This document shows, piece after piece, positions 1 through 64,000 of a stretch of 64,000 bases of DNA. The position numbers and the translations under genes are program-made. Under the pieces are notes generated by a model. The model was not told the origin of the DNA. It made no database searches and saw nothing but the letters and a program-made list of their open reading frames with translations. Source of the stretch: Olleya sediminilitoris (GTDB taxonomy: Bacteria; Bacteroidota; Bacteroidia; Flavobacteriales; Flavobacteriaceae); NCBI RefSeq assembly GCF_016785945.1, contig NZ_JAEMEF010000008.1:62001-126000 (forward strand). Direction: 5' to 3'. Position 1 is the stretch's first letter; each line of letters opens with the position of its first letter.

Positions 1-211
1 ACATAAAACCAATTGCATAAGCTCTTCCTCCTGAAATTACACGACCTTCACCAGGTGTAGAAAATTGATAAATAATATTAGCTGCTACTAAAAAAGCTAC
101 AGCAAAAAACAAATAGTGTGTCCAGCTAGCTTTAAATACTGTTTTAATGGCTTGATAGCCATAAACAGTAAAAACAACATATATAATTGCAAGTATAATA
201 AAACGCGTCAT
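1..211 (-). CDS. N-terminal part of a membrane protein, probable metallophosphoesterase (cut by window edge)
   Basis: An ATG on the minus strand at 211 opens a frame that runs without a stop off the left edge (about 70 residues visible). It begins MTRFIILAIIYVVFTVYGYQ, a hydrophobic first segment, followed by QAIKTVFK and a second hydrophobic segment (HYLFFAVAFLVAANIIY). The start and the QA(I/L)KT motif after the first helix resemble the membrane leader of Bacteroidota YkuE-like metallophosphoesterases, but no catalytic motif lies inside the window, so the assignment rests on resemblance of the leader only. It is divergent from the sugar transporter at 386. Confidence 0.5.
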   Translation of the reverse strand, partial: MTRFIILAIIYVVFTVYGYQAIKTVFKASWTHYLFFAVAFLVAANIIYQFSTPGEGRVISGGRAYAIGFM

Positions 212-354
212 AGTCTAATTTATATACAAAATTAACTATTACAAAATTTAAAAATCTTATTATATTGTTAAACGTTAAATTATTAAAATCAGATTTATTG
301 AGTCACTTTACTATGTAAATGAGTAACAAGTATTATTAACCAAAACAGATTTAT

Positions 355-368
355 GTCTATATTTAGAC
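355..368. promoter_or_regulatory. Small inverted repeat upstream of the sugar transporter
   Basis: GTCTA-TATT-TAGAC is a perfect 5-bp dyad ending 17 nt before the ATG at 386. It could be an operator for the transporter gene. There is no second copy nearby and no regulator gene adjoining, so this is a weak call. Confidence 0.25.
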
Positions 369-385
369 AAATAAAAATTAACTAA

Positions 386-2050
386 ATGAACAACCAAAAC
401 AACAAATCGGCTTTAGCCACTTTAGTCACTGTCTTCTTTTTTTGGGGATTTATAGCTGCTTCAAACGGAGTTTTTATTCCGTTTTCAAAAACTTATTTTA
501 ATATAGATCAATTCCAATCTCAATTAGTAGACTTTGCTTTTTATGGTGCTTACTACATAGGAGCTTTATTGTTGTTTGTGATTTCAAGCTCAATTAAAAA
601 AGACATTTTAAATGCTTGGGGTTATAAAAAAGGAATTATTTACGGACTATTACTATCTGCAGTTGGTGCATTTGTTATGTATCCAGCAACTGCAGGAGCA
701 GAACAAGGACAAACTAGTGTGTTTTATTTTGTACTAATTGCTTTATTTATTGTTGGATTAGGATTTTCGTTACAACAAACCTCAGCAAATCCTTTTGTAA
801 TTGCCTTAGGTGATCCAAAAACGGGTTCTCACAGATTAAATTTAGCTGGTGGTATTAATTCTTTTGGAACCATGATTGGACCTATTGTTGTAGCTTTTAT
901 CATTTTTGGATCTGCACCAATATCTGGAGAAGAATTAACAGACATGATTAAAAACAATCAAATTAAATTAACCACTGTACAAGCATTGTACCTTGGTGTT
1001 GGAGTATTGTTTTTAGTTGCTGCTGCATTATTTCATTTTTCAAAAAAATTACCAGCACTACAATCCGAAACCGCTTTTGAACCAGCTAACAAAGCAAAAA
1101 ACTTACTGATATTTTTAACATTAATAATTATTGGCTGTTTTGGTTATATTTTTAGTACTTACACAGGAAATCAAACCGCATCAACAACCACAGAAAACAT
1201 CAGATTAACTTTATTAATTGTCGCATTAATTGCAGTTATTGGTTGCTTATTATTTGCTTACTCAAGATCAGCAAAACAACCTGAAGGTTGGGGAGCAATG
1301 AAATACCCTCAGTTAGTATTAGGGATGCTAGCTATTTTTACTTATGTTGGCGTAGAAGTAACTGTTGGTAGTAATTTAGGCGAATTATTAAAACAGTCTA
1401 TTAACGGAAGTAATCTTAACACCTTGGGCTTACCAACTTTAAACGATGCTCAAATAGCACCTTTTGTATCGCTTTATTGGGGAGGATTAATGGTTGGTCG
1501 TTGGGTTGGATCTATAACTGTTTTTAATCCCAGTAAAGGATTAAAAAAATGGCTTCTAATTATTGTACCTTATATTGCGTTTGGTGTAATATTGTTAGTC
1601 AATTTTGGTAAATACTCAATCTATCAAATCTTATTTTTTGCCATTTGTATTGCTATACAGATTGGAGGTTTCTTTTTAGCAAAAGACAACCCTGTAAAAA
1701 CTCTAAAAATATTTAGCCTTTTTGGTGTTTTAGCCATTATAATTGGTTTAGTAAGCACAGGTAATGTTGCGCTATTTGCATTTTTATCTGGTGGTTTATT
1801 TTGTTCAATAATGTGGCCTTGTATATTTACACTAAGTATTGCTGGATTAAAAAAGTACACCTCACAAGGATCCGCCTTTTTAATCATGATGATTTTAGGA
1901 GGCGCAATCATACCACCTTTACAAGGTAAATTAGCAGATGTATTTGGTATACAACAGTCGTATATTGTTGCAGTTTTATGTTTTGTTTATCTTTTGTTTT
2001 TTGCTTTTAGAGCCAAAACCGTTTTGGACAAACAAGGTGTAACTTATTAA
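386..2050 (+). CDS. Sugar MFS transporter, FucP/GluP (glucose/galactose) family
   Basis: Inner-membrane sugar:proton symporter of the major facilitator superfamily. The start [17 protein letters not shown] matches the first helix of FucP/NagP/GluP-type transporters of Bacteroidota. Later family features are [19 protein letters not shown] (helix 4, about residues 123-142), [12 protein letters not shown], and [12 protein letters not shown] in the second half. At 554 residues it is longer than the usual 400-440. The extra length is mainly additional hydrophobic segments in the middle (about 235-290) and around 390-430. The ATG at 386 is the first in frame and directly precedes the first helix. 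The substrate (glucose, galactose, fucose or N-acetylglucosamine) cannot be decided from sequence. It stands alone, upstream of a signalling cluster. Confidence 0.85.
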
Positions 2051-2178
2051 AGTGATTCTGTTTTTTTAGGTCATTTAACCCTATAAAATAGGTTCAATAG
2101 TTTTCAAAGTACCACAATCCATTTGTTTCTTTGCAAAACAAATTAACAATCAACCACTTATATTAAAAAAAACAAATT

Positions 2179-2844
2179 ATGATTTCAACCATTTTATTAG
2201 TTATTACAATTATTGCTTTTGGTTTTTATGTTTATAAAAACCCACCAAATCGTAGGACAACATTAAGCAGTACGCCTTCAAACCCTGGATCAAGCATAAA
2301 CAGCAAAATATGCATGGATTATTCTGATGAAAATATGAACACATTAGAAATGGACTTAATTAGAGATATGGTTGATGGCTATAAGAACAATCAACTAGTT
2401 CATATAAATGCAGCTGAAAAATTTAGCGACGCGCATTCTATATGGTTTGATTTAGAGACACTAAAGAAATTTATTTACCACATTGAATATCAAACAATAA
2501 ATACTGACAATAAAATAGACCCACAAAATTTAGGGCTGCGTATCTATTATTCACGCTATCCAGATGAGTTACCAGGTGCCTATAACAATCTAAAAGATGT
2601 GCCAACAAACTTTGCAAAACATCATACACTTGTTGCTATACCAACCTATAGAAGAAAAGAAACATCTGCCAACATAGACTTCAACCCTTTAGACATCAAC
2701 ACCTTTGGAGAAGGCATACCTTCAAACTATACTGGACCAATTCCATCTTTACCTTTGACAAAATCTTCTCAAAACCAATTAACTGGAGCTCAAAATCATG
2801 GAAATTTGATACCTCCTGCTGATGGATCAGGTGAAGGATTTTAA
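2179..2844 (+). CDS. Hypothetical protein with one N-terminal membrane segment
   Basis: A 221-residue protein of unknown function. Residues 1-18 form a single hydrophobic helix, so the protein is probably anchored in the inner membrane. The soluble part holds DLIRDMVDGYKNNQ, a segment around SIWFDLETLKKFIYHIE, and GLRIYYSRYPDE, which recurs in unannotated proteins of this group. The C-terminus is rich in Pro, Gly, Asn and Ser and probably disordered. The gap to the next gene is only 2 nt, and a membrane protein, histidine kinase and response regulator follow, so this is likely the first gene of a signalling operon. A sensory or accessory role is inferred from context only. Confidence 0.7.
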   Translation: MISTILLVITIIAFGFYVYKNPPNRRTTLSSTPSNPGSSINSKICMDYSDENMNTLEMDLIRDMVDGYKNNQLVHINAAEKFSDAHSIWFDLETLKKFIYHIEYQTINTDNKIDPQNLGLRIYYSRYPDELPGAYNNLKDVPTNFAKHHTLVAIPTYRRKETSANIDFNPLDINTFGEGIPSNYTGPIPSLPLTKSSQNQLTGAQNHGNLIPPADGSGEGF

Positions 2845-2846
2845 TT

Positions 2847-3503
2847 ATGTACCAATATTACCCAAATCTAGATAACGCATTACAATGGATAGAATGCCTC
2901 TCTGCTATAGTTGCTGCATTTTATTTACCAAAATTAAAACATACTTATTGGAAATGGTTTGCTATCTATTTGATTTTCATTTGTGCTCAAGAACTTTTTG
3001 TTGAGTACTTATTACAACATATCAATTTCTTGAGAAAACAAGATTATTATGCGTTTTTTGGAATCCCAATTCAATATTTATTTTTTTATTGGCTATATGC
3101 TCTAAAATCTTTAAAAAACAAAAAGTTATTTATTTTTTCTTCATCTATATACTTATTAAGCTTAATACCTTTTGAAATATATGAGCAAAAAATAAAAACT
3201 ATATCAACCATAAACCTAACTGTAGGAAGTGTATTTATTATAATATTAGTCGTACTAGAATTTATTAAGCAAATTAAAAATGATGATATCTTAAAGTTTA
3301 AAGAAAACAAAATGTTTTATATAAATACAGGTATGATTCTTTTCTATGTTGGTACTTATCCATTTTCTGCTTTTTATGATGAATTATTAAAAAAACCAAA
3401 TATTAGTATCTGGAATATGTATTATCTATATTTCCTGATTTCCAATTGCATAATGTATCTATTATTTATAGCTTCGTTTATATGGGGGAAACACAAATCA
3501 TAA
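2847..3503 (+). CDS. Polytopic membrane protein of unknown function (signalling operon)
   Basis: A 218-residue protein with about six to seven hydrophobic segments spread over its whole length (for example near residues 14-26, 37-55, 72-86, 94-108, 123-138, 157-172 and 192-212). No enzymatic motif is visible. It lies 2 nt after the preceding gene, and its last 22 nt overlap the start of the histidine kinase at 3482. This tight coupling suggests it acts as the membrane sensor or partner of the kinase, which has no sensor domain of its own. The function is inferred from position. Confidence 0.75.
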   Translation: MYQYYPNLDNALQWIECLSAIVAAFYLPKLKHTYWKWFAIYLIFICAQELFVEYLLQHINFLRKQDYYAFFGIPIQYLFFYWLYALKSLKNKKLFIFSSSIYLLSLIPFEIYEQKIKTISTINLTVGSVFIIILVVLEFIKQIKNDDILKFKENKMFYINTGMILFYVGTYPFSAFYDELLKKPNISIWNMYYLYFLISNCIMYLLFIASFIWGKHKS

Positions 3504-4261
3504 TTACCTTAATTTTATTCAATATCATTTTTCTAGCATTTATCGCTGGAATACTCATTTTTATTCGGGAATATCGAATAAAAAAGAAAACTCATTTAAA
3601 ACAAATAGAAACTATTGACGAGACTCACAAACAAGAGCTTCTAGAAACTCAAGTCGAAATACAAATGCAAACCATGCAGTATATTGGACGGGAAATACAC
3701 GACAATATTGGTCAAAAACTAACACTTGCTAGCTTGTACACTCAACAATTAGCTTTTGAAAATAAAGCCCCTCAGGTTAATAAATGTATTGAAAACATTG
3801 GAGGCATTATAAATGAATCACTCTCTGAATTAAGAAGGCTATCCAAATCTTTAACTGACAATTCAATTGAAATCCATTCAATTTCTGAATTAATAGAGAA
3901 TGAATGCGAAAAAATTAACGCATTAAAAAAATGTGTGGTTCACTTCACAAAAGATTCAAAAACTAAAATTGAATCTTATCAAATTAAAAGTATTATATTT
4001 AGAATAACTCAAGAGTTTTTACAGAATAGTATCAAGCATGCTAATTGTGAAAACATCTTTGTTTTATTAAAAAATACTGACAATACATTGGTTTTAATTC
4101 TAAAAGACGACGGAAAAGGTTTTAATACAAATGCATTAAATTCCGAAGGGATTGGGTTAAAAAACATAAAAAAGAGAACCGAACTAATAGGTGGTCAATA
4201 TAAGCTAGAAAGCCTGGATCAAAAAGGAACAACATTAACCATAGAAATTCCTATCAAATGA
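3482..4261 (+). CDS. Sensor histidine kinase, NarX/LiaS-like (HisKA_3 type)
   Basis: Two-component kinase of 259 residues. One membrane helix (about residues 5-28) is followed by a coiled-coil-like linker. The dimerisation/phosphoacceptor box is IGREIHDNIGQKL, with the phosphorylated His near residue 73. The HATPase domain shows an N box (QEFLQNSIKHA), a G1 box (DDGKGFN) and a G2 box (GIGLKNIKKR). The ATG at 3446 would add 12 residues that lie entirely within the upstream gene, whereas the ATG at 3482 directly precedes the membrane helix and is preferred. Its stop overlaps the response regulator start by 4 nt (ATGA), a typical kinase-regulator pair. It lacks a periplasmic sensor domain, so signal input probably comes from the two membrane proteins upstream. 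Confidence 0.88.
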   Translation: MGETQIIITLILFNIIFLAFIAGILIFIREYRIKKKTHLKQIETIDETHKQELLETQVEIQMQTMQYIGREIHDNIGQKLTLASLYTQQLAFENKAPQVNKCIENIGGIINESLSELRRLSKSLTDNSIEIHSISELIENECEKINALKKCVVHFTKDSKTKIESYQIKSIIFRITQEFLQNSIKHANCENIFVLLKNTDNTLVLILKDDGKGFNTNALNSEGIGLKNIKKRTELIGGQYKLESLDQKGTTLTIEIPIK

Positions 4262-4902
4262 AACGTAGTATTGTAATTATAGACGACCATGTTTTAATAG
4301 CAAATGCATTAAGCGGTATAATATCTAATTTTAATCAATTTGAAGTTTTATATGTTTGTGAAAATGGTCAAGATTTTCAGGATAAATTAAAAGAAAAGCA
4401 TCCTGTACCAGATTTGGTGCTATTAGATATTAGCATGCCTATTATGGATGGTTTTGAAACTGCAAAATGGCTTAAAACAACACATCCAAATGTATTAATA
4501 ATGGCATTAAGCATGCAAGATGATGATGATAGCCTTATTAAAATGATTAAAAATGGAGCTAAAGGGTATATGCTAAAAAATGTACATCCTACAGAGCTTG
4601 AAATAGCCCTAAATACAATTGCCAATAAAGGACATTACTTTCCTGAATGGGCAGCAAGTAAAATTTTTACAAGCATAAGTGACGATACTATTGATGCTAA
4701 ATTAAAGATTAAAATTTCTGATCGTGAAACCGAGTTTCTTAAGTACAGCATTACAGAAATGACTTACAAAGAGATTTCAGAAAAAATGTTTTGCAGTCCC
4801 AGAACAGTTGAAAATTATAGAGATAGTTTATTTGAAAAATTAGAACTTAAAACCAGAGTTGGGTTAGCTGTTTATGCACTTAAAAATGGGTATACGGAGT
4901 AA
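4258..4902 (+). CDS. Response regulator, NarL/LuxR family
   Basis: DNA-binding regulator of 214 residues, partner of the kinase that ends at 4261. The receiver domain (1-120) has acidic residues D9-D10, phosphoacceptor D57 in LVLLDISMP and the conserved Lys in GYMLKN. The C-terminal LuxR/GerE helix-turn-helix (about 150-212) contains ISDRETEFLK, YKEISEKMFCSPRTVENY and the KLELKTRVGL end of the recognition unit. Translation is probably coupled to the kinase through the ATGA overlap. Its targets are not known, and no obvious autoregulatory site is seen. Confidence 0.9.
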   Translation: MKRSIVIIDDHVLIANALSGIISNFNQFEVLYVCENGQDFQDKLKEKHPVPDLVLLDISMPIMDGFETAKWLKTTHPNVLIMALSMQDDDDSLIKMIKNGAKGYMLKNVHPTELEIALNTIANKGHYFPEWAASKIFTSISDDTIDAKLKIKISDRETEFLKYSITEMTYKEISEKMFCSPRTVENYRDSLFEKLELKTRVGLAVYALKNGYTE

Positions 4903-5037
4903 TCTATAAAATTCACAATTCTCAACAAAAACAATAGATTTTAATTAAACACTTTTACTGTTTGAATTAACACACGCTTAAATTAAAATATTAAAATTTA
5001 ATTCTAAACAACCCATATCAAAATTATTAGATAAAAA

Positions 5038-5063
5038 AAATACTCACCATTTGGTGAGTATTT
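5038..5063. terminator. Bidirectional intrinsic terminator
   Basis: AAATACTCACCA-TT-TGGTGAGTATTT is a perfect inverted repeat with A-rich and T-rich flanks on both sides. It sits between the end of the response regulator (4902) and the convergent end of the C10 peptidase (5094), so it can serve both. Confidence 0.8.
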
Positions 5064-5093
5064 AGTTTTTAAAAGATTAAGATTATCTCAACT

Positions 5094-6590
5094 TTAATTA
5101 GGTCCATTACAATCTTCTATATTTACATGTAATTGAGCACCTAAATCAACATTTGTACCAGCATTTAAAGTGACTGAATTCCCACCTATAAAAAAGACTT
5201 CAGATCCGCTATCTAATTGCACAGAAGTACCTATATCTGACACAGTCAAATCTATTAAAGCTTGCTCTACAACTACAGTATTATTAGCGTATGTTATAGC
5301 AGGTACTTGATAATAACTTGGTAAATCACAATTAGGTCTAATATTTGTAGCACAATTTTGAGAATTAGTATAAGATGTATTTTGGTAATTACCATTTGCA
5401 TCAGTGGTGAAAATATAGTAGAATCCGTCAGAGTTACCACCAAAACCTAAACTTGCATAAAAGTAATTATCACACTCATATCCTGTATACAAAAAACAAT
5501 GACCACCTCCATTATTAAAACCTGCTGCTAAAACAGGTCTTTCATTATCCAAAGAGTTTCTTAATCTACTTTTAAATAAAGCAGGAGAACTAGTCGTTAC
5601 AAAGTCTGTACTAGGATTCCATACATAATCAAAATGGTCTACTAAATCTTGAGCCCAATTAGCAGTACTTCCAAAAGTTCCTCCTGAATACCAGTTCATT
5701 CTAGCTGCCACTCCTAAATTAAAAGTTAAAAACCCAACTTCATTTCTTTCATTAGAGCACTCTTCTGTAAAGTGCAACCAATCGTTAGAAGAGCTGTTTC
5801 CATATCCATCAGCTGGACCTTGACGTTGTAAAGCATAAGGCATAAGATTATAATCAAAAGCTTGACTTGAAAAATCAGAACTAACCGTTTGTCCCACAGC
5901 ACTTCCAATAGCCATTGTATGGCTACCAGTACCAACTCCTACAAAAGGATGTCTAAAAAAAGCACAAATCTGACTTAATGCTGTCGGTACACATGTACCA
6001 CCAATACCATCATTAAAATCTAATGCATTTGGAGCTAAAGGAGATAATGGTGTAACGCAGTCATAAATATTAGTCCAACCAGCCCATCTTGAAGTTCCAT
6101 ACTGCTCCAATAATGATGGATATAAGGTACTTTGGCCAGTACAATCTGCAATACTATAAGTCGTTAAAAGTGTTTCCCATTGCTCGTTAGCTAATTCCAT
6201 TGCTGTATCTGTATCAAGATGAATAGTAATAGCCTCATTGTAAGCTTTCAAAAAGTGTTGCGCCCCTTCAATTCTTCTATCGCTATTAAAAAGTAATTTA
6301 TCATTATAAGCTAACACTGGAATAACCTTTTTAGTTGCAGGTACAATTGCAAAGCCCCCTTCTTTAAAATTAAGCACATATAGGCTTAATGATTTACCTA
6401 TTTCTATTTCAACATTTGTAAACGATGCTGATTGATCTACTGTTTTCTCATACCCTTTAGCATTCATCCATATTTCTGCAACCTTGTTAGCTACTTCAAA
6501 AGATATAAAGTCTGAGTTTTCACTTTGAGCAGATATTAAATGAGTTCCTAAAAAACAAAAAATGAATACATTAAAAATTTTAGTTTTCAT
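5094..6590 (-). CDS. Secreted peptidase C10 (streptopain-like) family protein
   Basis: A 498-residue exported cysteine peptidase. It has a signal peptide (1-21, ending ISAQ), a propeptide region (about 25-150; the segment IPVLAYNDK is typical of C10 prodomains) and a catalytic domain. The nucleophile is Cys200 in GGTCVPTALSQICAFFRHP and the His is His364 in NNGGGHCFLYTGY. The usual C10 NWGWGG segment after the His reads SLGFGGNSDG, so the Asn and Trp are replaced. After the peptidase domain, residues 430-498 form a short beta-rich tail (NSVTLNAGT, then ending IEDCNGPN), like the adhesive tails of flavobacterial secreted proteins, but it is not a canonical T9SS type A tail. It follows the S74-domain gene by 7 nt and is probably co-transcribed with it. 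Confidence 0.8.
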   Translation of the reverse strand: MKTKIFNVFIFCFLGTHLISAQSENSDFISFEVANKVAEIWMNAKGYEKTVDQSASFTNVEIEIGKSLSLYVLNFKEGGFAIVPATKKVIPVLAYNDKLLFNSDRRIEGAQHFLKAYNEAITIHLDTDTAMELANEQWETLLTTYSIADCTGQSTLYPSLLEQYGTSRWAGWTNIYDCVTPLSPLAPNALDFNDGIGGTCVPTALSQICAFFRHPFVGVGTGSHTMAIGSAVGQTVSSDFSSQAFDYNLMPYALQRQGPADGYGNSSSNDWLHFTEECSNERNEVGFLTFNLGVAARMNWYSGGTFGSTANWAQDLVDHFDYVWNPSTDFVTTSSPALFKSRLRNSLDNERPVLAAGFNNGGGHCFLYTGYECDNYFYASLGFGGNSDGFYYIFTTDANGNYQNTSYTNSQNCATNIRPNCDLPSYYQVPAITYANNTVVVEQALIDLTVSDIGTSVQLDSGSEVFFIGGNSVTLNAGTNVDLGAQLHVNIEDCNGPN

Positions 6591-6597
6591 ATTTATT

Positions 6598-7635
6598 TTA
6601 TTTAGAGATTACAAAACGTCTAGTTTTAAGTACCTTTCCTTCAACAATCATACTATACAGATATATTCCGTTTTGGAATTTTTCTGAAGACATTTCTAAA
6701 ACTTGATCCATTCCTGCTTTTAAGGCTATTGTTCTAAGCGCTTTTCCTTGTAAGTCACTAATCATTAAAACAGCTCTTCCATAAGATTCTGGTAACGAAT
6801 AATTAATTTTAGCTGAAGTAGAAAAAGGATTTGGTATGTTTTGAGACAAGCTAACACTTGTATTTTCTTCAATAAAACTATCACTACTCTGCTTTTCTAA
6901 TGTTTCTGTTAAAGCAGTTACCTGAGCCTCTAATGTTTTAATTTGTGATTGTTGTTCCTTCATGGCTTCAACCAATAAAGCTGTGATAGTATGATATTCT
7001 AAAGACTTATAGCCACTAGTTGTTGTATTAACAATTTCCGGTATTACAGCTTCAACTTCTTGAGCAATAAAACCTAATTGTTTACCCTTTGGAAGTCCTG
7101 CAGTAATATCAACACGTTCTTTCCCTGATTTTTTTGTCACACCTTTTTTCCAAGTAAAATTAACACCTTGTAACTTCAGGATTTTTTCTAAACTACCTTC
7201 TAATTTTGTTACATTTTCTTTCAAATTAATATCAGAAAAATAACCTCCACCTGCTAAACTTGAATACCCATAAACATCCAATGCTCCAGCAAGAGTGACT
7301 TTTCTAGTCGCTGCATCACTATGACTATACCCAGGAAATAAAATCATTTCATGCGCACCATTATCAACAATAATATGATTAATTCCACTAAGATTATTAG
7401 ATGTAAATCTTATCTGTCCACCCCAACCAGAATTGGTATTATTTAAATTCATAATTTCTAAACTACTTTTCAAACTTGTTGAACCGTTTACCGAAAGTTT
7501 TGTAGTAGCATACGGAAAAGATGAATTCCCTCCTCCTAAAATCGTGTTTCCATTTTGCAGCACTTGTAATTGCGCAGTCGCTGTTGTTACCATTGTTAAA
7601 CTTATTACAATGGTTAATATTTTTATCAGTCTCAT
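6598..7635 (-). CDS. T9SS-sorted protein with S74 intramolecular chaperone domain
   Basis: A 345-residue exported protein. The ATG at 7635 gives a clean signal peptide (MRLIKILTIVISL...TATAQ). An earlier in-frame ATG at 7746 would put 37 non-signal residues in front and is rejected. Residues about 24-130 are beta-rich. Next comes a peptidase S74 domain with the Ser-Lys dyad in SDINLKENVTKLE (S134, K139), the LGFIAQEVEAVIPEIV block and the helical tail ALLVEAMKEQQSQIKTLEAQ (coiled coil). The last 75 residues are a T9SS type A sorting domain (SQNIPNPFS ... LKTRRFVISK). S74 domains trimerise and self-cleave phage tail spikes and some bacterial surface proteins, but the T9SS tail shows this is a host surface protein. 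It is the first gene of a two-gene unit with the C10 peptidase. Confidence 0.85.
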   Translation of the reverse strand: MRLIKILTIVISLTMVTTATAQLQVLQNGNTILGGGNSSFPYATTKLSVNGSTSLKSSLEIMNLNNTNSGWGGQIRFTSNNLSGINHIIVDNGAHEMILFPGYSHSDAATRKVTLAGALDVYGYSSLAGGGYFSDINLKENVTKLEGSLEKILKLQGVNFTWKKGVTKKSGKERVDITAGLPKGKQLGFIAQEVEAVIPEIVNTTTSGYKSLEYHTITALLVEAMKEQQSQIKTLEAQVTALTETLEKQSSDSFIEENTSVSLSQNIPNPFSTSAKINYSLPESYGRAVLMISDLQGKALRTIALKAGMDQVLEMSSEKFQNGIYLYSMIVEGKVLKTRRFVISK

Positions 7636-8095
7636 AATTATTTGGTTTTTATTGTCTACTAAATTGTATAGTATTTGACATTTTTGTTTTTTAAAATTAT
7701 TGATTAACATGCATTTCGAAATACAATTCAAATGTCTAAAAATCAAACACTTTTAACCCAAGTGATTTACCGTAAATTATCAGAAGTTATAACCTTATTT
7801 GTTTAGGTTAATCAACTTAAAATCAGCCGAATAATACATTTAAACATTGCTTAATATTAATTTTTAAACATTAATATTGGCCAGTACTATTAATACGACT
7901 TGATTCTTTTAAAAAATTCTCAATCCTGAAGTTCTTTAATTTTTAAAGAAATTGTAATTTGCAATCGGATTGATTAACTATTAAAATCACCCTATTTTGT
8001 CTTCTCAAATACAGACCATTGCTAGCAATAACTATATAGCTTTGTGTAACTGTTACTGAATGGATAAACACTTATAATTTATACTCAAAACAATT
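7636..8095. other. 460-bp divergent intergenic region
   Basis: No convincing gene lies between the S74 protein (leftward) and polA (rightward). It holds a perfect AT-rich inverted repeat, AATATTAAT at 7853-7861 and ATTAATATT at 7870-7878, and a weaker TAACCT/AGGTTA dyad around 7791-7813. Promoters for both flanking genes must lie here. A candidate for polA is listed separately, and none is clear for the S74 gene. Confidence 0.6.
8019..8044 (+). promoter_or_regulatory. Candidate promoter for polA
   Basis: TAGCTTTG at 8037-8044 matches the Bacteroidota -7 consensus TAnnTTTG. A TTG at 8019-8021 lies 15 bp upstream, a little closer than the usual -33 spacing. This predicts a leader of about 45 nt. 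Confidence 0.35.
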
Positions 8096-10948
8096 ATGTC
8101 AGATAATAAACGTGTCTTTTTAGTCGATGCTTACGCTTTAATATTTAGAGGTTATTATGCCTTTATTAAAAATCCAAGAATAAACTCCAAAGGCGAAGAC
8201 ACCTCTGCCATAATGGGTTTTATGAACTCGTTATTAGATGTCATAAAACGAGAACGTCCTGATCATTTAGCAGTCTGTTTTGACAAAGGTGGAAGTGCAG
8301 ACCGAGTTGAAATGTTTGAAGCCTACAAAGCCAATCGTGACGAAACTCCTGAAGGCATCAAAACTGCTGTACCTTACATTATGGAGATTTTAAAAGCCAT
8401 GCACATTCCTATTATGGTCAAAGCAGGTTATGAAGCCGATGATGTTATTGGTACTTTGGCTAAACAAGCAGAAAAAGAAGGCTACCAAACCTTTATGGTA
8501 ACGCCTGATAAAGATTTTGCGCAATTAGTAAGCGATAACATTTTTATGTACAGACCTGTTTTTGGTGGTGGTTATGAAACTTGGGGAATCCCAGAAGTAC
8601 AGAAAAAATTTGAAGTTACAGATCCTTTACAAGTGATTGACTATTTAGGGATGATGGGAGATGCCAGCGATAATATTCCTGGATTACCAGGTGTTGGAGA
8701 AAAAACTGCTAAAAAATTCTTGGCAGCTTATGGTAGCATGGAAAACCTATTTGCCAATACACATGAGCTTAAAGGTAAAATGAAAGAAAAGATTGAAGCC
8801 AACCAAGAACTTGGTTTATTATCTAAAAAATTAGCCACAATCATGTTGGATGTTCCTGTCAGGTTTAATGCTAAAGATTTTGAGCTTGAACAACCAGATA
8901 TTCCTAAGGTTGTAGAGATTTTTCAAGAATTAGAATTTAGACGCTTAATAGATAATTTCACAAAAACATTTACCTCAGGTGCAGAAGCCACTTCTCTTGC
9001 CAATAAAGCTTCCGCAGAAAAAACGCCTAAAGTGACGCCAAAAGAAGCCGAAAGCGCTGGAGCTGGACAATTCAATTTATTTGGAGGCGACCCAAATTCT
9101 GCAACAGCAGCAACAGAAACTGATGCATTTGTTAGAAAAACTGCCGAAAACACCTCACATTTTTACCAAAGCATCGCTCCAGGAATGGCAACCAAACTAT
9201 TCATTAAAAATTTAATGAACCAAACTAGCGTGTGTTTTGATACCGAAACCACAGGTTTAAATCCATTAGTTGCGGAGTTGGTTGGGATTTCATTTTCATG
9301 GGAAGTTGGTAAAGGTTTTTACCTTCCGTTTCCTGAAGACAAAACCGAAGCGCAAGAGTTAATCGAAACGCTTAGACCTTTTTTTGAAAGTGAAACCATT
9401 CAGAAAATTGGACAGAATTTAAAATATGACATTAAGGTTTTAGCCAAGTACAACGTACAAGTTAAAGGTCCTTTATTTGATACCATGTTAGCGCATTATT
9501 TAATAAATCCAGACATGCGACACAATATGGATATTTTAGCCGAAACCTACTTAAATTATACACCAATTGCAATCACAGAATTGATTGGTAAAAAAGGAAA
9601 AAATCAATTGTCTATGCGTGATGTTCCGTTAGACAAACAAACCGAATATGCGGTTGAAGATGCAGATATTACCTTGCAACTTAAAGAACATTTTGAAAAA
9701 GAGTTAGGAGAAGCCAACACACAGAAGTTATTTACAGACATAGAAGTGCCATTACTACGTGTTTTAGCTGCTATGGAACTGGAAGGTATAAACCTGGACA
9801 AAGATTTTTTACAGTCTTTATCTGAAGATTTAAACAAAGATATTGATGCCTTAGTAACTAAAATTTACGAGGTTGCTGGAGAAGAATTTAATATTGCCTC
9901 ACCAAAACAGTTAGGTATTATTTTATTTGAAAAATTGAAGCTTGTCGATAAGCCTAAAAAGACCAAAACCGGACAATATAAAACAGGTGAAGATATTTTA
10001 TCTGCCTTAGCCAAAGACCACGAGATTATACGTAATATTTTAGAATATCGTGGACTTGCAAAATTAAAAAGCACGTATGTTGATGCTTTACCACTTCAAG
10101 TGGAAGAAGCTACTGGACGTGTACATACAGATTATATGCAAACCGTTGCTGCTACAGGACGTTTAAGTAGTAATAATCCTAACTTACAGAATATTCCGAT
10201 ACGTACAGAACGTGGACGTCAAGTCCGTAAAGCGTTTATCCCTCGTAATGAAGACTACACCTTACTGGCTGCCGATTATAGCCAGATAGAACTGCGTATT
10301 ATTGCGGCTTTAAGTAAAGAGGAAACCATGATTGAAGCCTTTAAAAATGGCGAAGATATTCACGCATCAACAGCCTCTAAAGTATTTGGTGTGCCAATTG
10401 AGGACGTTACCAGAGAACAACGTAGCAACGCTAAAACCGTAAACTTTGGTATTGTGTATGGTGTGTCTGCTTTTGGATTAAGTAACCAAACCGATTTATC
10501 GCGTGGTGAAGCCAAAGAACTTATTGACACCTATTACGAAACCTATCCAAAACTAAAAGCCTATATGAGCGAGCAAGTAGATTTTGCACGCGATAATGGC
10601 TACGTAAAAACCATCTTAGACAGACGTCGTTATTTAAAAGACATTAATTCTAGAAACGCTATGGTACGTAGTGCTGCCGAGCGTAATGCTGTAAATGCAC
10701 CAATACAAGGTAGTGCTGCAGATATTATTAAAATTGCCATGATTAATATTTATAACAAACTAGATGCTGGTAATTATAAAACCAAAATGCTACTGCAAGT
10801 GCATGATGAATTGGTTTTTGATGTTTACAAACCCGAACTTGAAGAAATGACCGCTTTAATTAAAACCGAAATGGAAAATGCCTTTGTTATGGATGTTCCG
10901 TTGGATGTGGAAGTAGATACTGGCTTGAATTGGTTGGAGGCGCATTAG
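8096..10948 (+). CDS. polA: DNA polymerase I
   Basis: Cytoplasmic replication and repair polymerase that processes Okazaki fragments and fills gaps. Its 950 residues have the full three-domain layout. The 5'-3' nuclease (about 1-300) has DAYALIFRGYYAF, YEADDVIGTLA and GLPGVGEKTAKK. The 3'-5' exonuclease (about 360-545) keeps its catalytic acids in FDTETTGLNP (D about 382) and VEDADITLQL, so proofreading is probably active. The polymerase domain (about 570-950) has motif A DYSQIELRI, motif B RSNAKTVNFGIVYG and motif C QVHDELVFDV. A low-complexity linker (about 295-345, rich in Ala, Glu, Thr) joins the nuclease to the rest. It is monocistronic: the following genes belong to a restriction island. 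Confidence 0.98.
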   Translation: MSDNKRVFLVDAYALIFRGYYAFIKNPRINSKGEDTSAIMGFMNSLLDVIKRERPDHLAVCFDKGGSADRVEMFEAYKANRDETPEGIKTAVPYIMEILKAMHIPIMVKAGYEADDVIGTLAKQAEKEGYQTFMVTPDKDFAQLVSDNIFMYRPVFGGGYETWGIPEVQKKFEVTDPLQVIDYLGMMGDASDNIPGLPGVGEKTAKKFLAAYGSMENLFANTHELKGKMKEKIEANQELGLLSKKLATIMLDVPVRFNAKDFELEQPDIPKVVEIFQELEFRRLIDNFTKTFTSGAEATSLANKASAEKTPKVTPKEAESAGAGQFNLFGGDPNSATAATETDAFVRKTAENTSHFYQSIAPGMATKLFIKNLMNQTSVCFDTETTGLNPLVAELVGISFSWEVGKGFYLPFPEDKTEAQELIETLRPFFESETIQKIGQNLKYDIKVLAKYNVQVKGPLFDTMLAHYLINPDMRHNMDILAETYLNYTPIAITELIGKKGKNQLSMRDVPLDKQTEYAVEDADITLQLKEHFEKELGEANTQKLFTDIEVPLLRVLAAMELEGINLDKDFLQSLSEDLNKDIDALVTKIYEVAGEEFNIASPKQLGIILFEKLKLVDKPKKTKTGQYKTGEDILSALAKDHEIIRNILEYRGLAKLKSTYVDALPLQVEEATGRVHTDYMQTVAATGRLSSNNPNLQNIPIRTERGRQVRKAFIPRNEDYTLLAADYSQIELRIIAALSKEETMIEAFKNGEDIHASTASKVFGVPIEDVTREQRSNAKTVNFGIVYGVSAFGLSNQTDLSRGEAKELIDTYYETYPKLKAYMSEQVDFARDNGYVKTILDRRRYLKDINSRNAMVRSAAERNAVNAPIQGSAADIIKIAMINIYNKLDAGNYKTKMLLQVHDELVFDVYKPELEEMTALIKTEMENAFVMDVPLDVEVDTGLNWLEAH

Positions 10949-10963
10949 TCTAAATTAAGTTAG

Positions 10964-10971
10964 TATTTTTG
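10964..10971 (+). promoter_or_regulatory. Candidate -7 box for the restriction-modification operon
   Basis: TATTTTTG fits TAnnTTTG, 86 nt before the first methyltransferase ATG. No good -33 TTG lies at the expected distance, so confidence is low. Confidence 0.3.
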
Positions 10972-11029
10972 CATTCACCAAATACAGACAACAACTTAAA
11001 AAATTGATTATTTAGCAAACTAATAATTA

Positions 11030-11045
11030 TTATGCAAAAGCATAA
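11030..11045. promoter_or_regulatory. Palindrome just upstream of the first methyltransferase
   Basis: TTATGC-AAAA-GCATAA is a perfect 6-bp dyad ending 12 nt before the ATG at 11058. No separate controller gene is seen in the operon, so this could be an operator for autoregulation (the methyltransferase has about 55 residues before its first motif), or a leader hairpin. Confidence 0.35.
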
Positions 11046-11057
11046 AATACTAAATTA

Positions 11058-12260
11058 ATGATAAAATATAAATTAGATAAAAGTACACTTTCTTACCTAG
11101 AAGAACCTCAATTGAAACTTTTTGAAAGTGAATTTGACAAGGTTACTAAAAACAATATAAATATTGAATATAACCATAAAAGTTACAAAGTAAATAATAT
11201 AGAGGTTGAGGATAATAATAAAGTGAATTCAATTTGTTTTTTTTCAGGTGCTGGTGGTCTTGACATAGGTTCTCAATTGGCAGGTGCGAAAGTCATATCT
11301 AGTATGGATTTTGATAAAGATAGTGTTGCGACCTTAAAAAGCAATAAATATTTTAACCATACGGCACATTTTCACAAGGATATAAAAGAAATGAAGTCTT
11401 CTGATTATGACGAAATCCTAAAGAAGAACAAGCCCAAAAAGTTAATCTTATTAGGAGGACCACCCTGTCAACCATTTTCAAAGGCAGGTTATTGGAAAAA
11501 AAACGAGAATAGACTTGGAAGTGATGACCCAAGAAATATGATTGGTCAATACTTAAGAATGATTGAAGAAGTGAATCCAGATGGTTTTGTTTTAGAGAAT
11601 GTTGAAAGTTTATTGCATCCTAAAAATGTAGAAGCTGTTCAAAAACTTGAAGAAGCAATTGAAAACTTAGGTTATAATCATATAAAATATAGAGCTAATT
11701 CTGCTGATTTCGGAGTGCCTCAAAAAAGAAAAAGAGTTTTTTTTATTGCTTCTAAAAAAGAAATTAAAGGTGAACCTATTAAAACTCACGGAACAGCAAA
11801 AGAAATTGCATTAAATAAGAAGTTACTTCCATATGAGCGAGTAATAGATTGGATTGGAAAATATGATTCATTTAAATATTCAGATGATTATGATTCAACA
11901 GAAGGTAAATACTTTGAAGATTTACAAGCAGTCCCTCCAGGTCAAAACTATATAGCACTAACTGAAAAAAGAGGTTATCCTAACCCTAAATTTATTGCTC
12001 AAAAAAGATATTGGTCATTTTTATTAAAACTTCATCCTAATCTTCCTTCTTGGACAATTATATCATCTCCTGGACATTGGGAAGGACCTTTCCATTGGAC
12101 TGGTAGAAGGCTACGTCTTAAAGAATTAGCAGGTATTCAAACATTTCCAGAAGATTATAATTTTGTGGGGTCCAGAAGGTCTATTCAAAAACAAATAGGA
12201 AATGCAGTACCTCCATTAATGGGTAAAGCTATTGTAGAATTTTTAATTAAAAACTTATAA
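11058..12260 (+). CDS. DNA cytosine-5 methyltransferase 1 of a LlaJI-type R-M system
   Basis: Modification enzyme of 400 residues. C5-methyltransferase motifs appear in order: I FFSGAGGLDIG (61-71, AdoMet binding), IV GGPPCQPFSKAG with nucleophile Cys137, VI ENV (180-182), VIII QKRKRVFFIA (222-231), and X QIGNAVPPLMG near the C-terminus. The target-recognition part between VIII and X is about 130 residues. An N-terminal extension of some 55 residues precedes motif I. It is the first gene of a four-gene operon, and its stop overlaps the next start by 1 nt (TAATG). Paired C5 enzymes normally each modify one strand of an asymmetric site. The site itself cannot be read from sequence. Confidence 0.92.
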   Translation: MIKYKLDKSTLSYLEEPQLKLFESEFDKVTKNNINIEYNHKSYKVNNIEVEDNNKVNSICFFSGAGGLDIGSQLAGAKVISSMDFDKDSVATLKSNKYFNHTAHFHKDIKEMKSSDYDEILKKNKPKKLILLGGPPCQPFSKAGYWKKNENRLGSDDPRNMIGQYLRMIEEVNPDGFVLENVESLLHPKNVEAVQKLEEAIENLGYNHIKYRANSADFGVPQKRKRVFFIASKKEIKGEPIKTHGTAKEIALNKKLLPYERVIDWIGKYDSFKYSDDYDSTEGKYFEDLQAVPPGQNYIALTEKRGYPNPKFIAQKRYWSFLLKLHPNLPSWTIISSPGHWEGPFHWTGRRLRLKELAGIQTFPEDYNFVGSRRSIQKQIGNAVPPLMGKAIVEFLIKNL

Positions 12261-13282
12261 TGAGTAATATTATTAGTTTATACTCTGGTTGTGGTGGTTT
12301 AGATTTAGGCTTTAAAAAAGCTGGGTTCAAAACTATTCTAGCGACAGATGTGTGGGATAAAGGTTGTGAAACACTATTACATAATAAAATTTCAGATATT
12401 GTAATTAATGACGATATCAGAAACATTGATTTCAAAAAATATAAAAATAAAGTTACTGGTGTAATTGGTGGACCTCCTTGTCCACCCTATAGTCAAGCAA
12501 GACATTATCTTCAAAACAAAAAGAAAGGATTTGATGATGAAAAAGCTGGTTTTGCTGTACCAGAATACTTTAGAGTTATTGAAGAAGTCAATCCAAAGTT
12601 TTTTCTTTTTGAGAATGTAGATGGTTTTATGTATAAGACCCATACAGAAGCATTAGACTTTCTTGAAAAGAAATCAAATGAATTAGGATATAACATAAAT
12701 TATAAAGTAATAAATTCTGCTAATTACGGAGTTCCTCAAACAAGAAAAAGATTTATTTGTATAGGAATAAAAAAAGAATTTCAACAATTTGAATTCCCTA
12801 AAGAAACACATATTGACCCTAAAAAAAATAATGGTGATTACTTAAATTGGACAACTTGTGGTGAGGTACTTAAAGAATTTGACAATATTACTGAAGAAGA
12901 AAAAAATCAAAAACCTGGTTCTAAACATCATCATTTAATAAAAGATATTCCTCCAGGCAGTAATTATCTTTTTTATACAGAGAAGAAAGGACATCCTAAC
13001 CCTTTATTTAAATGGAAATCTAGATATTGGACATTCTTACTAAAACTTACTCCAGAAAGACCATCTTGGACAATTCAAGCAAGCTTTTCTAACAACCAAG
13101 GCCCTTTTCATTGGCAAAATCGTTTTCTAAGAATTGAAGAAATTAAAAGAATTCAAACAATAGATGATGATTATGAGGTTTTAGGTACTTTTAAAGAACA
13201 ATGGAGACAAATTGGTAATGCAGTACCAACCCAATTAGCATTTATATTAGCAAATAAAATTAGACAAGATTATGCGAAATGA
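12260..13282 (+). CDS. DNA cytosine-5 methyltransferase 2 of a LlaJI-type R-M system
   Basis: A second C5 methyltransferase of 340 residues. Motif I is LYSGCGGLDLGF (7-18). Motif IV is GGPPCPPYSQAR with nucleophile Cys74; Pro stands where most family members have Gln. Then follow ENV, motif VIII QTRKRFICIG and motif X QIGNAVPTQLA. It is homologous to the first enzyme over its whole length: both share NYxxPPG/ENxxxTEKxG-like segments before SRYWTFLLKL or KRYWSFLLKL, and PSWTI. The two probably arose by duplication followed by divergence in specificity. Translation is coupled to the upstream gene by TAATG, and the McrB-like gene starts 11 nt before its stop. Confidence 0.92.
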   Translation: MSNIISLYSGCGGLDLGFKKAGFKTILATDVWDKGCETLLHNKISDIVINDDIRNIDFKKYKNKVTGVIGGPPCPPYSQARHYLQNKKKGFDDEKAGFAVPEYFRVIEEVNPKFFLFENVDGFMYKTHTEALDFLEKKSNELGYNINYKVINSANYGVPQTRKRFICIGIKKEFQQFEFPKETHIDPKKNNGDYLNWTTCGEVLKEFDNITEEEKNQKPGSKHHHLIKDIPPGSNYLFYTEKKGHPNPLFKWKSRYWTFLLKLTPERPSWTIQASFSNNQGPFHWQNRFLRIEEIKRIQTIDDDYEVLGTFKEQWRQIGNAVPTQLAFILANKIRQDYAK

Positions 13283-14789
13283 ATTAAATACTTCAGGAGA
13301 AATAGTACAATATACAGGTACGACTAATTTTATCGCAAATACAAATGCTGTTATTATTGAGTTGTTTTCTCAGGGTGTATATACTTGCTCTATTACAAAT
13401 CAAGATGGTTCAGTTTATACATTAGAAATTACTAATTCTGTGACAAATGTGGTAGAGACAATAACCGTTTATTATGGAAATATTAGAAACGAAAGTCGCA
13501 ATCCTTCAGAGAAAAAAATTCAATTAAATGGTAAGGACCCAAGAAATTCTGCTACAACATCAATTATATTAGGTATTTATTGTTTTGACACTAGTGATGA
13601 CTTATCGGATTTAATTTGCTGTGGTTGGAACATAGACGACACTGTGAATTATCCTTCTAACCCAAGTATTAGAGGAATTAATATAGAAATGTTTCAAGAA
13701 GCTAAATTTAACGGATTCATAAGAAAAAACTATCGTAATAATTTAGTCTGTGTCTTTAGACCAGAGTTCATTTTTTATTATTTAAACGGTAAAGATGAAC
13801 ACCATTTTGGTATTGATAATTCGCTTGAATCAGAAGATAATGTCGATATTATAAACAAAATCTATTATGGAGCACCAGGAACAGGTAAATCACATAAGGT
13901 TAACGAGCTTTTAAAAGGCAAAGAAGAAAGAACTGAAAGAGTAACTTTTCATCCAGAATATGATTACGCATCATTTATTGGTGGTTTTAAACCAATTACA
14001 GAAGTAGATGCTGAATCTGGAAAAGAAGAAATTAAATACAAATTTGTACCTCAAACTTTTACAAATATTTATGTAGATGCTTGGAACGACAAAGACCATC
14101 AATATTATTTAGTAATTGAGGAAATTAATAGAGGTAATTGTGCGGAAATTTTTGGCGATATATTTCAATTATTGGATAGAAACTCTGACTATAGTATTAC
14201 GCCATCTAATGAATTAAAACAATATTTAGTTAAAGAACTTACCTCTTTTGATGGAATAAAAGGTATTGAAAACGGCAAAATGAAATTACCCCCAAATCTT
14301 AATATTTTAGCAACAATGAACACTTCTGACCAATCCCTATTCCCAATGGATAGTGCATTTAAAAGAAGGTGGAATTGGGAATATATTCCTATAAATTATA
14401 AGCCAACCTATATTGATGCAAATGGAGAAGAAAAAGAAAATGAATCTTCAATGTACAAAGTTAATATACCAGATTCAGAATCATTCTCTTGGCTTGGTTT
14501 CATTAAAAAAGTTAACAATAATTACATAAAGCCAAATCCAAATTTAGGAATGGATAAATGTATTGGAAATTACTTCATAAAAGCTAAAGACAATAGCATT
14601 ACACTTGAAGAGTTTATTAATAAAGCTATTTTCTATTTATGGAATGATGTTTTCAAAGATGAAGACGACCATATATTTGAAGAAAACACTTTTTATGAAG
14701 ACTTCTTCCCTATTGCAACAAAAGGAAAAGAAAAAGTATTAAAAATACTTGAAAAGATTGGTTTAGATAAACCTGAAAATGAAGATTAG
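13272..14789 (+). CDS. LlaJI R1-like McrB-type AAA+ NTPase subunit of restriction enzyme
   Basis: Motor and recognition subunit, 505 residues. The C-terminal AAA+ module has Walker A GAPGTGKS (200-207), Walker B YYLVIEEINRGN (278-289) and the McrB-type nucleotide element ATMNTSDQS (347-355; the MNTxDxS signature linked to GTP use), followed by FKRRWNWEYIP. The N-terminal 190 residues are beta-rich and unlike the AAA part. In the characterised LlaJI R1 protein of Helicobacter this region is a site-specific DNA-binding domain, so the same role is likely here. It starts inside the end of methyltransferase 2 (11-nt overlap) and abuts the nuclease gene with no gap. It should assemble as a ring and translocate DNA using GTP. 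Confidence 0.85.
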   Translation: MRNELNTSGEIVQYTGTTNFIANTNAVIIELFSQGVYTCSITNQDGSVYTLEITNSVTNVVETITVYYGNIRNESRNPSEKKIQLNGKDPRNSATTSIILGIYCFDTSDDLSDLICCGWNIDDTVNYPSNPSIRGINIEMFQEAKFNGFIRKNYRNNLVCVFRPEFIFYYLNGKDEHHFGIDNSLESEDNVDIINKIYYGAPGTGKSHKVNELLKGKEERTERVTFHPEYDYASFIGGFKPITEVDAESGKEEIKYKFVPQTFTNIYVDAWNDKDHQYYLVIEEINRGNCAEIFGDIFQLLDRNSDYSITPSNELKQYLVKELTSFDGIKGIENGKMKLPPNLNILATMNTSDQSLFPMDSAFKRRWNWEYIPINYKPTYIDANGEEKENESSMYKVNIPDSESFSWLGFIKKVNNNYIKPNPNLGMDKCIGNYFIKAKDNSITLEEFINKAIFYLWNDVFKDEDDHIFEENTFYEDFFPIATKGKEKVLKILEKIGLDKPENED

Positions 14790-16478
14790 ATGAAAATTCT
14801 AATAGAAGGAGCATATTATCCAATTTCAACTCTTCAAAATATTTTTGATGATCCAAAATTTTATACTCAAAATAATTTAGAAGGAAAAATTATATCTGTT
14901 GGATATTATCATTCATTTGAAAAAAATGAACTGATTTATATGTTGCCAAAAGTTTTTATGATTGATGATGATAATTCTGTTTTTGGTAAAACCAAAAACG
15001 AATTATTGGATTTAGATTATATAAAAAACATTAAACACGATTTACATTACAATTGGATTCGGCAATCATCTTTATATTTTTATAATAGCCTTTTAGAATA
15101 TAGAAAGAGAATTACAGATTCACAAATAGTTAATAAAACAGAGCGTTTTGAGCTAAACACAAATCTTGGAGACCAAGAGTACTCTTATCTTGATTTACTT
15201 TTGTCATTTGTAAATTTTTACAAAAAAAATAAGAACCATATTCTATATAAACATATGGAGTATAATTCAAATCAGGCAAAAAAACCTAAATGGGAAAAAA
15301 CCATTAGAAAGTCTTTACCTATTTTTACTTCCAACAATTCACCTGTTTATGTTTCAATTAGAAACAAAAAGAAAAATATAAATAAAGAAGAAGAATTATT
15401 AACCTATTTTTTTTCTATTTTAAAAAACTTCAACAAAGACCATAATCTTAATTTAAGGATAGATAAATCTTATAAAATAATAAAAGGTGATTCATTTAAA
15501 AGGCTTCAAACAAATGGGTTATCTAAACTTAGAAAAATAAAGTATCGTTATTTTAATGATACTTTAAAAAGAATGTATGCATTATGTGAGATTTACTTTT
15601 CTCAAACAGACAAAAGCAGCTCTAAAAGAAAACGAGAAGATTTTATATCTGTCAATAACTACAATTTAGTTTTTGAAGATATGATTGATAAATTATTTTC
15701 TGATGACTTAAATAATACACAAGTAAATGATGTTTCACTTAAAGACTTAAAAAAGAATGATGATGGTAAAATCATTGACCATATTTATGATTACCAATCT
15801 TTAATTGACACGAGTAATATCTTTTATATTGGTGACTCAAAATATTACAAATCAAACAGTGAAGCTGGAAAATTATCAAAGTATAAACAATTCACTTATG
15901 CAAAAAACATTATTCAATTCAATATTGATTTACTAAACAAAGACAAAAAGAAAGCATATAAAAAAGGCATTAATTACAGAGATAAATTAACGGAAGGCTA
16001 TAATATTACACCAAATTTTTTCATTTATGGCTATATTGAAAACAAAGAGAATTTTGATGACCATTTAATAACTCTAAAAAGTAAATTACCCGTTAAATCA
16101 TTTCATTATAAAGAGAGACTATTTGATAGAGATACTTTATTTGTTCATAGTTACAAAATCAATTTCTTATATGTTTTAAAAGCCTATACTAACTTCAATT
16201 CATTAAAAACTCAAGATTTTAGAAGTGAAGTAAAAAGTGATTTTAGAAATAATTTCATTGAGTTTTTTAATAATCCTAAAAACTGTGAATTTGAATTCTA
16301 TAAATGTAAATTAAAAACATACGAATCAATTATTACTGATAATTTCAAGATTTTAAATGGTAAATGCTATATAACAAACAAAGAAGAACTAATACTTGCT
16401 AAGTATACAGGAAAAACAATTGAAGAACCAATAAAAAAAACTATTTTAGACCAATTTAAACTAATAAATCTAAAATAA
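14790..16478 (+). CDS. LlaJI R2-like (McrC-related) PD-(D/E)XK restriction subunit
   Basis: Nuclease partner of the McrB-like subunit, 562 residues. A candidate PD-(D/E)XK core is seen: Glu296 in NLVFEDMIDKLF, Asp330 in IIDHIYDYQ, and Asp349-x-Lys351 in FYIGDSKYYK, followed by a helix KLSKYKQFTYAKN. This matches the LlaJI restriction endonuclease family more than classical McrC. The N-terminal half is Lys/Asn/Tyr-rich and probably binds the NTPase ring. The ATG directly follows the stop of R1. The gene is visibly A-rich compared with polA, consistent with acquisition by transfer. Cleavage should need both R subunits plus GTP. Confidence 0.78.
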   Translation: MKILIEGAYYPISTLQNIFDDPKFYTQNNLEGKIISVGYYHSFEKNELIYMLPKVFMIDDDNSVFGKTKNELLDLDYIKNIKHDLHYNWIRQSSLYFYNSLLEYRKRITDSQIVNKTERFELNTNLGDQEYSYLDLLLSFVNFYKKNKNHILYKHMEYNSNQAKKPKWEKTIRKSLPIFTSNNSPVYVSIRNKKKNINKEEELLTYFFSILKNFNKDHNLNLRIDKSYKIIKGDSFKRLQTNGLSKLRKIKYRYFNDTLKRMYALCEIYFSQTDKSSSKRKREDFISVNNYNLVFEDMIDKLFSDDLNNTQVNDVSLKDLKKNDDGKIIDHIYDYQSLIDTSNIFYIGDSKYYKSNSEAGKLSKYKQFTYAKNIIQFNIDLLNKDKKKAYKKGINYRDKLTEGYNITPNFFIYGYIENKENFDDHLITLKSKLPVKSFHYKERLFDRDTLFVHSYKINFLYVLKAYTNFNSLKTQDFRSEVKSDFRNNFIEFFNNPKNCEFEFYKCKLKTYESIITDNFKILNGKCYITNKEELILAKYTGKTIEEPIKKTILDQFKLINLK

Positions 16479-16491
16479 TAAATCTCAAAAA

Positions 16492-16728
16492 TCACACCTC
16501 TAAAATCTGTCTACTCATAATCTCAATAGCAATTTCTTTATCCAAAATAACACCAACTTCACTTAAAGATTCATCATCTCTATAAATTCCATTTTTATCA
16601 TTCCAACACAACCAATCTATTAACTCTAAGCGAGACCAACTAGTCAATTCAACTAAAAGTTCTTCTTTGTCCAATTCCATAATTTTGTAATATGGATGTC
16701 TTAGTTTATCTCTTTCAATAAAATTCAT
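16492..16728 (-). CDS. Small hypothetical protein, 78 residues
   Basis: A convergent small gene right after the restriction operon. It is an acidic, predicted helical protein with no signal peptide or membrane segment. Recognisable features are a run of charged residues (MELDKEELLVELTSWSRLE) and WLCWNDKNGIYRDDES. The family is not recognised. Only 13 nt separate its stop from the end of the nuclease subunit, and an ordinary chromosomal gene (TspO-like) follows, so it may belong to the island or mark its border. It could be an unrelated housekeeping hypothetical. Confidence 0.6.
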   Translation of the reverse strand: MNFIERDKLRHPYYKIMELDKEELLVELTSWSRLELIDWLCWNDKNGIYRDDESLSEVGVILDKEIAIEIMSRQILEV

Positions 16729-16925
16729 GAAATCATATATTTAGCTACTTAAATATATGAAAAATCAAGATTAAAACCTATTAAAAACAATACTTTACTC
16801 TATATATTTACAACATAAAAATCAACCATTACGGTTCTAAACCAATGAGTATTAATTGAGAATTAAATGAACCTATGCCAAATTATTTATGGAAAGATGC
16901 AGCAAAACTTTCTATTGGTTAAGCT

Positions 16926-17732
16926 CTACCCTTTCTTCCCTTCAAAAAACTCCATACATTTAATTGCAGGATTTGTTTTTCGGTTTATAAAACCATGAGA
17001 TAAACTACTTATTATTAAAACTATTGCAGCTGTAATAGCTGTATAAGCCACTATTAGATCTGCATTTTTATTAGCTATATATATAGCAATTAGCGACCAA
17101 GCTCCAACAAGAGCAAATTCTCGCATATTACGCGTCCAAGTCACCACTAAATTTAACGCTGTTGCTATTAGTAACATTATAACCGTCCAAACGGTTGCAG
17201 ACAATCCAAAACCATCCCAATTATATTTCACTAATACTGCTGAGACATTAGCAATACTTGCTACAGCGACCCAACCACTATATATTACAAAAGGCCACCA
17301 TAAAAATATAATTACTGAGATTGGTGCATCAAACAATTCCATGTTATTGTTTAGTACAATTTTAATCAAGGTAAATAGTAATAAAAAAATACAAACACTA
17401 GATATTAATGTGTAACCGTAAATCCATGAGACAATCCATAGACAATTGGCTAGACAAGAAGCTATAAACCAAAAACCTGTGGTTAATAAAAAATCGTCAT
17501 TTCGGACAGTTACAAACAAACTTCTACCTTGGTACACTATAAAACCAGATAGTAGTAAGTAGATAATTCCCCAAATAGAAAACGCATATCCTGCTGGAGT
17601 AAATAAAGTATTGTATTGTTTAGACACTTCGCCAATGGTTGTATCGTTTAACAAACCTGTATTGGCTAAAAAATTCATGATTATTACACAAACAAATGCA
17701 ATACCATTAAGTATTTGTAGACTTTTTTTCAT
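16926..17732 (-). CDS. TspO/MBR-related (tryptophan-rich sensory) membrane protein
   Basis: A 268-residue integral membrane protein with about eight hydrophobic segments. The block TLFTPAGYAFSIWGIIYLLL (about 43-62) is the hallmark of proteins annotated as tryptophan-rich sensory protein. Other Trp-rich segments are FWFIASCLANCLWIVSWIYG and FLWWPFVIYSGWVAVASIANV. Classical TspO has about 160 residues and five helices, so this is the longer Bacteroidota form. Its ligand (porphyrin or other) is unproven. It is preceded by 313 bp without a gene and is monocistronic. Confidence 0.75.
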   Translation of the reverse strand: MKKSLQILNGIAFVCVIIMNFLANTGLLNDTTIGEVSKQYNTLFTPAGYAFSIWGIIYLLLSGFIVYQGRSLFVTVRNDDFLLTTGFWFIASCLANCLWIVSWIYGYTLISSVCIFLLLFTLIKIVLNNNMELFDAPISVIIFLWWPFVIYSGWVAVASIANVSAVLVKYNWDGFGLSATVWTVIMLLIATALNLVVTWTRNMREFALVGAWSLIAIYIANKNADLIVAYTAITAAIVLIISSLSHGFINRKTNPAIKCMEFFEGKKG

Positions 17733-18045
17733 AGTAAGAAATTATATTCTAGACTTGGCAATCAATTTAATTAAAAAAATTTACAATTATGGTTTTGATT
17801 AATTTCAAATAAGATAAAGTCACTTGTAAATTCTAAATTAAAATATCAATCATCCCTAAAATGTAAGTAAAAACTGATAATAAACAGATATTATTGATAT
17901 CTCGTCTTTACCAAATGGTTTATACATGGTACGTTTACAAGACAAAAATGGTAATAACACAACCAAAAAGCTAATAAAAAAATAACCACACCTATCCATC
18001 AACCAAAAACCAAAAAGCCCACTAATAGTATTAGTGGTTTTTTTC
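17733..18045. other. Intergenic region, about 313 bp
   Basis: No gene is seen here. The only structured feature is the terminator at its right end (18012-18044). The promoter of the TspO-like gene must lie in the left part, but no good TAnnTTTG box was found. Confidence 0.5.
18012..18044. terminator. Intrinsic terminator after the beta-helix gene
   Basis: CCACTAA (18019-18025), loop TAGTA, TTAGTGG (18031-18037). It is flanked by an A-run on the left (a T-run on the minus strand) and seven T on the right. On the minus strand it follows the stop at 18046 at once and ends the beta-helix gene. Confidence 0.75.
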
Positions 18046-19248
18046 TTATTGTTTAATGACTCGCATTATATTTTGTCTGTTTTTAGAATCAATGATTTTT
18101 ACAAAATAAATTCCTGAAGATTGATTAATATGTAATCGTATCTGATTGGTATTTTGAAAATTTTCTTTTTGAACGACCTGACCTAAAACCGAAAGGACTT
18201 GAATAGTGATGTTGTCTTGCAATTCTTCAAATTTAATTGAAAACAAACCATCTGTTGGGTTCGGAAAAAATGTAAACTCATTTTGAAACATATCTACAAC
18301 ACCTAAACTATTACAATTATCTATCACGTTAGGTAAAATTGAGTCATCAATATTTGCATTCCATGTATTATTATCCCAATCTGTAATTACACCACAATTA
18401 TTACCATCCCAAGCATTGTTTGAATAACCATCTGCATGCGTCCAATTGACTTGATTTCCTGAAACTGTGATATAACTGCATGACGATTGATACTGATCCC
18501 AAACATACAAACCAACATTAGTAAAATAGTTTTGTTCTCCAAAGACTGTATTATTTAATAATATCATATTATTTCCACCTGCAACTGCAAGACCGTATTG
18601 ACCAGGATTTACTAAAATATTGTCTTCAACGGTAGTGTAAGACCCTCCATTATCACCAATTAAAATACCTCCTCCAGACGTACTTGGTCCACCACCACGA
18701 ATCCAATTGCCTTTAATTTGAATAGGATCTGCAGCTGTACCATTTGAGTTGTAAATATTAATTATATCTTCAGGATAACTGTCTTCTATAATGTTTTCAG
18801 CTACATTATAATTAATTTTATTTCCTGTCCCAGAAACTCCATTAAACTGCGTTAATTGCCCTCTTGGAAATGGTCCATTGACATTTTTACAAGTATTGTA
18901 TAAAACCTGAATTTGAGAACTTTGTCCTTGCACATAAACTCCAGTAGAAACGGATTCCATATTACAATTGGTGACAGTTATTCCGTTAGAGTTTTCGATA
19001 TTTACTGCATTACCAGAAGCCTCTTTTAGCAAACAATTTTCAATAATAATATTACTACAATTATTAAGTATTATACAATGTCCATTGGGATTTGTTATTT
19101 CTAATCCAGAAATTGTTGTATTATGAATGTTGTTATAAACTATAGGTTGTGAAATTGTATATGGTCCACAATAATCAGTTCCTACATTTTGACTATATAA
19201 AAATGAATGAATAAGAAAAGTTAGAACAAACAGTATTTTATTAGTCAT
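18046..19248 (-). CDS. Secreted right-handed beta-helix repeat protein with T9SS tail
   Basis: A 400-residue exported protein. It has a signal peptide (1-19, ending FLYSQ). Residues about 35-300 are parallel beta-helix turns rich in Asn, Ile and Gly, such as GLEITNPNGHCIILNNCSN, NIIIENCLL and GITVTNCNM, typical of pectate-lyase-fold proteins. The last 75 residues are a T9SS type A sorting domain (FTFFPNPTDGLFSIKF ... RQNIMRVIKQ). Beta-helix proteins of this kind act on or bind polysaccharides, but no catalytic residues can be named, so the substrate is unknown. It is monocistronic with its own terminator. Confidence 0.8.
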   Translation of the reverse strand: MTNKILFVLTFLIHSFLYSQNVGTDYCGPYTISQPIVYNNIHNTTISGLEITNPNGHCIILNNCSNIIIENCLLKEASGNAVNIENSNGITVTNCNMESVSTGVYVQGQSSQIQVLYNTCKNVNGPFPRGQLTQFNGVSGTGNKINYNVAENIIEDSYPEDIINIYNSNGTAADPIQIKGNWIRGGGPSTSGGGILIGDNGGSYTTVEDNILVNPGQYGLAVAGGNNMILLNNTVFGEQNYFTNVGLYVWDQYQSSCSYITVSGNQVNWTHADGYSNNAWDGNNCGVITDWDNNTWNANIDDSILPNVIDNCNSLGVVDMFQNEFTFFPNPTDGLFSIKFEELQDNITIQVLSVLGQVVQKENFQNTNQIRLHINQSSGIYFVKIIDSKNRQNIMRVIKQ

Positions 19249-19325
19249 TTTAATTGATTTTTAAACAGTTAAACGCTATTCAAAAATAATTATTTTTTGA
19301 TAACTTCAAAAAAACCTCAAAACAA

Positions 19326-21281
19326 TTAACGACGTTTCTTTTTATTACCTTTATACTTTACTTTGTTTTTACGCTGATTAAAAGGTACTGCATCATTAAA
19401 TGTGTTTTTAGCATCACCTTTAGGCTTATTTTTTCGCCATTTTTCCTCTTTTCCAGGTAATAACACTTTTAATAAGTCAGGACGTCCTACTTTATTTAAC
19501 GTCTTTTTTATCCACGCTTTATTTTCATCTTTATACCAGAAGAAAAAACGATGTTGCTCGTCTTTTTCTTTTCTAGTTTTTGGTGTATTTACTTTTTTAA
19601 GCGTGTATGGATGGTAACCTGAATAATAAATTACCGTAGCTACAGTCATAGGTGTTGGTGTAAACCCTTGTACTTGCTCTAACTGGAAACCCATATCTTT
19701 AGTTTCGGCAGCTAAATTTGCCATATCTTCAACCTCACATGCTGGATGATTAGATATAAAATAAGGTATCAACTGAAGTTTTAATCCCTTTTTAATATTA
19801 ATCTTATCAAAACGCTCTTTAAACTTATGGAAGTATTTAAACGACGGTTTACGCATCAGTTTCAAAACAGGATCACTGGTATGTTCTGGAGCCACTTTAA
19901 GTCGTCCAGAGACGTGCTTGGTCATCACCTCTTCTGTGTAAGCGTCCAATTCTTTAGGATCTGCATTTTTATTAAATTCTGGTACTAACATATCGTGTCT
20001 AATACCTGAACCAATAAACGATTTTTTAACCTTTGGATGCTTATCTACTGCTTGATATAAATCAGTTAATGGTTTGTGAGACGTATCTAAATTACTACAT
20101 ATTACAGGCGAAATACAACTTGGTGCTACACATTTGTCGCAAATGGATTGTACTTTACCTTTCATTTGGTACATGTTGGCACTTGGTCCACCAATATCGC
20201 TTAAATAGCCTTTAAAATCTGGCATATTAGCAACTTTATCAACTTCTTTTAAAATAGATTCTTGACTACGCGATGCAATAAATTTTCCTTGATGTGCAGA
20301 AATAGTACAAAAGCTACAACCACCAAAACAACCACGATGAATATTTATAGAGGTCTTAATCATCTCATAAGCAGGAATAGGTCCACGTTTGTTATACTTT
20401 GGATGTGGTAATCTTGTGTAAGGCAAATCAAAAGACGCGTCAATTTCTTGCTCAGTCATGGTTGGGTAAGGCGGATTTATCATCAACGTCTTATCTCCTA
20501 CTTTCTGAAAAATACGTCTTGCAGCTAACTTGTTAGATTCTTGCTCAATCACTTTAAAGTTAGAAGCATATTTTTTCTTATCCTTTAAACACACTTCATG
20601 TGATGCTATTTCTACATCTTCCCAATTACTGTTTTTCGGAATTTTATCCTCTTTATTTAAAAGTACAGCAGTTTGTAACACTGTATTTATGCTAGAAAAA
20701 GGCACACCTCTTTCTAATAAACGTACAACTTCACGCAAGGGTTGTTCTCCCATTCCGTACACTAACATATCTGCTTTAGACGTTTCTAAAATAGAAGGTA
20801 ATAACTTATCACTCCAATAGTCATAATGTGTTACACGACGTAAAGAGGCTTCAATACCACCAATTAAAACTGGTGTATCTGGCCATTTGTCTTTTAAAAT
20901 CTTAGAGTAAACTGACGTTGCATAATCTGGCCTAAAACCAATGTCTCCATTTGGTGTGTAGGCATCCTTATCACGTTTCTTTTTATTAGCATTATAATTA
21001 CTAATCATAGGATCCATACAACCACCTGTCACACCAAAAAATAATTTTGGCTTACCTAACTTAACAAAATCTTGTAGGTTATCATTAACGTTTGGTTGCG
21101 GAACAATAGCCACACGCAAACCAAAACTTTCTAACATACGACCAATTACTGCAGGTCCAAAGGTTGGATGATCTACATAAGCATCTCCACTAAATAGGAT
21201 AACATCAAGTGCTTCCCATCCTCGAATTTTGACCTCTTTATTTGTGGTAGGTAACCAATCTGAAAGTTTTAAATCTTGCAT
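19326..21281 (-). CDS. ygiQ: YgiQ family radical SAM protein (UPF0313)
   Basis: Cytoplasmic iron-sulphur enzyme of unknown reaction, 651 residues. The N-terminal part (1-300) begins with the family-typical DWLPTTNKEVKIRGW and LFSGDAYVDHPTFG. The radical SAM cluster motif CxxxCxxC lies in RGCFGGCSFCTISAHQG. Further Cys pairs (SICDKCVAPSC) and RLKVAPEHTSDPVL follow. The C-terminus is Lys/Arg-rich (GNKKKRR), as is usual in this family. The length fits. It is monocistronic. The first ATG at 21281 aligns with the family start. Confidence 0.92.
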   Translation of the reverse strand: MQDLKLSDWLPTTNKEVKIRGWEALDVILFSGDAYVDHPTFGPAVIGRMLESFGLRVAIVPQPNVNDNLQDFVKLGKPKLFFGVTGGCMDPMISNYNANKKKRDKDAYTPNGDIGFRPDYATSVYSKILKDKWPDTPVLIGGIEASLRRVTHYDYWSDKLLPSILETSKADMLVYGMGEQPLREVVRLLERGVPFSSINTVLQTAVLLNKEDKIPKNSNWEDVEIASHEVCLKDKKKYASNFKVIEQESNKLAARRIFQKVGDKTLMINPPYPTMTEQEIDASFDLPYTRLPHPKYNKRGPIPAYEMIKTSINIHRGCFGGCSFCTISAHQGKFIASRSQESILKEVDKVANMPDFKGYLSDIGGPSANMYQMKGKVQSICDKCVAPSCISPVICSNLDTSHKPLTDLYQAVDKHPKVKKSFIGSGIRHDMLVPEFNKNADPKELDAYTEEVMTKHVSGRLKVAPEHTSDPVLKLMRKPSFKYFHKFKERFDKINIKKGLKLQLIPYFISNHPACEVEDMANLAAETKDMGFQLEQVQGFTPTPMTVATVIYYSGYHPYTLKKVNTPKTRKEKDEQHRFFFWYKDENKAWIKKTLNKVGRPDLLKVLLPGKEEKWRKNKPKGDAKNTFNDAVPFNQRKNKVKYKGNKKKRR

Positions 21282-21460
21282 AAGACTGCAAAAATAGATA
21301 AAAAAACACTCTTATCTATTATTATAAAAGGGTTTAGCAAAATAATTAACAGGATTTGCACTAATCACATCACCACTTAAAACTTTGTAAATAAGATTAT
21401 TATAAAACAATAACACTAATAAGATTAAATGTTTTTCTGAACTTCAACCTTTTAGAAACA

Positions 21461-21490
21461 AAAAAAGCTGGAGAAAACTCCAACTTTTTA
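21461..21490 (-). terminator. Intrinsic terminator of the alpha-glucan enzyme operon
   Basis: On the minus strand an A-run, then G and TGGAG, loop TTTT, CTCCA, then GC and a T-run. It lies 18 nt beyond the stop of the last amylase gene (21508), closing the leftward seven-gene operon. Confidence 0.75.
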
Positions 21491-21507
21491 AACTAAGACT
21501 AATTTAG

Positions 21508-22929
21508 TTATTGCTTAACCAATATCTTATATGTCTTTTCAGCTAATGGAATAGCATCGCCATTTAATTCTACTGTTTGGTTAGACATATAATCTACGTA
21601 AGTTCCTTTTTGAGGTAAGCTTACCTTTATGTTTTCTTCGGAAACATTAGCAATAAATACCACTTCATCATTTCCTTTGGTTCTTGAAAAAGAAATCACA
21701 TTTTCACCATTATCAATAGCTTTGTATTTAGCCGAAGCTTTTCCGCCATGTAAAGCAGCATTGTTTTGCTTTAGTGTTGCTAATTTTTCTAATACCTTCC
21801 ATGTTTTACCTTTAGTATGCGGAAAACTGTCTTTTTCAAAAAACAGTAATCTATGGTCTAAATCGTATTCTTGACCAGAATAAATTAATGGCATTCCTGG
21901 AGTTACATAAGCTAAAGCAGTCATCATTTCACCAGCTTCACCCATACGTTCTTTAATGGTACCATTCCAAGAATTTTCATCATGATTGGTTACAAAATTC
22001 ATTAAAATATCGTCAGCTTCATAACGGTCAAAATCAGTTTGTAATGTAGCTGTAAATTCGGTTGCATCTTTTTCACCTTGTGCAATTGCATTCATAGCAT
22101 GGTGTCTATCCCAAGCATAACCCATATCAAATAAACCGTCTTTTAATAATTCTGGTTTCCAAGCTTCTGCAAGCATAAAAATGTCTTTTTTAGCACGTAA
22201 TTCTGGTATCGCTTGTTCCCAAAAATTAGTCGGTACAGATCCTGCAACGTCACATCTAAATCCGTCAACACCTTCTTCTGTCAACCAATAGCTCATATCT
22301 TCAATCATTGCTTTACGCATCTCTTGATTGTCGTAGTTTAAATCGGCAACATCGGTCCAATCTGTATCTACAGGATGTACAACTTCTCCTTTGTCGTTTT
22401 GTGTGTAATATTCTGGATTTGTTTTTAACCAAGTATGATCCCAACCTGTGTGATTTGGTACCCAATCTAAAATTACATAAATTCCATTATCGTGAGCTGT
22501 ATTTACTAAGTCTCTAAAATTTTCAATTGTTCCGAATTCTGGATTGATTTTAGTAAAATCTGACACTGCATAATAACTACCTAAATATTTGTCTTGTTCT
22601 GCTTCCGGAAAATCGGTTGCAAACTTGCTATCTTCTCCTCCTGTAGCTTTACGCTTTGTTTCTGAAATAGGAAACACAGGCATTAACCAAATCACTTTTA
22701 CACCTAATTGTTTTAACTGCGGAATGTCTTTTGTGAAGGCTTCAAAAGTACCTTCAGGTGAATATTGACGTATGTTAGCTTCATAGATAACAGCCGTTTC
22801 TAAATCGGAAGCCGAAATAGGTTGTATTGCTACTTTTTCTTCTGTAACGACTTTAGTTTCTTCTTGTTTTTTCTCTTCTTTACAAGCAAAAACACTAAGT
22901 ATTGCAAGGGATAAGATTAATTTTTTCAT
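21508..22929 (-). CDS. GH13 alpha-amylase family lipoprotein
   Basis: Periplasmic or outer-membrane-attached alpha-glucan hydrolase, 473 residues. The signal peptide ends in a lipobox with Cys16 (LSVFAC), followed by a charged linker. The GH13 catalytic barrel covers about 43-390: region I DWVPNH (155-160), nucleophile Asp227 in GFRCDVAG, acid/base Glu255 in FMLAEAW, and Asp317 in TNHDENSW. A C-terminal beta domain follows. It is the last gene of the operon, 8 nt after the previous stop. It may be an amylase or an alpha-glucosidase/maltogenic enzyme; specificity cannot be told from the motifs. Confidence 0.9.
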   Translation of the reverse strand: MKKLILSLAILSVFACKEEKKQEETKVVTEEKVAIQPISASDLETAVIYEANIRQYSPEGTFEAFTKDIPQLKQLGVKVIWLMPVFPISETKRKATGGEDSKFATDFPEAEQDKYLGSYYAVSDFTKINPEFGTIENFRDLVNTAHDNGIYVILDWVPNHTGWDHTWLKTNPEYYTQNDKGEVVHPVDTDWTDVADLNYDNQEMRKAMIEDMSYWLTEEGVDGFRCDVAGSVPTNFWEQAIPELRAKKDIFMLAEAWKPELLKDGLFDMGYAWDRHHAMNAIAQGEKDATEFTATLQTDFDRYEADDILMNFVTNHDENSWNGTIKERMGEAGEMMTALAYVTPGMPLIYSGQEYDLDHRLLFFEKDSFPHTKGKTWKVLEKLATLKQNNAALHGGKASAKYKAIDNGENVISFSRTKGNDEVVFIANVSEENIKVSLPQKGTYVDYMSNQTVELNGDAIPLAEKTYKILVKQ

Positions 22930-22937
22930 GTGAGTGT

Positions 22938-24611
22938 TTATTTAATATTTTCTAATAATAGGATGTTAAACTCTGTATCTATTGTGATTTTTCCGTGTGT
23001 AACTTCTAGAATTTCTCCAGAATAAAAGTCTTTAATTTGTGCTCCTTCCTTAAAAACTGAAGACACATCGATAGTATGTTTTCCTTTAGGAATATCGATA
23101 CCAATAATGACATCATCTTTAAAATCACCTTTGGTATACCTTCTACTAAAAAGGTAAGGTGTATTACTTAGCATGGTATGTTTTCCTGCTCCAACCGAAG
23201 GATGATTACGTCTAAATTGCCCTAATTTTTGCCAGTGGATAAGCAAATCTTGTTGCTGTGCTATTTCATTCCAATTCATGAAACTTCTTAAAGTAGCATC
23301 TCCAACCGTACCTTCTATAGTTAAATCTCTTGCAGATTCATCTCCATAATATACTTGTGAAGCTCCAGGAGATAGTAATAATCGTGTTGCAGTTTCGTAG
23401 GTTTTCTCTCTATTTTTATCGAAAGGTTGTCCGTCGTCATGAGACGTTAAATAGTTTAAAACACCATAACCTTTAAGGCTAGTATGTAAAAGACTATCAT
23501 ATTTTTTGAATTGCTCTTCGTAGGTTTGCTGTGCTGCATTCCATTTAAATTCAAAATTGATTAGGCTATTAAAAGCAGCATCGAAATAATTTACTTTTTT
23601 ATCACCAAAATCGAAAGCGGTTCCTGCAGAAATTCCGTAGTTATACACTTCTCCAACCAAGTAAAAAGCATTATTGTCTAAAACTTTGTTTGGGTTTTGC
23701 TGCTTAAATTCCGCGAAAGCGTTATCACAAACGTCTTTAAACTCTTGCCAAACAAAAGCTTCTGTATGTTTAACAGTATCGACTCTGTAACCATCAATAC
23801 CAAAATCTGTAATGTAATCGCTCAACCATTTCATGATGTAAAAACGAGGTGCACGAGGATGACCTGTGGCTTTAAAGAAGGCATCTAATTCTGTAACTTC
23901 TTCGTCATAACGACCTTCGGCTTTCCACTTTTCTACCAATTGTGGTGGTAATTCAACAGCTTCATTACTTTCGGTTTTAATGTCTGGAAGGTTTTTAACT
24001 AAAGTACAAGTAACGGTATTTTCGTAATTATTATATTGACATTGTGGATCTGTTCTTACCCAATCACTTGGCCAAACAGGATCTTGCTCTGTAACAGGTC
24101 CTGTATGATTAATTACTGCATCTAACAACACACGAATGCCTTTTTTATGTGCAGCATCCACCAGGTTTTGTAAATCTTCTTTGGTTCCTAAATTGGCATC
24201 AATATTGGTCCAATCTTTAGTCCAATAACCATGAAATCCATACGTGTTTCCAGTACCCTCATCGGTTGCGCCATGAATTTGCTCAACAATTGGTGACATC
24301 CAAATGGCATTGATTCCTAAATTGGTAAAATAACCGTCTTCAATTTTTTGCGTGACTCCTTGTAAATCGCCACCTTCAAAACCACGTAAAACAGCAGTTT
24401 CTTTAGTTCTTCCATAATTTACGTCATTGGCTTTATCGCCATTATTAAAACGATCGGTTAATAAAAAATAAACGTTTGCAGCATCCCAAACAAAAGGGGT
24501 TTTAACGTCTTCTTTTTTCGTGTTTTCTGAAATATCTTGATTTGCTTTTTTATCAGTTTTACAACCGAAAACAAGAATAGATAATGCGATTAAAAGTATG
24601 CTCTTTTTCAT
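22938..24611 (-). CDS. GH13 alpha-amylase family lipoprotein
   Basis: Alpha-glucan hydrolase of 557 residues with an SPII signal (lipobox LVFGC, Cys17). Barrel motifs are DAVINH (164-169), nucleophile Asp278 in GYRVDTVKH, acid/base Glu321 in LVGEVYNYG and Asp392 in TSHDDGQPF. An insertion (about 175-250) with two Cys (191, 202) lies between regions I and II, resembling cyclodextrinase/alpha-amylase types that have a B domain. Spacing is 7 nt on both sides, so it is fully within the operon. It is expected in the periplasm, trimming malto-oligosaccharides brought in by the SusCD pair. Confidence 0.9.
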   Translation of the reverse strand: MKKSILLIALSILVFGCKTDKKANQDISENTKKEDVKTPFVWDAANVYFLLTDRFNNGDKANDVNYGRTKETAVLRGFEGGDLQGVTQKIEDGYFTNLGINAIWMSPIVEQIHGATDEGTGNTYGFHGYWTKDWTNIDANLGTKEDLQNLVDAAHKKGIRVLLDAVINHTGPVTEQDPVWPSDWVRTDPQCQYNNYENTVTCTLVKNLPDIKTESNEAVELPPQLVEKWKAEGRYDEEVTELDAFFKATGHPRAPRFYIMKWLSDYITDFGIDGYRVDTVKHTEAFVWQEFKDVCDNAFAEFKQQNPNKVLDNNAFYLVGEVYNYGISAGTAFDFGDKKVNYFDAAFNSLINFEFKWNAAQQTYEEQFKKYDSLLHTSLKGYGVLNYLTSHDDGQPFDKNREKTYETATRLLLSPGASQVYYGDESARDLTIEGTVGDATLRSFMNWNEIAQQQDLLIHWQKLGQFRRNHPSVGAGKHTMLSNTPYLFSRRYTKGDFKDDVIIGIDIPKGKHTIDVSSVFKEGAQIKDFYSGEILEVTHGKITIDTEFNILLLENIK

Positions 24612-24618
24612 GTTATAC

Positions 24619-27600
24619 TTAGTATTTTATTTGTGTTTCAAGGTCTTTAGACGTTTCCCATTGCAGATTAAAACGTAGTGTTTTGGTTGCTTCGTTGTAA
24701 TTATAATCTACTTTTTTTCCATTGCTTTTAATACGTTTCGGTGCTTTAGGGAAATTGTGAATTACAACATCTATGTTTTTAGTAGTTGTTTTGTAATTAG
24801 CACCTGTTTCTGCTTCAAACTCTAATTCTAAAAGCTTTGTAGTGGTTTCTGCTTCAAATTCTAGAATTTCATAGCTTCCTTTTTCAAAAGCATTTTTGGT
24901 TGCTCCATCATCATTATATAAGGTTCTTTTACTATTAGTAACAGAAGCATCATAATAATAATGTAAGTCTACATTAGTACCATTATATTCTGCAGTGCTT
25001 TGCATAGGTTTTGCAGTTGGAATAAATGCACCACCACGAACGTACGTTGGAATGTAATTTTCTTCCGTTTTAACAGTAAGTGTTTGTCCGCCTTCTACTT
25101 TTTTATTGGTATAAAAATCGAACCAATTACTATTTTTAGGAAAGTAAACCTTAGCTCCTTTTTGTTCTGATTGTACAATTGGCGTGACTAAAAAGTCATT
25201 ACCCCAAAGGTATGTTGACGCATTGGTTTGTAACTTTTTATTGTCTTCCTCTTCAAAAAACAAGGCTCGCATTAAAGGCGCACCAGTTTGGTTATTTTCG
25301 AAAACTAAATTGTAGTTATATGGTAGTAATTTGTAACGTAATTCGATAGACTCTTTTGCTAAGGCTTTCGCTTTATCGCTTCTAAAAACAGGTTCTGCAG
25401 GTACTTCTTCTTGTGCATGTGGTCTGTAAATTGGTTGAAATACACCATACTGTAACCATCGTGCATACAACTCATCGTCTAAATTATTACCAGCAAAACC
25501 ACCTAAATCGCTGTGCATAAAAGCCAAACCTTGTAATCCCATTTGCAGTGCAATTTCTGGCTGAGATTGTAATCCTCCCCAAGTTCTGTTTACATCCCCA
25601 GACCAAGGAATCATTCCAAACCTTTGTGAACCAGAACTACCTGCACGCATTAAAATAAACGGTCTTGTGTTTGGAAAGTTTTGTGTGTACATCTCTTGCA
25701 CAGATTCTGCCCAATTATGACCATAAATATTATGTACTTCGTCTGCTGTTCCTGTTGCGTGATGTAATCCTTTAGGATGCACTTCTGGTTCTCCTAAATC
25801 TCCCCAAACACCAGAAACACCTAAATCGGCTAAGTCTTTATAAATATTTTGAAACCATTTTTTTCCTTTCGGATTATAGATATCAATCAAACCAGTATTA
25901 CCAAAATAGAAATCGAAAGTAAACGGATTCCCTATTGAATCTTTAGCTAAAACATCTGCTTTTACCGCTTCGTCCCAACGATTAGAAGTGGTTAATACAA
26001 ACGGTTCTGTGACCAAAACCGTTTTCACATTATTGTCTTTTAATCCTTTTATCATTTGTTTCGGATTAGGAAAAGAATCGCGATCAAACGCTAGATTTCC
26101 CATAGTACCTTGAATGGTTTTTCCGAACCAAAAAATATCGATAATAATAGCATCTAATGGAATGTTCTCTTCTCTAAATTTTTCTACAGTAGCAGTTACT
26201 TCTTCTTGTGAATGGTATCCAAATCGACTAGAAAAATTACCTAAAGCCCAACGTGGTGGCATGGGTTGTGTTCCTGTAAGTTTAGTATAGTTTTTAGTAA
26301 GATCTAACCAAGAATCACCAACTATTACTTGATAGGTTTTTCTACCAGAAATCGTTTCGTAGGTTAATGTGTTATCTGCTTTGCTATCTAAATCTAAAAA
26401 GCCAATAGGTGCATTATCAAAATGAATTAAATACTTGTTTGAAGACACCACAATTGGCATGGTGTAATTCATTAGTTCACTTCTATCTTCGTAACCATAA
26501 TGTGCTTTGTTGTATAATTCTAAACGATTACCACGTCTATTCATCCCTAACGCTCTTGCGCCTCCACCATACAATACTTCCTCTGGTTTTAAGTTAAAAC
26601 TGATCGTTTCAAAATCGTCTGTTTTTTGGTAGCCATTTTTAACTGTAGTGATTTCTTTTCCTTTGTAGGAGTATGAAATATTGAAAGGTTGTTTTTGAAT
26701 TGTTACTTTAATTCCATCTGTGATTATATAGACATACTGTTCGTCTTCTCTAGATATAGTATAATAAATATCACCTTCAGAAATTACTGCATGAGAGTCT
26801 TCAAAAAATGATTCTCCTTTAGAAATAAATGTTGTTTCTATGATTTTTGGAGCATGCCTAACTATTCTAAAAATTCCATCATTAACATTTATTTGAAAGA
26901 AACCTTTCTTTTCTTCATAACTAATAAACTCTCTTTTTTGAATCGCATCTTCAAACAACCACGTTATAGCTTCACCAAAATTATTACTCCAAAGTGCTTC
27001 GTTATGTTTGCCTTCAGATACGACCTTAGATTGTATGTTTTTTTTTGGAAATCCGTTATCTTTTAAAATAGAAATGATACTATTCATATCTGTAACGGTT
27101 TGGCTAATCTCGTTATAACCTGCGTTTTCACCTTCTTTTCCTCCAGCTAAAAAGTACATTTTAGTATCCTTGATATTAGCATGAGATTTTGTAAAAGGAT
27201 GCACTTCTGGAGCAAACCAAAATGCAGGAGAATACACACCAACTTTACCAAAAACTGTTGGGTATTTTAAAGCTGCATAATGCGAAATTAAACCTCCCAT
27301 AGAACTACCAAAAATGGCTGTATTAGCTCTATCTTTTTTGGTATTGTAGTTAGAATCAATGTACGGTTTTAGTGTATTGACAATAAAATTGACGTAAGCT
27401 TCACCTTCGCCACCTCCATATTTAGCATTGGTCCATGGAGAATATTCATCTAAACGTTTAGATTCGCCATTATCGACACCAACTACGATTAGTTTCAAGT
27501 TATCTTTAAATAGTTTGTCTAAGGTTTCGTCTACCTTCCACTCGCCATAACCAGAGGTTTTAGCATCAAAAATATTCTGACCATCATGCATGTAAACCAC

Positions 27601-28095
27601 AGGATAATCTTGCTTTGAAGTCTGATAATCTGGTGGTAAATACACCCAAACACGACGTTTTCTGTTAAGTTGTGGGATTTGAAATGTTCCAGAAATAATG
27701 GATACGTTTTTTGAAGCAGTAGAAACATCTTTATTATCAAACATATGGCTCCAACCAGCTATTTTTACATGTATTGTGTCGTTAGACTCTGTAAACTTAT
27801 AGATACGATTATCTATTTTTTTACCTGTATTGGTACTTTCTGAAGTCTCCCAATTCCCTAAGGTAAACTTATATAAAATTCGTTGTTCCGTTTTAGGAAG
27901 TGTTATTTGATGCTTACCATTTACGAATTGTAATTGGTAGTCTTTGTGTCCGCCAGACCAACCTTCAAAATCTCCAGAAATAAATAGGGATGCGTATTTT
28001 GGTGTGTCTTCTGGAAGTGCTTCAACTATTATGGTTACCTGAGCAAAGGTGAATTGTACAAGTAAAAGCGATAGTATGTATATAATATTTTTCAT
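24619..28095 (-). CDS. Esterase (CE1-like) fused to GH31 alpha-glucosidase
   Basis: A 1158-residue exported two-enzyme fusion. The signal peptide (1-19, ending FTFAQ) has no lipobox. Residues 20-115 are a beta-sandwich (LFISGDFEGWSGG) like a CBM20/48-type starch-binding fold. Residues about 130-385 are an alpha/beta-hydrolase of the esterase-D/CE1 type: YMHDGQNIFD, nucleophile Ser265 in GSSMGG, and His364 in EGKHNEALW. Residues about 395-1158 are GH31: N-terminal domain, WALGNFSSRFGYHSQEEV, nucleophile Asp766 in WGDLGEPE and acid/base Asp834 in WSGDVNRTWGG. A C-terminal DUF5110-like beta domain (DDGATKNAFEKGSYE) ends it. Usually the two enzymes are separate proteins. The GH31 half should release glucose from maltodextrins. 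The esterase substrate is unknown. Confidence 0.9.
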   Translation of the reverse strand: MKNIIYILSLLLVQFTFAQVTIIVEALPEDTPKYASLFISGDFEGWSGGHKDYQLQFVNGKHQITLPKTEQRILYKFTLGNWETSESTNTGKKIDNRIYKFTESNDTIHVKIAGWSHMFDNKDVSTASKNVSIISGTFQIPQLNRKRRVWVYLPPDYQTSKQDYPVVYMHDGQNIFDAKTSGYGEWKVDETLDKLFKDNLKLIVVGVDNGESKRLDEYSPWTNAKYGGGEGEAYVNFIVNTLKPYIDSNYNTKKDRANTAIFGSSMGGLISHYAALKYPTVFGKVGVYSPAFWFAPEVHPFTKSHANIKDTKMYFLAGGKEGENAGYNEISQTVTDMNSIISILKDNGFPKKNIQSKVVSEGKHNEALWSNNFGEAITWLFEDAIQKREFISYEEKKGFFQINVNDGIFRIVRHAPKIIETTFISKGESFFEDSHAVISEGDIYYTISREDEQYVYIITDGIKVTIQKQPFNISYSYKGKEITTVKNGYQKTDDFETISFNLKPEEVLYGGGARALGMNRRGNRLELYNKAHYGYEDRSELMNYTMPIVVSSNKYLIHFDNAPIGFLDLDSKADNTLTYETISGRKTYQVIVGDSWLDLTKNYTKLTGTQPMPPRWALGNFSSRFGYHSQEEVTATVEKFREENIPLDAIIIDIFWFGKTIQGTMGNLAFDRDSFPNPKQMIKGLKDNNVKTVLVTEPFVLTTSNRWDEAVKADVLAKDSIGNPFTFDFYFGNTGLIDIYNPKGKKWFQNIYKDLADLGVSGVWGDLGEPEVHPKGLHHATGTADEVHNIYGHNWAESVQEMYTQNFPNTRPFILMRAGSSGSQRFGMIPWSGDVNRTWGGLQSQPEIALQMGLQGLAFMHSDLGGFAGNNLDDELYARWLQYGVFQPIYRPHAQEEVPAEPVFRSDKAKALAKESIELRYKLLPYNYNLVFENNQTGAPLMRALFFEEEDNKKLQTNASTYLWGNDFLVTPIVQSEQKGAKVYFPKNSNWFDFYTNKKVEGGQTLTVKTEENYIPTYVRGGAFIPTAKPMQSTAEYNGTNVDLHYYYDASVTNSKRTLYNDDGATKNAFEKGSYEILEFEAETTTKLLELEFEAETGANYKTTTKNIDVVIHNFPKAPKRIKSNGKKVDYNYNEATKTLRFNLQWETSKDLETQIKY

Positions 28096-28100
28096 TACGA

Positions 28101-28131
28101 TGGAGACCTCTCGACTGCGCTCGAGGTGACA
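28101..28131. repeat. Short palindromic intergenic repeat (dispersed-repeat type)
   Basis: In the 42-bp gap between two operon genes lies GGAGACCTCTCGACTGCG followed by CTCGAGGTGACA. CTCGA/TCGAG pair around a 6-nt loop. It is clearly more GC-rich than its surroundings. The reverse complement (TGTCACCTCGAGCGCAGTCG...) resembles a class of short repeats scattered between genes of many Bacteroidota. Another divergent member lies at 32400-32466. Confidence 0.55.
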
Positions 28132-28137
28132 TTTAAT

Positions 28138-30057
28138 TTATAATTTAGTAGATAATAACATACTTCCTCTTTCATTTAAGATAATTTCATCTTCCCAAAC
28201 AAAAGTTTCATTTGTTATTATGTTTTTTAATGTTTTGCCATGTAAACCAACTTCTTCAAAACGTTTTAAATCTAAACTAATTGGTTCGTTATTTTTATTA
28301 ATGATTAAAACAACAGTTTCGCCTTCAATAGCTCTAAATAAGAAATACGTTCCCATAAATGGTGCAAAATGGATGGTTTTCCCATTGTGTATAGCATCAC
28401 TAGATTTTCTGTAATTCAATACTTTTTTAAGAAATAACTGCATGTCTTTTTGCGCATCTGTTAAACCTTCACCTGAAAATGCATTAACAGCATCATCTTG
28501 CCAACCTCCAGGAAAATCGGTACGAATAAAACCATGATCGCCAGGTTTTTCAAAATCGTTCATTAAGATTTCTGTTCCGTAATACAATTGCGGAATTCTA
28601 GGTAAGGTTAATAGATAGCTTAAAGCCATTTTGGTATTTGGCACATCTCCTTTTAATTGTGTAAAAATGCGACTCATATCATGATTGTCTGGAAATACCA
28701 TAATATCTTTTGGTGAGGCGTAGGCAAAATCGTTTGCTAAACCTTCGTATATTTTCACCAATCCAGTATCCCATTTTTCGTCTTCGTTTAAAGCATCTAC
28801 CGTATTTTTTTGCATGGCAAAATCCATGGTCGACCTTAAATTAGAATCGTAACCATCTTTATTGTCATGCCCTTCTTGCCAATAGGCAATTAACAACGGA
28901 TTAGTACTCCATTCTTCTCCAACAATTGAAAAATTTGGGTATTCGCTCATAATCGCTCCTGCCCAATTAGCCATGAAATTTTTATCTGGATAAGGATAGG
29001 TGTCTTGACGAATTCCGCTAAGGTTTAATGTTTCTACCCACCAAATACTATTTTGTATAATATAGTTTGCCATAAACGGATTACGCTGATTTAAATCTGG
29101 CATTGTAGGTACAAACCAACCTTCTGCCATTTCTTTTTTATCGCGTTTAGAAGCATACAAATCTTGATTACTGGTACGTCTATGATTAGAATTATTTAAT
29201 GGTTTGTTATTTTCAAAGCTCTCTTGTTGGTTCACCCAATCTTTAAATGGTAAATCTTGCATCCACCAGTGTGCACTTCCGCAATGATTAGCTACTTGAT
29301 CCATGATTATACCAATACCTTTTTCTTTCGCTTTTGTAGCTAATTCTTGGTATTCTTCTAAGCTTCCGTAACGTGGATCTACTTGGTAAAAATCGGTCAT
29401 GGCGTAACCATGATACGAAGCTCTTTCCATATCATTAGTTAATAAAGGACACGACCAAATTTGAGTAAAACCCATATCCTCTATATAATCTAAATGCTGA
29501 ATAATGCCTCGTAAATCACCACCATGACGTGCATAATCGTCTTTTCTATTGATGGTTTTCTCCTTTAAACCTTCCTTTATATCATTAGAAGTATCGCCAT
29601 TTGCAAAACGATCTGGAGTGATTAGATAAATAGCATCTGTACTATCAAAACCTTGATAATCGGAAGCTTCTTTTACACGTCCTTTTACTTCGTAGGTTTG
29701 AACAAGCTCTTTTTCTTCATTAAATTTAAAATGAATATTGAATTGTCCTGCTTTCGCACTTTCTGAAATATTTAGATCTAAAAACAGATAATTAGGGCTG
29801 TCTGCTTTATGCACTTTTTCAATAGAAACTCCTGCATAATTTATACTAGGTATTGCTTCCGAAATATTAGCATGCTTCACCAATAATTGCACTTTTGTAT
29901 TATTAAAACCAGTCCACCAATGTGGAGGTTCTATACGCTCGATATCGTTTTTAACTTCGGTTACAACTTCAGAAGTTGTTGTTTTTTCAGTTTCCTTCTG
30001 ACAAGAAAAACTAACACTAATTAAAATTACTAATGCTAGTGGAATTAATTTTTTCAT
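28138..30057 (-). CDS. GH13 cyclomaltodextrinase/neopullulanase-type lipoprotein
   Basis: A SusA-like enzyme of 639 residues. The SPII signal has lipobox SFSC (Cys19). Residues 40-130 are an N-terminal cyclomaltodextrinase beta domain (PPHWWTGFNNTKVQLLVKH). The catalytic barrel (about 135-540) has DQVANH (253-258), nucleophile Asp352 in GIRQDTYPYP, acid/base Glu381 in IVGEEWST and Asp460 in FPDNHDMSR. A C-terminal beta domain follows. In Bacteroides SusA the role is to cut imported malto-oligosaccharides and cyclodextrins in the periplasm, and the same is inferred here. It sits 20 nt after the maltose phosphorylase gene in the operon. Confidence 0.92.
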   Translation of the reverse strand: MKKLIPLALVILISVSFSCQKETEKTTTSEVVTEVKNDIERIEPPHWWTGFNNTKVQLLVKHANISEAIPSINYAGVSIEKVHKADSPNYLFLDLNISESAKAGQFNIHFKFNEEKELVQTYEVKGRVKEASDYQGFDSTDAIYLITPDRFANGDTSNDIKEGLKEKTINRKDDYARHGGDLRGIIQHLDYIEDMGFTQIWSCPLLTNDMERASYHGYAMTDFYQVDPRYGSLEEYQELATKAKEKGIGIIMDQVANHCGSAHWWMQDLPFKDWVNQQESFENNKPLNNSNHRRTSNQDLYASKRDKKEMAEGWFVPTMPDLNQRNPFMANYIIQNSIWWVETLNLSGIRQDTYPYPDKNFMANWAGAIMSEYPNFSIVGEEWSTNPLLIAYWQEGHDNKDGYDSNLRSTMDFAMQKNTVDALNEDEKWDTGLVKIYEGLANDFAYASPKDIMVFPDNHDMSRIFTQLKGDVPNTKMALSYLLTLPRIPQLYYGTEILMNDFEKPGDHGFIRTDFPGGWQDDAVNAFSGEGLTDAQKDMQLFLKKVLNYRKSSDAIHNGKTIHFAPFMGTYFLFRAIEGETVVLIINKNNEPISLDLKRFEEVGLHGKTLKNIITNETFVWEDEIILNERGSMLLSTKL

Positions 30058-30077
30058 CCTAATTAGTGTGTTTAGTT

Positions 30078-32384
30078 TTAAATTTTCACCAAGTTATTTG
30101 GCGATACTGTTACTAAATTATCATTTACTTGAATGTTTAGGTCTGTATTTCCTTCTAACTCGAAAGTCGTTTCCGATTGTGATACATTCACTTTTAAAAT
30201 TTGATCTCTAAAGTTTACTTTAAATGAATACGCTTCCCATTCTTTAGGAATACGAGGTTCAAAATGTAGCGTATCGTTTTTAACACGCATACCACCAAAA
30301 CCTTCTACAATACTCATCCATGTTCCAGCCATACTGGTAATATGTAAACCTTCTTCTACCTCTTTATTATAATCGTCTAAATCTAAACGAGACGTACGTA
30401 AATAGAACGTATACGCTTGCTCCATTTGGTCTAATTTAGCAGCTTGAATACTGTGTACACAAGGTGACAGCGAACTTTCATGTACTGTAAATGGTTCATA
30501 AAAATCGAAATGACGTTTTAATTCTTCGGTTGAAAATTGATCTTCAAAGAAGTAAAAACCTTGTAATGTATCTGCTTGTTTGATGTATGGCGAACGTAAA
30601 ATACGATCCCAACTCCACTTTTGGTTTATTGGTCTATCTTGATTTGGTAAATCTGCAACCGTAATTAATTCTTTATCTAAAAAGCCATCCTGTTGTAGGT
30701 ATACTTGATGTTTTTCCGAATAAGGGAAAAACATGTTATCTGCTACTTTTTTCCAAGCTTCTAGTTCGCTATCTGTAATTTTTGTTTTACCAGAAATACG
30801 CAAATAATCGTCGTTATAACCTTCTTTTACTTTTTCTATTTGCTCTAAAGCATAATCGATACACCATTTAGCTAAATAGTTGGTATAAAAGTTATTATTG
30901 ATGTTATTTTCATATTCATTAGGACCAGTAACACCTAAAATAACATACTTGTTTTTATCTGTAGAAAAAGTAGCACGTTGTTGCCAGAATCTAGCAATAC
31001 CAATAAGAACTTCTAATCCCATTTCTGGAATATAGCTGTAATCTCCTGTATAACGATAGTAGTTAAAAATGGCAAATGCGATAGCTCCATTTCTGTGAAT
31101 TTCTTCAAAGGTAATTTCCCATTCGTTATGGCATTCTTCACCATTCATGGTTACCATTGGATACAATGCTGCGCCATTATTAAAACCTAATTTCTCTGCA
31201 TTTTCAATCGCTTTTTCTAAATGATTATAACGATATTGCAGTAAGCTTCTTGCTACTTTTTGATCTTTGGTAGCCATATAAAAAGGAATGCAATACGCTT
31301 CGGTATCCCAATAGGTACTACCACCATACTTTTCTCCTGTAAATCCTTTTGGTCCAATATTTAAAGTAGAATCTTTTCCTAAGTAGGTTTGATTTAATTG
31401 AAAAATATTAAAACGAATACCTTGTTGTGCTTTTACGTCACCATCGATAGTGATATCAGACATTTCCCAAATTTTGGACCAAGCCTCTTTTTGCTTATTT
31501 AAAAGTGCATGGAATCCTAAATTGGAAGCAGTATTTAATGTTTTTTTGGCTGCTGCTATCAATTGATTTTCATCATGATTTCTATCTACTGCATAACCAC
31601 CAAACTTTTGGATGCTTGCAGTTTCACCTGAATTCACAGAAACTGTATACGTAAATGAAATAGCATTTGCTTGTTTATCTATTTCTGGTGTTTGCTCTTG
31701 TTTTGTATTATTTACAAAAACTGAAGACTGCATAAATGTACAAGTATGAAAACCAGTTTTCATTGTTTTTGCTTCAATAAATGCTTGCTCGTTTTCTGTA
31801 CTTACGTTTAAAGTATCCCAAAATTGGTCGTCCCAATTGGTATCTTCATTTGTAATACCTGAATCTAAATACGGTTGAAACTTAATTGTTGCTTCTCCAT
31901 TTAAAGGAGTTACTTGGTAATTTATAGCTCCAACTTCATCTAAATCTAGACTTAAAAAACGAAGTACTTTCACTTCAATTTCTAATTTATTTTGAAGCGT
32001 TGCAGTAAACGATCTCGATAACCAACCTTCTTGCATGTTAAGCTCTCTTCTAAAATTAGAAACCGAAACACAGGTGTTTAAATCTAGTTGTTCTCCATTA
32101 ATTTCTACATTAATACCTATCCAATTTGGTGCATTTAATACTTTAGCAAAATACTCTGGATAACCATTTTTCCACCAACCAACTCTGGTTTTGTCAGGAT
32201 AATAAACGCCTGCAATGTAGCTTCCTTGAAAGGTTGGACCTGTGTATTGTTCTTCAAAATTAGCACGTTGACCCATTGCACCATTTCCGATGCTGAATAA
32301 ACTTTCTGAGGATTTTACGCGATCTGCATCAAACCCTTCTTCAATTATAGACCAACTGTCTGGTTGTATATAATCTTGATTCAT
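30078..32384 (-). CDS. GH65 family maltose phosphorylase
   Basis: Cytoplasmic phosphorylase (no signal peptide), 768 residues, the usual GH65 length. It converts maltose plus phosphate to glucose and beta-glucose-1-phosphate. Family motifs: start WSIIEEGFDADRVKSSESLFSIGNGAMG-like region (11-38), WDTEAYCIPFY (359-369), HNEWEITFEEIHRNGA (419-434), and the catalytic acid Glu490 in VTGPNEYENN. The C-terminal segment SMAGTWMSIVEGFGGMR is also typical. The neighbour beta-phosphoglucomutase uses exactly the product of this reaction, which favours maltose phosphorylase over kojibiose or trehalose phosphorylase. An 88-bp gap containing a repeat separates it from pgmB. Confidence 0.88.
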   Translation of the reverse strand: MNQDYIQPDSWSIIEEGFDADRVKSSESLFSIGNGAMGQRANFEEQYTGPTFQGSYIAGVYYPDKTRVGWWKNGYPEYFAKVLNAPNWIGINVEINGEQLDLNTCVSVSNFRRELNMQEGWLSRSFTATLQNKLEIEVKVLRFLSLDLDEVGAINYQVTPLNGEATIKFQPYLDSGITNEDTNWDDQFWDTLNVSTENEQAFIEAKTMKTGFHTCTFMQSSVFVNNTKQEQTPEIDKQANAISFTYTVSVNSGETASIQKFGGYAVDRNHDENQLIAAAKKTLNTASNLGFHALLNKQKEAWSKIWEMSDITIDGDVKAQQGIRFNIFQLNQTYLGKDSTLNIGPKGFTGEKYGGSTYWDTEAYCIPFYMATKDQKVARSLLQYRYNHLEKAIENAEKLGFNNGAALYPMVTMNGEECHNEWEITFEEIHRNGAIAFAIFNYYRYTGDYSYIPEMGLEVLIGIARFWQQRATFSTDKNKYVILGVTGPNEYENNINNNFYTNYLAKWCIDYALEQIEKVKEGYNDDYLRISGKTKITDSELEAWKKVADNMFFPYSEKHQVYLQQDGFLDKELITVADLPNQDRPINQKWSWDRILRSPYIKQADTLQGFYFFEDQFSTEELKRHFDFYEPFTVHESSLSPCVHSIQAAKLDQMEQAYTFYLRTSRLDLDDYNKEVEEGLHITSMAGTWMSIVEGFGGMRVKNDTLHFEPRIPKEWEAYSFKVNFRDQILKVNVSQSETTFELEGNTDLNIQVNDNLVTVSPNNLVKI

Positions 32385-32399
32385 TTTTTATATTTATTT

Positions 32400-32466
32400 G
32401 TCATTGCTAAGCATAAAATGAAGAGATACGCTTTGGATGAGATTTCTTCACTATGTTGAGAATGAC
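32400..32466. repeat. Short intergenic repeat with terminal inverted repeats
   Basis: A 67-nt element starting GTCATT (32400-32405) and ending AATGAC (32461-32466). Inside, TGAAGAGAT (32419-32427) pairs with ATTTCTTCA (32442-32450) at 8 of 9 positions. The right end (GAGATTTCTTCACTATGTTG then AGAATGAC) belongs to the same class of dispersed Bacteroidota intergenic repeats as 28101-28131. It lies within the operon, between pgmB and the GH65 gene. Confidence 0.5.
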
Positions 32467-32472
32467 GTTGTT

Positions 32473-33129
32473 TTATCTGTTTATTAATTCTTGAATGAAG
32501 CTATTTTCAATTTCGGTGAAATCTGAAAAAATATAATCTGCTTCATGTAATACCTCTTTTTCTCCTATACCAATAGATATCATATTTGCAGTATTTGCAG
32601 CTTGAACACCAGCTACAGAATCTTCAAAAACAATACAATCTTCTGGTTTCATGTTTAAATGCTTTGCTGCAATTAAAAATACTTCTGGATCTGGTTTTGC
32701 TTTACTAACATCGTTACCATCAACAATAGCATTAAACTTTGAAAGCAAATTGACTTTCTCTAAAATTGGTCGTGCATTTTTACTTGCAGAACCTAAAGAA
32801 ATTGGCTGTTGGTTTTCTATTAAATAATCTAAAGTTTTTGGTACATCAGGTAAAATTTCTTCATCTGTCATTTTTGCAATGAAGCTTAGATACTCTTCAT
32901 TTTTTTTACCCATTAAAGATGTAAATAGTTCCTCTGAAATGGTTTTATTTCCCCAATCCAGTATTTTTTCTAATGATTTTACACGACTTACACCTTTAAG
33001 TTGTTCGTTTTGCTCGTGTGTAAAATCTATATCTATACTTTTTGCAAGGTTTTTCCATGCTAAAAAGTGATATTTTGCAGTGTCAACAATGACACCATCT
33101 AAATCGAATATGAATCCTTTTTTATTCAT
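32473..33129 (-). CDS. pgmB: Beta-phosphoglucomutase
   Basis: Cytoplasmic HAD-family enzyme, 218 residues, that turns beta-glucose-1-phosphate into glucose-6-phosphate. Motif 1 is FDLDGVIVDT with nucleophile Asp9 and acid/base Asp11. The cap region holds LKGVSRVKSLEKIL, typical of beta-PGM substrate recognition. Motif 2 is SLGSASKNA, the Lys is in VSKAKPDPEVFL, and motif 4 is FEDSVAGVQAA. It follows the transporter gene by 3 nt and precedes maltose phosphorylase, whose product it consumes. Confidence 0.95.
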   Translation of the reverse strand: MNKKGFIFDLDGVIVDTAKYHFLAWKNLAKSIDIDFTHEQNEQLKGVSRVKSLEKILDWGNKTISEELFTSLMGKKNEEYLSFIAKMTDEEILPDVPKTLDYLIENQQPISLGSASKNARPILEKVNLLSKFNAIVDGNDVSKAKPDPEVFLIAAKHLNMKPEDCIVFEDSVAGVQAANTANMISIGIGEKEVLHEADYIFSDFTEIENSFIQELINR

Positions 33130-33132
33130 TTT

Positions 33133-34506
33133 TTAAATTTCTTCAGCTTGATAAGTAATTGCGTTTTTATTTGTGATTAATAAGTTGCAAAGTCCTGCAA
33201 TTATTAAACTTATTCCTGCAACTGTCATTGCATTTATAGCTTCGTCGCCTAATAAACTAGAGACAAAGTTGATTCCGCCTAAGGCAGCAATAATTTGTGG
33301 GATTACTATAAACATGTTGAATATTCCCATAATAACTCCCATTTTTTTAGGATCTACAGAACTAGATAACATGGCGTAAGGCATTGATAAAATACTTCCC
33401 CAAGCAAAGCCTATTAATACAAAGCAATACTTAAGATGTTCTGGCGAAGCATAATTCATTGCCAGGAAACCAACACCTCCTAAAATTAGAGATCCCATAT
33501 GTACTAACTTACGGTTGATGCGTCTTTTAGAAGTATACAGTACTAATAGTAATGCAAAAGCCATTGATGATAAACCGTAAATTCCCATCGCAGAACCTAC
33601 TAAATTTGATGATTTTTGAAAGGCTGTGTTTTGTGTATCAAACGCTGCTTTTTGTACTGTGTCTGCCATATCAAAAGCACTTTCTATTGGAGCTGGTGTG
33701 CTAAAAACATGCTCTGTAAGTGCTGGATTTGCTAAACTCCACATGGTAAAAAAGGCAAACCAAGAAAAGAATTGGATGACTCCTAATTTTTTCATGGTTA
33801 ATGGCATGTTACCAATATTGTTTAAAATGTCTGGAATGAAGTTATTCTTTTTAGCTTTTTCACGTTCGAACTCTTCCATGTCTTCTGGAGGATATTCGGT
33901 TGTTGTAAATACTGTATAAAGAATACTTAGTAAAAATACGAAGGCACCAATGGCGAATGCAATTTTTACAGAGTCTGGTATCACACCAGAATCTGCAGCA
34001 TCACTAACTCCAAATTGAGACACCATCCAAGGTAAATTACTAGCGACCCAAGTACCTATACCAATAATTAGCGTTTGAACTACAAAACCATACGAGCGTT
34101 GAGATTCGGGAAGTTTGTCTGCAACAAGTGCTCTAAATGGCTCCATAGATACATTAATGGAAGCATCCAAAATCCATAAAAATCCTGCTGCGACCCAAAG
34201 TGCTGGAGAATAGGGCACAAAAAATAGTGCTAGAGAACTTAAGATAGCTCCTACTAAAAAATAAGGACGTCGTCGTCCCCATTTTACACTCCAAGTACGA
34301 TCACTCATGTAACCAATAATGGGTTGGACTAGTAAACCTGTTAAAGGTGCTGCTATCCAAAGTAATGGGATTTCGTCTTTACTTGCTCCTAATGTTTGAA
34401 ATATTCGAGACATGAAGCCTCCTTGTAGTGCAAAACCAAATTGAATTCCTAAGAAACCAAAACTCATGTTCCAGATTTCCCAAAAGCCAAGGGTACGCTT
34501 TTTCAT
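33133..34506 (-). CDS. MFS transporter (GPH/SLC45-like), probable maltose/maltodextrin importer
   Basis: Inner-membrane transporter of 457 residues and about 12 helices. It starts FWEIWNMSFGFLGIQFGFALQ. Family features are LWIAAPLTGLLVQPIIGYMSDRTWS (helix 2-3 loop), the charged WGRRRPYF motif, and FRALVADKLPESQR after helix 4. This is the pattern of SLC45/sucrose-maltose symporters found in maltose loci of flavobacteria. A longer hydrophilic loop (about residues 265-300) precedes helix 8. It is the first gene of the leftward operon, with a promoter-like region at 34532-34560, and is followed after 3 nt by pgmB. It should bring maltose into the cytoplasm for phosphorolysis. Confidence 0.85.
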   Translation of the reverse strand: MKKRTLGFWEIWNMSFGFLGIQFGFALQGGFMSRIFQTLGASKDEIPLLWIAAPLTGLLVQPIIGYMSDRTWSVKWGRRRPYFLVGAILSSLALFFVPYSPALWVAAGFLWILDASINVSMEPFRALVADKLPESQRSYGFVVQTLIIGIGTWVASNLPWMVSQFGVSDAADSGVIPDSVKIAFAIGAFVFLLSILYTVFTTTEYPPEDMEEFEREKAKKNNFIPDILNNIGNMPLTMKKLGVIQFFSWFAFFTMWSLANPALTEHVFSTPAPIESAFDMADTVQKAAFDTQNTAFQKSSNLVGSAMGIYGLSSMAFALLLVLYTSKRRINRKLVHMGSLILGGVGFLAMNYASPEHLKYCFVLIGFAWGSILSMPYAMLSSSVDPKKMGVIMGIFNMFIVIPQIIAALGGINFVSSLLGDEAINAMTVAGISLIIAGLCNLLITNKNAITYQAEEI

Positions 34507-34531
34507 AAATAGTAAGTTTAAATTATTACTA

Positions 34532-34560
34532 TTTTGACAAGCTTATACTTATCAAAACTA
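34532..34560 (-). promoter_or_regulatory. Promoter/operator of the leftward alpha-glucan operon
   Basis: TTTTGACAAG (34532-34541) and CTTATCAAAA (34548-34557) form an inverted repeat matching at 9 of 10 positions with a 6-bp spacer. The right arm overlaps TAGTTTTG on the minus strand (34553-34560), which fits the -7 consensus TAnnTTTG. This would start transcription about 40 nt upstream of the transporter ATG (34506). The dyad may be an operator or a leader hairpin. Confidence 0.45.
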
Positions 34561-34568
34561 TATTACCT

Positions 34569-34585
34569 GAGAAGTAAAAATATAT
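34569..34585. repeat. 17-bp repeat, copy 1 (upstream of leftward operon)
   Basis: GAGAAGTAAAAATATAT, identical to 35895-35911 on the other side of the LacI gene. Both copies lie in the control regions of the two arms of the alpha-glucan locus. It may be a shared regulatory site or a relic of duplication. Confidence 0.5.
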
Positions 34586-34637
34586 GTTTTGAATGTCGTA
34601 AAGATATAAAAGATTTTAATTGAGCAATGTTAAATTT

Positions 34638-35678
34638 TTATTTTGTGGAGTCACGCTCAATTAATTCGGTTTCAATAACTACGGTTTCGTAGATATCTTC
34701 TTCGTCTTCTCTTTCTAAATTATTTATCAATAATTCAGCTGCTTTTTCGCCTATTTTTTTACCATGTTGACTGACTGTAGTTAAAGCAGGTACTGCATGT
34801 TTAGATAAAACACCATCTGTAAAACCAACAATTTGCAAATCGTCTGGAATTGTTAATCCTAACTTTCTAGCAACCTTCATTGTTGTAATAGCATACAGCT
34901 CGTTTACAGCAAAAACACCGTCAATTTTTTTATTATTTTTAAATAAGTTTTCAATTTCTACTTCTAAAGAATCTAAATGATCTTCGGATAATAATTGATC
35001 ATGAACTTTTAATATTAAACTTGCTTTTGGATGTATTTTATGATCTTCTAAAGCTTCTAAATACCCTTGAGTCCTTAATTTTCCTACACTAACATAATCT
35101 TTAGTAGTTACAATTGCTATGTTTTTACAACCACAAGCAATTAATTTATTGACTGCTAATTTTGCACCTTCAGAGTCATCAACTATTACTTTATCGCATT
35201 TAATATCGTTAACCACACGATCAAACATTACAATTGGCATTCCTTGATTAATAGTTTCAGTAAAATGATGAAAGTCTTGCTGCTGTTGGGTTTCTTTTGC
35301 AATAGACAATATAAAACCATCTATACTTCCGTTGGCTAACATTTCCATATTTATAACCTCTTTAGCAAAAGACTCGTTTGATAATCCAACAATAACATTA
35401 TACCCTCTTTGATTGGCTACAGCCTCTATACCACTAATGACCTTGGAGAAAAAGTGATGCACAATTTCTGGTATTATAATACCTATAGTTTTTGTCTTCC
35501 TATTTTTTAAACTCAGTGCAATATTATTTGGTCTGTAATTATATAGCTTAGCAAAAGCCTGAACTTTTTGACGTGTATCTTCACTAATTTCGATACTATT
35601 TCTTAAGGCTTTAGATACTGTTGAAATAGACACATCTAACTCTCTTGCTATTTGTTTTAGGGTTACTTTTTTTTTCAT
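34638..35678 (-). CDS. LacI family transcriptional regulator of the alpha-glucan locus
   Basis: DNA-binding regulator of 346 residues. The start at 35678 (MKKKVTLKQIARELDVS) places the helix-turn-helix at the very N-terminus as in all LacI proteins. An ATG at 35699 would add seven residues. HTH residues are VTLKQIARELDVSISTVSKAL, and the hinge helix is NNIALSLKNRK. The sugar-binding domain (about 60-335) has IGIIIPEIVHHFFSKVISGIE and the EDDIYETVVIETELIERDS-like end. It is placed between the two divergent arms of the locus, and a perfect LacI-type palindrome (35821-35836) lies in the susC control region. The likely effector is maltose or a maltodextrin. Confidence 0.93.
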   Translation of the reverse strand: MKKKVTLKQIARELDVSISTVSKALRNSIEISEDTRQKVQAFAKLYNYRPNNIALSLKNRKTKTIGIIIPEIVHHFFSKVISGIEAVANQRGYNVIVGLSNESFAKEVINMEMLANGSIDGFILSIAKETQQQQDFHHFTETINQGMPIVMFDRVVNDIKCDKVIVDDSEGAKLAVNKLIACGCKNIAIVTTKDYVSVGKLRTQGYLEALEDHKIHPKASLILKVHDQLLSEDHLDSLEVEIENLFKNNKKIDGVFAVNELYAITTMKVARKLGLTIPDDLQIVGFTDGVLSKHAVPALTTVSQHGKKIGEKAAELLINNLEREDEEDIYETVVIETELIERDSTK

Positions 35679-35820
35679 AAAATTTAAACTGAATGACAAT
35701 GTTGTAGATTAATAAAAATAATGACGTAAAGTTATTAGTTTAATTAAAACGAAAGTCACAAAGTGATGATTATTCATTATTTGGAGGTGATTTTTCTTAA
35801 AATCGCAAAAAGTTGTCAAC

Positions 35821-35836
35821 ACGAAAACGTTTTCGT
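35821..35836. promoter_or_regulatory. LacI-type operator palindrome upstream of susC
   Basis: ACGAAAAC-GTTTTCGT is a perfect 16-bp palindrome with the central CG step and the GAAAACGTTTTC core typical of LacI/CcpA-family operators. It lies between the divergent lacI (start 35678) and susC (start 35945). It is 46 bp upstream of the candidate susC -7 box, which would suit activation or looping as well as repression. Confidence 0.75.
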
Positions 35837-35881
35837 AGCGTATTCTCAAAAACGATACAAAAAATTAACACAAAATTTACA

Positions 35882-35889
35882 TAGCTTTA
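35882..35889 (+). promoter_or_regulatory. Candidate -7 box for susC
   Basis: TAGCTTTA differs from TAnnTTTG only at the last base, giving a leader of about 50 nt to the ATG at 35945. No clear -33 TTG is seen, as expected for a promoter that needs an activator. Confidence 0.35.
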
Positions 35890-35894
35890 TCATC

Positions 35895-35911
35895 GAGAAG
35901 TAAAAATATAT
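35895..35911. repeat. 17-bp repeat, copy 2 (susC leader)
   Basis: GAGAAGTAAAAATATAT, identical to 34569-34585. Here it lies in the predicted 5' leader of susC, 33 nt before its ATG. Confidence 0.5.
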
Positions 35912-35944
35912 ACTAAAAAATTAAAACTAACTTAATAATATTGT

Positions 35945-38854
35945 ATGAAAACAATTTTTAAAAGGCTACTACTAGCTTTACTGTTTATACCTACTGTAAT
36001 TTTGGCTCAAAGCACAGTTACAGGTAAGGTAACAGAGCAAGCATCTGCCCTACCCATACCAACTGCCAATGTTGTTATAAAAAATACAACTAAAGGTACT
36101 ACTACTGATTTTGATGGTCAGTTTACCATTGAGGCTAATAAAGGAGATGTTTTAGTATTCTCTTACGTTGGTTACAACACACAAGAAATCACTTATAATG
36201 GTGAATCTACTCTTAATATAAAATTAGTTGAAGACGCTGCGCTTTTGGACGAAATCGTTGTAATTGGATATGGTGGTGTTAAAAAAGAAGACATTACAGG
36301 TACAACAGACCTACTAACAAGTGAGGATTTTAACAAAGGTCCTATAGTATCTGCTCAATCATTAATTAGTGGTAAAGTTGCAGGTGTAAATGTAACCTCT
36401 GGAAGTGGTGCACCTGGTGAAGGACAAAGTATAACAATTCGTGGTGCTGGATCTTTATCTTTAACTACTGAACCACTTTACGTTATTGATGGTATACCAT
36501 TAGACAATGGTGGAGTTGGAGGAACCAGAAACCCTTTAAACTTTATAAACCCAAATGACATCGAAACATTTGTTGTTTTAAAAGACGCTTCTTCAACCGC
36601 TATTTATGGTTCAAGAGCTGCAAATGGTGTTGTTTTAATAACAACTAAAAAAGGAAAAAACAAAGATTTTAAATTTAATGTTAGCTCTCAAACAACTGTT
36701 TATAGTCCAATTGATGATATTGATGTCATGTCTGCAAGTCAGTTTAGAACTTTGATTAACGACATTGGTTCTCCAGAGCAAATTGCGTTATTAGGTAATG
36801 CTAATACAAATTGGCAAGATGAAATCTACAGGACTGCTTTTGGACAAGATCATAACTTTAGTGCTTTAGGAAGTGCTTTTGGAGTACCAATGCGTGCCTC
36901 TTTAGGATATTCTGAACATGATGGAATATTAGATGGAGACAATTTAAAACGTACTACTGGATCTTTAAGCCTAACTCCTAGCCTATTAGATGATCATTTA
37001 AAAGTGGCTTTAAATGCAAGAGCAATGTACACGGAAAATACTTTTTCTGACAGAGGTGCTATTGGAAGTGCTGTAAGTTTTGACCCAACACAATCTATAT
37101 TTGATACTAACTCACAATATGGTGGATATTTTACTTGGTTAGATAATGGAACTGGTAACCAAAATAGTTTGGCTCCTACAAATCCACTAGCCTTATTAAA
37201 CTTAAAGGATGACACAGCAGAAGTGAGACGTTTTGTTGGAAATGCAAAAGTAGATTACAAAATCCACGGTTTTGAAGCTCTAACTGCAACTATAAATGTT
37301 GGTTATGACACATCAAACAGTCATGGACGTACAGTTACTAGTGAGCTAATACCAACTTCTGATGAGACCTTCAACGGATCAAAAACAAGTTATAATCAAA
37401 ATTCTTACAACAAATTGTTTGATGCTTATTTAACTTACAATAAAACACTTAATGATATACATAATTTAACAGTTGCTGGAGGATACTCATACCAATCTTT
37501 TGAGTACGATAATTTTAGTAATGATAGTGAAGCTGAGGAAGACGGAAATCAATTTGAGTTTATAGATAAATCTAAAAATGTTTTATTATCTTACTTTGGT
37601 AGAGCCAATTACAATTATGATAGCAAATATTATGTTACCGCTACTTTAAGAGCCGATGCCTCTTCAAAATTAAATCCTGATGATCGTTGGGGAATTTTCC
37701 CTTCTGTAGCTGCAGCTTGGAGTATACATCAAGAAGATTTTATGCAAGATTCATTTTTTAATGAATTAAAATTACGTGTTGGTTATGGTGAAGTAGGTAA
37801 CGTTAATGGATTAGGTGATTACCAGTTTTTAACACGTTATAACGGAAGTACAGATACAGCAAATTATCAATTTGGAAGTGGCTTTTTTCAAACTTACAGA
37901 CCAGAACCTATTAATGAAGATTTACGTTGGGAAATTGGAAAAACATTTAATGTTGGTTTAGACTATGCCTTTTTTAACAGACGTGTTTCTGGATCAATAA
38001 ATGCATATATGAAAGAAACAAATGACCTTATTGCAAGTTCATTAGTTGACCCTTTCACAAACTTTGGAAACCGAATAAATGCAAATATTGGTAACATGGA
38101 AAATAAAGGTTTAGAATTCAATTTAAATGTGATACCTGTAAAAACTGATAATTTTGAATGGTCAGTTAATTACAATATTTCTTTAAACGAAAACGAGATA
38201 ACTAAACTTAACACAGATCAACCTCAAGGAGGTATCTCTACAGGTGTAGGTAATACAGTTCAAATACACAGAGAAGGTGAATCTGCAAATAGTTTCTATG
38301 TTTTTGAACAAGTTTATGACGCTAATGGGACACCACTAGAAGGTGTATTTGTAGATAGAAATGGTGATAACATTATTAATGACGAAGACAAATACGTCAA
38401 AGAAGATCCTTTTGGAGATGTCCTAATGGGTTTTAACACTAATATAAACTATAAAAACTGGGATTTTTCACTACAATCAAGAGCTAGCCTAGGTAACTAT
38501 ATGTATAATGATGTTGAAGCTAATAGAGGAGTTTTAGCTAATGCAACAAATAACAACATCTTAACAAATATCCATACAGATTATTACAATACTGGTTTTA
38601 CTGTATTAGATGCTAATACAGCTGTAAGTGATCACTTTGTACAAGAAGCTTCTTTCTTTAAAATAGACAATATTACAATTGGTTATACTTTAGATAAAGT
38701 AAAAAATACAACGTTTAGATTTTACGGATCATTACAAAACGTATTAACAGTAACAGATTACAATGGATTGGACCCAGAAATTAATTTAGGTATCGATAAT
38801 AATTTTTATCCAAGACCTAGATCATTTGTAATGGGAGTAAACATTGATTTTTAA
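35945..38854 (+). CDS. SusC/RagA family TonB-linked outer-membrane transporter
   Basis: Outer-membrane importer of malto-oligosaccharides, 969 residues. The signal peptide is 1-21 (ILAQS). Next come a carboxypeptidase-D-like beta-sandwich (about 22-98: VTGKVTEQASALPIPTANV ... DFDGQFTI ... FSYVGYNTQEI), a TonB-box-like stretch LDEIVVIGYG (about 101-110), the plug domain (about 115-230, with SLISGKVAGVNV, TIRGAGSL, PLYVIDGIPLD, LKDASSTAIYGSRAANGVVLI), and a beta-barrel ending in the terminal Phe of GVNIDF. It pairs with the SusD protein encoded 15 nt downstream. It is probably controlled by the LacI-type site at 35821-35836. The substrate is inferred from the surrounding amylases. Confidence 0.95.
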   Translation: MKTIFKRLLLALLFIPTVILAQSTVTGKVTEQASALPIPTANVVIKNTTKGTTTDFDGQFTIEANKGDVLVFSYVGYNTQEITYNGESTLNIKLVEDAALLDEIVVIGYGGVKKEDITGTTDLLTSEDFNKGPIVSAQSLISGKVAGVNVTSGSGAPGEGQSITIRGAGSLSLTTEPLYVIDGIPLDNGGVGGTRNPLNFINPNDIETFVVLKDASSTAIYGSRAANGVVLITTKKGKNKDFKFNVSSQTTVYSPIDDIDVMSASQFRTLINDIGSPEQIALLGNANTNWQDEIYRTAFGQDHNFSALGSAFGVPMRASLGYSEHDGILDGDNLKRTTGSLSLTPSLLDDHLKVALNARAMYTENTFSDRGAIGSAVSFDPTQSIFDTNSQYGGYFTWLDNGTGNQNSLAPTNPLALLNLKDDTAEVRRFVGNAKVDYKIHGFEALTATINVGYDTSNSHGRTVTSELIPTSDETFNGSKTSYNQNSYNKLFDAYLTYNKTLNDIHNLTVAGGYSYQSFEYDNFSNDSEAEEDGNQFEFIDKSKNVLLSYFGRANYNYDSKYYVTATLRADASSKLNPDDRWGIFPSVAAAWSIHQEDFMQDSFFNELKLRVGYGEVGNVNGLGDYQFLTRYNGSTDTANYQFGSGFFQTYRPEPINEDLRWEIGKTFNVGLDYAFFNRRVSGSINAYMKETNDLIASSLVDPFTNFGNRINANIGNMENKGLEFNLNVIPVKTDNFEWSVNYNISLNENEITKLNTDQPQGGISTGVGNTVQIHREGESANSFYVFEQVYDANGTPLEGVFVDRNGDNIINDEDKYVKEDPFGDVLMGFNTNINYKNWDFSLQSRASLGNYMYNDVEANRGVLANATNNNILTNIHTDYYNTGFTVLDANTAVSDHFVQEASFFKIDNITIGYTLDKVKNTTFRFYGSLQNVLTVTDYNGLDPEINLGIDNNFYPRPRSFVMGVNIDF

Positions 38855-38869
38855 TAAAAGAAAAGAAAA

Positions 38870-40801
38870 ATGAAAACAAAACTTAAACACCTAATTGTAA
38901 TCATGGTCCTGTCCTTAGGATTGGTATCATGTCACGACGATTTAGATCAATCACCAATTGATCCAGATAGTTTTACTGAAGAAGATGTATTTGCAAATGC
39001 AACCGAAGCTAAAGGTGCATTAGCAAAATTATATGCCAGTCTAGCATTAACAGGACAACAGGGTCCTTCGGGACAAGCAGATATTGCAGATATTGATGAA
39101 GGATTTTCTCAGTATTCTAGAATGCTTTTTAACCTAAACGAATTAACGACAGATCATGCAGTTGTAGGTTGGGGAGATGCTGGCTTACCAGACTTACATG
39201 GTCAGTACTGGTCTGGTAACAATGATTTTAGTGAAGCTATGTATTATAGATTAGCTCAAGAAGTATCATTTTGTAATTCATTTATAACCAATGCTGCTTC
39301 ATTAACTGATGGAGAAGTGTCAAGCTTTATTGCAGAAGCACGTTTTTTAAGAGCTTTTGCTTATTATAATTTAATTGACTTATTTGGTAATGTTCCTTTA
39401 GTAACTGAAGTATCTACAGATTTACCACAACAAGCCTCTAGAACAGAATTATTTAATTTTGTAGAATCAGAGTTACTTGATATTCAAGGAGATTTAAAAC
39501 CTGGTCGTTCTAACGAATATGGAAGAGTTGATGAAGTTGCAGCTTGGGCTTTATTATCTAAATTATATTTAAATGCAGAAGTATGGACTGGTACTGCACG
39601 TTATACAGATTGTGTGACCTATTCTAATAACGTTATAAACTCAGGATACAGCATTAATATTAATGACGCTAATGGTAACGGGACAGCTTATGACGAACTA
39701 TTTTTAGCTGATAATGATACCAATGGAGCTCAAGACGAATTCATTTTCGCTTTAAATTTTGATGGATTAAGATCACAAACTTATGGTGGTAGTACATTTT
39801 TAGTACATGCAGCTATTGGCGGAACTATGGATGCCACAGAATTTGGTGTTAATGGTGGATGGGCTGGACTTAGAACCACAAAAAAACTAGAAGAAAAATT
39901 TAACTATACCGTATTAACTCAAGATATTCAAGAAATTAATAATGCATTAGGAGCAATGTCTGATTGGGGAATTATAGGAGATGGTACACCAAATGGCTGG
40001 AATGATCCAGATACTAAAATGTATCAAATTGGAACTAACCAATTTGCAATATATGCCGAATTAACAGATGGTTTTTTAAAATTTAGATTTAATAACGATT
40101 GGGGAACTAATTATGGTGATGATAATGCTGATTTATCTTTAGAATCAGATGGTCAAAATATCCCAGTTTTAGCAGGACAATATTATATCACTTTAGATCT
40201 TGATAATTTAACATATAGTATTGAAAATGTAGATTTCAATGACTTACTAGAAACATCAATAGAAGGTGATAAAAGAGCAATGTTTTATACTGATGGTCAA
40301 AATTTAGAAATTGAAGATATCTCCTCGTTTACAGATGGCTATGCTGTTACTAAATTTAAAAATATCGATAGTGATGGTGACCAAGGTGTTGATTCTGCAG
40401 GAGATTTTGTAGATACAGATCTTCCATTGATTAGATTAGCTGAAATTTATTTAAACTATGCTGAAGCAACTGTTAGAGGTGGTAGTGGTGATCTAAACCT
40501 TGCTACAGCAAAAATTAACGAATTAATTGAAAGAGCTAATGGAGACTCAAGCGCTAACATATCAAGTGGAGACATTACTTTAGACTTTATACTTGACGAA
40601 AGATCAAGAGAGTTATACTGGGAAGGCCAAAGACGTAGTGATTTAATTCGTTATGACTATTTTACGACAGATGCTTACTTATGGCCATTTAAAGGTAATA
40701 GTCCTCAAGGAACTTCTGTTTCAAACTACAGAAACTTATTTCCTTTACCTAACAGTATTATAACAGTTAACCCAAACCTTTCTCAAAATGAAGGGTATTA
40801 A
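38870..40801 (+). CDS. SusD/RagB family lipoprotein with an inserted SusE/F-type starch-binding module
   Basis: Surface glycan-binding lid of the SusC transporter, 643 residues. The SPII signal has lipobox LVSC (Cys21). SusD features: EARFLRAFAYYNLIDLFGNVPLV (about 156-178), AAWALLSKLYLNAE (224-237), and the C-terminal DERSRELYWEGQRRSDLIRY. Residues about 364-455 are not part of a normal SusD: WGIIGDGTPNGWNDPDTKMY ... FRFNNDWGTNYGD ... YYITLDLDNLTYSIE. They closely match the two modules of the SusE-like protein encoded next. Thus an outer-membrane starch-binding module has been inserted in the SusD fold, which explains the length (SusD proteins are often 500-560). The gap to the SusE gene is 11 nt. 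Confidence 0.93.
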   Translation: MKTKLKHLIVIMVLSLGLVSCHDDLDQSPIDPDSFTEEDVFANATEAKGALAKLYASLALTGQQGPSGQADIADIDEGFSQYSRMLFNLNELTTDHAVVGWGDAGLPDLHGQYWSGNNDFSEAMYYRLAQEVSFCNSFITNAASLTDGEVSSFIAEARFLRAFAYYNLIDLFGNVPLVTEVSTDLPQQASRTELFNFVESELLDIQGDLKPGRSNEYGRVDEVAAWALLSKLYLNAEVWTGTARYTDCVTYSNNVINSGYSININDANGNGTAYDELFLADNDTNGAQDEFIFALNFDGLRSQTYGGSTFLVHAAIGGTMDATEFGVNGGWAGLRTTKKLEEKFNYTVLTQDIQEINNALGAMSDWGIIGDGTPNGWNDPDTKMYQIGTNQFAIYAELTDGFLKFRFNNDWGTNYGDDNADLSLESDGQNIPVLAGQYYITLDLDNLTYSIENVDFNDLLETSIEGDKRAMFYTDGQNLEIEDISSFTDGYAVTKFKNIDSDGDQGVDSAGDFVDTDLPLIRLAEIYLNYAEATVRGGSGDLNLATAKINELIERANGDSSANISSGDITLDFILDERSRELYWEGQRRSDLIRYDYFTTDAYLWPFKGNSPQGTSVSNYRNLFPLPNSIITVNPNLSQNEGY

Positions 40802-40812
40802 TAACTATTAAA

Positions 40813-41844
40813 ATGAAAAATATATTTTATAAATTAGTCCTTTCGTTATGCATTGCAACTCTTTTTTTGAGTTGTGATGAAACGGAAATAACCGAATTAA
40901 ATAGTAACGGAATTCCTGTAGTTTCACTTTCAGAAAATACAGTAGTTTTAACCGAAGCTACCGCAGATGAAGAAGCTTTAATAGTCACTTGGACAGAACC
41001 AAACTTTGGTTTTAGTGCAGCACCTCTTGCATATAATGTGTTAATAGATACAGAAAATGGTGATTTTTCATCACCAGAAAGTGCTACAGCAAGTATGCCT
41101 TTAGAAAAAACTTTTACAGTACAACAACTAAACACACTTTTAACAGCGCTTGAATTACCCCCAAACGAAGAAGCTCAAGTTCAACTAAAAGTTGAAGTCA
41201 AATTAAGTAATGTATCAAGTGTATATTCTGAAGCTATAAATTTAACTGTAACACCTTACCCAGGACTTCCAGACCTTAGTACAACTTGGGGAATAGTGGG
41301 TGATGCTACACCTAATGCATGGGATGGGCTAGACGTACCTCTTTACAAAACAGACACAGAAGGTGTACTTGCTGCTTATGTACATTTAATTGATGGTGAA
41401 ATTAAGTTTAGAGAAAATAATGATTGGGATGTAAATTATGGAGTTACTGGAACAGGTAACGCTTTAGAAGCTAACGGAGGAAATATAACTGTTACAGAAG
41501 GAACATATTATATTACCATGAATTTAAACAATCTTACCTATACAATGGAAGATGCTTCAACTACTGATATTTGGGGATTAGTTGGAGACTCAACTCCTAA
41601 TGGTTGGGATGGACCAGACTGGACTTTTTACCCAGCTGGTAATGACCTTTACGTAACTAAAGTCAATTTGACTGATGGTGAACTAAAATTAAGATTAAAC
41701 AATGATTGGGGAACCAACTACGGAGACACAGGTTTAGATAATACTCTAGATGATGGAGGAGATAATATTATTGTAACAGCTGGAACTTATAATATTGTTA
41801 TAGATTTATTTAATCTAACTTATACGCTAGAAGTACAGCCGTAA
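40813..41844 (+). CDS. SusE/SusF-like outer-membrane starch-binding lipoprotein
   Basis: Surface starch-binding protein, 343 residues. The SPII signal has lipobox FLSC (Cys21). Residues 25-147 are the N-terminal SusE Ig-like domain (VVSLSENTVVLTEATADEEA, LIVTWTEPNFGF). Two tandem SusE/F carbohydrate-binding modules follow: 159-246 (WGIVGDATPNAWDG ... YYITMNLNNLTYTME) and 254-341 (WGLVGDSTPNGWDG ... YNIVIDLFNLTYTLE). It is the third gene of the susCDE arm, and a terminator follows at 41881. It holds starch near the SusCD complex and adds affinity rather than catalysis. Confidence 0.92.
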   Translation: MKNIFYKLVLSLCIATLFLSCDETEITELNSNGIPVVSLSENTVVLTEATADEEALIVTWTEPNFGFSAAPLAYNVLIDTENGDFSSPESATASMPLEKTFTVQQLNTLLTALELPPNEEAQVQLKVEVKLSNVSSVYSEAINLTVTPYPGLPDLSTTWGIVGDATPNAWDGLDVPLYKTDTEGVLAAYVHLIDGEIKFRENNDWDVNYGVTGTGNALEANGGNITVTEGTYYITMNLNNLTYTMEDASTTDIWGLVGDSTPNGWDGPDWTFYPAGNDLYVTKVNLTDGELKLRLNNDWGTNYGDTGLDNTLDDGGDNIIVTAGTYNIVIDLFNLTYTLEVQP

Positions 41845-41880
41845 TCTTATAAATTTAATATTGTATTAAATAAAACTTTT

Positions 41881-41916
41881 AAAGCCTATTTACTTGTAAA
41901 ACTAAATAGGCTTTTT
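41881..41916 (+). terminator. Intrinsic terminator after susE
   Basis: AAAGCCTATTTA (41881-41892), 10-nt loop, TAAATAGGCTTT (41903-41914), followed by more T. This is a perfect 12-bp stem. It separates susCDE from the secreted amylase gene and may allow partial read-through. Confidence 0.85.
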
Positions 41917-41960
41917 CTTTATAAACTATAATTTAATTTCACATTTTAAAAAATATTAAA

Positions 41961-44858
41961 ATGAAAAAAATATTACTCAACTTATTATTATTTCTACCAT
42001 TACTAGTACTTAGCCAAGTCACTGTTAATCCAAACCCTATATTAGTAAATCAACCAGTAACCATAACTGTAGATATAACTGCATCTACTTGTAATAGTAT
42101 TGTTAATCCTGCAAAAGTATATGCGCATCTAGGAGTTGGTAATGAAAGTGACGAATACGGAATTAAAGTCGTAGGTAATTGGGGACAAGATGATGGCGTT
42201 GGTGAAATGACCAATAATGGTGATGGCACTTGGAGTATAACAATCACACCTAGTACTTATTTTAATTTAACAGCTACTGAAGAAACAGAAGTCACCAAAA
42301 TGGGATTAGTATTTAGAAACCCAAACGGTAGCCAAGAATTAAAATTAGACAATGGTGGTTGTCAAAACTTTGTATTTGATGTAGGAGCTTTTCAAGTAGA
42401 TATGATTAACCCAGAATCTGACGGAGTTGTAGTTGTAACTAGCAATTCAGACACACAAATCATTGCTCAAAATTCAAATGGTGATGCTAATTATGTACTT
42501 AAAGCTAATGGTACAACTATTAATACAGCAACTACCAATTTTTATAACTATTCTTTTTCTAATATAACAGAAAACAAATACTGTCAATTAGAAGTCACAC
42601 AAGGAACAGAAGTTGTTATTAAAAACTTCACAATTCTTGTTAATAGCAGCACATCTCAAGCATTACCTGCTAACATGGAAAACGGTATTAATTACACCAG
42701 CAACACCTCTGCAACATTAGTTTTAGAGGCTCCTTTAAAAGATTTTGTATATGTCGCAGGAAGCTTCAATAATTACTCACCAACATCTGCTTATGCAATG
42801 AAAAAAGATCCAACAACTGGACAGTTTTGGTTAGAGTTAACTGGACTAACTGCTGGTCAAATAGAAACTTACCAATATTGGGTTGGTGCAGAAAACCCTG
42901 TTTCTAACTCGCCAAATCTTGTAAAAACTGCAGATCCGTATTCAACATTAGTATTATCTCCATTTGATGATCCTTATATTCCAGCATCGTCTTATCCAAA
43001 CTTACCTAGTTACCCAACTGGTCAAGACAGAGAAGTTACAGTTTTACAAACAGGTCAAACAACCTATAACTGGCAAGTAACTGACTTTGAAAAACCTAAA
43101 AAAGAGGATTTAGTAATCTATGAAGTGCTAATAAGAGATTTTGATAAAAATGCTGATGGAGGTCGTAATTACCAACAATTAATAGATCGAATAGACTACT
43201 TCAAAAACCTTAACGTTAATGCCATTCAACTGATGCCAATAATGGAATTTGAAGGTAATGAAAGTTGGGGATACAATACGTCTTTCCATATGGCTTTAGA
43301 CAAATATTATGGTACAGAAGACAAACTAAAAGAGTTTATTGATGTGTGTCATCAAAATGGAATTGCAGTCATTTTAGACATCGCTTTAAACCATGCTTTT
43401 GGACGTAACTCTATGGTTAGAATGTGGATGGACGATCCTGATAATGATGGTTGGGGAGAACCAAGTAGCGAAAACCCATATTTTAATCAAGTAGCCACAC
43501 ACACTTATAGTGTTGGTTCTGATTTTAATCACTCTAACTCAAAAACTCAAGATTATGTTCAACGCGTAGTAAAACATTGGATTGAAGAGTTTAATATTGA
43601 TGGATTACGTTGGGATTTAACTAAAGGATTTACCCAAAATTGTACTGAATCGGACGAAAATTGTACTAACCAATATCAAGCAGACAGAGTTGCTATTTTA
43701 AAACAATACGCAGATTACTCTTGGTCTCTTGATGATGATCATTATGTGATTTTCGAACATTTAGGTGGTACACAAGAAGAAAAAGAATGGGCTGATTATA
43801 AAATAAACGAAGGTAAAGGAATCATGCTTTGGGGAAAAATGACAGAGCCTTACAATCAATTAACTATGGGTTATGCCTCAGGAAGTAACATTAATGGAAT
43901 GGGTCACAATAGCAGAAACTTTGATGCTCCAAGATTAATTGGTTATCCAGAAAGTCACGATGAAGAGCGATTAATGTATAGAAATTTACAATACGGAAAC
44001 AGCAGTAACACAAACCATGATGTTACCAATTTAAATACAGCAATATCAAGAATGTCTGCTTTAGGAGCTGTAAGTTTAACAATTCCAGGACCAAAAATGA
44101 TATGGCATTTTGGAGAGCTAGGTATGGAAAACTCGATTTACACTTGTAATAATGGTAACGTTAATGATACTTCAGGATCGGATGGAGACTGTAAATTAGA
44201 TACAAAACCTCAACCACAGTGGGACAACAATTGGTTAACGGCTGCTACAAGAAGTCAAGTCTATAGTGATTGGGCAAGACTAAATGATTTAAAAGTAAAC
44301 CAGTCTGTTTTTGAAGGTCAGTATGTTATTAACAACACAACTAATCCTGATGTTAATACTTTAACACCAAGAATTTTTATTTCAGATAACACAATTCCTT
44401 CAGATCAATTAAACAATGTTGTTATTTTAGCGAACTTTAATGTTACCTCACAAAATATAACTCCTGACTTCCCTTCAACAGGTACTTGGTATGATTTAAT
44501 GGACGCAACTAATAGCACAAGTATTAACGTTACAAGTACAACAGCACCAATAACTATTCCTGCAGGACAATTTAAAATTTATGGTAATGCAGCACCTCAA
44601 AACTTAAGCACAGAGGAGTTTGCATTGTCTAGTACTTTTAAACTATATCCAAATCCGTCAAGCACTTCCTTTTCAGTTAATAAAATAGTAAATAACGTTC
44701 AAATAATGGATGTATCAGGAAAGCTAATAAAGGATTTTAAAGGTCGTTTTAATGCTGGACACAAGTTTAGCATTCATAACTTAGCAAAAGGACTATATCT
44801 TGTCACAACAACAACAAGTGAAGGTTTAATAAAAACTACTAAACTGATTAAATCATAA
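41961..44858 (+). CDS. Secreted GH13 alpha-amylase with T9SS sorting domain
   Basis: Extracellular or surface starch-degrading enzyme, 965 residues. The signal peptide is 1-18 (LVLSQ). Residues about 20-235 are beta-sandwich modules that may bind starch or serve as spacers. A CBM48/E-set-like domain (about 255-330: YVAGSFNNYSPTSAYAM) precedes the GH13 barrel (about 370-790) with DIALNH, nucleophile Asp552 in GLRWDLTKG, acid/base Glu599 in IFEHLGG and Asp667 in ESHDEERLMY. The C-terminal 75 residues are a T9SS type A sorting tail (FKLYPNPSSTSFSV ... GLIKTTKLIKS). This is the likely first enzyme of the pathway, playing the part SusG plays in Bacteroides but exported by a different route. It is flanked by terminators on both sides. 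Confidence 0.93.
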   Translation: MKKILLNLLLFLPLLVLSQVTVNPNPILVNQPVTITVDITASTCNSIVNPAKVYAHLGVGNESDEYGIKVVGNWGQDDGVGEMTNNGDGTWSITITPSTYFNLTATEETEVTKMGLVFRNPNGSQELKLDNGGCQNFVFDVGAFQVDMINPESDGVVVVTSNSDTQIIAQNSNGDANYVLKANGTTINTATTNFYNYSFSNITENKYCQLEVTQGTEVVIKNFTILVNSSTSQALPANMENGINYTSNTSATLVLEAPLKDFVYVAGSFNNYSPTSAYAMKKDPTTGQFWLELTGLTAGQIETYQYWVGAENPVSNSPNLVKTADPYSTLVLSPFDDPYIPASSYPNLPSYPTGQDREVTVLQTGQTTYNWQVTDFEKPKKEDLVIYEVLIRDFDKNADGGRNYQQLIDRIDYFKNLNVNAIQLMPIMEFEGNESWGYNTSFHMALDKYYGTEDKLKEFIDVCHQNGIAVILDIALNHAFGRNSMVRMWMDDPDNDGWGEPSSENPYFNQVATHTYSVGSDFNHSNSKTQDYVQRVVKHWIEEFNIDGLRWDLTKGFTQNCTESDENCTNQYQADRVAILKQYADYSWSLDDDHYVIFEHLGGTQEEKEWADYKINEGKGIMLWGKMTEPYNQLTMGYASGSNINGMGHNSRNFDAPRLIGYPESHDEERLMYRNLQYGNSSNTNHDVTNLNTAISRMSALGAVSLTIPGPKMIWHFGELGMENSIYTCNNGNVNDTSGSDGDCKLDTKPQPQWDNNWLTAATRSQVYSDWARLNDLKVNQSVFEGQYVINNTTNPDVNTLTPRIFISDNTIPSDQLNNVVILANFNVTSQNITPDFPSTGTWYDLMDATNSTSINVTSTTAPITIPAGQFKIYGNAAPQNLSTEEFALSSTFKLYPNPSSTSFSVNKIVNNVQIMDVSGKLIKDFKGRFNAGHKFSIHNLAKGLYLVTTTTSEGLIKTTKLIKS

Positions 44859-44880
44859 TGATTTAATCAATTTAAACCGA

Positions 44881-44911
44881 AAAGCTTCAGTCAACCGCTG
44901 AAGCTTTTTTT
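44881..44911 (+). terminator. Intrinsic terminator after the secreted amylase
   Basis: AAAGCTTCAG (44881-44890), 7-nt loop, CTGAAGCTTT (44898-44907), then further T. It ends the rightward arm. Confidence 0.85.
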
Positions 44912-44932
44912 GTTATATAAAATAAATGGCAT

Positions 44933-44968
44933 AAAAAAAGCTTCTCAAAAATGAGAAGCTTTTTTTTC
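44933..44968. terminator. Terminator downstream of tRNA-Leu
   Basis: AAGCTTCTCA (44938-44947), loop AAAA, TGAGAAGCTT (44952-44961), flanked by an A-run on the left and a T-run on the right. On the minus strand it directly follows the tRNA 3' end. It can also act rightwards as a second stop for the amylase transcript. Confidence 0.75.
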
Positions 44969-44972
44969 TTTG

Positions 44973-45054
44973 TACAGGCGGAGAGACTCGAACTCTCACA
45001 CCTCGCGGCACTAGATCCTAAGTCTAGCGTGTCTACCAATTCCACCACGCCTGC
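44973..45054 (-). tRNA. tRNA-Leu (anticodon UAG)
   Basis: The minus strand folds as an 82-nt class II tRNA. Acceptor GCAGGCG pairs with CGCCTGT (first pair G-U). The D arm is TGGTGGAATTGGTAGACAC, the anticodon stem CTAGA/TCTAG encloses loop CTTAGGA (anticodon TAG), the variable arm is about TGCCGCGAGGTGT, and the T arm is GAGAGTTCGAGTCTCTC. The discriminator is A, and CCA is not encoded. It reads CUA and probably other CUN leucine codons. Confidence 0.95.
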
Positions 45055-45172
45055 AACTTATACCGATAATTTCGGATTGCAAATATAAACAATAGTTTGA
45101 ATATTCATAATAACTTCAAACAAATTATTTTCCTTTTTGTATTTTTACCTAAATTCAATAATATTTTTTTCA

Positions 45173-46561
45173 ATGAAAAACATAAAATCTTACGTTCAAG
45201 AAAACAAACAACGTTTTCTTGACGAATTAATAGAGCTACTTAAGATTCCCTCTATAAGTGCAGACTCAGCTTACAAAAAGCACACAATAAACACTGCAGA
45301 GGTCGTTGCAAAAAGCCTAACAGATGCTGGTTGTGACGTAGTAGAAATTTGCGAAACAGAAGGCTATCCAATTATTTACGCACATAAAATAATTGATAAA
45401 GATTTACCAACAGTTTTAGTTTATGGTCATTATGACGTACAACCACCAGACCCATTAAATTTATGGACATCACCACCATTTGAGCCTGTAATTAAAACAA
45501 CAGATTTACATCCTGAAGGAGCCATTTTTGCACGTGGTGCCTGTGATGACAAAGGTCAAATGTACATGCACGTTAAGGCTATGGAGTTTATGACCAAAAA
45601 TAATACTTTACCTTGTAACGTCAAGTTTATGATTGAAGGCGAAGAAGAGGTTGGTAGTGTTAACCTTGGTAAATTTGTAAAGCAAAACCAAGAAAAGCTA
45701 TCAAATGATGTGATTCTAATTAGTGATACTGGTATGATTGCAAAAGACACACCATCCATTACAACAGGATTACGTGGTTTAAGTTATGTTGAGGTAGAAG
45801 TTACAGGGCCAAATCGCGATTTACATTCTGGTTTATATGGTGGTGCAGTAGCAAATCCAATAAACGTATTGACTAAAATGATAGCCTCGCTTCATGATGA
45901 CAATAATCATATTACCATTCCATGTTTTTATGATAATGTTGAAGAATTATCAAAAGACGAGCGTGCACAAATGGCTAAAGCCCCTTTTTCTTTAGATAAA
46001 TATAAAGCAGCTTTAGATATAGATGCTGTCTACGGAGAAGAAGGTTATACAACCAACGAGCGTAACAGCATAAGACCAACCTTAGACGTTAATGGTATTT
46101 GGGGAGGTTACACAGGCGAAGGCGCAAAAACAGTAATTGCTAGTCAAGCATTTGCAAAAATATCTATGCGATTAGTACCAAACCAAGATTGGGAAAACAT
46201 TACAGACCTATTTAAAAACCATTTTGAAAGTATTGCTCCAGAAGGCGTCAAAGTAAAAGTAACACCTCATCATGGTGGACAAGGTTACGTAACACCAATA
46301 GATAGTGTCGGTTATCAAGCAGCAAGTAAAGCCTATCAAGAAACCTTTGGTAAAACACCAATACCACAACGTAGTGGAGGAAGCATACCAATCGTATCAT
46401 TATTCGAGCAAGAACTAAAAAGTAAAACCATTTTAATGGGCTTTGGTTTAGACAGCGATGCAATACATAGTCCAAACGAACATTTTGGAGTTTGGAACTA
46501 CCTAAAAGGGATAGAAACCATCCCGTATTTCTACAAATATTTTACTGAAATGCATAAATAA
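45173..46561 (+). CDS. M20 family dipeptidase (metallopeptidase)
   Basis: Cytosolic zinc dipeptidase related to CNDP/PepV-like M20 enzymes, 462 residues. The ATG at 45173 (MKNIKSYVQENKQRF) is preferred over 45137, which would add 12 hydrophobic residues with no family match. Metal ligands and catalytic residues: His in VYGHYDVQPPDP, Asp in ARGACDDKGQM, Glu pair in IEGEEEVGS, Asp in SDTGM, and His near the end in DAIHSPNEHFG. The lid domain contains GPNRDLHSGLYGGAVANP. It is monocistronic. The exact dipeptide specificity is unknown. Confidence 0.93.
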   Translation: MKNIKSYVQENKQRFLDELIELLKIPSISADSAYKKHTINTAEVVAKSLTDAGCDVVEICETEGYPIIYAHKIIDKDLPTVLVYGHYDVQPPDPLNLWTSPPFEPVIKTTDLHPEGAIFARGACDDKGQMYMHVKAMEFMTKNNTLPCNVKFMIEGEEEVGSVNLGKFVKQNQEKLSNDVILISDTGMIAKDTPSITTGLRGLSYVEVEVTGPNRDLHSGLYGGAVANPINVLTKMIASLHDDNNHITIPCFYDNVEELSKDERAQMAKAPFSLDKYKAALDIDAVYGEEGYTTNERNSIRPTLDVNGIWGGYTGEGAKTVIASQAFAKISMRLVPNQDWENITDLFKNHFESIAPEGVKVKVTPHHGGQGYVTPIDSVGYQAASKAYQETFGKTPIPQRSGGSIPIVSLFEQELKSKTILMGFGLDSDAIHSPNEHFGVWNYLKGIETIPYFYKYFTEMHK

Positions 46562-46574
46562 TAATTAGGGTGTC

Positions 46575-46661
46575 ACCACCTTTTGCTTTAAAAGTGGCAA
46601 AAGGTGGTCGCGTCATCCGTTATATCTTTATTTTGCCATATATGGCAGCAAAATAAAGGAT
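46575..46661. repeat. Twin-hairpin structured intergenic element
   Basis: Two strong hairpins in tandem. ACCACCTTTTGC (46575-46586) pairs perfectly with GCAAAAGGTGGT (46597-46608). CTTTATTTTGC (46626-46636) pairs with GCAAAATAAAG (46648-46658), whose loop contains the palindrome GCCATATATGGC. ATCC (46615-46618) and GGAT (46658-46661) extend the second one. Neither is followed by a T-run, so these are not ordinary terminators. A dispersed repeat or a structured RNA is possible. Confidence 0.5.
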
Positions 46662-46746
46662 GCCACTACTACCGCTTACACGTTAGACCTACTGCTAACA
46701 ACTAAAAAACAACACCTTACCTAAATTATTTCAATAAAAAAACAGC

Positions 46747-46807
46747 TCTACATTTGTAGAATTGATTTTTTATTCTACATTTGTAGAGGTTAATCTAAAC
46801 TTGTAGA
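46747..46807. promoter_or_regulatory. Three tandem BlaI/MecI-type operators
   Basis: TCTACATTTGTAGA occurs identically at 46747-46760 and 46774-46787, and as TCTAAACTTGTAGA (two mismatches) at 46794-46807, ending 1 nt before the blaI ATG. The TACA..TGTA dyad is the classical BlaI/MecI operator. Start-to-start spacing is 27 and 20 bp. Autorepression of the blaI-M56 pair is the obvious reading. Confidence 0.85.
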
Positions 46808-46808
46808 C

Positions 46809-47174
46809 ATGCAATTATCAAAAACGGAAGAAGAATTAATGAATCACCTATGGAAGCTAGAAAAAGCTTTCATGAAGGACTTATTAGAAGCCTATCCAGA
46901 GCCTAAACCTGCAAATACTACTATAGCGACATTATTAAAACGTATGACAGACAAAGGTTTTGTGACTTACACTAAATTTGGTAACTCAAGACAATACTAT
47001 CCTTTAGTTAATAAAAAAGACTATTTCTCTAAGCATGTTAATGGGTTAATCAAAAACTTTTTTAACAATAGCAGTTCTCAATTTGCTTCATTTTTTACTA
47101 AAGAAACAGATTTAAGTAAATCAGAATTAGAAGCATTACGCTCTATAATTGATAATGAAATTAAAAACAAATAA
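46809..47174 (+). CDS. BlaI/MecI/CopY family transcriptional repressor
   Basis: Winged-helix repressor of 121 residues. It starts MQLSKTEEELMNHLWKLEKAF. The recognition helix region is NTTIATLLKRMTDKGFVTY and the wing is KFGNSRQYYPLV. The C-terminal helix dimerises and carries the region cut by M56 proteases in studied homologues. It binds the three dyads just upstream and is followed after 2 nt by the M56 sensor gene. No beta-lactamase gene is in the neighbourhood, so it does not signal resistance by itself. Homologous pairs in Bacteroidota often serve envelope stress. Confidence 0.93.
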   Translation: MQLSKTEEELMNHLWKLEKAFMKDLLEAYPEPKPANTTIATLLKRMTDKGFVTYTKFGNSRQYYPLVNKKDYFSKHVNGLIKNFFNNSSSQFASFFTKETDLSKSELEALRSIIDNEIKNK

Positions 47175-47176
47175 TT

Positions 47177-49537
47177 ATGGGATTACTGCTATTAAAATCC
47201 ATTACCTGTCTATTAATACTTCTTATATTCTATAAATTAATATTAGAAACTTTAAGCAACCATAAATTTAAAAGAGCCTATTTATTAATCGCTATTTTAA
47301 CATCAGTCATTACGCCTTTTATAACCTTTGTAAAATATGTAGCTCCTTCAGTTGATAAGGTATTGCTAATTGATAATAATACAGAAACAATACCATTAAA
47401 TACAACTTTTAAAATAGCAGAAGGCACTAATTACTTAGCATTTGTATTATGGAGTTTATACGCAATTGGTGTTAGCTTATTCTTAATTAGGTTTGGAAAA
47501 AATGTTTTTGGGATTGTTTCAAAAATTAAAAAACATGAAAAAGTTAAACATAATAATTTCATCAATGTTTTAATACATCAACTGGAAATTCCACATACTT
47601 TTTTCAACTTCATTTTTCTTAATAAAAATAAATTCGAACACAATCAAATTCCGCATGAAATATTACTACACGAACAAACACATGCTAAACAAAAACATAG
47701 TTTAGATATATTATTTATTGAGCTATTACAAATAATGTTTTGGTTTAATCCATTGTTATATTGGTTAAAAAAAGAGGTTAAACTTAATCATGAATTTTTA
47801 GCTGACCAAGCGGTTTTAAATCAAGGAGTAGACACTAAAAACTATCAAAATATTTTGCTAGCGTTCTCATCAAACCAGCAGGAACAGGCATTAGTTAATG
47901 CCATCAATTATTCATCAATCAAAAAACGTTTTACACTTATGAAAACACAAACAACAAAATCAGTCGCTTGGCTACGCAGTTTACTACTGCTTCCATTATT
48001 AGGAGTTTTAATTTACAGCTTCAGTAATACAATAGAAATTGAAAAAGAAACTAACTCTAATTTATTACAAAAATTTGAAAATGCATCAGAAAAGGTAAAT
48101 TCTAAAATTAATTATATAAATGAAATTAATAAAGACGAGTATTATAAAAATGTAACAATAATATTTAGAGATAAAAACAAGAATGTAATTGCAACTAAAA
48201 AATATGTTGACTTATCTGAATTAGAAAGGAAACTATTACCACCTCCACCATCCAAACCAAAAAAGATTAGCCCAACAAAACAACAGTTAAACAATTGGTT
48301 GGACAGTAAAAAATATGGTATTTGGTTAGACGGAAAAAAAATTAACAATAATAAATTATCATCATTATCAACATCAAGTTTTGCTCATTATTTTGAAAGT
48401 AAATTGGCTAAAAATGCTTTAAACTATGGCAAACATTATTACCAAATAGATTTATACACAGAAGATGCATTTAACAAAAATTGGGAGGATACAATAAAAC
48501 CTTTAAGTAAAGAATCTGAAATATTTATCTACTATAATCAAAAAGCATTAAGTAATAATAAAAAACAAATTTCAAATTATACTCAATCTGCGACTTTTTT
48601 AGAAAACACAAAATTACTAGTAAACGGAATAGAATGTGATGGTTGTAAACTTAATTTAAGTAAAAAAGGCATAATTGGACTAATATTATCTACCAATAAC
48701 AAAGAAGCAATCACGGAGTTTAAACTTAAAATACCCGGAATTAAAACCTTATTTAACGAAGGTAACATGCCTAATAACGAAACTAAACAATATATTACAA
48801 GAGCTAAGCAAGGAGATATTATCCAAGTATTTGACATTAAAACTAAGTCCAATAAATTTAAGCCTGTTGTTATAAAGGTTGTAGACAAAAATGATGAGAA
48901 TTATTCTGAATCACCTAAAGTAAAAAAAGGAGACGCGTCTAGTATTCCTCCTCCACCTCCACCACCTCCAGTAAATCCTAATGCAACACCAGAAGAAAAA
49001 GCAAAACAAGAAGAAGTCATAGAACAATACAATAAAGAGAATAAAATTATAAAAGGAAAGGTGTACAAGAATCCACCACCTCCTCCTGCTGCTCCAACAC
49101 CACCTGCACCTTTGAAAAGTGATAAAGAACTTGTTGAAGCAAAAAGAGCTAAATTGATTGCTAGACGTAATCAAATAATAGCTGAAAGAAATAAGAAAAA
49201 AAGCACTTTAAAAAAGGCAAAATCAATAGAAAGAAAAGAAGCACTAGAAAGTAGAAGAGCTGAACTTATAGAAAAAAGAGACGCCAGGAAAATAGCACTT
49301 CAAAAAAGAAGAGATAATATGCTGCCTCCACCTCCACCAAAATCTCCTTTACAACATGTTATTGATATGTCTAAAAAAGGAGCGACATTTTACTACAACA
49401 CCAATAAAATATCATCTGATAAAGCTATCGAATTAATTAAACAGAATAAAAATTTAAATATTTCTTCAAATACTGATAATGGTAATTCAACTGTAAAAAT
49501 CTCAGAAAAAGGAATAATTACAATTAATGATAACTAA
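47177..49537 (+). CDS. M56 (BlaR1-like) membrane metallopeptidase with proline-rich C-terminus
   Basis: Inner-membrane sensor protease of 786 residues. Membrane helices lie at about 4-24, 34-54, 88-106 and, after the protease domain, 265-284 (SLLLLPLLGVLIYSF). The zinc site is HEQTH (His165, Glu166, His169) with the third ligand Glu206 in NHEFLADQ. It should cleave BlaI when activated. The periplasmic part (290-786) is not a penicillin-binding domain. It holds three Pro-rich runs (LLPPPPSKPKK, IPPPPPPPP, NPPPPPAAPTPPAP), a Lys/Arg/Glu-rich helix (about 655-715), and a small terminal unit with GATFYYNTNKISSDKAIELI. The ligand is unknown. Confidence 0.88.
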   Translation: MGLLLLKSITCLLILLIFYKLILETLSNHKFKRAYLLIAILTSVITPFITFVKYVAPSVDKVLLIDNNTETIPLNTTFKIAEGTNYLAFVLWSLYAIGVSLFLIRFGKNVFGIVSKIKKHEKVKHNNFINVLIHQLEIPHTFFNFIFLNKNKFEHNQIPHEILLHEQTHAKQKHSLDILFIELLQIMFWFNPLLYWLKKEVKLNHEFLADQAVLNQGVDTKNYQNILLAFSSNQQEQALVNAINYSSIKKRFTLMKTQTTKSVAWLRSLLLLPLLGVLIYSFSNTIEIEKETNSNLLQKFENASEKVNSKINYINEINKDEYYKNVTIIFRDKNKNVIATKKYVDLSELERKLLPPPPSKPKKISPTKQQLNNWLDSKKYGIWLDGKKINNNKLSSLSTSSFAHYFESKLAKNALNYGKHYYQIDLYTEDAFNKNWEDTIKPLSKESEIFIYYNQKALSNNKKQISNYTQSATFLENTKLLVNGIECDGCKLNLSKKGIIGLILSTNNKEAITEFKLKIPGIKTLFNEGNMPNNETKQYITRAKQGDIIQVFDIKTKSNKFKPVVIKVVDKNDENYSESPKVKKGDASSIPPPPPPPPVNPNATPEEKAKQEEVIEQYNKENKIIKGKVYKNPPPPPAAPTPPAPLKSDKELVEAKRAKLIARRNQIIAERNKKKSTLKKAKSIERKEALESRRAELIEKRDARKIALQKRRDNMLPPPPPKSPLQHVIDMSKKGATFYYNTNKISSDKAIELIKQNKNLNISSNTDNGNSTVKISEKGIITINDN

Positions 49538-49570
49538 TTAAAACGATTAAAAAATTCAAACTTAATATTA

Positions 49571-49597
49571 AAAACCTCATTTTTTTGAGGTTTTTTT
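49571..49597 (+). terminator. Intrinsic terminator after the M56 gene
   Basis: AAAACCTCA (49571-49579), T6 loop, TGAGGTTTT (49586-49594), then more T. It ends the blaI-M56 unit. Confidence 0.85.
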
Positions 49598-49667
49598 AGC
49601 TCTAAACTGTAACAAAAGCTAGCACTTAGCGTTCTAATAGATATCATCAATCAAAATCAATCATATC

Positions 49668-50768
49668 ATGTTAAAACAATTTTTTATTATCTGCTCTGGA
49701 GCAGATACAGACCTATTAAACACAACATCAAAAGGCGAACAAAACAAGTATGTTGGAATTGGTGCTACTGTGTTTTTCACAGCTATAATGGCCTTTATAG
49801 CGTCCAGTTACGCATTATTTACAGTCTTTGACAATGTCTATGCTGCTATTGGATTTGGTCTAATTTGGGGTTTGTTAATATTTAATTTAGACCGTTTTAT
49901 TGTTTCGACTATCAAAAAACGAGGGAGTTTTACTAGAGAGTTATTACAAGCTACACCAAGATTAATACTAGCACTAATCATAGCAATAGTAATATCTAAA
50001 CCTTTAGAGTTAAAGCTTTTTGAAAAAGAAATCAATCAAGTTTTATTAACCGAAAAAAATGCAATGACGCTTCAAAACCAAGATGCTATTGCTTTACAAT
50101 TTTCACCTAAAGAAAAACAACTAAAACAAGCTATAGTCAACCTTGAAAATAACATTACTGTTAAAGAGGCTGAAGTTAACACCCTTTACAACACTTATAT
50201 TGCAGAAGCTGAAGGTAATTCTGGAACAAATAAATTAGGAAAAGGACCTGTATACAAAGAAAAAAGAGAAAAACATGATACTGCTTTAGCAGAATTACAA
50301 ACGCTTAAAGCAGATACAAAACAAAAAATTACAGCAATTGAATCTGAATTATTAGTACTTAAAACTAAGTATGATAATCAAGTTGCTAATACACAACCGA
50401 TAATTGATGGGTTTGATGGTTTAATGGCTAGAATAAATGCTTTAAACAGTTTGCCTTGGCTTCCTTCATTTTTTGTCTTTTTGTTATTTTTAGCTATTGA
50501 AACTTCTCCAATAATAGCAAAACTTTTAACTCCAAAAGGAGAATATGATTTTAAACTTGAAGATCATGAAACAGCTATTAAAACTGTAGTAGAGCAACGT
50601 GTTAAAGAAAGGCAATTATCCGTTGCTGCAGATTTTAAAATTAATGATAAAGTATATGCAGATTTATCAGAAGAAGATGAATTATATGACTACAAACAAA
50701 AAAAAGCCAGAGCATTAATGCAGCTTCAAGCGGATGCTTTTTATAAACAGCAACAAAAAGCATTGTAA
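49668..50768 (+). CDS. DUF4407 membrane protein
   Basis: A 366-residue protein of the DUF4407 family, function unknown. It starts MLKQFFIICSGADTDLLN, as in the family. Membrane helices lie at about 30-50, 57-73 and 96-112 (the segment FGLIWGLLIFNLDRFIVSTI is diagnostic), with a fourth near 262-280 (LPSFFVFLLFLAIETSPIIAKLL). Between them is a long coiled-coil (about 120-250) rich in Lys, Glu, Gln and Ala. It is monocistronic with a terminator on each side. Confidence 0.88.
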   Translation: MLKQFFIICSGADTDLLNTTSKGEQNKYVGIGATVFFTAIMAFIASSYALFTVFDNVYAAIGFGLIWGLLIFNLDRFIVSTIKKRGSFTRELLQATPRLILALIIAIVISKPLELKLFEKEINQVLLTEKNAMTLQNQDAIALQFSPKEKQLKQAIVNLENNITVKEAEVNTLYNTYIAEAEGNSGTNKLGKGPVYKEKREKHDTALAELQTLKADTKQKITAIESELLVLKTKYDNQVANTQPIIDGFDGLMARINALNSLPWLPSFFVFLLFLAIETSPIIAKLLTPKGEYDFKLEDHETAIKTVVEQRVKERQLSVAADFKINDKVYADLSEEDELYDYKQKKARALMQLQADAFYKQQQKAL

Positions 50769-50770
50769 CT

Positions 50771-50804
50771 AAAAAAGGCTTCAATTAAAATTGAAGCCTT
50801 TTTT
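50771..50804. terminator. Bidirectional intrinsic terminator
   Basis: AAAAAAGGCTTCAA (50771-50784), loop TTAAAA, TTGAAGCCTTTTTT (50791-50804). It sits between the convergent DUF4407 and PhnA genes and suits both strands. Confidence 0.9.
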
Positions 50805-50821
50805 GTATGTATTAATTAAGA

Positions 50822-51400
50822 TTATAGTTTCTTAACGTATTCTGTAATAATAACGGTAAGTGTAGGTCCTACTTTACCTTCAATATAGTTAGCGTTCTCA
50901 TGATCTAATCTTATATTTCTAACAGCAGTACCTTGTTTAGCAACTTGACTAGACCCTTTAATTTTAAGATCTTTAACTAAGACAACACTATCTCCTGTTT
51001 CTAAAATAACACCATTACAATCTCTATGGATAATTTTATCAGCTTCGTCTTTGTGCTCATCGGTTAATCTAGCAATTGCTAAATTATCATCGTCTAGATA
51101 CATCATATCTAGTAAATCTTTTGGCCAACCTTCGGCTCTTAGCCTTTGTAACATTCTCCAAGCCATAATCTGAACAGCAACATGCTCTGACCACATACTA
51201 TCGTTTAAACACCTCCAATGGTTTACATCCATCTCTGTGTTTTTCTCGATTTGATCATAACAGTTTGCACAAACTAACAAGCAAGTGTCTACGGTCTCGT
51301 TTAAAGATGGTGGAATATTATATTGTCTAGTATCTGTAGTAGAAGTACACAACTCGCAAGTAGTATTACTTCTATCTTGTAACATTTGAAGTACGCTCAT
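50822..51400 (-). CDS. PhnA/YjdM family zinc-ribbon protein
   Basis: A 192-residue cytoplasmic protein. The ATG at 51400 (MSVLQMLQDRSNTTCELC) is chosen over 51421, since seven further residues would precede the family start. The N-terminal zinc ribbon has CELC and CANC pairs. The C-terminal PhnA domain contains VILETGDSVVLVKDLKIKGSS and RNIRLDHENANYIEGKV. Despite its name the family is not proven to act on phosphonates. It lies 62 nt after manA and may be the last gene of that transcript. Confidence 0.88.
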   Translation of the reverse strand: MSVLQMLQDRSNTTCELCTSTTDTRQYNIPPSLNETVDTCLLVCANCYDQIEKNTEMDVNHWRCLNDSMWSEHVAVQIMAWRMLQRLRAEGWPKDLLDMMYLDDDNLAIARLTDEHKDEADKIIHRDCNGVILETGDSVVLVKDLKIKGSSQVAKQGTAVRNIRLDHENANYIEGKVGPTLTVIITEYVKKL

Positions 51401-51462
51401 GATATATTTTTTGATGCGCACAAATATAGTAAATGCTTTGTGTTAAAACACTAATTGTAATG

Positions 51463-52464
51463 CTAAGATGCTTTTTGAACTGGTCTAGCAATTTTGTGGT
51501 CAACAAAAACCTCTAACAATTTAGCTTTTTGTGCATTAAAAACGACTTCTTTAGCTGATGCTGGAATTAAAATGGTTTCTCCCATTTTTATAGTTTCAGT
51601 TTGTAGTCCTGAAGTAATTTCGGCTTTACCTTCAACACACATAAATATTACAAACGAATCTAAATTAGAATAATCTCTAACTTTAATCTTTGATATTGAC
51701 ATGATATTGGTTGTGAAGTAATCACAGTCAACTAGATTTGTACTACAATTAGGAATCAAACTATAATCTGCCTTTCCGTTAGACTCAAAATGTTTAGTTG
51801 CTTGAGCTGCTAATTTAGTATGTAATTCTCTTTTATGTCCTGAATCATCCATCCTATCCCAATCATAAACACGATAAGTAATGTCTGATGTTTGTTGTAT
51901 TTCGGCAGCTAAAACACCAGCTCCAACAGCGTGTACTTTTCCTGCTGGAATAAAATAACTATCTCCTTTTTTTACTTTTTCGCGATTAAAAACAGTATCA
52001 ACATTTTGTGCTGTAATATGATTAAGTAACTCTGGATTTGTGTCTTTACTTTTTAATCCTAAAACAATATCTGCATTATCATCACTATCCATTATATACC
52101 ACATTTCAGTTTTACCAAAACTATTATGATGTTGTTTTGCCATTTGATTATCTGGATGGACTTGTACAGATAAATCTGTTTTAGCATCTAAAAATTTAAT
52201 TAATAAAGGAAAGTTGGTACCAAAGTTTTCAAAATTATTAACACCAACCATTTCTGCTTTATGCTCTGCAATTAATTGTTTTAAATCTTGACCTTGATAT
52301 AACCCATTTGAAACAACAGAGATGTTACCATTAACGTCTGATATTTCCCAACTCTCTCCAACATTATCTTTATTGGTAGCCTTCCCTAAAAGATTAGCTA
52401 GTTTGTTTCCTCCCCAGATTTTTTCTTTTAGAATAGGATTAAATTTTATAGGATATGCTTTCAT
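51463..52464 (-). CDS. manA: Mannose-6-phosphate isomerase, class I
   Basis: Cytoplasmic zinc enzyme, 333 residues, that interconverts fructose-6-phosphate and mannose-6-phosphate. Its start YPIKFNPILKEKIWGG is typical. Zinc and substrate segments: QVHPDNQMAKQHHNSFGKTEMWYI, IPAGKVHAVGAGVLAAEIQQ and the RVYDWDR motif. It lies 13 nt downstream of the GT2-like gene, in the same minus-strand unit as the receiver-GT2 fusion. This suggests it supplies mannose-derived nucleotide sugar for the polysaccharide made by this locus. That link is inferred from gene order. Confidence 0.93.
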   Translation of the reverse strand: MKAYPIKFNPILKEKIWGGNKLANLLGKATNKDNVGESWEISDVNGNISVVSNGLYQGQDLKQLIAEHKAEMVGVNNFENFGTNFPLLIKFLDAKTDLSVQVHPDNQMAKQHHNSFGKTEMWYIMDSDDNADIVLGLKSKDTNPELLNHITAQNVDTVFNREKVKKGDSYFIPAGKVHAVGAGVLAAEIQQTSDITYRVYDWDRMDDSGHKRELHTKLAAQATKHFESNGKADYSLIPNCSTNLVDCDYFTTNIMSISKIKVRDYSNLDSFVIFMCVEGKAEITSGLQTETIKMGETILIPASAKEVVFNAQKAKLLEVFVDHKIARPVQKAS

Positions 52465-52477
52465 AGTGATACTTAAT

Positions 52478-52972
52478 TTAAAGTTTGCTTAAACTTTGTA
52501 AGTTTACAAACTGATCGTTTACATTTAATTTTTTTAAATAATCGATAATAGAAAATAAGCTTTTAAACAATGTTAATTTAATATCTCTTTTTTTAAGGTT
52601 TTCAATATTAAAATCTAAAATCAAATCTTGGTTTTTCGATATAGCTTTAATCAAACCATTTAAACCATGTTCGTTTTTATTTAAAAGGTTTGCTGTTGCA
52701 TAACCCAAATGTTCTAAATCATGTTGACTAGCCATAAATCTTGCTCCTGCTCTAACTGCAGACACATCAGACTTAAACTTATTTATATTAACTACAGATA
52801 CATTGTTACAACATTGCTTTATCTGGTCAAGAATCTTGTAGGTATTATCTTTACTATTGTTATTTACCAAACACAACTCTAAATTTGGAGTTTTTTGTAT
52901 TTGTTGTATAAAACAATCTGTATCGATATCATTCTCGTTATTATGAAAAATTATAATTACACCTATTTTCAT
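52478..52972 (-). CDS. Short degenerate GT2-like protein
   Basis: A 164-residue protein with the start of a GT-A fold: GVIIIFHNNENDID (residues 4-17) and CLVNNNSKDNTYKILDQI (about 34-51) match the first two beta-alpha units of family 2 glycosyltransferases (N-D-S-x-D-x-T type). After VSAVRAGARFMASQHDLEHLGY no DxD metal motif or acceptor region follows, and the protein ends about 100 residues short. It is probably inactive as a transferase, and may be a regulatory partner or a decaying gene. It is encoded 33 nt after the receiver-GT2 fusion and 13 nt before manA, with an intact frame. Confidence 0.7.
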   Translation of the reverse strand: MKIGVIIIFHNNENDIDTDCFIQQIQKTPNLELCLVNNNSKDNTYKILDQIKQCCNNVSVVNINKFKSDVSAVRAGARFMASQHDLEHLGYATANLLNKNEHGLNGLIKAISKNQDLILDFNIENLKKRDIKLTLFKSLFSIIDYLKKLNVNDQFVNLQSLSKL

Positions 52973-53005
52973 GATTTGTGTTTGGGGATTTGGGGTTATT
53001 ATTAT

Positions 53006-54190
53006 TTATTGTACTACTTCAAGCTTAGTTGATTTGGTTATAGCTGGCTTTTTTTTTCCTCTATATACCCAAGCAATTTGAGCTAATTGAAATATGATTT
53101 TTACTGAATCTTTCATTGATAGTTTAGAACCATCTGCATGAATCCATCTTTTTAATGGTTGCTCACAAAGCATTGACTTTGCTTTTTTTAATCCAAAATG
53201 AATACTCATTCTTTTAAAAATTTCGACATCAAAAATCCATTGTGTAACAAACTTTTTACCAAATGCAATTTGAATAACATCTTTACTAAAGATTTTAGCG
53301 CCACATTGTGTGTCTTTAAAATCCATTCTTAAAATCTTTCTTATAATAAAGTTTATGGTCAAACTAATTATTTTTCTAGCAGACTCTTTAGTTATATCCG
53401 CTCCCATTCTTGATATTCTTGACCCACTAACTATTTTAAAATCTGAAGTTTCAATAGTTTTAACCAAGTCGTCAAAATCTGCTAAGTCTGTGGATAAGTC
53501 TGCATCTAAAAACCCTATATAATCAAGATCTTCTTTTTCTGCCATGTGTAACATACCTAAACGAACAGCTTCAGCTTTTCCTCCATTTTTCTCACAGTCA
53601 TAAACTGTAATAAAGTCCTCTCGTCCTTTTTGTAAATTATTTAAAACCTCTAAGGTTTTATCTTTACTACCATCGTTTACAAAACATAAATGGTAGCCTG
53701 TATATTTATCTATGTAAGATAAAAACTCGTCACTTAACAAACGCTCTTCTTCATTGTAACAAGGTATTACAACACCAACACAACGATCCTGAATCATTAC
53801 ATTGCTAGCTGCTACAGTATTTTCAACTACTGGAGCACCAATTAAGCGTTTAACACGTGCACTTATCTCGTTTAAACTTAAAGGTTTTTTCATGTAGTCG
53901 TTAATACCCAAATCAAAACCTTCAGTAATTGTTTCGTCTTTATTATCTCCTGACAACACCATTATTGGTGTTTCAGATTTTTTAGCAATCCTTATGTATT
54001 TAACAATTTCTAATCCAGACAAACCAGGCATATTGATGTCTACAATTACTAAATCTGGGTTAAAAGAATCGTAAGAGTCTAATCCTTTTTGACCATCAGT
54101 TTCTATCTTAACTTGATAACCTAACTCGGTTAATCTTTTTTGTAAAGGCAGTAAAACCAACTGCTGATCATCTATTGCTAATACTTTCAT
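53006..54190 (-). CDS. Receiver domain fused to a GT2 glycosyltransferase
   Basis: A 394-residue cytoplasmic fusion. Residues 1-118 form a CheY-like receiver: acidic pair D7-D8, phosphoacceptor D51 in VIVDINMPGLSG, Ser80 and Lys102 in YMKKP. After a short linker, residues 135-390 form a family 2 glycosyltransferase of the dolichyl-phosphate-mannose-synthase type: VVIPCYNEEERL, VNDGSKDKTLEVL (173-182), KNGGKAEAVRLGM, and the metal motif DAD (229-231). KDTQCGAKIFSKD follows further on. All catalytic landmarks of both domains are present. Phosphorylation by a histidine kinase probably controls sugar transfer directly instead of gene expression. It is first in a unit with the degenerate GT2 and manA, and LytTR-like repeats lie upstream at 54280-54311. 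Confidence 0.92.
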   Translation of the reverse strand: MKVLAIDDQQLVLLPLQKRLTELGYQVKIETDGQKGLDSYDSFNPDLVIVDINMPGLSGLEIVKYIRIAKKSETPIMVLSGDNKDETITEGFDLGINDYMKKPLSLNEISARVKRLIGAPVVENTVAASNVMIQDRCVGVVIPCYNEEERLLSDEFLSYIDKYTGYHLCFVNDGSKDKTLEVLNNLQKGREDFITVYDCEKNGGKAEAVRLGMLHMAEKEDLDYIGFLDADLSTDLADFDDLVKTIETSDFKIVSGSRISRMGADITKESARKIISLTINFIIRKILRMDFKDTQCGAKIFSKDVIQIAFGKKFVTQWIFDVEIFKRMSIHFGLKKAKSMLCEQPLKRWIHADGSKLSMKDSVKIIFQLAQIAWVYRGKKKPAITKSTKLEVVQ

Positions 54191-54221
54191 AACTAGGGTG
54201 TTTTATTGTTTTTTGATACAC

Positions 54222-54229
54222 CAAAAATA
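54222..54229 (-). promoter_or_regulatory. Candidate -7 box for the receiver-GT2 gene
   Basis: The minus strand reads TATTTTTG, fitting TAnnTTTG, about 32 nt upstream of the ATG at 54190. The direct repeats at 54280-54311 start 51 bp further upstream, a suitable activator position. Confidence 0.4.
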
Positions 54230-54279
54230 GCATAGAATTGTGATGAAATTATCTTCTTTAGATTAAGCAGGCATTAAGT

Positions 54280-54311
54280 GTCGACGAATGGTAAATTGCT
54301 GTAGATAATTA
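54280..54311 (-). promoter_or_regulatory. LytTR-like direct repeats, site 1
   Basis: On the plus strand GTCGACGAATG (54280-54290) and GTAGATAATTA (54301-54311) are 21 bp apart. The 18-mer GTGTCGACGAATGGTAAA (54278-54295) matches site 2 (61580-61597) at 17 of 18 positions. Read leftwards, ACCATTCGT fits the LytTR box consensus at 8 of 9 positions. It lies between the receiver-GT2 gene and the GT-C gene. Confidence 0.6.
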
Positions 54312-54390
54312 AAAATTGGAGCAGTATTTAATTTAATTATCTTTACAATTATGTATAACTTTAGGTTAACAAAATAACGATCAGTAATAA

Positions 54391-57300
54391 TTGAAAGAAA
54401 CCTCAAATAAATTTTTAATTGCCGCACTCCTATTAGGATTGTCTTTTCATGGTAGTTCCATATTTTTCACATTGGAAACTACGTATGATGCATTAATTCA
54501 TTTATTTTTTGCAGATCATTATGCTAATAGTTGGTTTGAACCCTGGAACTATGAGTGGTACACTGGTTTTACTGTACAAAGTTATCCGCCTTTAGTACAT
54601 CAAACTATTGGTTTATTATCATTAGTTGGAGGTTTAAAATTTGGAATGTTTAGCGTTGCGCTTATTGCAATTGTCCTATTTGTAACTGGTACGTATCGTT
54701 TTTCATTATTAATGACATCAAACAAAACAGTTGCTGGTTATGCTTGTGTTTTGGCTGTTTTCTCATCTTCTTTTGTAGAAACCCTTCATATTTTTGGGCA
54801 ATTACCCAGTATTGTTGGTGTTTCAGTTTTAATGCATGCTTTACCTGAAATTTATTTATGGTTAAAAACAGGAAGAAAATGGTATTTAGCCACTAGTTTA
54901 TCGCTTATAGCGGTTACAGTTACTTCACATCATGTAACACCAATATTTGGAATGGTATTTTTTATCTTTCCTTTAATAGGTATGGTGTTAATGGATGTTT
55001 CTAGAGAACAAGTGAATAGTATGAAGGAAGTAACCTTCAAAATATTTTTGAATAGCTTTTTCAAGCTTTTTAAACGTATTGTAAGCTTTGGCATGCTGTC
55101 TTTAGTGTTAATTGTAGGTTGTATTTTTCCGTATTGGTTAAACTCTAAAGCCAACCCAATTACGCAAGTACCTATACCACATGGTTCTCGAGATAATTTT
55201 TTAGAAATTACGTCTTCAGGATTAGTATTCTTTTTAATTCCTTGGGGAATTTTACTAATATTATTGCCTTACATTTTTTATAGATACTATAGCAAACGTT
55301 ACTTGTTTTTTGGATTATCGGTTACCATTTGTACCATTTTAGGAACTGGAGGAACGACTCCTGTACCACTAAAAATGTTAGGAGAAACTGCTTTTAATAT
55401 TTTAACTTTAGATAGATTTACGCTTTGGGCTTCTATTTTATCCATTCCTTTAATGGGTGAATTTGCTTATCGCTTTGTGCAAGGCGATTTAAAAGCATTA
55501 ATTCAATCTAAATTTGGTGCTGTTTACCATCGTATTATAGGTGGAATATTGGCTGGTTTATTTGTCTTTATGGTGGTTTTTACGATGAGTTTAAATTACT
55601 TTAGACCTTCACAACCGCAAAAAATAAAAATGCTACCTATTGTCAACTTCTTAAATCAAGATGATCATGATAAATGGCGCTTTTTAACGCTTGGTTTTGG
55701 AGACCAAATGGCTTGGTTGAGTGCACAAACTAATGCCATGACTGTTGATGGAAACTACCATTCTGCTAGAAGATTACCAGAATTAACCACAAGACCTATT
55801 GAGCGTTTAGAAAACTCTAAATTTAAAGGTGTTGCAGGTATTGGATCATTACAACAATTTTTAACCACTCCAGAAAAGTACAATTTAAAGTATATATTCT
55901 CTAACGATAAGTTTTACGATCCAATCCTCTATTTCTGTGGTTGGCAACGCTTAAGACAATTAGAAAATGGTATTATGGTTTGGGAACGTTTAAACATTCC
56001 GCCAGTTTCTGCTATTTTACCTAAAGAAGATGTTGCTAAATGGTTGAAGATTCATTGGGGAATTATGCCTTTTTTAACCGTTTTAATAGCGTTTGTATTA
56101 AACATACAAATGTTATTTGTTATTGCTTTAAAAACCAAAGAAAAACCGCTTCCAGATTTTTTAAAGTTTCCAATTAGTTATAATAAATTTAATAGAAATG
56201 TATTACGCATCATACACCTTTGGTCTTTAGTTTTGGCAGGAGTTGTATTTTACGGAGTCTATTTATTCTACATTAAAAACGAATCACAACTTAGCCCAGA
56301 AAATGCAATTATTGCCTATTATGATGCCTTAGATTTTAAAGAATTTGAAAAAGCACATAGTTTAATTGATCCTAGTAGTAACATACCAATTGCGCAATAC
56401 ATGTTAGAAATTTCAGTGACTGATGGACTTTTAAGTAGTTATGCAAAAATGGATGCTATTGAAACCGAAATTACTGCTGTAAACGATAGTACAGTCTCAG
56501 CAAAAGTGATTAGCCAATGGATTACACCTTTAGAAAAAATTGAAAAAGTAGATTACAAATCGCTTTCTAAAATTAAAGGAAAATGGTTTTTACAACCAGA
56601 TGATTTAAATAACGATTTACCTCCTGACCAATTGTACTCAGACAATGTTACTAAGTATTTTAATCAAGGACGACGACGCATTACAACAGAAGCAACCCAT
56701 CATGAAGACATTTTAAAACAACCCGTTTTAGAAGTTGTGTCGGCTAAACTGGTACATTATGATGGTAGTTATGCTATTATTGGTGAAGTACAAAACATAG
56801 ACAATGTTCCGTCTGATGTTATTTTAAAAGGAACATTATATAATGATGACAATAAACAGTTGGCAACTTACAATGCCAAATACCATGTCAAGCATAAACT
56901 AATGCCTAAAGAATCTAGTAGTTTTAGAATTAATTTTGAAGGTATTGCTTGGTCTAAAACGCAAGATTCTATTCCTGACACATTTAATCCAGACGAATTT
57001 ACACCTGTTGAATTTGAAGAACAACCAACAAAATTCAACTTACAAATCGCCGGAAATGTTGCAGGCACAGATTTATATAAAAATGTAGTTTTAAGTGAAC
57101 TAAAAATTAAAGATTCTATATTAGAAGGAAATCTTTTTAATAGCGGTATTCAAGAAATTACAATACCTCAACTTCTAATTACGTATTATGATGAGAACAA
57201 AAACATGATTTGGGTAGATCATTTATTTGTTAAAGCAGGAGTTAGGCAACAACGTAAACAACATTTTGATTATACTATTTTACAAAGTGGTAAAGTAGAA

Positions 57301-57480
57301 ATTATTAACGATAGTATGAAAAACATCTTTGTAAATGGTTTACCAAACGAAGATATCTCAGACAAAATAGTACCAAACCGAATTATAGATCATACAAACG
57401 CACAATTACAACCTATTGAGCATCCAGATTTTAGTTATATTAAAATAGAAATTAACACTTATATAGGTAGCCCAAATTAA
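54391..57480 (+). CDS. GT-C-like polytopic membrane protein with NTF2-like and FxLYD-like periplasmic domains
   Basis: A 1029-residue protein. No ATG is available near the start, and translation probably begins at TTG 54391, since stop codons precede it and the next Met is about 87 residues on. About 12 helices lie in residues 8-405, with the first loop ETTYDALIHLFFADHYANSW and YEWYTGFTVQSYPPLVHQ. This layout (acidic first periplasmic loop, then W-x-x-G...YPPL) is that of GT-C/PTPS-related membrane glycosyltransferases using lipid-linked sugars. Two further helices lie near 555-575 and 610-630. The periplasmic C-terminal half holds an NTF2-like domain (about 638-745) and FxLYD-like beta units (about 770-1029). 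Its stop overlaps the next start by 1 nt. Confidence 0.75.
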   Translation: MKETSNKFLIAALLLGLSFHGSSIFFTLETTYDALIHLFFADHYANSWFEPWNYEWYTGFTVQSYPPLVHQTIGLLSLVGGLKFGMFSVALIAIVLFVTGTYRFSLLMTSNKTVAGYACVLAVFSSSFVETLHIFGQLPSIVGVSVLMHALPEIYLWLKTGRKWYLATSLSLIAVTVTSHHVTPIFGMVFFIFPLIGMVLMDVSREQVNSMKEVTFKIFLNSFFKLFKRIVSFGMLSLVLIVGCIFPYWLNSKANPITQVPIPHGSRDNFLEITSSGLVFFLIPWGILLILLPYIFYRYYSKRYLFFGLSVTICTILGTGGTTPVPLKMLGETAFNILTLDRFTLWASILSIPLMGEFAYRFVQGDLKALIQSKFGAVYHRIIGGILAGLFVFMVVFTMSLNYFRPSQPQKIKMLPIVNFLNQDDHDKWRFLTLGFGDQMAWLSAQTNAMTVDGNYHSARRLPELTTRPIERLENSKFKGVAGIGSLQQFLTTPEKYNLKYIFSNDKFYDPILYFCGWQRLRQLENGIMVWERLNIPPVSAILPKEDVAKWLKIHWGIMPFLTVLIAFVLNIQMLFVIALKTKEKPLPDFLKFPISYNKFNRNVLRIIHLWSLVLAGVVFYGVYLFYIKNESQLSPENAIIAYYDALDFKEFEKAHSLIDPSSNIPIAQYMLEISVTDGLLSSYAKMDAIETEITAVNDSTVSAKVISQWITPLEKIEKVDYKSLSKIKGKWFLQPDDLNNDLPPDQLYSDNVTKYFNQGRRRITTEATHHEDILKQPVLEVVSAKLVHYDGSYAIIGEVQNIDNVPSDVILKGTLYNDDNKQLATYNAKYHVKHKLMPKESSSFRINFEGIAWSKTQDSIPDTFNPDEFTPVEFEEQPTKFNLQIAGNVAGTDLYKNVVLSELKIKDSILEGNLFNSGIQEITIPQLLITYYDENKNMIWVDHLFVKAGVRQQRKQHFDYTILQSGKVEIINDSMKNIFVNGLPNEDISDKIVPNRIIDHTNAQLQPIEHPDFSYIKIEINTYIGSPN

Positions 57481-58700
57481 TGCAAAAACAACGAACATAT
57501 CTGTTTTTTTTAGGATTGATTTTATTATCATCCTTCGCAATCGTACGACAAAATAAAGCTTCGGTTGTTATGAAACTATTAACTACTAAAACCGACTTTG
57601 AGGTTGGTCAAACTGTTATATTACAATTTTCAAATACACAAGAAGCAGACAAACCGTTGCTTTATTGTTCTAACAGTTATGGTTCTACTTTAATTACTTC
57701 GACTATAAAAAACAACACACTAGAATATGTCATTCCAGAAAACATTACCAAAAAAATTGGCGTCATCAATTGGACTATTTTAAATGCAAACAAATCGCTT
57801 TCTGGAACATTACATATACTTCCAAAAGCAGAAGTTGCAACCATGGAAACCTATATTGGTCCTCCAAGCATTGAAGCTGGTGGAACAGATTACACCATGT
57901 TGGTTGTTATTCCAACAGACTCTCTAGATAATCCTGTACCAAAAAACACTTTAGTAAACGAGAAACATCAGTTTTTATCTTCGGAAGAAACGCATGATAT
58001 TTTTACAGATAAACTTATTGCTTATAGAAATATTTATTCGAAAAAAGAAAGTGGTCGTATGTTGGTTTCGTCAGAAAGCTTAGGCATCAACTCTAAAGAA
58101 TTCACCATTAATGTTATGCCAGCAATTCCTACTGGATTTACTATAAGTGCGACAAGACCGCATAACTATTCCGATGGAAATCAAATTACGACATTTACGA
58201 CCTCTATTATAAAAGATGAACACAATAATGTTGTTAGTGACGGTACTTTTGTAACCTTTTTTATTACCAATCAAGAACAGTATGTTTTAAAAACAACTGG
58301 CACAACCATTGATGGAGTTGCAACCTCAAAAATGATTCATCCAGATTATGCAGACACTTGGAGTATAAAAGCGTATGTTGATGGTATGTCCGAAAGTAAT
58401 AGCATTACCTTAAGCTACAAACAAGTTATTGAAGATTTTGAGGTTGCCTTTTCTGAAAAAAATCGTTTAATAACCGTTGGTCCTTTGCAAAGTTTTATGC
58501 AGCAAATGATTCCGGATGGATTACACATTAAACTTAAAATATATAAGGATAATATATTAGTAGAAACATTGACTAAAACATCGTTTAATGGTTATACTAC
58601 TTTTAAGCTGAAACCTGCTATTTACAGTCATGGTAATTATGATTTTAGTTTAGAAACTGCTGGAGTAGCAAAACAATTTAAAACAATCAAACTATGGTAA
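57480..58700 (+). CDS. Exported Ig-like domain protein of the exopolysaccharide locus
   Basis: A 406-residue protein with an N-terminal signal or anchor (about 5-22). It appears to consist of consecutive beta-sandwich domains. Residues about 215-315 (FTISATRPHNYSDGNQITTFTTS ... VSDGTFVTFFITN ... ATSKMIHPDYADTWSIKAYV) resemble bacterial Ig-like (Big_1/invasin type) units. No catalytic motif is visible. ATG and upstream stop overlap (TAATG), and its last 7 nt overlap the next gene, so the three plus-strand genes are probably translated together. A scaffolding role in the periplasm, holding the GT-C and GH proteins, is an inference. Confidence 0.7.
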   Translation: MQKQRTYLFFLGLILLSSFAIVRQNKASVVMKLLTTKTDFEVGQTVILQFSNTQEADKPLLYCSNSYGSTLITSTIKNNTLEYVIPENITKKIGVINWTILNANKSLSGTLHILPKAEVATMETYIGPPSIEAGGTDYTMLVVIPTDSLDNPVPKNTLVNEKHQFLSSEETHDIFTDKLIAYRNIYSKKESGRMLVSSESLGINSKEFTINVMPAIPTGFTISATRPHNYSDGNQITTFTTSIIKDEHNNVVSDGTFVTFFITNQEQYVLKTTGTTIDGVATSKMIHPDYADTWSIKAYVDGMSESNSITLSYKQVIEDFEVAFSEKNRLITVGPLQSFMQQMIPDGLHIKLKIYKDNILVETLTKTSFNGYTTFKLKPAIYSHGNYDFSLETAGVAKQFKTIKLW

Positions 58701-60208
58701 GTATTAATAAAAATATTATGCGTACCATATTAATAGCCTCGTATATTATGCTTGTAGCCTTAATTATTTCTGGAGTTAGTGCTTTATTTAGTTACCTAAA
58801 TACTGGTGCAGACCGAAGTAAAATGCTGCATACCGAAATTAAAAAAGTAGAACAATATTTACCTACAATAAATTGGGAACCTTTACAAAACGAAGGACGA
58901 CCAATGGATAACGAAAACCTAAATGCATTACAAAACGATTATTTAGATGCTTGGTATGTTAAGCAAATTGCTTACAAAACCAATAAAACTGCTGGAATAA
59001 AAGACTATTATACAGATAGTGCAAGAGAAAACTTATTTGCGTTTATAGACTTAAACAAAGCGCAAGACATTACCATAGAAGCTACTACTTTAAAACACAA
59101 CCCTACTTTAGAGTTTTTTAGTGAAGACGGACAAATGGCTGTCATTACAGACCGAAATGTTATTGAATACAAACGTGTATTTAAAGCTAATAAGTTGGTT
59201 TTAGAAACTACTGAAACCTCAACATACCAAATGGTGTTTTTGCTTGAAGATGGTTTCTGGCGTATTAGACATTTGGTTAAAGAAGAAGCTGATATTTACA
59301 ATAAGCAACCAAAACAAATTGCTGTTGATAGTTTAAATATTAAAGGCATTAATTACTATCCGCAAGCCAATCCTTGGGATATGTTTGGCAATGCTTTTTC
59401 TACCGATACTATTGCAAAAGATTTTAAAATAATTAAAGATGCAGGTTTAAACTCTGTCAGACTATTTGTGCAATACGAAGATTTTGGTAAAGCCGCGATA
59501 GATTATAAAAAAGTAGACAAATTAAAGCAAACTTTAGATATGGCAGCTGCTAACAATTTAAAAGTCGTTTTAACGCTTTTTGACTTTTATGGAGATTATA
59601 ATGTTATGAGTTGGACTTTAAATCAACGTCACGCAGAAGGTATTGTAAATGCTGTTAAAGACCACAAAGCCTTATTAGCTTGGGATATTAAAAACGAACC
59701 TAATTTAGATTTTGAATCTAGAGGAAAAGATAACGTTATTGCATGGTTAGATAATATGATTGATTTAGTCAAAGAAATTGATACTGTACATCCAGTAACC
59801 ATAGGTTGGTCCAATACTGAAAGTGCTACTATTTTAAAAGATAAAGTAGATTTTATATCATTTCATTATTACGAAGATTTGGAACAATTAGATGAAGCCA
59901 TTACAACCATGAAAAAAGAAATACCAAACAAACCCTTAGTTTTGCAAGAGTTTGGAATGTCTTCATATTCTGGATTGTGGAAACCTTTTGGGTCTTCAGA
60001 TGAAGACCAAGCTAATTATCACAAAAAAATCCAAGAACAAATTGCAGCAAATAAGTTGCAATTTATGTCTTGGACTTTATATGATTTTACTTCTGTACCT
60101 AATGATGTTGTAGGTAGACTACCTTGGCGTAAAAATACTCAAAAGCATTTTGGGTTTATTGATAAAAATGGGACAAAAAAACCTGCTTTTAAATATATAA
60201 CACATTAA
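58694..60208 (+). CDS. Membrane-anchored GH5-like glycoside hydrolase with NTF2-like domain
   Basis: A 504-residue protein. An N-terminal helix (about 9-33) without cleavage signal anchors it to the inner membrane. Residues about 70-205 form an NTF2-like domain (WYVKQIAYKTNKTAGIKDYY ... EDGFWRIRHLVKEE). A TIM-barrel hydrolase of the cellulase/GH5 clan covers 215-504: KGINYYPQANPWDMF, LNSVRLFVQYEDFG, acid/base Glu in WDIKNEPNLDF, HYYEDLEQLDE and nucleophile Glu in LQEFGMSSY. The hydrolase faces the periplasm and may trim or edit the nascent polysaccharide, as cellulases do in cellulose export loci. It is coupled to the preceding gene by a 7-nt overlap. Confidence 0.85.
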   Translation: MVSINKNIMRTILIASYIMLVALIISGVSALFSYLNTGADRSKMLHTEIKKVEQYLPTINWEPLQNEGRPMDNENLNALQNDYLDAWYVKQIAYKTNKTAGIKDYYTDSARENLFAFIDLNKAQDITIEATTLKHNPTLEFFSEDGQMAVITDRNVIEYKRVFKANKLVLETTETSTYQMVFLLEDGFWRIRHLVKEEADIYNKQPKQIAVDSLNIKGINYYPQANPWDMFGNAFSTDTIAKDFKIIKDAGLNSVRLFVQYEDFGKAAIDYKKVDKLKQTLDMAAANNLKVVLTLFDFYGDYNVMSWTLNQRHAEGIVNAVKDHKALLAWDIKNEPNLDFESRGKDNVIAWLDNMIDLVKEIDTVHPVTIGWSNTESATILKDKVDFISFHYYEDLEQLDEAITTMKKEIPNKPLVLQEFGMSSYSGLWKPFGSSDEDQANYHKKIQEQIAANKLQFMSWTLYDFTSVPNDVVGRLPWRKNTQKHFGFIDKNGTKKPAFKYITH

Positions 60209-60237
60209 TTGTTTGGGACAAAAAAGGTATACTATAA

Positions 60238-61476
60238 TTATTCTACTGTGGTAGGTTGTATATCTATAGTTTGCTTTTTTCTAGATTTAGTTGGTCTTTT
60301 TTTTTGAATAATCTTATCAAAATTATTCAAATACATACTTGCTATTTTTTCCATTGGATAGGCTGTTGCTGCTTCATAATTTGCTTTACCTAATTCAATT
60401 CTGTAATCATTATTGGTTACAATAGCTTCAATTGCTTTGGCTAAACTATCAATAGATGTTGGGTCAAAAAACTCACCTTTATAACCTTCATCTTTAACTA
60501 ATAAAGCAAGATCTCCTAAATCTGGCATTACAACTGCTTTACCGTAACTTCCAGCTTGATGTAAAACTCCAGAGCTTCCTGTTGTGGATGTATAAGGAAA
60601 TACAACTACTGCACTTTCGTTAAATAATACAGGTACTTCTACTTCTTCTACATAACCTGTAAAACGTACTTGCGGTACATGTTTATAATCTTCTTTTACT
60701 TTAGCTAAATAACCTGGTACATTTGGGTTGTCTGTTCCTGCAATTACAACTTCAAGATCCATTCCTGTATATTTTCTAACTTTTTCTACAGCTTCAATCA
60801 TACCTTCAACCTTTTTATAGGTACCAAATTTCCCGAAAGTCATAATCTGTAAAGGTCCTTTTGGCAAACTGTAATCTGGTTGTATTTCAGTAACTTCAAA
60901 AGTTCCATGCGGAATTAATGTTACATTTTTGGCCTTATATTTTTTCTCTAAAATGTCAACGTACTTTTGCATTGTTACTGCAACTGTATCTGCTTGTAAT
61001 ATTAATTTTGTTAGAGTTGTACCAATAAAACCATATACTTTTTGCATTAGTTTATTACTTGTAAATCCTGCAGATCCTAAATCTACCTCTTCAAGTATAT
61101 TATGTAATAAAACGATGTTTGGTATGTTTTTTAACTTACAAACTAATGGTAACATTAAACCTAAAGCTGCAGCTATTTTTTTATCTCCAAACTTCATGAA
61201 CTGCAAGTTAAATAATACTGCATCTGGTTTGGTTGCATTAATAGCTTTAGTAACGTTGATTATGTTAGTATAGCTATTAAAAGCCCAACACTCTTTAACA
61301 GTGATCTTACATCCAGCTTCAGTAAACGCGATATCTTTTACGCCTTCTGTTTTATCTGTAAGCAACACTATTTCTGTTACATTATCTTTTTGTCTAAAAT
61401 GCTTTACTAAATGGTAAGCGTACTCGTTTAGTGTGACTTTACTTGGTGGATATGCTGTTACGATTGCTAGTTTCAT
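60238..61476 (-). CDS. Glycosyltransferase family 4 (GT-B)
   Basis: Cytoplasmic sugar transferase of 412 residues. The N-terminal Rossmann half (LAIVTAYPPSKVTLNEYAYHL) and C-terminal half (LQIMTFGKFGTYKKVEGMIEAVEKV; VFPYTSTTGSSGVLHQAGSYGKAVV) follow the GT4 layout. The usual E-x7-E active segment is partly altered (NESAVVVFPY ... HQAGSYGKA, with Gln-Ala where Glu-Ala is common). It ends with a Lys/Arg-rich tail. It converges on the GH gene with 29 nt between, and has its own LytTR-like control site (61582-61613). Donor and acceptor are unknown. Confidence 0.87.
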   Translation of the reverse strand: MKLAIVTAYPPSKVTLNEYAYHLVKHFRQKDNVTEIVLLTDKTEGVKDIAFTEAGCKITVKECWAFNSYTNIINVTKAINATKPDAVLFNLQFMKFGDKKIAAALGLMLPLVCKLKNIPNIVLLHNILEEVDLGSAGFTSNKLMQKVYGFIGTTLTKLILQADTVAVTMQKYVDILEKKYKAKNVTLIPHGTFEVTEIQPDYSLPKGPLQIMTFGKFGTYKKVEGMIEAVEKVRKYTGMDLEVVIAGTDNPNVPGYLAKVKEDYKHVPQVRFTGYVEEVEVPVLFNESAVVVFPYTSTTGSSGVLHQAGSYGKAVVMPDLGDLALLVKDEGYKGEFFDPTSIDSLAKAIEAIVTNNDYRIELGKANYEAATAYPMEKIASMYLNNFDKIIQKKRPTKSRKKQTIDIQPTTVE

Positions 61477-61581
61477 AATACCTGTATTTATATTTTTTAA
61501 TATCTTGTCTCTTGATTACATTACAAATTTGGACTTTTAAAAAGAGTTATTCTATTAACCTTAGACAGAATGCATTTTGGT

Positions 61582-61613
61582 GTAGACGAATGGTAAAAAT
61601 CTATAGATTTACC
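61582..61613 (-). promoter_or_regulatory. LytTR-like direct repeats, site 2
   Basis: On the plus strand GTAGACGAATG (61582-61592) and ATAGATTTACC (61603-61613) are 21 bp apart, the same spacing as at site 1. The 18-mer at 61580-61597 is nearly identical to site 1. It lies about 106 nt upstream of the GT4 start. Confidence 0.6.
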
Positions 61614-61644
61614 TATTTTACAGATAGTTACAAAACCTACAAAA

Positions 61645-61677
61645 AACAAAAAAGGCTGTAGTACAAACTACAGCCTT
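61645..61677 (-). terminator. Intrinsic terminator after the flippase gene
   Basis: AAGGCTGTAGT (61652-61662), loop ACAA, ACTACAGCCTT (61667-61677), with an A-run to its left that is a T-run on the minus strand. It ends the STAS-STAS-flippase transcript before the GT4 promoter. Confidence 0.88.
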
Positions 61678-61708
61678 CAACCAAAATAAACTAAAAAAAC
61701 ACTCAATT

Positions 61709-62953
61709 CTATTGTTTCAACTTAGAGTCGAAAACAAAAAAACTAATTTGTATTACAAGTAATAACGACATGGCTATAATCTGCATGTGTACGACTTGTT
61801 CTAAACTGTCATGAAAAAATATTACTAATCCCATTTGAAGCATTCCAAACACTCCAGAGATCACAACAGGAATGTATCTGTCTAATGATAAATAGTAATA
61901 TGCAAATATATTTGAGATGGCAAACAAACCTGTTGCCAAAGCGTACTTCCATAATAAAGGAGCCATAGCTAAATAACTATCACCAAATAAAATGGTAATT
62001 GCTGTTTTTGGGAATAAGGCACAACCAATAACGATAACGGTTGCAATTCCTGCTATATAACCAACATACTTAAACAATATTGGCGCTGTTGCTTTACCTT
62101 CTTTTTTTAACTGTACTACAGTTGGTAGTAATAACATTACAAACATCCAAGCTATGAAGTAAACTATACGACCTATTAAGGCTAATGAAGCGTATAATCC
62201 TGCATCATAAGAGTCAAAGTAATGTTTAACTAATAATATGTCACTATTATTAATTATAATTTGAGTTAGCTCATAAAACGCAGTGATTATAAAAAAGCTA
62301 CGAACTTGTTTTGACTGCGTTGCATCAATAGCTAATATATTTTTAAATTTTAAATTTTTAAATTTAAAAGGTATTAATCCAAAACCAAACGAAATTAAAA
62401 TTCCGATAGCAATCACAACCGATGATTGCATGTTAAATAAAAAGATCAATCCTAAGGTAATAACCAATCGACTTAGCATTTCTGCTTGATAAGTAATTGA
62501 TAAAAACTTAAATTCTTTTTTACCCTGAAACACACCTCTGTTTACACTCATTAAAAAATAAAGCGGTACACCAATTCCAAATATGGTAAACATGCTTGAC
62601 GACGATGTGTTAAAAACAATTTGTAATTGTTTTGCAAATATTATAATTAAAGCTCCAAAGCCCAATCCCACAATAGTAGCATGCTTATATATTTTAGCTA
62701 CAAAATTGGCGAAAGTTTCATTTTCAAAAATTACCGAAAACTTTGCTGTTACTAACTGAAATGTCATAGCTACAAAAGATAACACCAACAAAAAGGTAAT
62801 TAAAACAGCTGCGTCTGCAAATTGTGCTGGTCCTAATACACGACCTAGAATTAGGTTGTATAAATAGTTTCCTCCATTTACTGCCAATACACTTAGCATA
62901 AACAGTTGCTCTGGAGATATTTTTCTTGATTTTAACATCGATAAAACTTGCAT
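61709..62953 (-). CDS. Oligosaccharide flippase (Wzx/MOP superfamily)
   Basis: A 414-residue inner-membrane protein with about 12 hydrophobic helices. It starts with the cytoplasmic segment KSRKISPEQLFMLSVLAVNGGNYLYNLILGRVLGPAQFADAA; the NYLYNLILGRVLGP part is typical of polysaccharide flippases (MATE/MOP fold). Another family feature is VKHYFDSYDAGLYASLALIGRI in the second half. It should move lipid-linked oligosaccharide to the periplasmic side. Its gene follows two STAS genes with a 31-nt gap and ends at the terminator at 61652-61677. Confidence 0.87.
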   Translation of the reverse strand: MQVLSMLKSRKISPEQLFMLSVLAVNGGNYLYNLILGRVLGPAQFADAAVLITFLLVLSFVAMTFQLVTAKFSVIFENETFANFVAKIYKHATIVGLGFGALIIIFAKQLQIVFNTSSSSMFTIFGIGVPLYFLMSVNRGVFQGKKEFKFLSITYQAEMLSRLVITLGLIFLFNMQSSVVIAIGILISFGFGLIPFKFKNLKFKNILAIDATQSKQVRSFFIITAFYELTQIIINNSDILLVKHYFDSYDAGLYASLALIGRIVYFIAWMFVMLLLPTVVQLKKEGKATAPILFKYVGYIAGIATVIVIGCALFPKTAITILFGDSYLAMAPLLWKYALATGLFAISNIFAYYYLSLDRYIPVVISGVFGMLQMGLVIFFHDSLEQVVHMQIIAMSLLLVIQISFFVFDSKLKQ

Positions 62954-62984
62954 CTTAATAGCGATTTAAGGTTAAGGTTTTTAG

Positions 62985-63263
62985 TTATGCTACATTAGGA
63001 TAGCTAAAGGTTTCGTAAATAGTTTCGCTATTTTTACCTTCAACAAAAAACATATTTTGTTTCATTATCGCTTGACTATACATAACTTTTAAAACTTGTA
63101 ATGCTGTTATATCAATAGATTCTACATTTTCAATATTTAATGTCATATTTGTATTGGACTCTAAAATGTAGCTAAAATGCTTTTTAAAACTTGTAATGTT
63201 TGCAGTATTTAAAACACCATCTAAAAAAATTGTATTGTCTTGTTGTGTTATTGTTAGTGCCAT
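62985..63263 (-). CDS. STAS domain protein 2
   Basis: A 92-residue stand-alone STAS (anti-sigma-factor-antagonist-like) domain. It aligns from end to end with its neighbour: MALTITQQDNTIFLDGVLNTANITSFKKHF and VESIDITALQVLKVMY, the position of the SpoIIAA phospho-Ser loop. There the DSSG motif reads D51-I-T-A, so the regulatory Ser is absent, though Thr53 follows. It lies 39 nt after STAS 1 and 31 nt before the flippase. No Ser kinase of the SpoIIAB/RsbW type lies within the window. Confidence 0.87.
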   Translation of the reverse strand: MALTITQQDNTIFLDGVLNTANITSFKKHFSYILESNTNMTLNIENVESIDITALQVLKVMYSQAIMKQNMFFVEGKNSETIYETFSYPNVA

Positions 63264-63302
63264 AATGTTTCAGTTTAAAAGGTTTAAATTTGGGTATAAG
63301 TA

Positions 63303-63575
63303 TTAAGTTATGCTTAGTAATTCTTCATAAATATCTTTACAACCAAGTCCTACAATTACAAAAGGTTTATCCCATGATTTTGCATTATTATAAATAACTT
63401 TAAAAGCATTCATACCTTTTGCATCTATTTGAGTAACTTTATTAATATCAATCGTTAGGTTTTCTAAAGTATTAAGAGTGATGTTAAAATGGGTTTGAAA
63501 GCTACTTGCTGTGGTAGCATCAATTTGTCCTTCTAATGTAAATGTGTTATCGTTTCTTAATATTTTTAAAGCCAT
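63303..63575 (-). CDS. STAS domain protein 1
   Basis: A 90-residue STAS domain. The ATG at 63575 (MALKILRNDNTFTLEGQ) aligns exactly with its paralogue. An ATG at 63695 would add 40 polar residues of no family and run over the control repeats. The SpoIIAA phospho-loop DSSG reads D51-A-K-G, so the phosphorylatable Ser is replaced by Ala. It is first gene of the STAS-STAS-flippase unit, with LytTR-like repeats 63-94 nt upstream. It may bind another protein of the locus rather than an anti-sigma factor. Confidence 0.87.
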   Translation of the reverse strand: MALKILRNDNTFTLEGQIDATTASSFQTHFNITLNTLENLTIDINKVTQIDAKGMNAFKVIYNNAKSWDKPFVIVGLGCKDIYEELLSIT

Positions 63576-63637
63576 GTTGGTTTCTTGTTTGTTTCTGATA
63601 CAAAGATGCAACGTAAACCTTTCAAATTCAGTTGAAT

Positions 63638-63669
63638 TTCGACGAGTCGACGATTGGTGTAGATGAATG
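63638..63669 (-). promoter_or_regulatory. LytTR-like direct repeats, site 3
   Basis: On the plus strand TTCGACGAGTC (63638-63648) and GTAGATGAATG (63659-63669) are 21 bp apart, as at sites 1 and 2. A further overlapping copy GTCGACGATTGGT (63646-63658) matches site 1 at 12 of 13 positions. It is placed between STAS 1 and the divergent TPR gene, so it could serve both. Confidence 0.55.
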
Positions 63670-63713
63670 AATGGAAATGAATGCTTAACTTGCAAATGAC
63701 TTAAAACCAGAAC

Positions 63714-64000
63714 ATGAAACTTAAATTTATATTTCTACTTACCTTATTATCAACTTCTTTTATGGGATATACCCAAGACATGAAAGAAGGGTTTACCTAT
63801 TTAGAAACTGGTAAGTACGCTAAAGCGGAAACTTTTTTTCAGTCTATTTTAAAACAATATCCAGACAATAAAACTGCAAGACTTTGTTATGGTCGTGCTA
63901 TTGGACTAAACGGTAAACCTGAAGACGCCAACACCTTATTTACAAACCTATTGGCAGATTATCCTGATGATTTTGAAGTCAAGCTAAATTATGGAGAGTC
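63714..64000 (+). CDS. Exported TPR protein (cut by window edge)
   Basis: A frame open from ATG 63714 to the window end, 95 residues visible. The signal peptide is MKLKFIFLLTLLSTSFMGYT-Q, followed by tetratricopeptide repeats: FTYLETGKYAKAETFFQSIL and ARLCYGRAIGLNGKPEDANT. Exported TPR proteins in polysaccharide loci (such as AlgK, PgaA or BcsC parts) hold the secretion pore, and a like role is possible here. The rest of the protein is needed to decide. Confidence 0.8.
   Translation, partial: MKLKFIFLLTLLSTSFMGYTQDMKEGFTYLETGKYAKAETFFQSILKQYPDNKTARLCYGRAIGLNGKPEDANTLFTNLLADYPDDFEVKLNYGE

Follow-up and report, generated by a model that had tools for sequence, protein, structure and literature searches.

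Direct repeats with a 21-bp period at glycan promoters of Olleya sediminilitoris are candidate operators of a linked LytTR regulator

We analyzed a stretch of 64,000 nucleotides of O. sediminilitoris DNA (the window), toward the end of which a receiver-GT2 gene, a GT4 gene and a STAS-STAS-flippase unit lie on the minus strand. The glycan made by their products is presumably an exopolysaccharide. A two-part direct repeat precedes each of these three units. The features are given below, with the scores of a position matrix in bits and the offsets of promoter boxes counted from the first repeat unit (unit A).

53006–54190, minus strand: receiver domain fused to a GT2 glycosyltransferase (Pfam Response_reg and Glycos_transf_2), predicted target
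54222–54229, minus strand: –7 box TATTTTTG (TAnnTTTG) of the receiver-GT2 gene, at +77 from the A unit
54255–54264, minus strand: unit C of site 1, a third, weaker unit, AATCTAAAGA, 21–22 bp after B
54278–54306, minus strand: site 1, candidate two-part LytTR-type box (A at 54300–54306, B core at 54278–54291), 5' of the receiver-GT2 gene, 54.0 bits
60238–61476, minus strand: GT4 glycosyltransferase (Pfam Glycos_transf_1), predicted target
61524–61531, minus strand: –7-like box CAAATTTG of the GT4 gene, at +77
61580–61608, minus strand: site 2, candidate two-part box, 5' of the GT4 gene, 38.9 bits
61709–62953, minus strand: polysaccharide flippase (Pfam Polysacc_synt_3) of the STAS-STAS-flippase unit
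62985–63263, minus strand: STAS protein 2 (Pfam STAS) of the same unit
63303–63575, minus strand: STAS protein 1 (Pfam STAS), ATG at 63575, predicted target
63601–63608, minus strand: –7-like box CATCTTTG of the STAS gene, at +56
63636–63664, minus strand: site 3, candidate degenerate two-part box, 5' of the STAS-STAS-flippase unit, 24.2 bits
Past the window end, locus L009, 3282–12631: LytTR regulator, phosphorelay genes and sites 4–6

In gene direction, sites 1 and 2 read ATCTAYA-N14-GTCKACA with a 21-bp period, within TACCATTCGTCKACAC, and site 3 reads ATCTACA-N14-GTCGAAA with the same period and without the ACCATTCGTC core. An earlier, sequence-only reading had proposed three sites with units 21 bp apart; all three were present, far above chance expectation, and its coordinates for sites 1 and 2, which have 17 of 18 bases in common (GTGTCGACGAATGGTAAA and GTGTAGACGAATGGTAAA), were correct. 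The 21-bp period extends to sites 4 and 5; the A unit of site 6 is poor. Conserved columns at +40 to +48 in 49 aligned sites are the basis of unit C, and a unit profile over 149 unique sites peaked at –21 and then at +21 relative to B.

The exact 10-mer ACCATTCGTC occurs five times in the 3.42 Mb genome versus eight times for its backward control, and enrichment by number alone was hence rejected. Its positions do cluster: four of the five copies, those of sites 1 and 2 and of two further sites past the window, fall in 16.3 kb of a single contig, and the remaining copy lies inside an open frame that we take, by eye, to be glycyl-tRNA synthetase. A two-part pattern, designed on sites 1 and 2 and the two new sites past the window, matched four times in the whole genome at up to three mismatches, always in this cluster (control, 0). 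The motif is thus confined to one cluster and not scattered at random through the genome. We also scored the window with a matrix derived from 24 sites in eight genomes, all of other genera and with no STAS-promoter site included. Sites 1, 2 and 3 ranked as the top three, and a fourth match, at 13.2 bits, was site 2 shifted by one register. Because sites 1 and 2 and the two new sites had served to design the pattern, site 3 alone tests the matrix without bias. It has the lowest score of the three and lacks the ACCATTCGTC core, which could mean that, there at least, the similarity arose by chance. We consider this scarcely credible: in 6.8 Mb of first-order random sequence the same matrix gave no match of at least 20 bits, one at 16 and three at 12, and site 3 keeps the correct register and is conserved 5' of STAS genes, the same position upstream of STAS1 in other genomes of the genus scoring at least 20 bits in 4/5 cases and at least 16 bits in 5/5.

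The sites also hold a fixed distance to a promoter box. TAnnTTTG is the consensus –7 box of flavobacterial sigma-A (PMC9723704). An exact copy stood at +76 to +78 in 40/44 site-bearing GT2 promoters and, allowing one mismatch, the box was found at +77 in 32/37 site-bearing GT4 promoters and at +56 in 22/23 site-bearing STAS promoters. The STAS box therefore stands 21 bp, that is one repeat unit, closer to its site than the GT2 and GT4 boxes do. By our reckoning the units lie at about –86, –65 and –44, upstream of the –7 box. Among GT2 genes of at least 79% identity in the family sample, our own genome counted, 16/20 had a site, 84–96 bp upstream. A fixed distance would also be expected if the repeats were part of the core promoter, or an alternative sigma-factor motif, and no activator site. 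However, unit A begins 56 or 76–78 bp upstream of the –7 box, beyond the usual sigma contacts, the box itself is of the sigma-A type, and the pattern is found at just one locus of the genome, which makes this explanation very improbable.

At 6–13 kb past the window end we found three more sites (4–6) together with a putative operon, which encodes a receiver, an H-NOX protein, a PAS kinase, a FIST (NosP-like) protein, a second kinase, an Hpt-like protein and, as its last gene, a LytTR response regulator. The regulator gene is found some 7 kb beyond the window, on the strand of the window sites. Its Response_reg (63.4 bits) and LytTR (72.9 bits) domains exceed the Pfam cut-offs; in a search of solved structures, the best 60 of 61 matches aligned to the receiver half. 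The H-NOX protein scored 133.5 bits for the HNOB domain (cut-off 25.5). By inspection it has H102/H104 and YKSSR at 133, the H-NOX haem-site motif (proximal His, YxSxR), and it is a likely NO sensor. The NosP-like protein is stand-alone (FIST 148.2 bits, FIST_C 122.3 bits), and kinase genes adjoin it. The Hpt-like protein has HKLK at H55 and is called no more than Hpt-like because its Pfam Hpt score, 16.8 bits, is below the cut-off of 24.6.

LytTR sites generally comprise two repeats of 9–11 nt with 11–13 nt between them, and they have no common consensus (PMC4847170). The 21-bp period fits this layout. The sequence-only reading had compared the sites with a LytTR-box consensus that it quoted, [TA][AC][CA]GTTN[AG][TG], to which ACCATTCGT conforms at 8 of 9 positions; we did not treat this near-match as defining, given that LytTR sites are described as lacking a shared consensus. 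We conclude that the repeats are very probably docking sites of one regulator, the one encoded nearby. A different binder was also considered. The genome encodes eight LytTR domains, namely the linked regulator and seven other LytTR proteins, and the site architecture is common to such proteins (PMC4847170); one of the seven, or an unlinked factor, could be the binder, with the linked gene a mere neighbor.

The distribution of the motif bears on this choice. Within the genus, six of ten genomes have both the motif and an orthologue of the regulator; the other four (G001, G007, G008 and G009), which have paralogues only, have neither. We then considered 249 genomes of the family, in which the orthologue set comprised 99 rows from 98 genomes, taken down to E = 1.9 × 10–74, the next match being at 7 × 10–61. 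At up to two mismatches the motif was present in 36/98 genomes with the orthologue versus 2/151 without it (Fisher, 8 × 10–15), and at up to three in 64/98 versus 15/151 (3 × 10–20). Family-wide there were 133 matches at up to three mismatches versus 16 for the backward control. Given these 16, many of the family matches at three mismatches are probably due to chance. Of the 133, 79 are no more than 30 kb from the regulator gene, 78 of these being on its strand, and 54 are not that close to it. The 34/98 regulator-bearing genomes without any match at up to three mismatches would be in keeping with another binder. The motif-free genus genomes with paralogues, the 2/151 orthologue-free genomes and the shared strand of linked matches speak against one, and we consider another regulator improbable. 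The proposal that one LytTR response regulator lies behind the three units thus gains support from linkage, conservation and co-occurrence, with the conserved regulator at the same locus as the sites. H-NOX (93 genomes) and the orthologue (98) occurred together in 87, within 10 kb of each other in 81/87; H-NOX was missing from 11/98 regulator-bearing genomes, some of them incomplete, so the link between gas sensor and regulator is not a strict one. A motif match lay 494–564 bp before the receiver/H-NOX genes in 26/97 cases. From 109 receiver-GT2 rows, this family analysis used 55, which were full-length matches reaching down to 54% identity. It omitted two weaker full-length rows (G122, G126) as well as the second row of G084, and G053 was represented by an N-terminal fragment row instead of its main row.

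To judge promoters independently of the motif, loci outside the genus and the training set were fetched by their GT2 protein, and a site of at least 20 bits was counted as strong. In this blind set, 30/59 receiver-GT2 promoters and 16/54 GT4 promoters had a strong site, the remaining 29 and 38, respectively, falling below. Strong sites were also found at 6/20 STAS1 and 5/16 STAS2 promoters (some sites counted in both), 2/2 CAP promoters and 0/1 DUF6923 promoters, and by comparison at 3/52 flippase, 0/41 small GT2 and 0/233 promoters of nine other neighboring control genes. None of three DUF6923 promoters outside the genus and training set reached 20 bits. In the same genus, all four unique GT4 promoters scored at least 20 bits. 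For the operon promoter, 12/15 cases outside this comparison reached 20 bits, a figure biased by its loci having been picked solely for a motif match. Two contigs (L166 and L152) that repeated others (L127 and L139) were dropped, with no further such pair among L147–L210, and rows for the operon receiver protein were filtered by identity since the receiver domain of the GT2 gene also matched. Conservation in the matching intergenic regions of related species and genera was therefore found, though it is partial.

In Maribacter, the best GT2 match is without a site, although one is often present at GT4 or at a second receiver gene. Among loci of Maribacter, Zobellia and allies, 9/18 carry a site of at least 16 bits: six precede GT4, four precede a second receiver protein (384–388 residues), and one Zobellia locus has a site before a STAS-like gene. 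We hence rejected the idea that Maribacter and Zobellia glycan genes are without sites, and we neither call the wiring clade-limited nor propose that glycan genes were wired late.

Collectively, we assign a probability of roughly 0.8 to the sites being operators of a locus-specific LytTR activator that receives its input from an H-NOX/FIST phosphorelay. In this model, phosphate flow along the relay to the LytTR regulator would be governed by a gas or haem signal, NO being the most likely one. The strong units A (ATCTAYA) and B (TACCATTCGTCKACAC) and the weaker third unit follow one another in 21–22-bp steps, equivalent to two helical turns, so that bound regulator molecules would all sit on the same side of the helix. 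The flavobacterial sigma-A promoter, with its conserved –7 box, lies downstream of them. The regulator would then switch, and most likely activate, the receiver-GT2, GT4 and STAS-STAS-flippase units, and likewise two secreted-protein genes and its own operon. The regulon suggested earlier (GT2, GT4 and STAS/flippase units) stands in its parts and was too small, six promoters now being predicted. That interpretation also needed the addition of the H-NOX/FIST phosphorelay, the weaker third unit and the –7 box at fixed spacing. Because the promoter classes lie exactly one unit apart, the regulator might meet RNA polymerase in a constant helical register. Whether marine Flavobacteriaceae in general use an NO/haem phosphorelay to control an adjoining glycan locus at its promoters, through such position-quantised 21-bp operator units with classes one unit apart, is in our estimate an even bet.

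The direction of control and the nature of the signal are less firm. The regulator could be genuine and yet act as a repressor, or respond to a signal other than NO (haem, oxygen, redox or a FIST ligand), and we regard this as a lesser but appreciable possibility. Binding of NO and/or haem has been reported for FIST-FIST_C proteins (PMC8846402), the kinase VpsS is inhibited by NO-bound NosP (PMC6769237, PMC8738867), and HnoK is inhibited by HnoX when NO is present; NO could therefore also lower phosphorylation of the regulator. Against this alternative, the units lie upstream of the –7 box and not over the start, at positions close to those of the promoter-proximal AgrA repeats, described at about –60 (PMC4227749). 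The haem-site residues of the H-NOX protein are a further point against it.

The predicted activator resembles AlgR (AlgZR) of Pseudomonas aeruginosa, a LytTR response regulator that controls exopolysaccharide, with several binding sites per promoter and a core, CCGTTCGTC, that equals CCATTCGTC here at 8 of 9 bases (PMC4064291). AlgR sites, however, are unevenly spaced and occur in either orientation (–470, –394 and –45 at algD), whereas the Olleya locus has two or three units in one orientation, in 21-bp steps and fixed to the –7 box; the available text of PMC4064291 names no H-NOX or FIST partner for AlgR. AgrA, YpdB and other LytTR regulators likewise have paired repeats of 9–11 nt, 11–13 nt apart, upstream of promoters, but differ in sequence and targets, and the excerpts available report no third conserved unit. 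In the H-NOX/HnoK and NosP/NahK systems of Shewanella, Vibrio and Legionella, the haem sensor gene also adjoins histidine kinase genes, one H-NOX group has FIST proteins encoded close to its hnox genes, and the outputs are biofilm-related. The outputs described in those excerpts are c-di-GMP enzymes, quorum-sensing phosphotransfer, or iron-uptake genes via an unknown route. By contrast, the Olleya gene row ends in a LytTR transcription factor with candidate operators at adjoining glycan genes.

Literature searches covered the motif itself, LytTR regulators in this group in connection with exopolysaccharide or direct repeats, H-NOX with LytTR, H-NOX in Bacteroidetes, and AlgR boxes. Among the titles and abstracts listed, none described the motif or the regulon, and none described LytTR control of exopolysaccharide in marine Flavobacteriaceae. 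The locus offers, for slime production among marine members of this family, a control circuit that can be put to the test: it predicts the binder, the operators, the promoter positions and the signal, and can be probed by removing single genes and with reporters. The 21-bp offset that separates the promoter classes would be a natural test of how a LytTR activator contacts RNA polymerase. If NO is the signal, NO sensing would be joined to glycan synthesis via a LytTR factor and not via c-di-GMP or quorum sensing, and slime production in this marine bacterium may be tied to a gas signal.

Sites 1 and 2, which precede the receiver-GT2 and GT4 genes, are present where a sequence-only reading had placed them and have 17 of 18 bases in common. 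Site 3, before the STAS-STAS-flippase genes, retains the same 21 bp register. Here, unit A denotes the ATCTAYA-type element and unit B the core half of each site.

Paired-unit sites in the window (C36:62001-126000; host genome 3.42 Mb)
Site 1, minus strand, reading toward the downstream gene: ATCTACA-N14-GTCGACA, core TACCATTCGTCKACAC
Site 2, minus strand, reading toward the downstream gene: ATCTATA-N14-GTCTACA, core TACCATTCGTCKACAC
Site 3, minus strand: ATCTACA-N14-GTCGAAA, 21 bp register as in sites 1 and 2, core degenerate

Exact ACCATTCGTC is not enriched by number (five copies in the whole genome vs eight for the backward control), hence the count alone is uninformative. Four of the five copies are clustered within 16.3 kb on contig C36, and the fifth sits within an open frame, by eye that of glycyl-tRNA synthetase. 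The motif is not scattered at random across the genome: the two-part pattern (units A and B at a fixed gap) with up to three mismatches matched only four places, all in the C36 cluster, and its backward control none, so that at this stringency the motif is restricted to one locus. We also scanned the window with a matrix trained on 24 sites from eight genomes, all of other genera. The top three places were sites 1, 2 and 3, at 54.0, 38.9 and 24.2 bits, though the training sites had been gathered with a pattern built on the sites of the window and L009 (the following 20 kb), so that sites 1, 2, 4 and 5 give no independent test of that pattern. Site 3 was unused in pattern design, and STAS promoters are absent from the training set, the STAS sites of loci L137 and L141 having been left out at four mismatches. 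First-order random sequence (6.8 Mb) gave zero scores of at least 20 bits.

Two more exact core matches (sites 4 and 5) lie 6.0 and 6.6 kb beyond the window end, and a weaker site 6 lies 12.6 kb beyond it. The gene row adjoining sites 4 and 5, all on the same strand, looks like one operon and includes a LytTR response regulator.

Features in L009 (window coordinate = 64000 + L009 coordinate)
3282-5894: secreted DUF6923 protein with sorting tail, downstream of site 4
5973-6001: site 4, 34.5 bits, precedes the DUF6923 protein gene
6016-6504: CAP-domain protein, downstream of site 5
6583-6611: site 5, 33.3 bits, precedes the CAP-domain protein gene
6724-7434: response regulator with LytTR domain (72.9 bits), putative operon
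7444-7761: Hpt-like protein (16.8 bits, below the cut-off of 24.6), putative operon
7766-8812: histidine kinase, putative operon
8812-9945: FIST protein, putative operon
9949-11541: PAS histidine kinase, putative operon
11541-12080: H-NOX (HNOB 133.5 bits), putative operon
12083-12496: receiver, putative operon
12603-12631: site 6, 16.7 bits, strong B unit and poor A unit, precedes the putative operon

On the minus strand, L009 also holds two open frames (1820-2536 and 2746-3108), by eye parts of one amino-acid permease and possibly a broken gene.

A single LytTR regulator had been postulated, and the one encoded in L009 is conserved with the motif in the genus. The motif occurs in 6/10 genomes, where 20 of the 21 matches (vs 1 for the control) fall into a single cluster in each genome. 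The same six carry the regulator's orthologue; the remaining four have LytTR paralogues only. In a family sample of 249 genomes from 235 genera, 79 genomes had a match (133 matches vs 16 for the control). At up to two mismatches, the motif was found in 36/98 genomes with a regulator orthologue vs 2/151 without, and at up to three mismatches in 64/98 vs 15/151. Moreover, 79 of the 133 matches are no more than 30 kb away from the regulator gene, and 78 of these share its strand; the sole exception (G085:C1:914641, locus L242) is 117 bp past the end of the regulator gene on the opposite strand. Of the 249 genomes, 93 have H-NOX, 98 have the regulator orthologue and 87 have both, with the two genes no more than 10 kb apart in 81 of these 87. 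A motif match lies 494-564 bp upstream of 26/97 HNOB matches, which places it ahead of the small receiver gene preceding H-NOX. Before the H-NOX genes of L226, L228 and L232 (genomes G111, G117 and G149), two pattern matches overlap, 21 bp apart, forming three tandem units, a fuller operator than any in the window.

Among GT2 rows of at least 79% identity (n = 20, own genome included, G053 entered by its main row), a site lies 84-96 bp upstream in 16; the four without are G057, whose GT2 gene begins 27 bases from a contig end, G071, G081 and G221. Over all typed GT2 rows the share is 17/55.

Conservation in the same intergenic regions had been set as a test of the sequence-only reading, and it holds within the genus: in the five other locus-bearing genomes, promoters scored at least 20 bits for GT2 in 5/5, GT4 in 4/4 unique, STAS1 in 4/5, DUF6923 in 5/5 and CAP in 4/5. 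Across genera it holds in part. In a blind set of named loci fetched by GT2 protein irrespective of motif, with genus members and training-contig repeats left out, about half of the GT2 promoters (30/59) have a site of at least 20 bits, but the other half and most GT4 promoters (16/54 positive) fall below. At this threshold, two STAS queries gave 6/20 and 5/16 (sites partly shared), CAP 2/2 and DUF6923 0/1; among neighbouring genes, the flippase gave 3/52, the small GT2 0/41 and nine others 0/233. In loci fetched by motif match, a selection that biases the figure, the operon's receiver gene scored at least 20 bits in 12/15; the controls there were 0/75 for the nine others, 1/7 for the flippase and 2/6 for the small GT2.

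The shortfall at GT2 and GT4 promoters in the blind set is partly due to variation in which gene comes first. Of 18 loci from Maribacter, Zobellia and their allies in which the best GT2 match lacks a site, nine have one of at least 16 bits elsewhere, before GT4 in six, a second receiver protein in four and a STAS-like gene in one. In Maribacter L183, L191, L199 and L208, the operator precedes the gene for this second receiver protein (384-388 residues); that gene follows the first receiver-GT2 gene by ~9 kb, and the first gene has no operator. In Winogradskyella (L149, L151 and L153) the operator precedes the flippase gene, which explains part of the flippase matches among the controls.

An alignment of 49 sites showed conserved columns at 0 to 6 (unit A), 13 to 31 (unit B) and, more weakly, 40 to 48 (a third unit, C), counted from unit A, and a -7 box at about 77 to 84; the columns between are less conserved. 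Among 149 unique sites, the unit B profile recurred most strongly at -21, followed by +21. In site-bearing promoters, an exact -7 box TAnnTTTG was found at +76 to +78 for GT2 (40/44), at +76 for DUF6923 (10/10) and at +76 or +77 for CAP (9/10); with at most one mismatch, it was found at +77 for GT4 (32/37) and at +56 for STAS (22/23), making the STAS class shorter by one 21 bp unit. The position was mixed among 19 operon promoters, and the host genome's own operon has its -7 box, TAGATTTG, at +97, longer by one unit. In the host's GT4, STAS and CAP promoters, the expected position holds no exact TAnnTTTG. If the -7 box spans -12 to -5 (PMC9723704), the units are centred at about -86, -65 and -44. 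The promoter-proximal repeats of AgrA are described as centred at about -60 (PMC4227749).

LytTR sites are described as two 9-11 nt repeats with 11-13 nt between and no common consensus (PMC4847170), and the sites here have this direct-repeat architecture, as the sequence-only reading had argued. The AlgR core CCGTTCGTC differs from the core here by one base, and AlgR likewise governs an exopolysaccharide (PMC4064291). A title-and-abstract search of open-licence literature yielded no description of the motif or regulon among the matches listed.

By Pfam, the glycan locus comprises two GT2 genes, GT4, a flippase, phosphomannose isomerase, a GH5-type enzyme and STAS proteins, and its product is probably an exopolysaccharide. 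Divergent from site 1, window 54391-57480 encodes a 1029-residue protein with no Pfam match, matched, start included, in 79 of the loci searched. A gene pair at 46809-49537 resembles, by eye, a BlaI-type repressor and, after it, a long membrane protein that is M56/BlaR1-like and contains proline-rich stretches.

In one H-NOX group, FIST proteins have been recorded in the vicinity of the hnox genes (PMC8738867), and NosP, a FIST protein, may bind NO or haem (PMC8846402). We propose that NO would be the signal, that a phosphorelay would feed the LytTR regulator, and that this linked protein would bind the sites and activate the target units. At window 53006-54190 a receiver domain is fused to the GT2 glycosyltransferase, and the enzyme's activity, besides its transcription, may itself be under phosphorylation control. 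The H-NOX/NosP outputs described in the sources drawn on here are c-di-GMP enzymes, quorum-sensing phosphotransfer and, by an unknown route, iron-uptake genes; they do not include a LytTR transcription factor whose operators lie at adjoining glycan genes.
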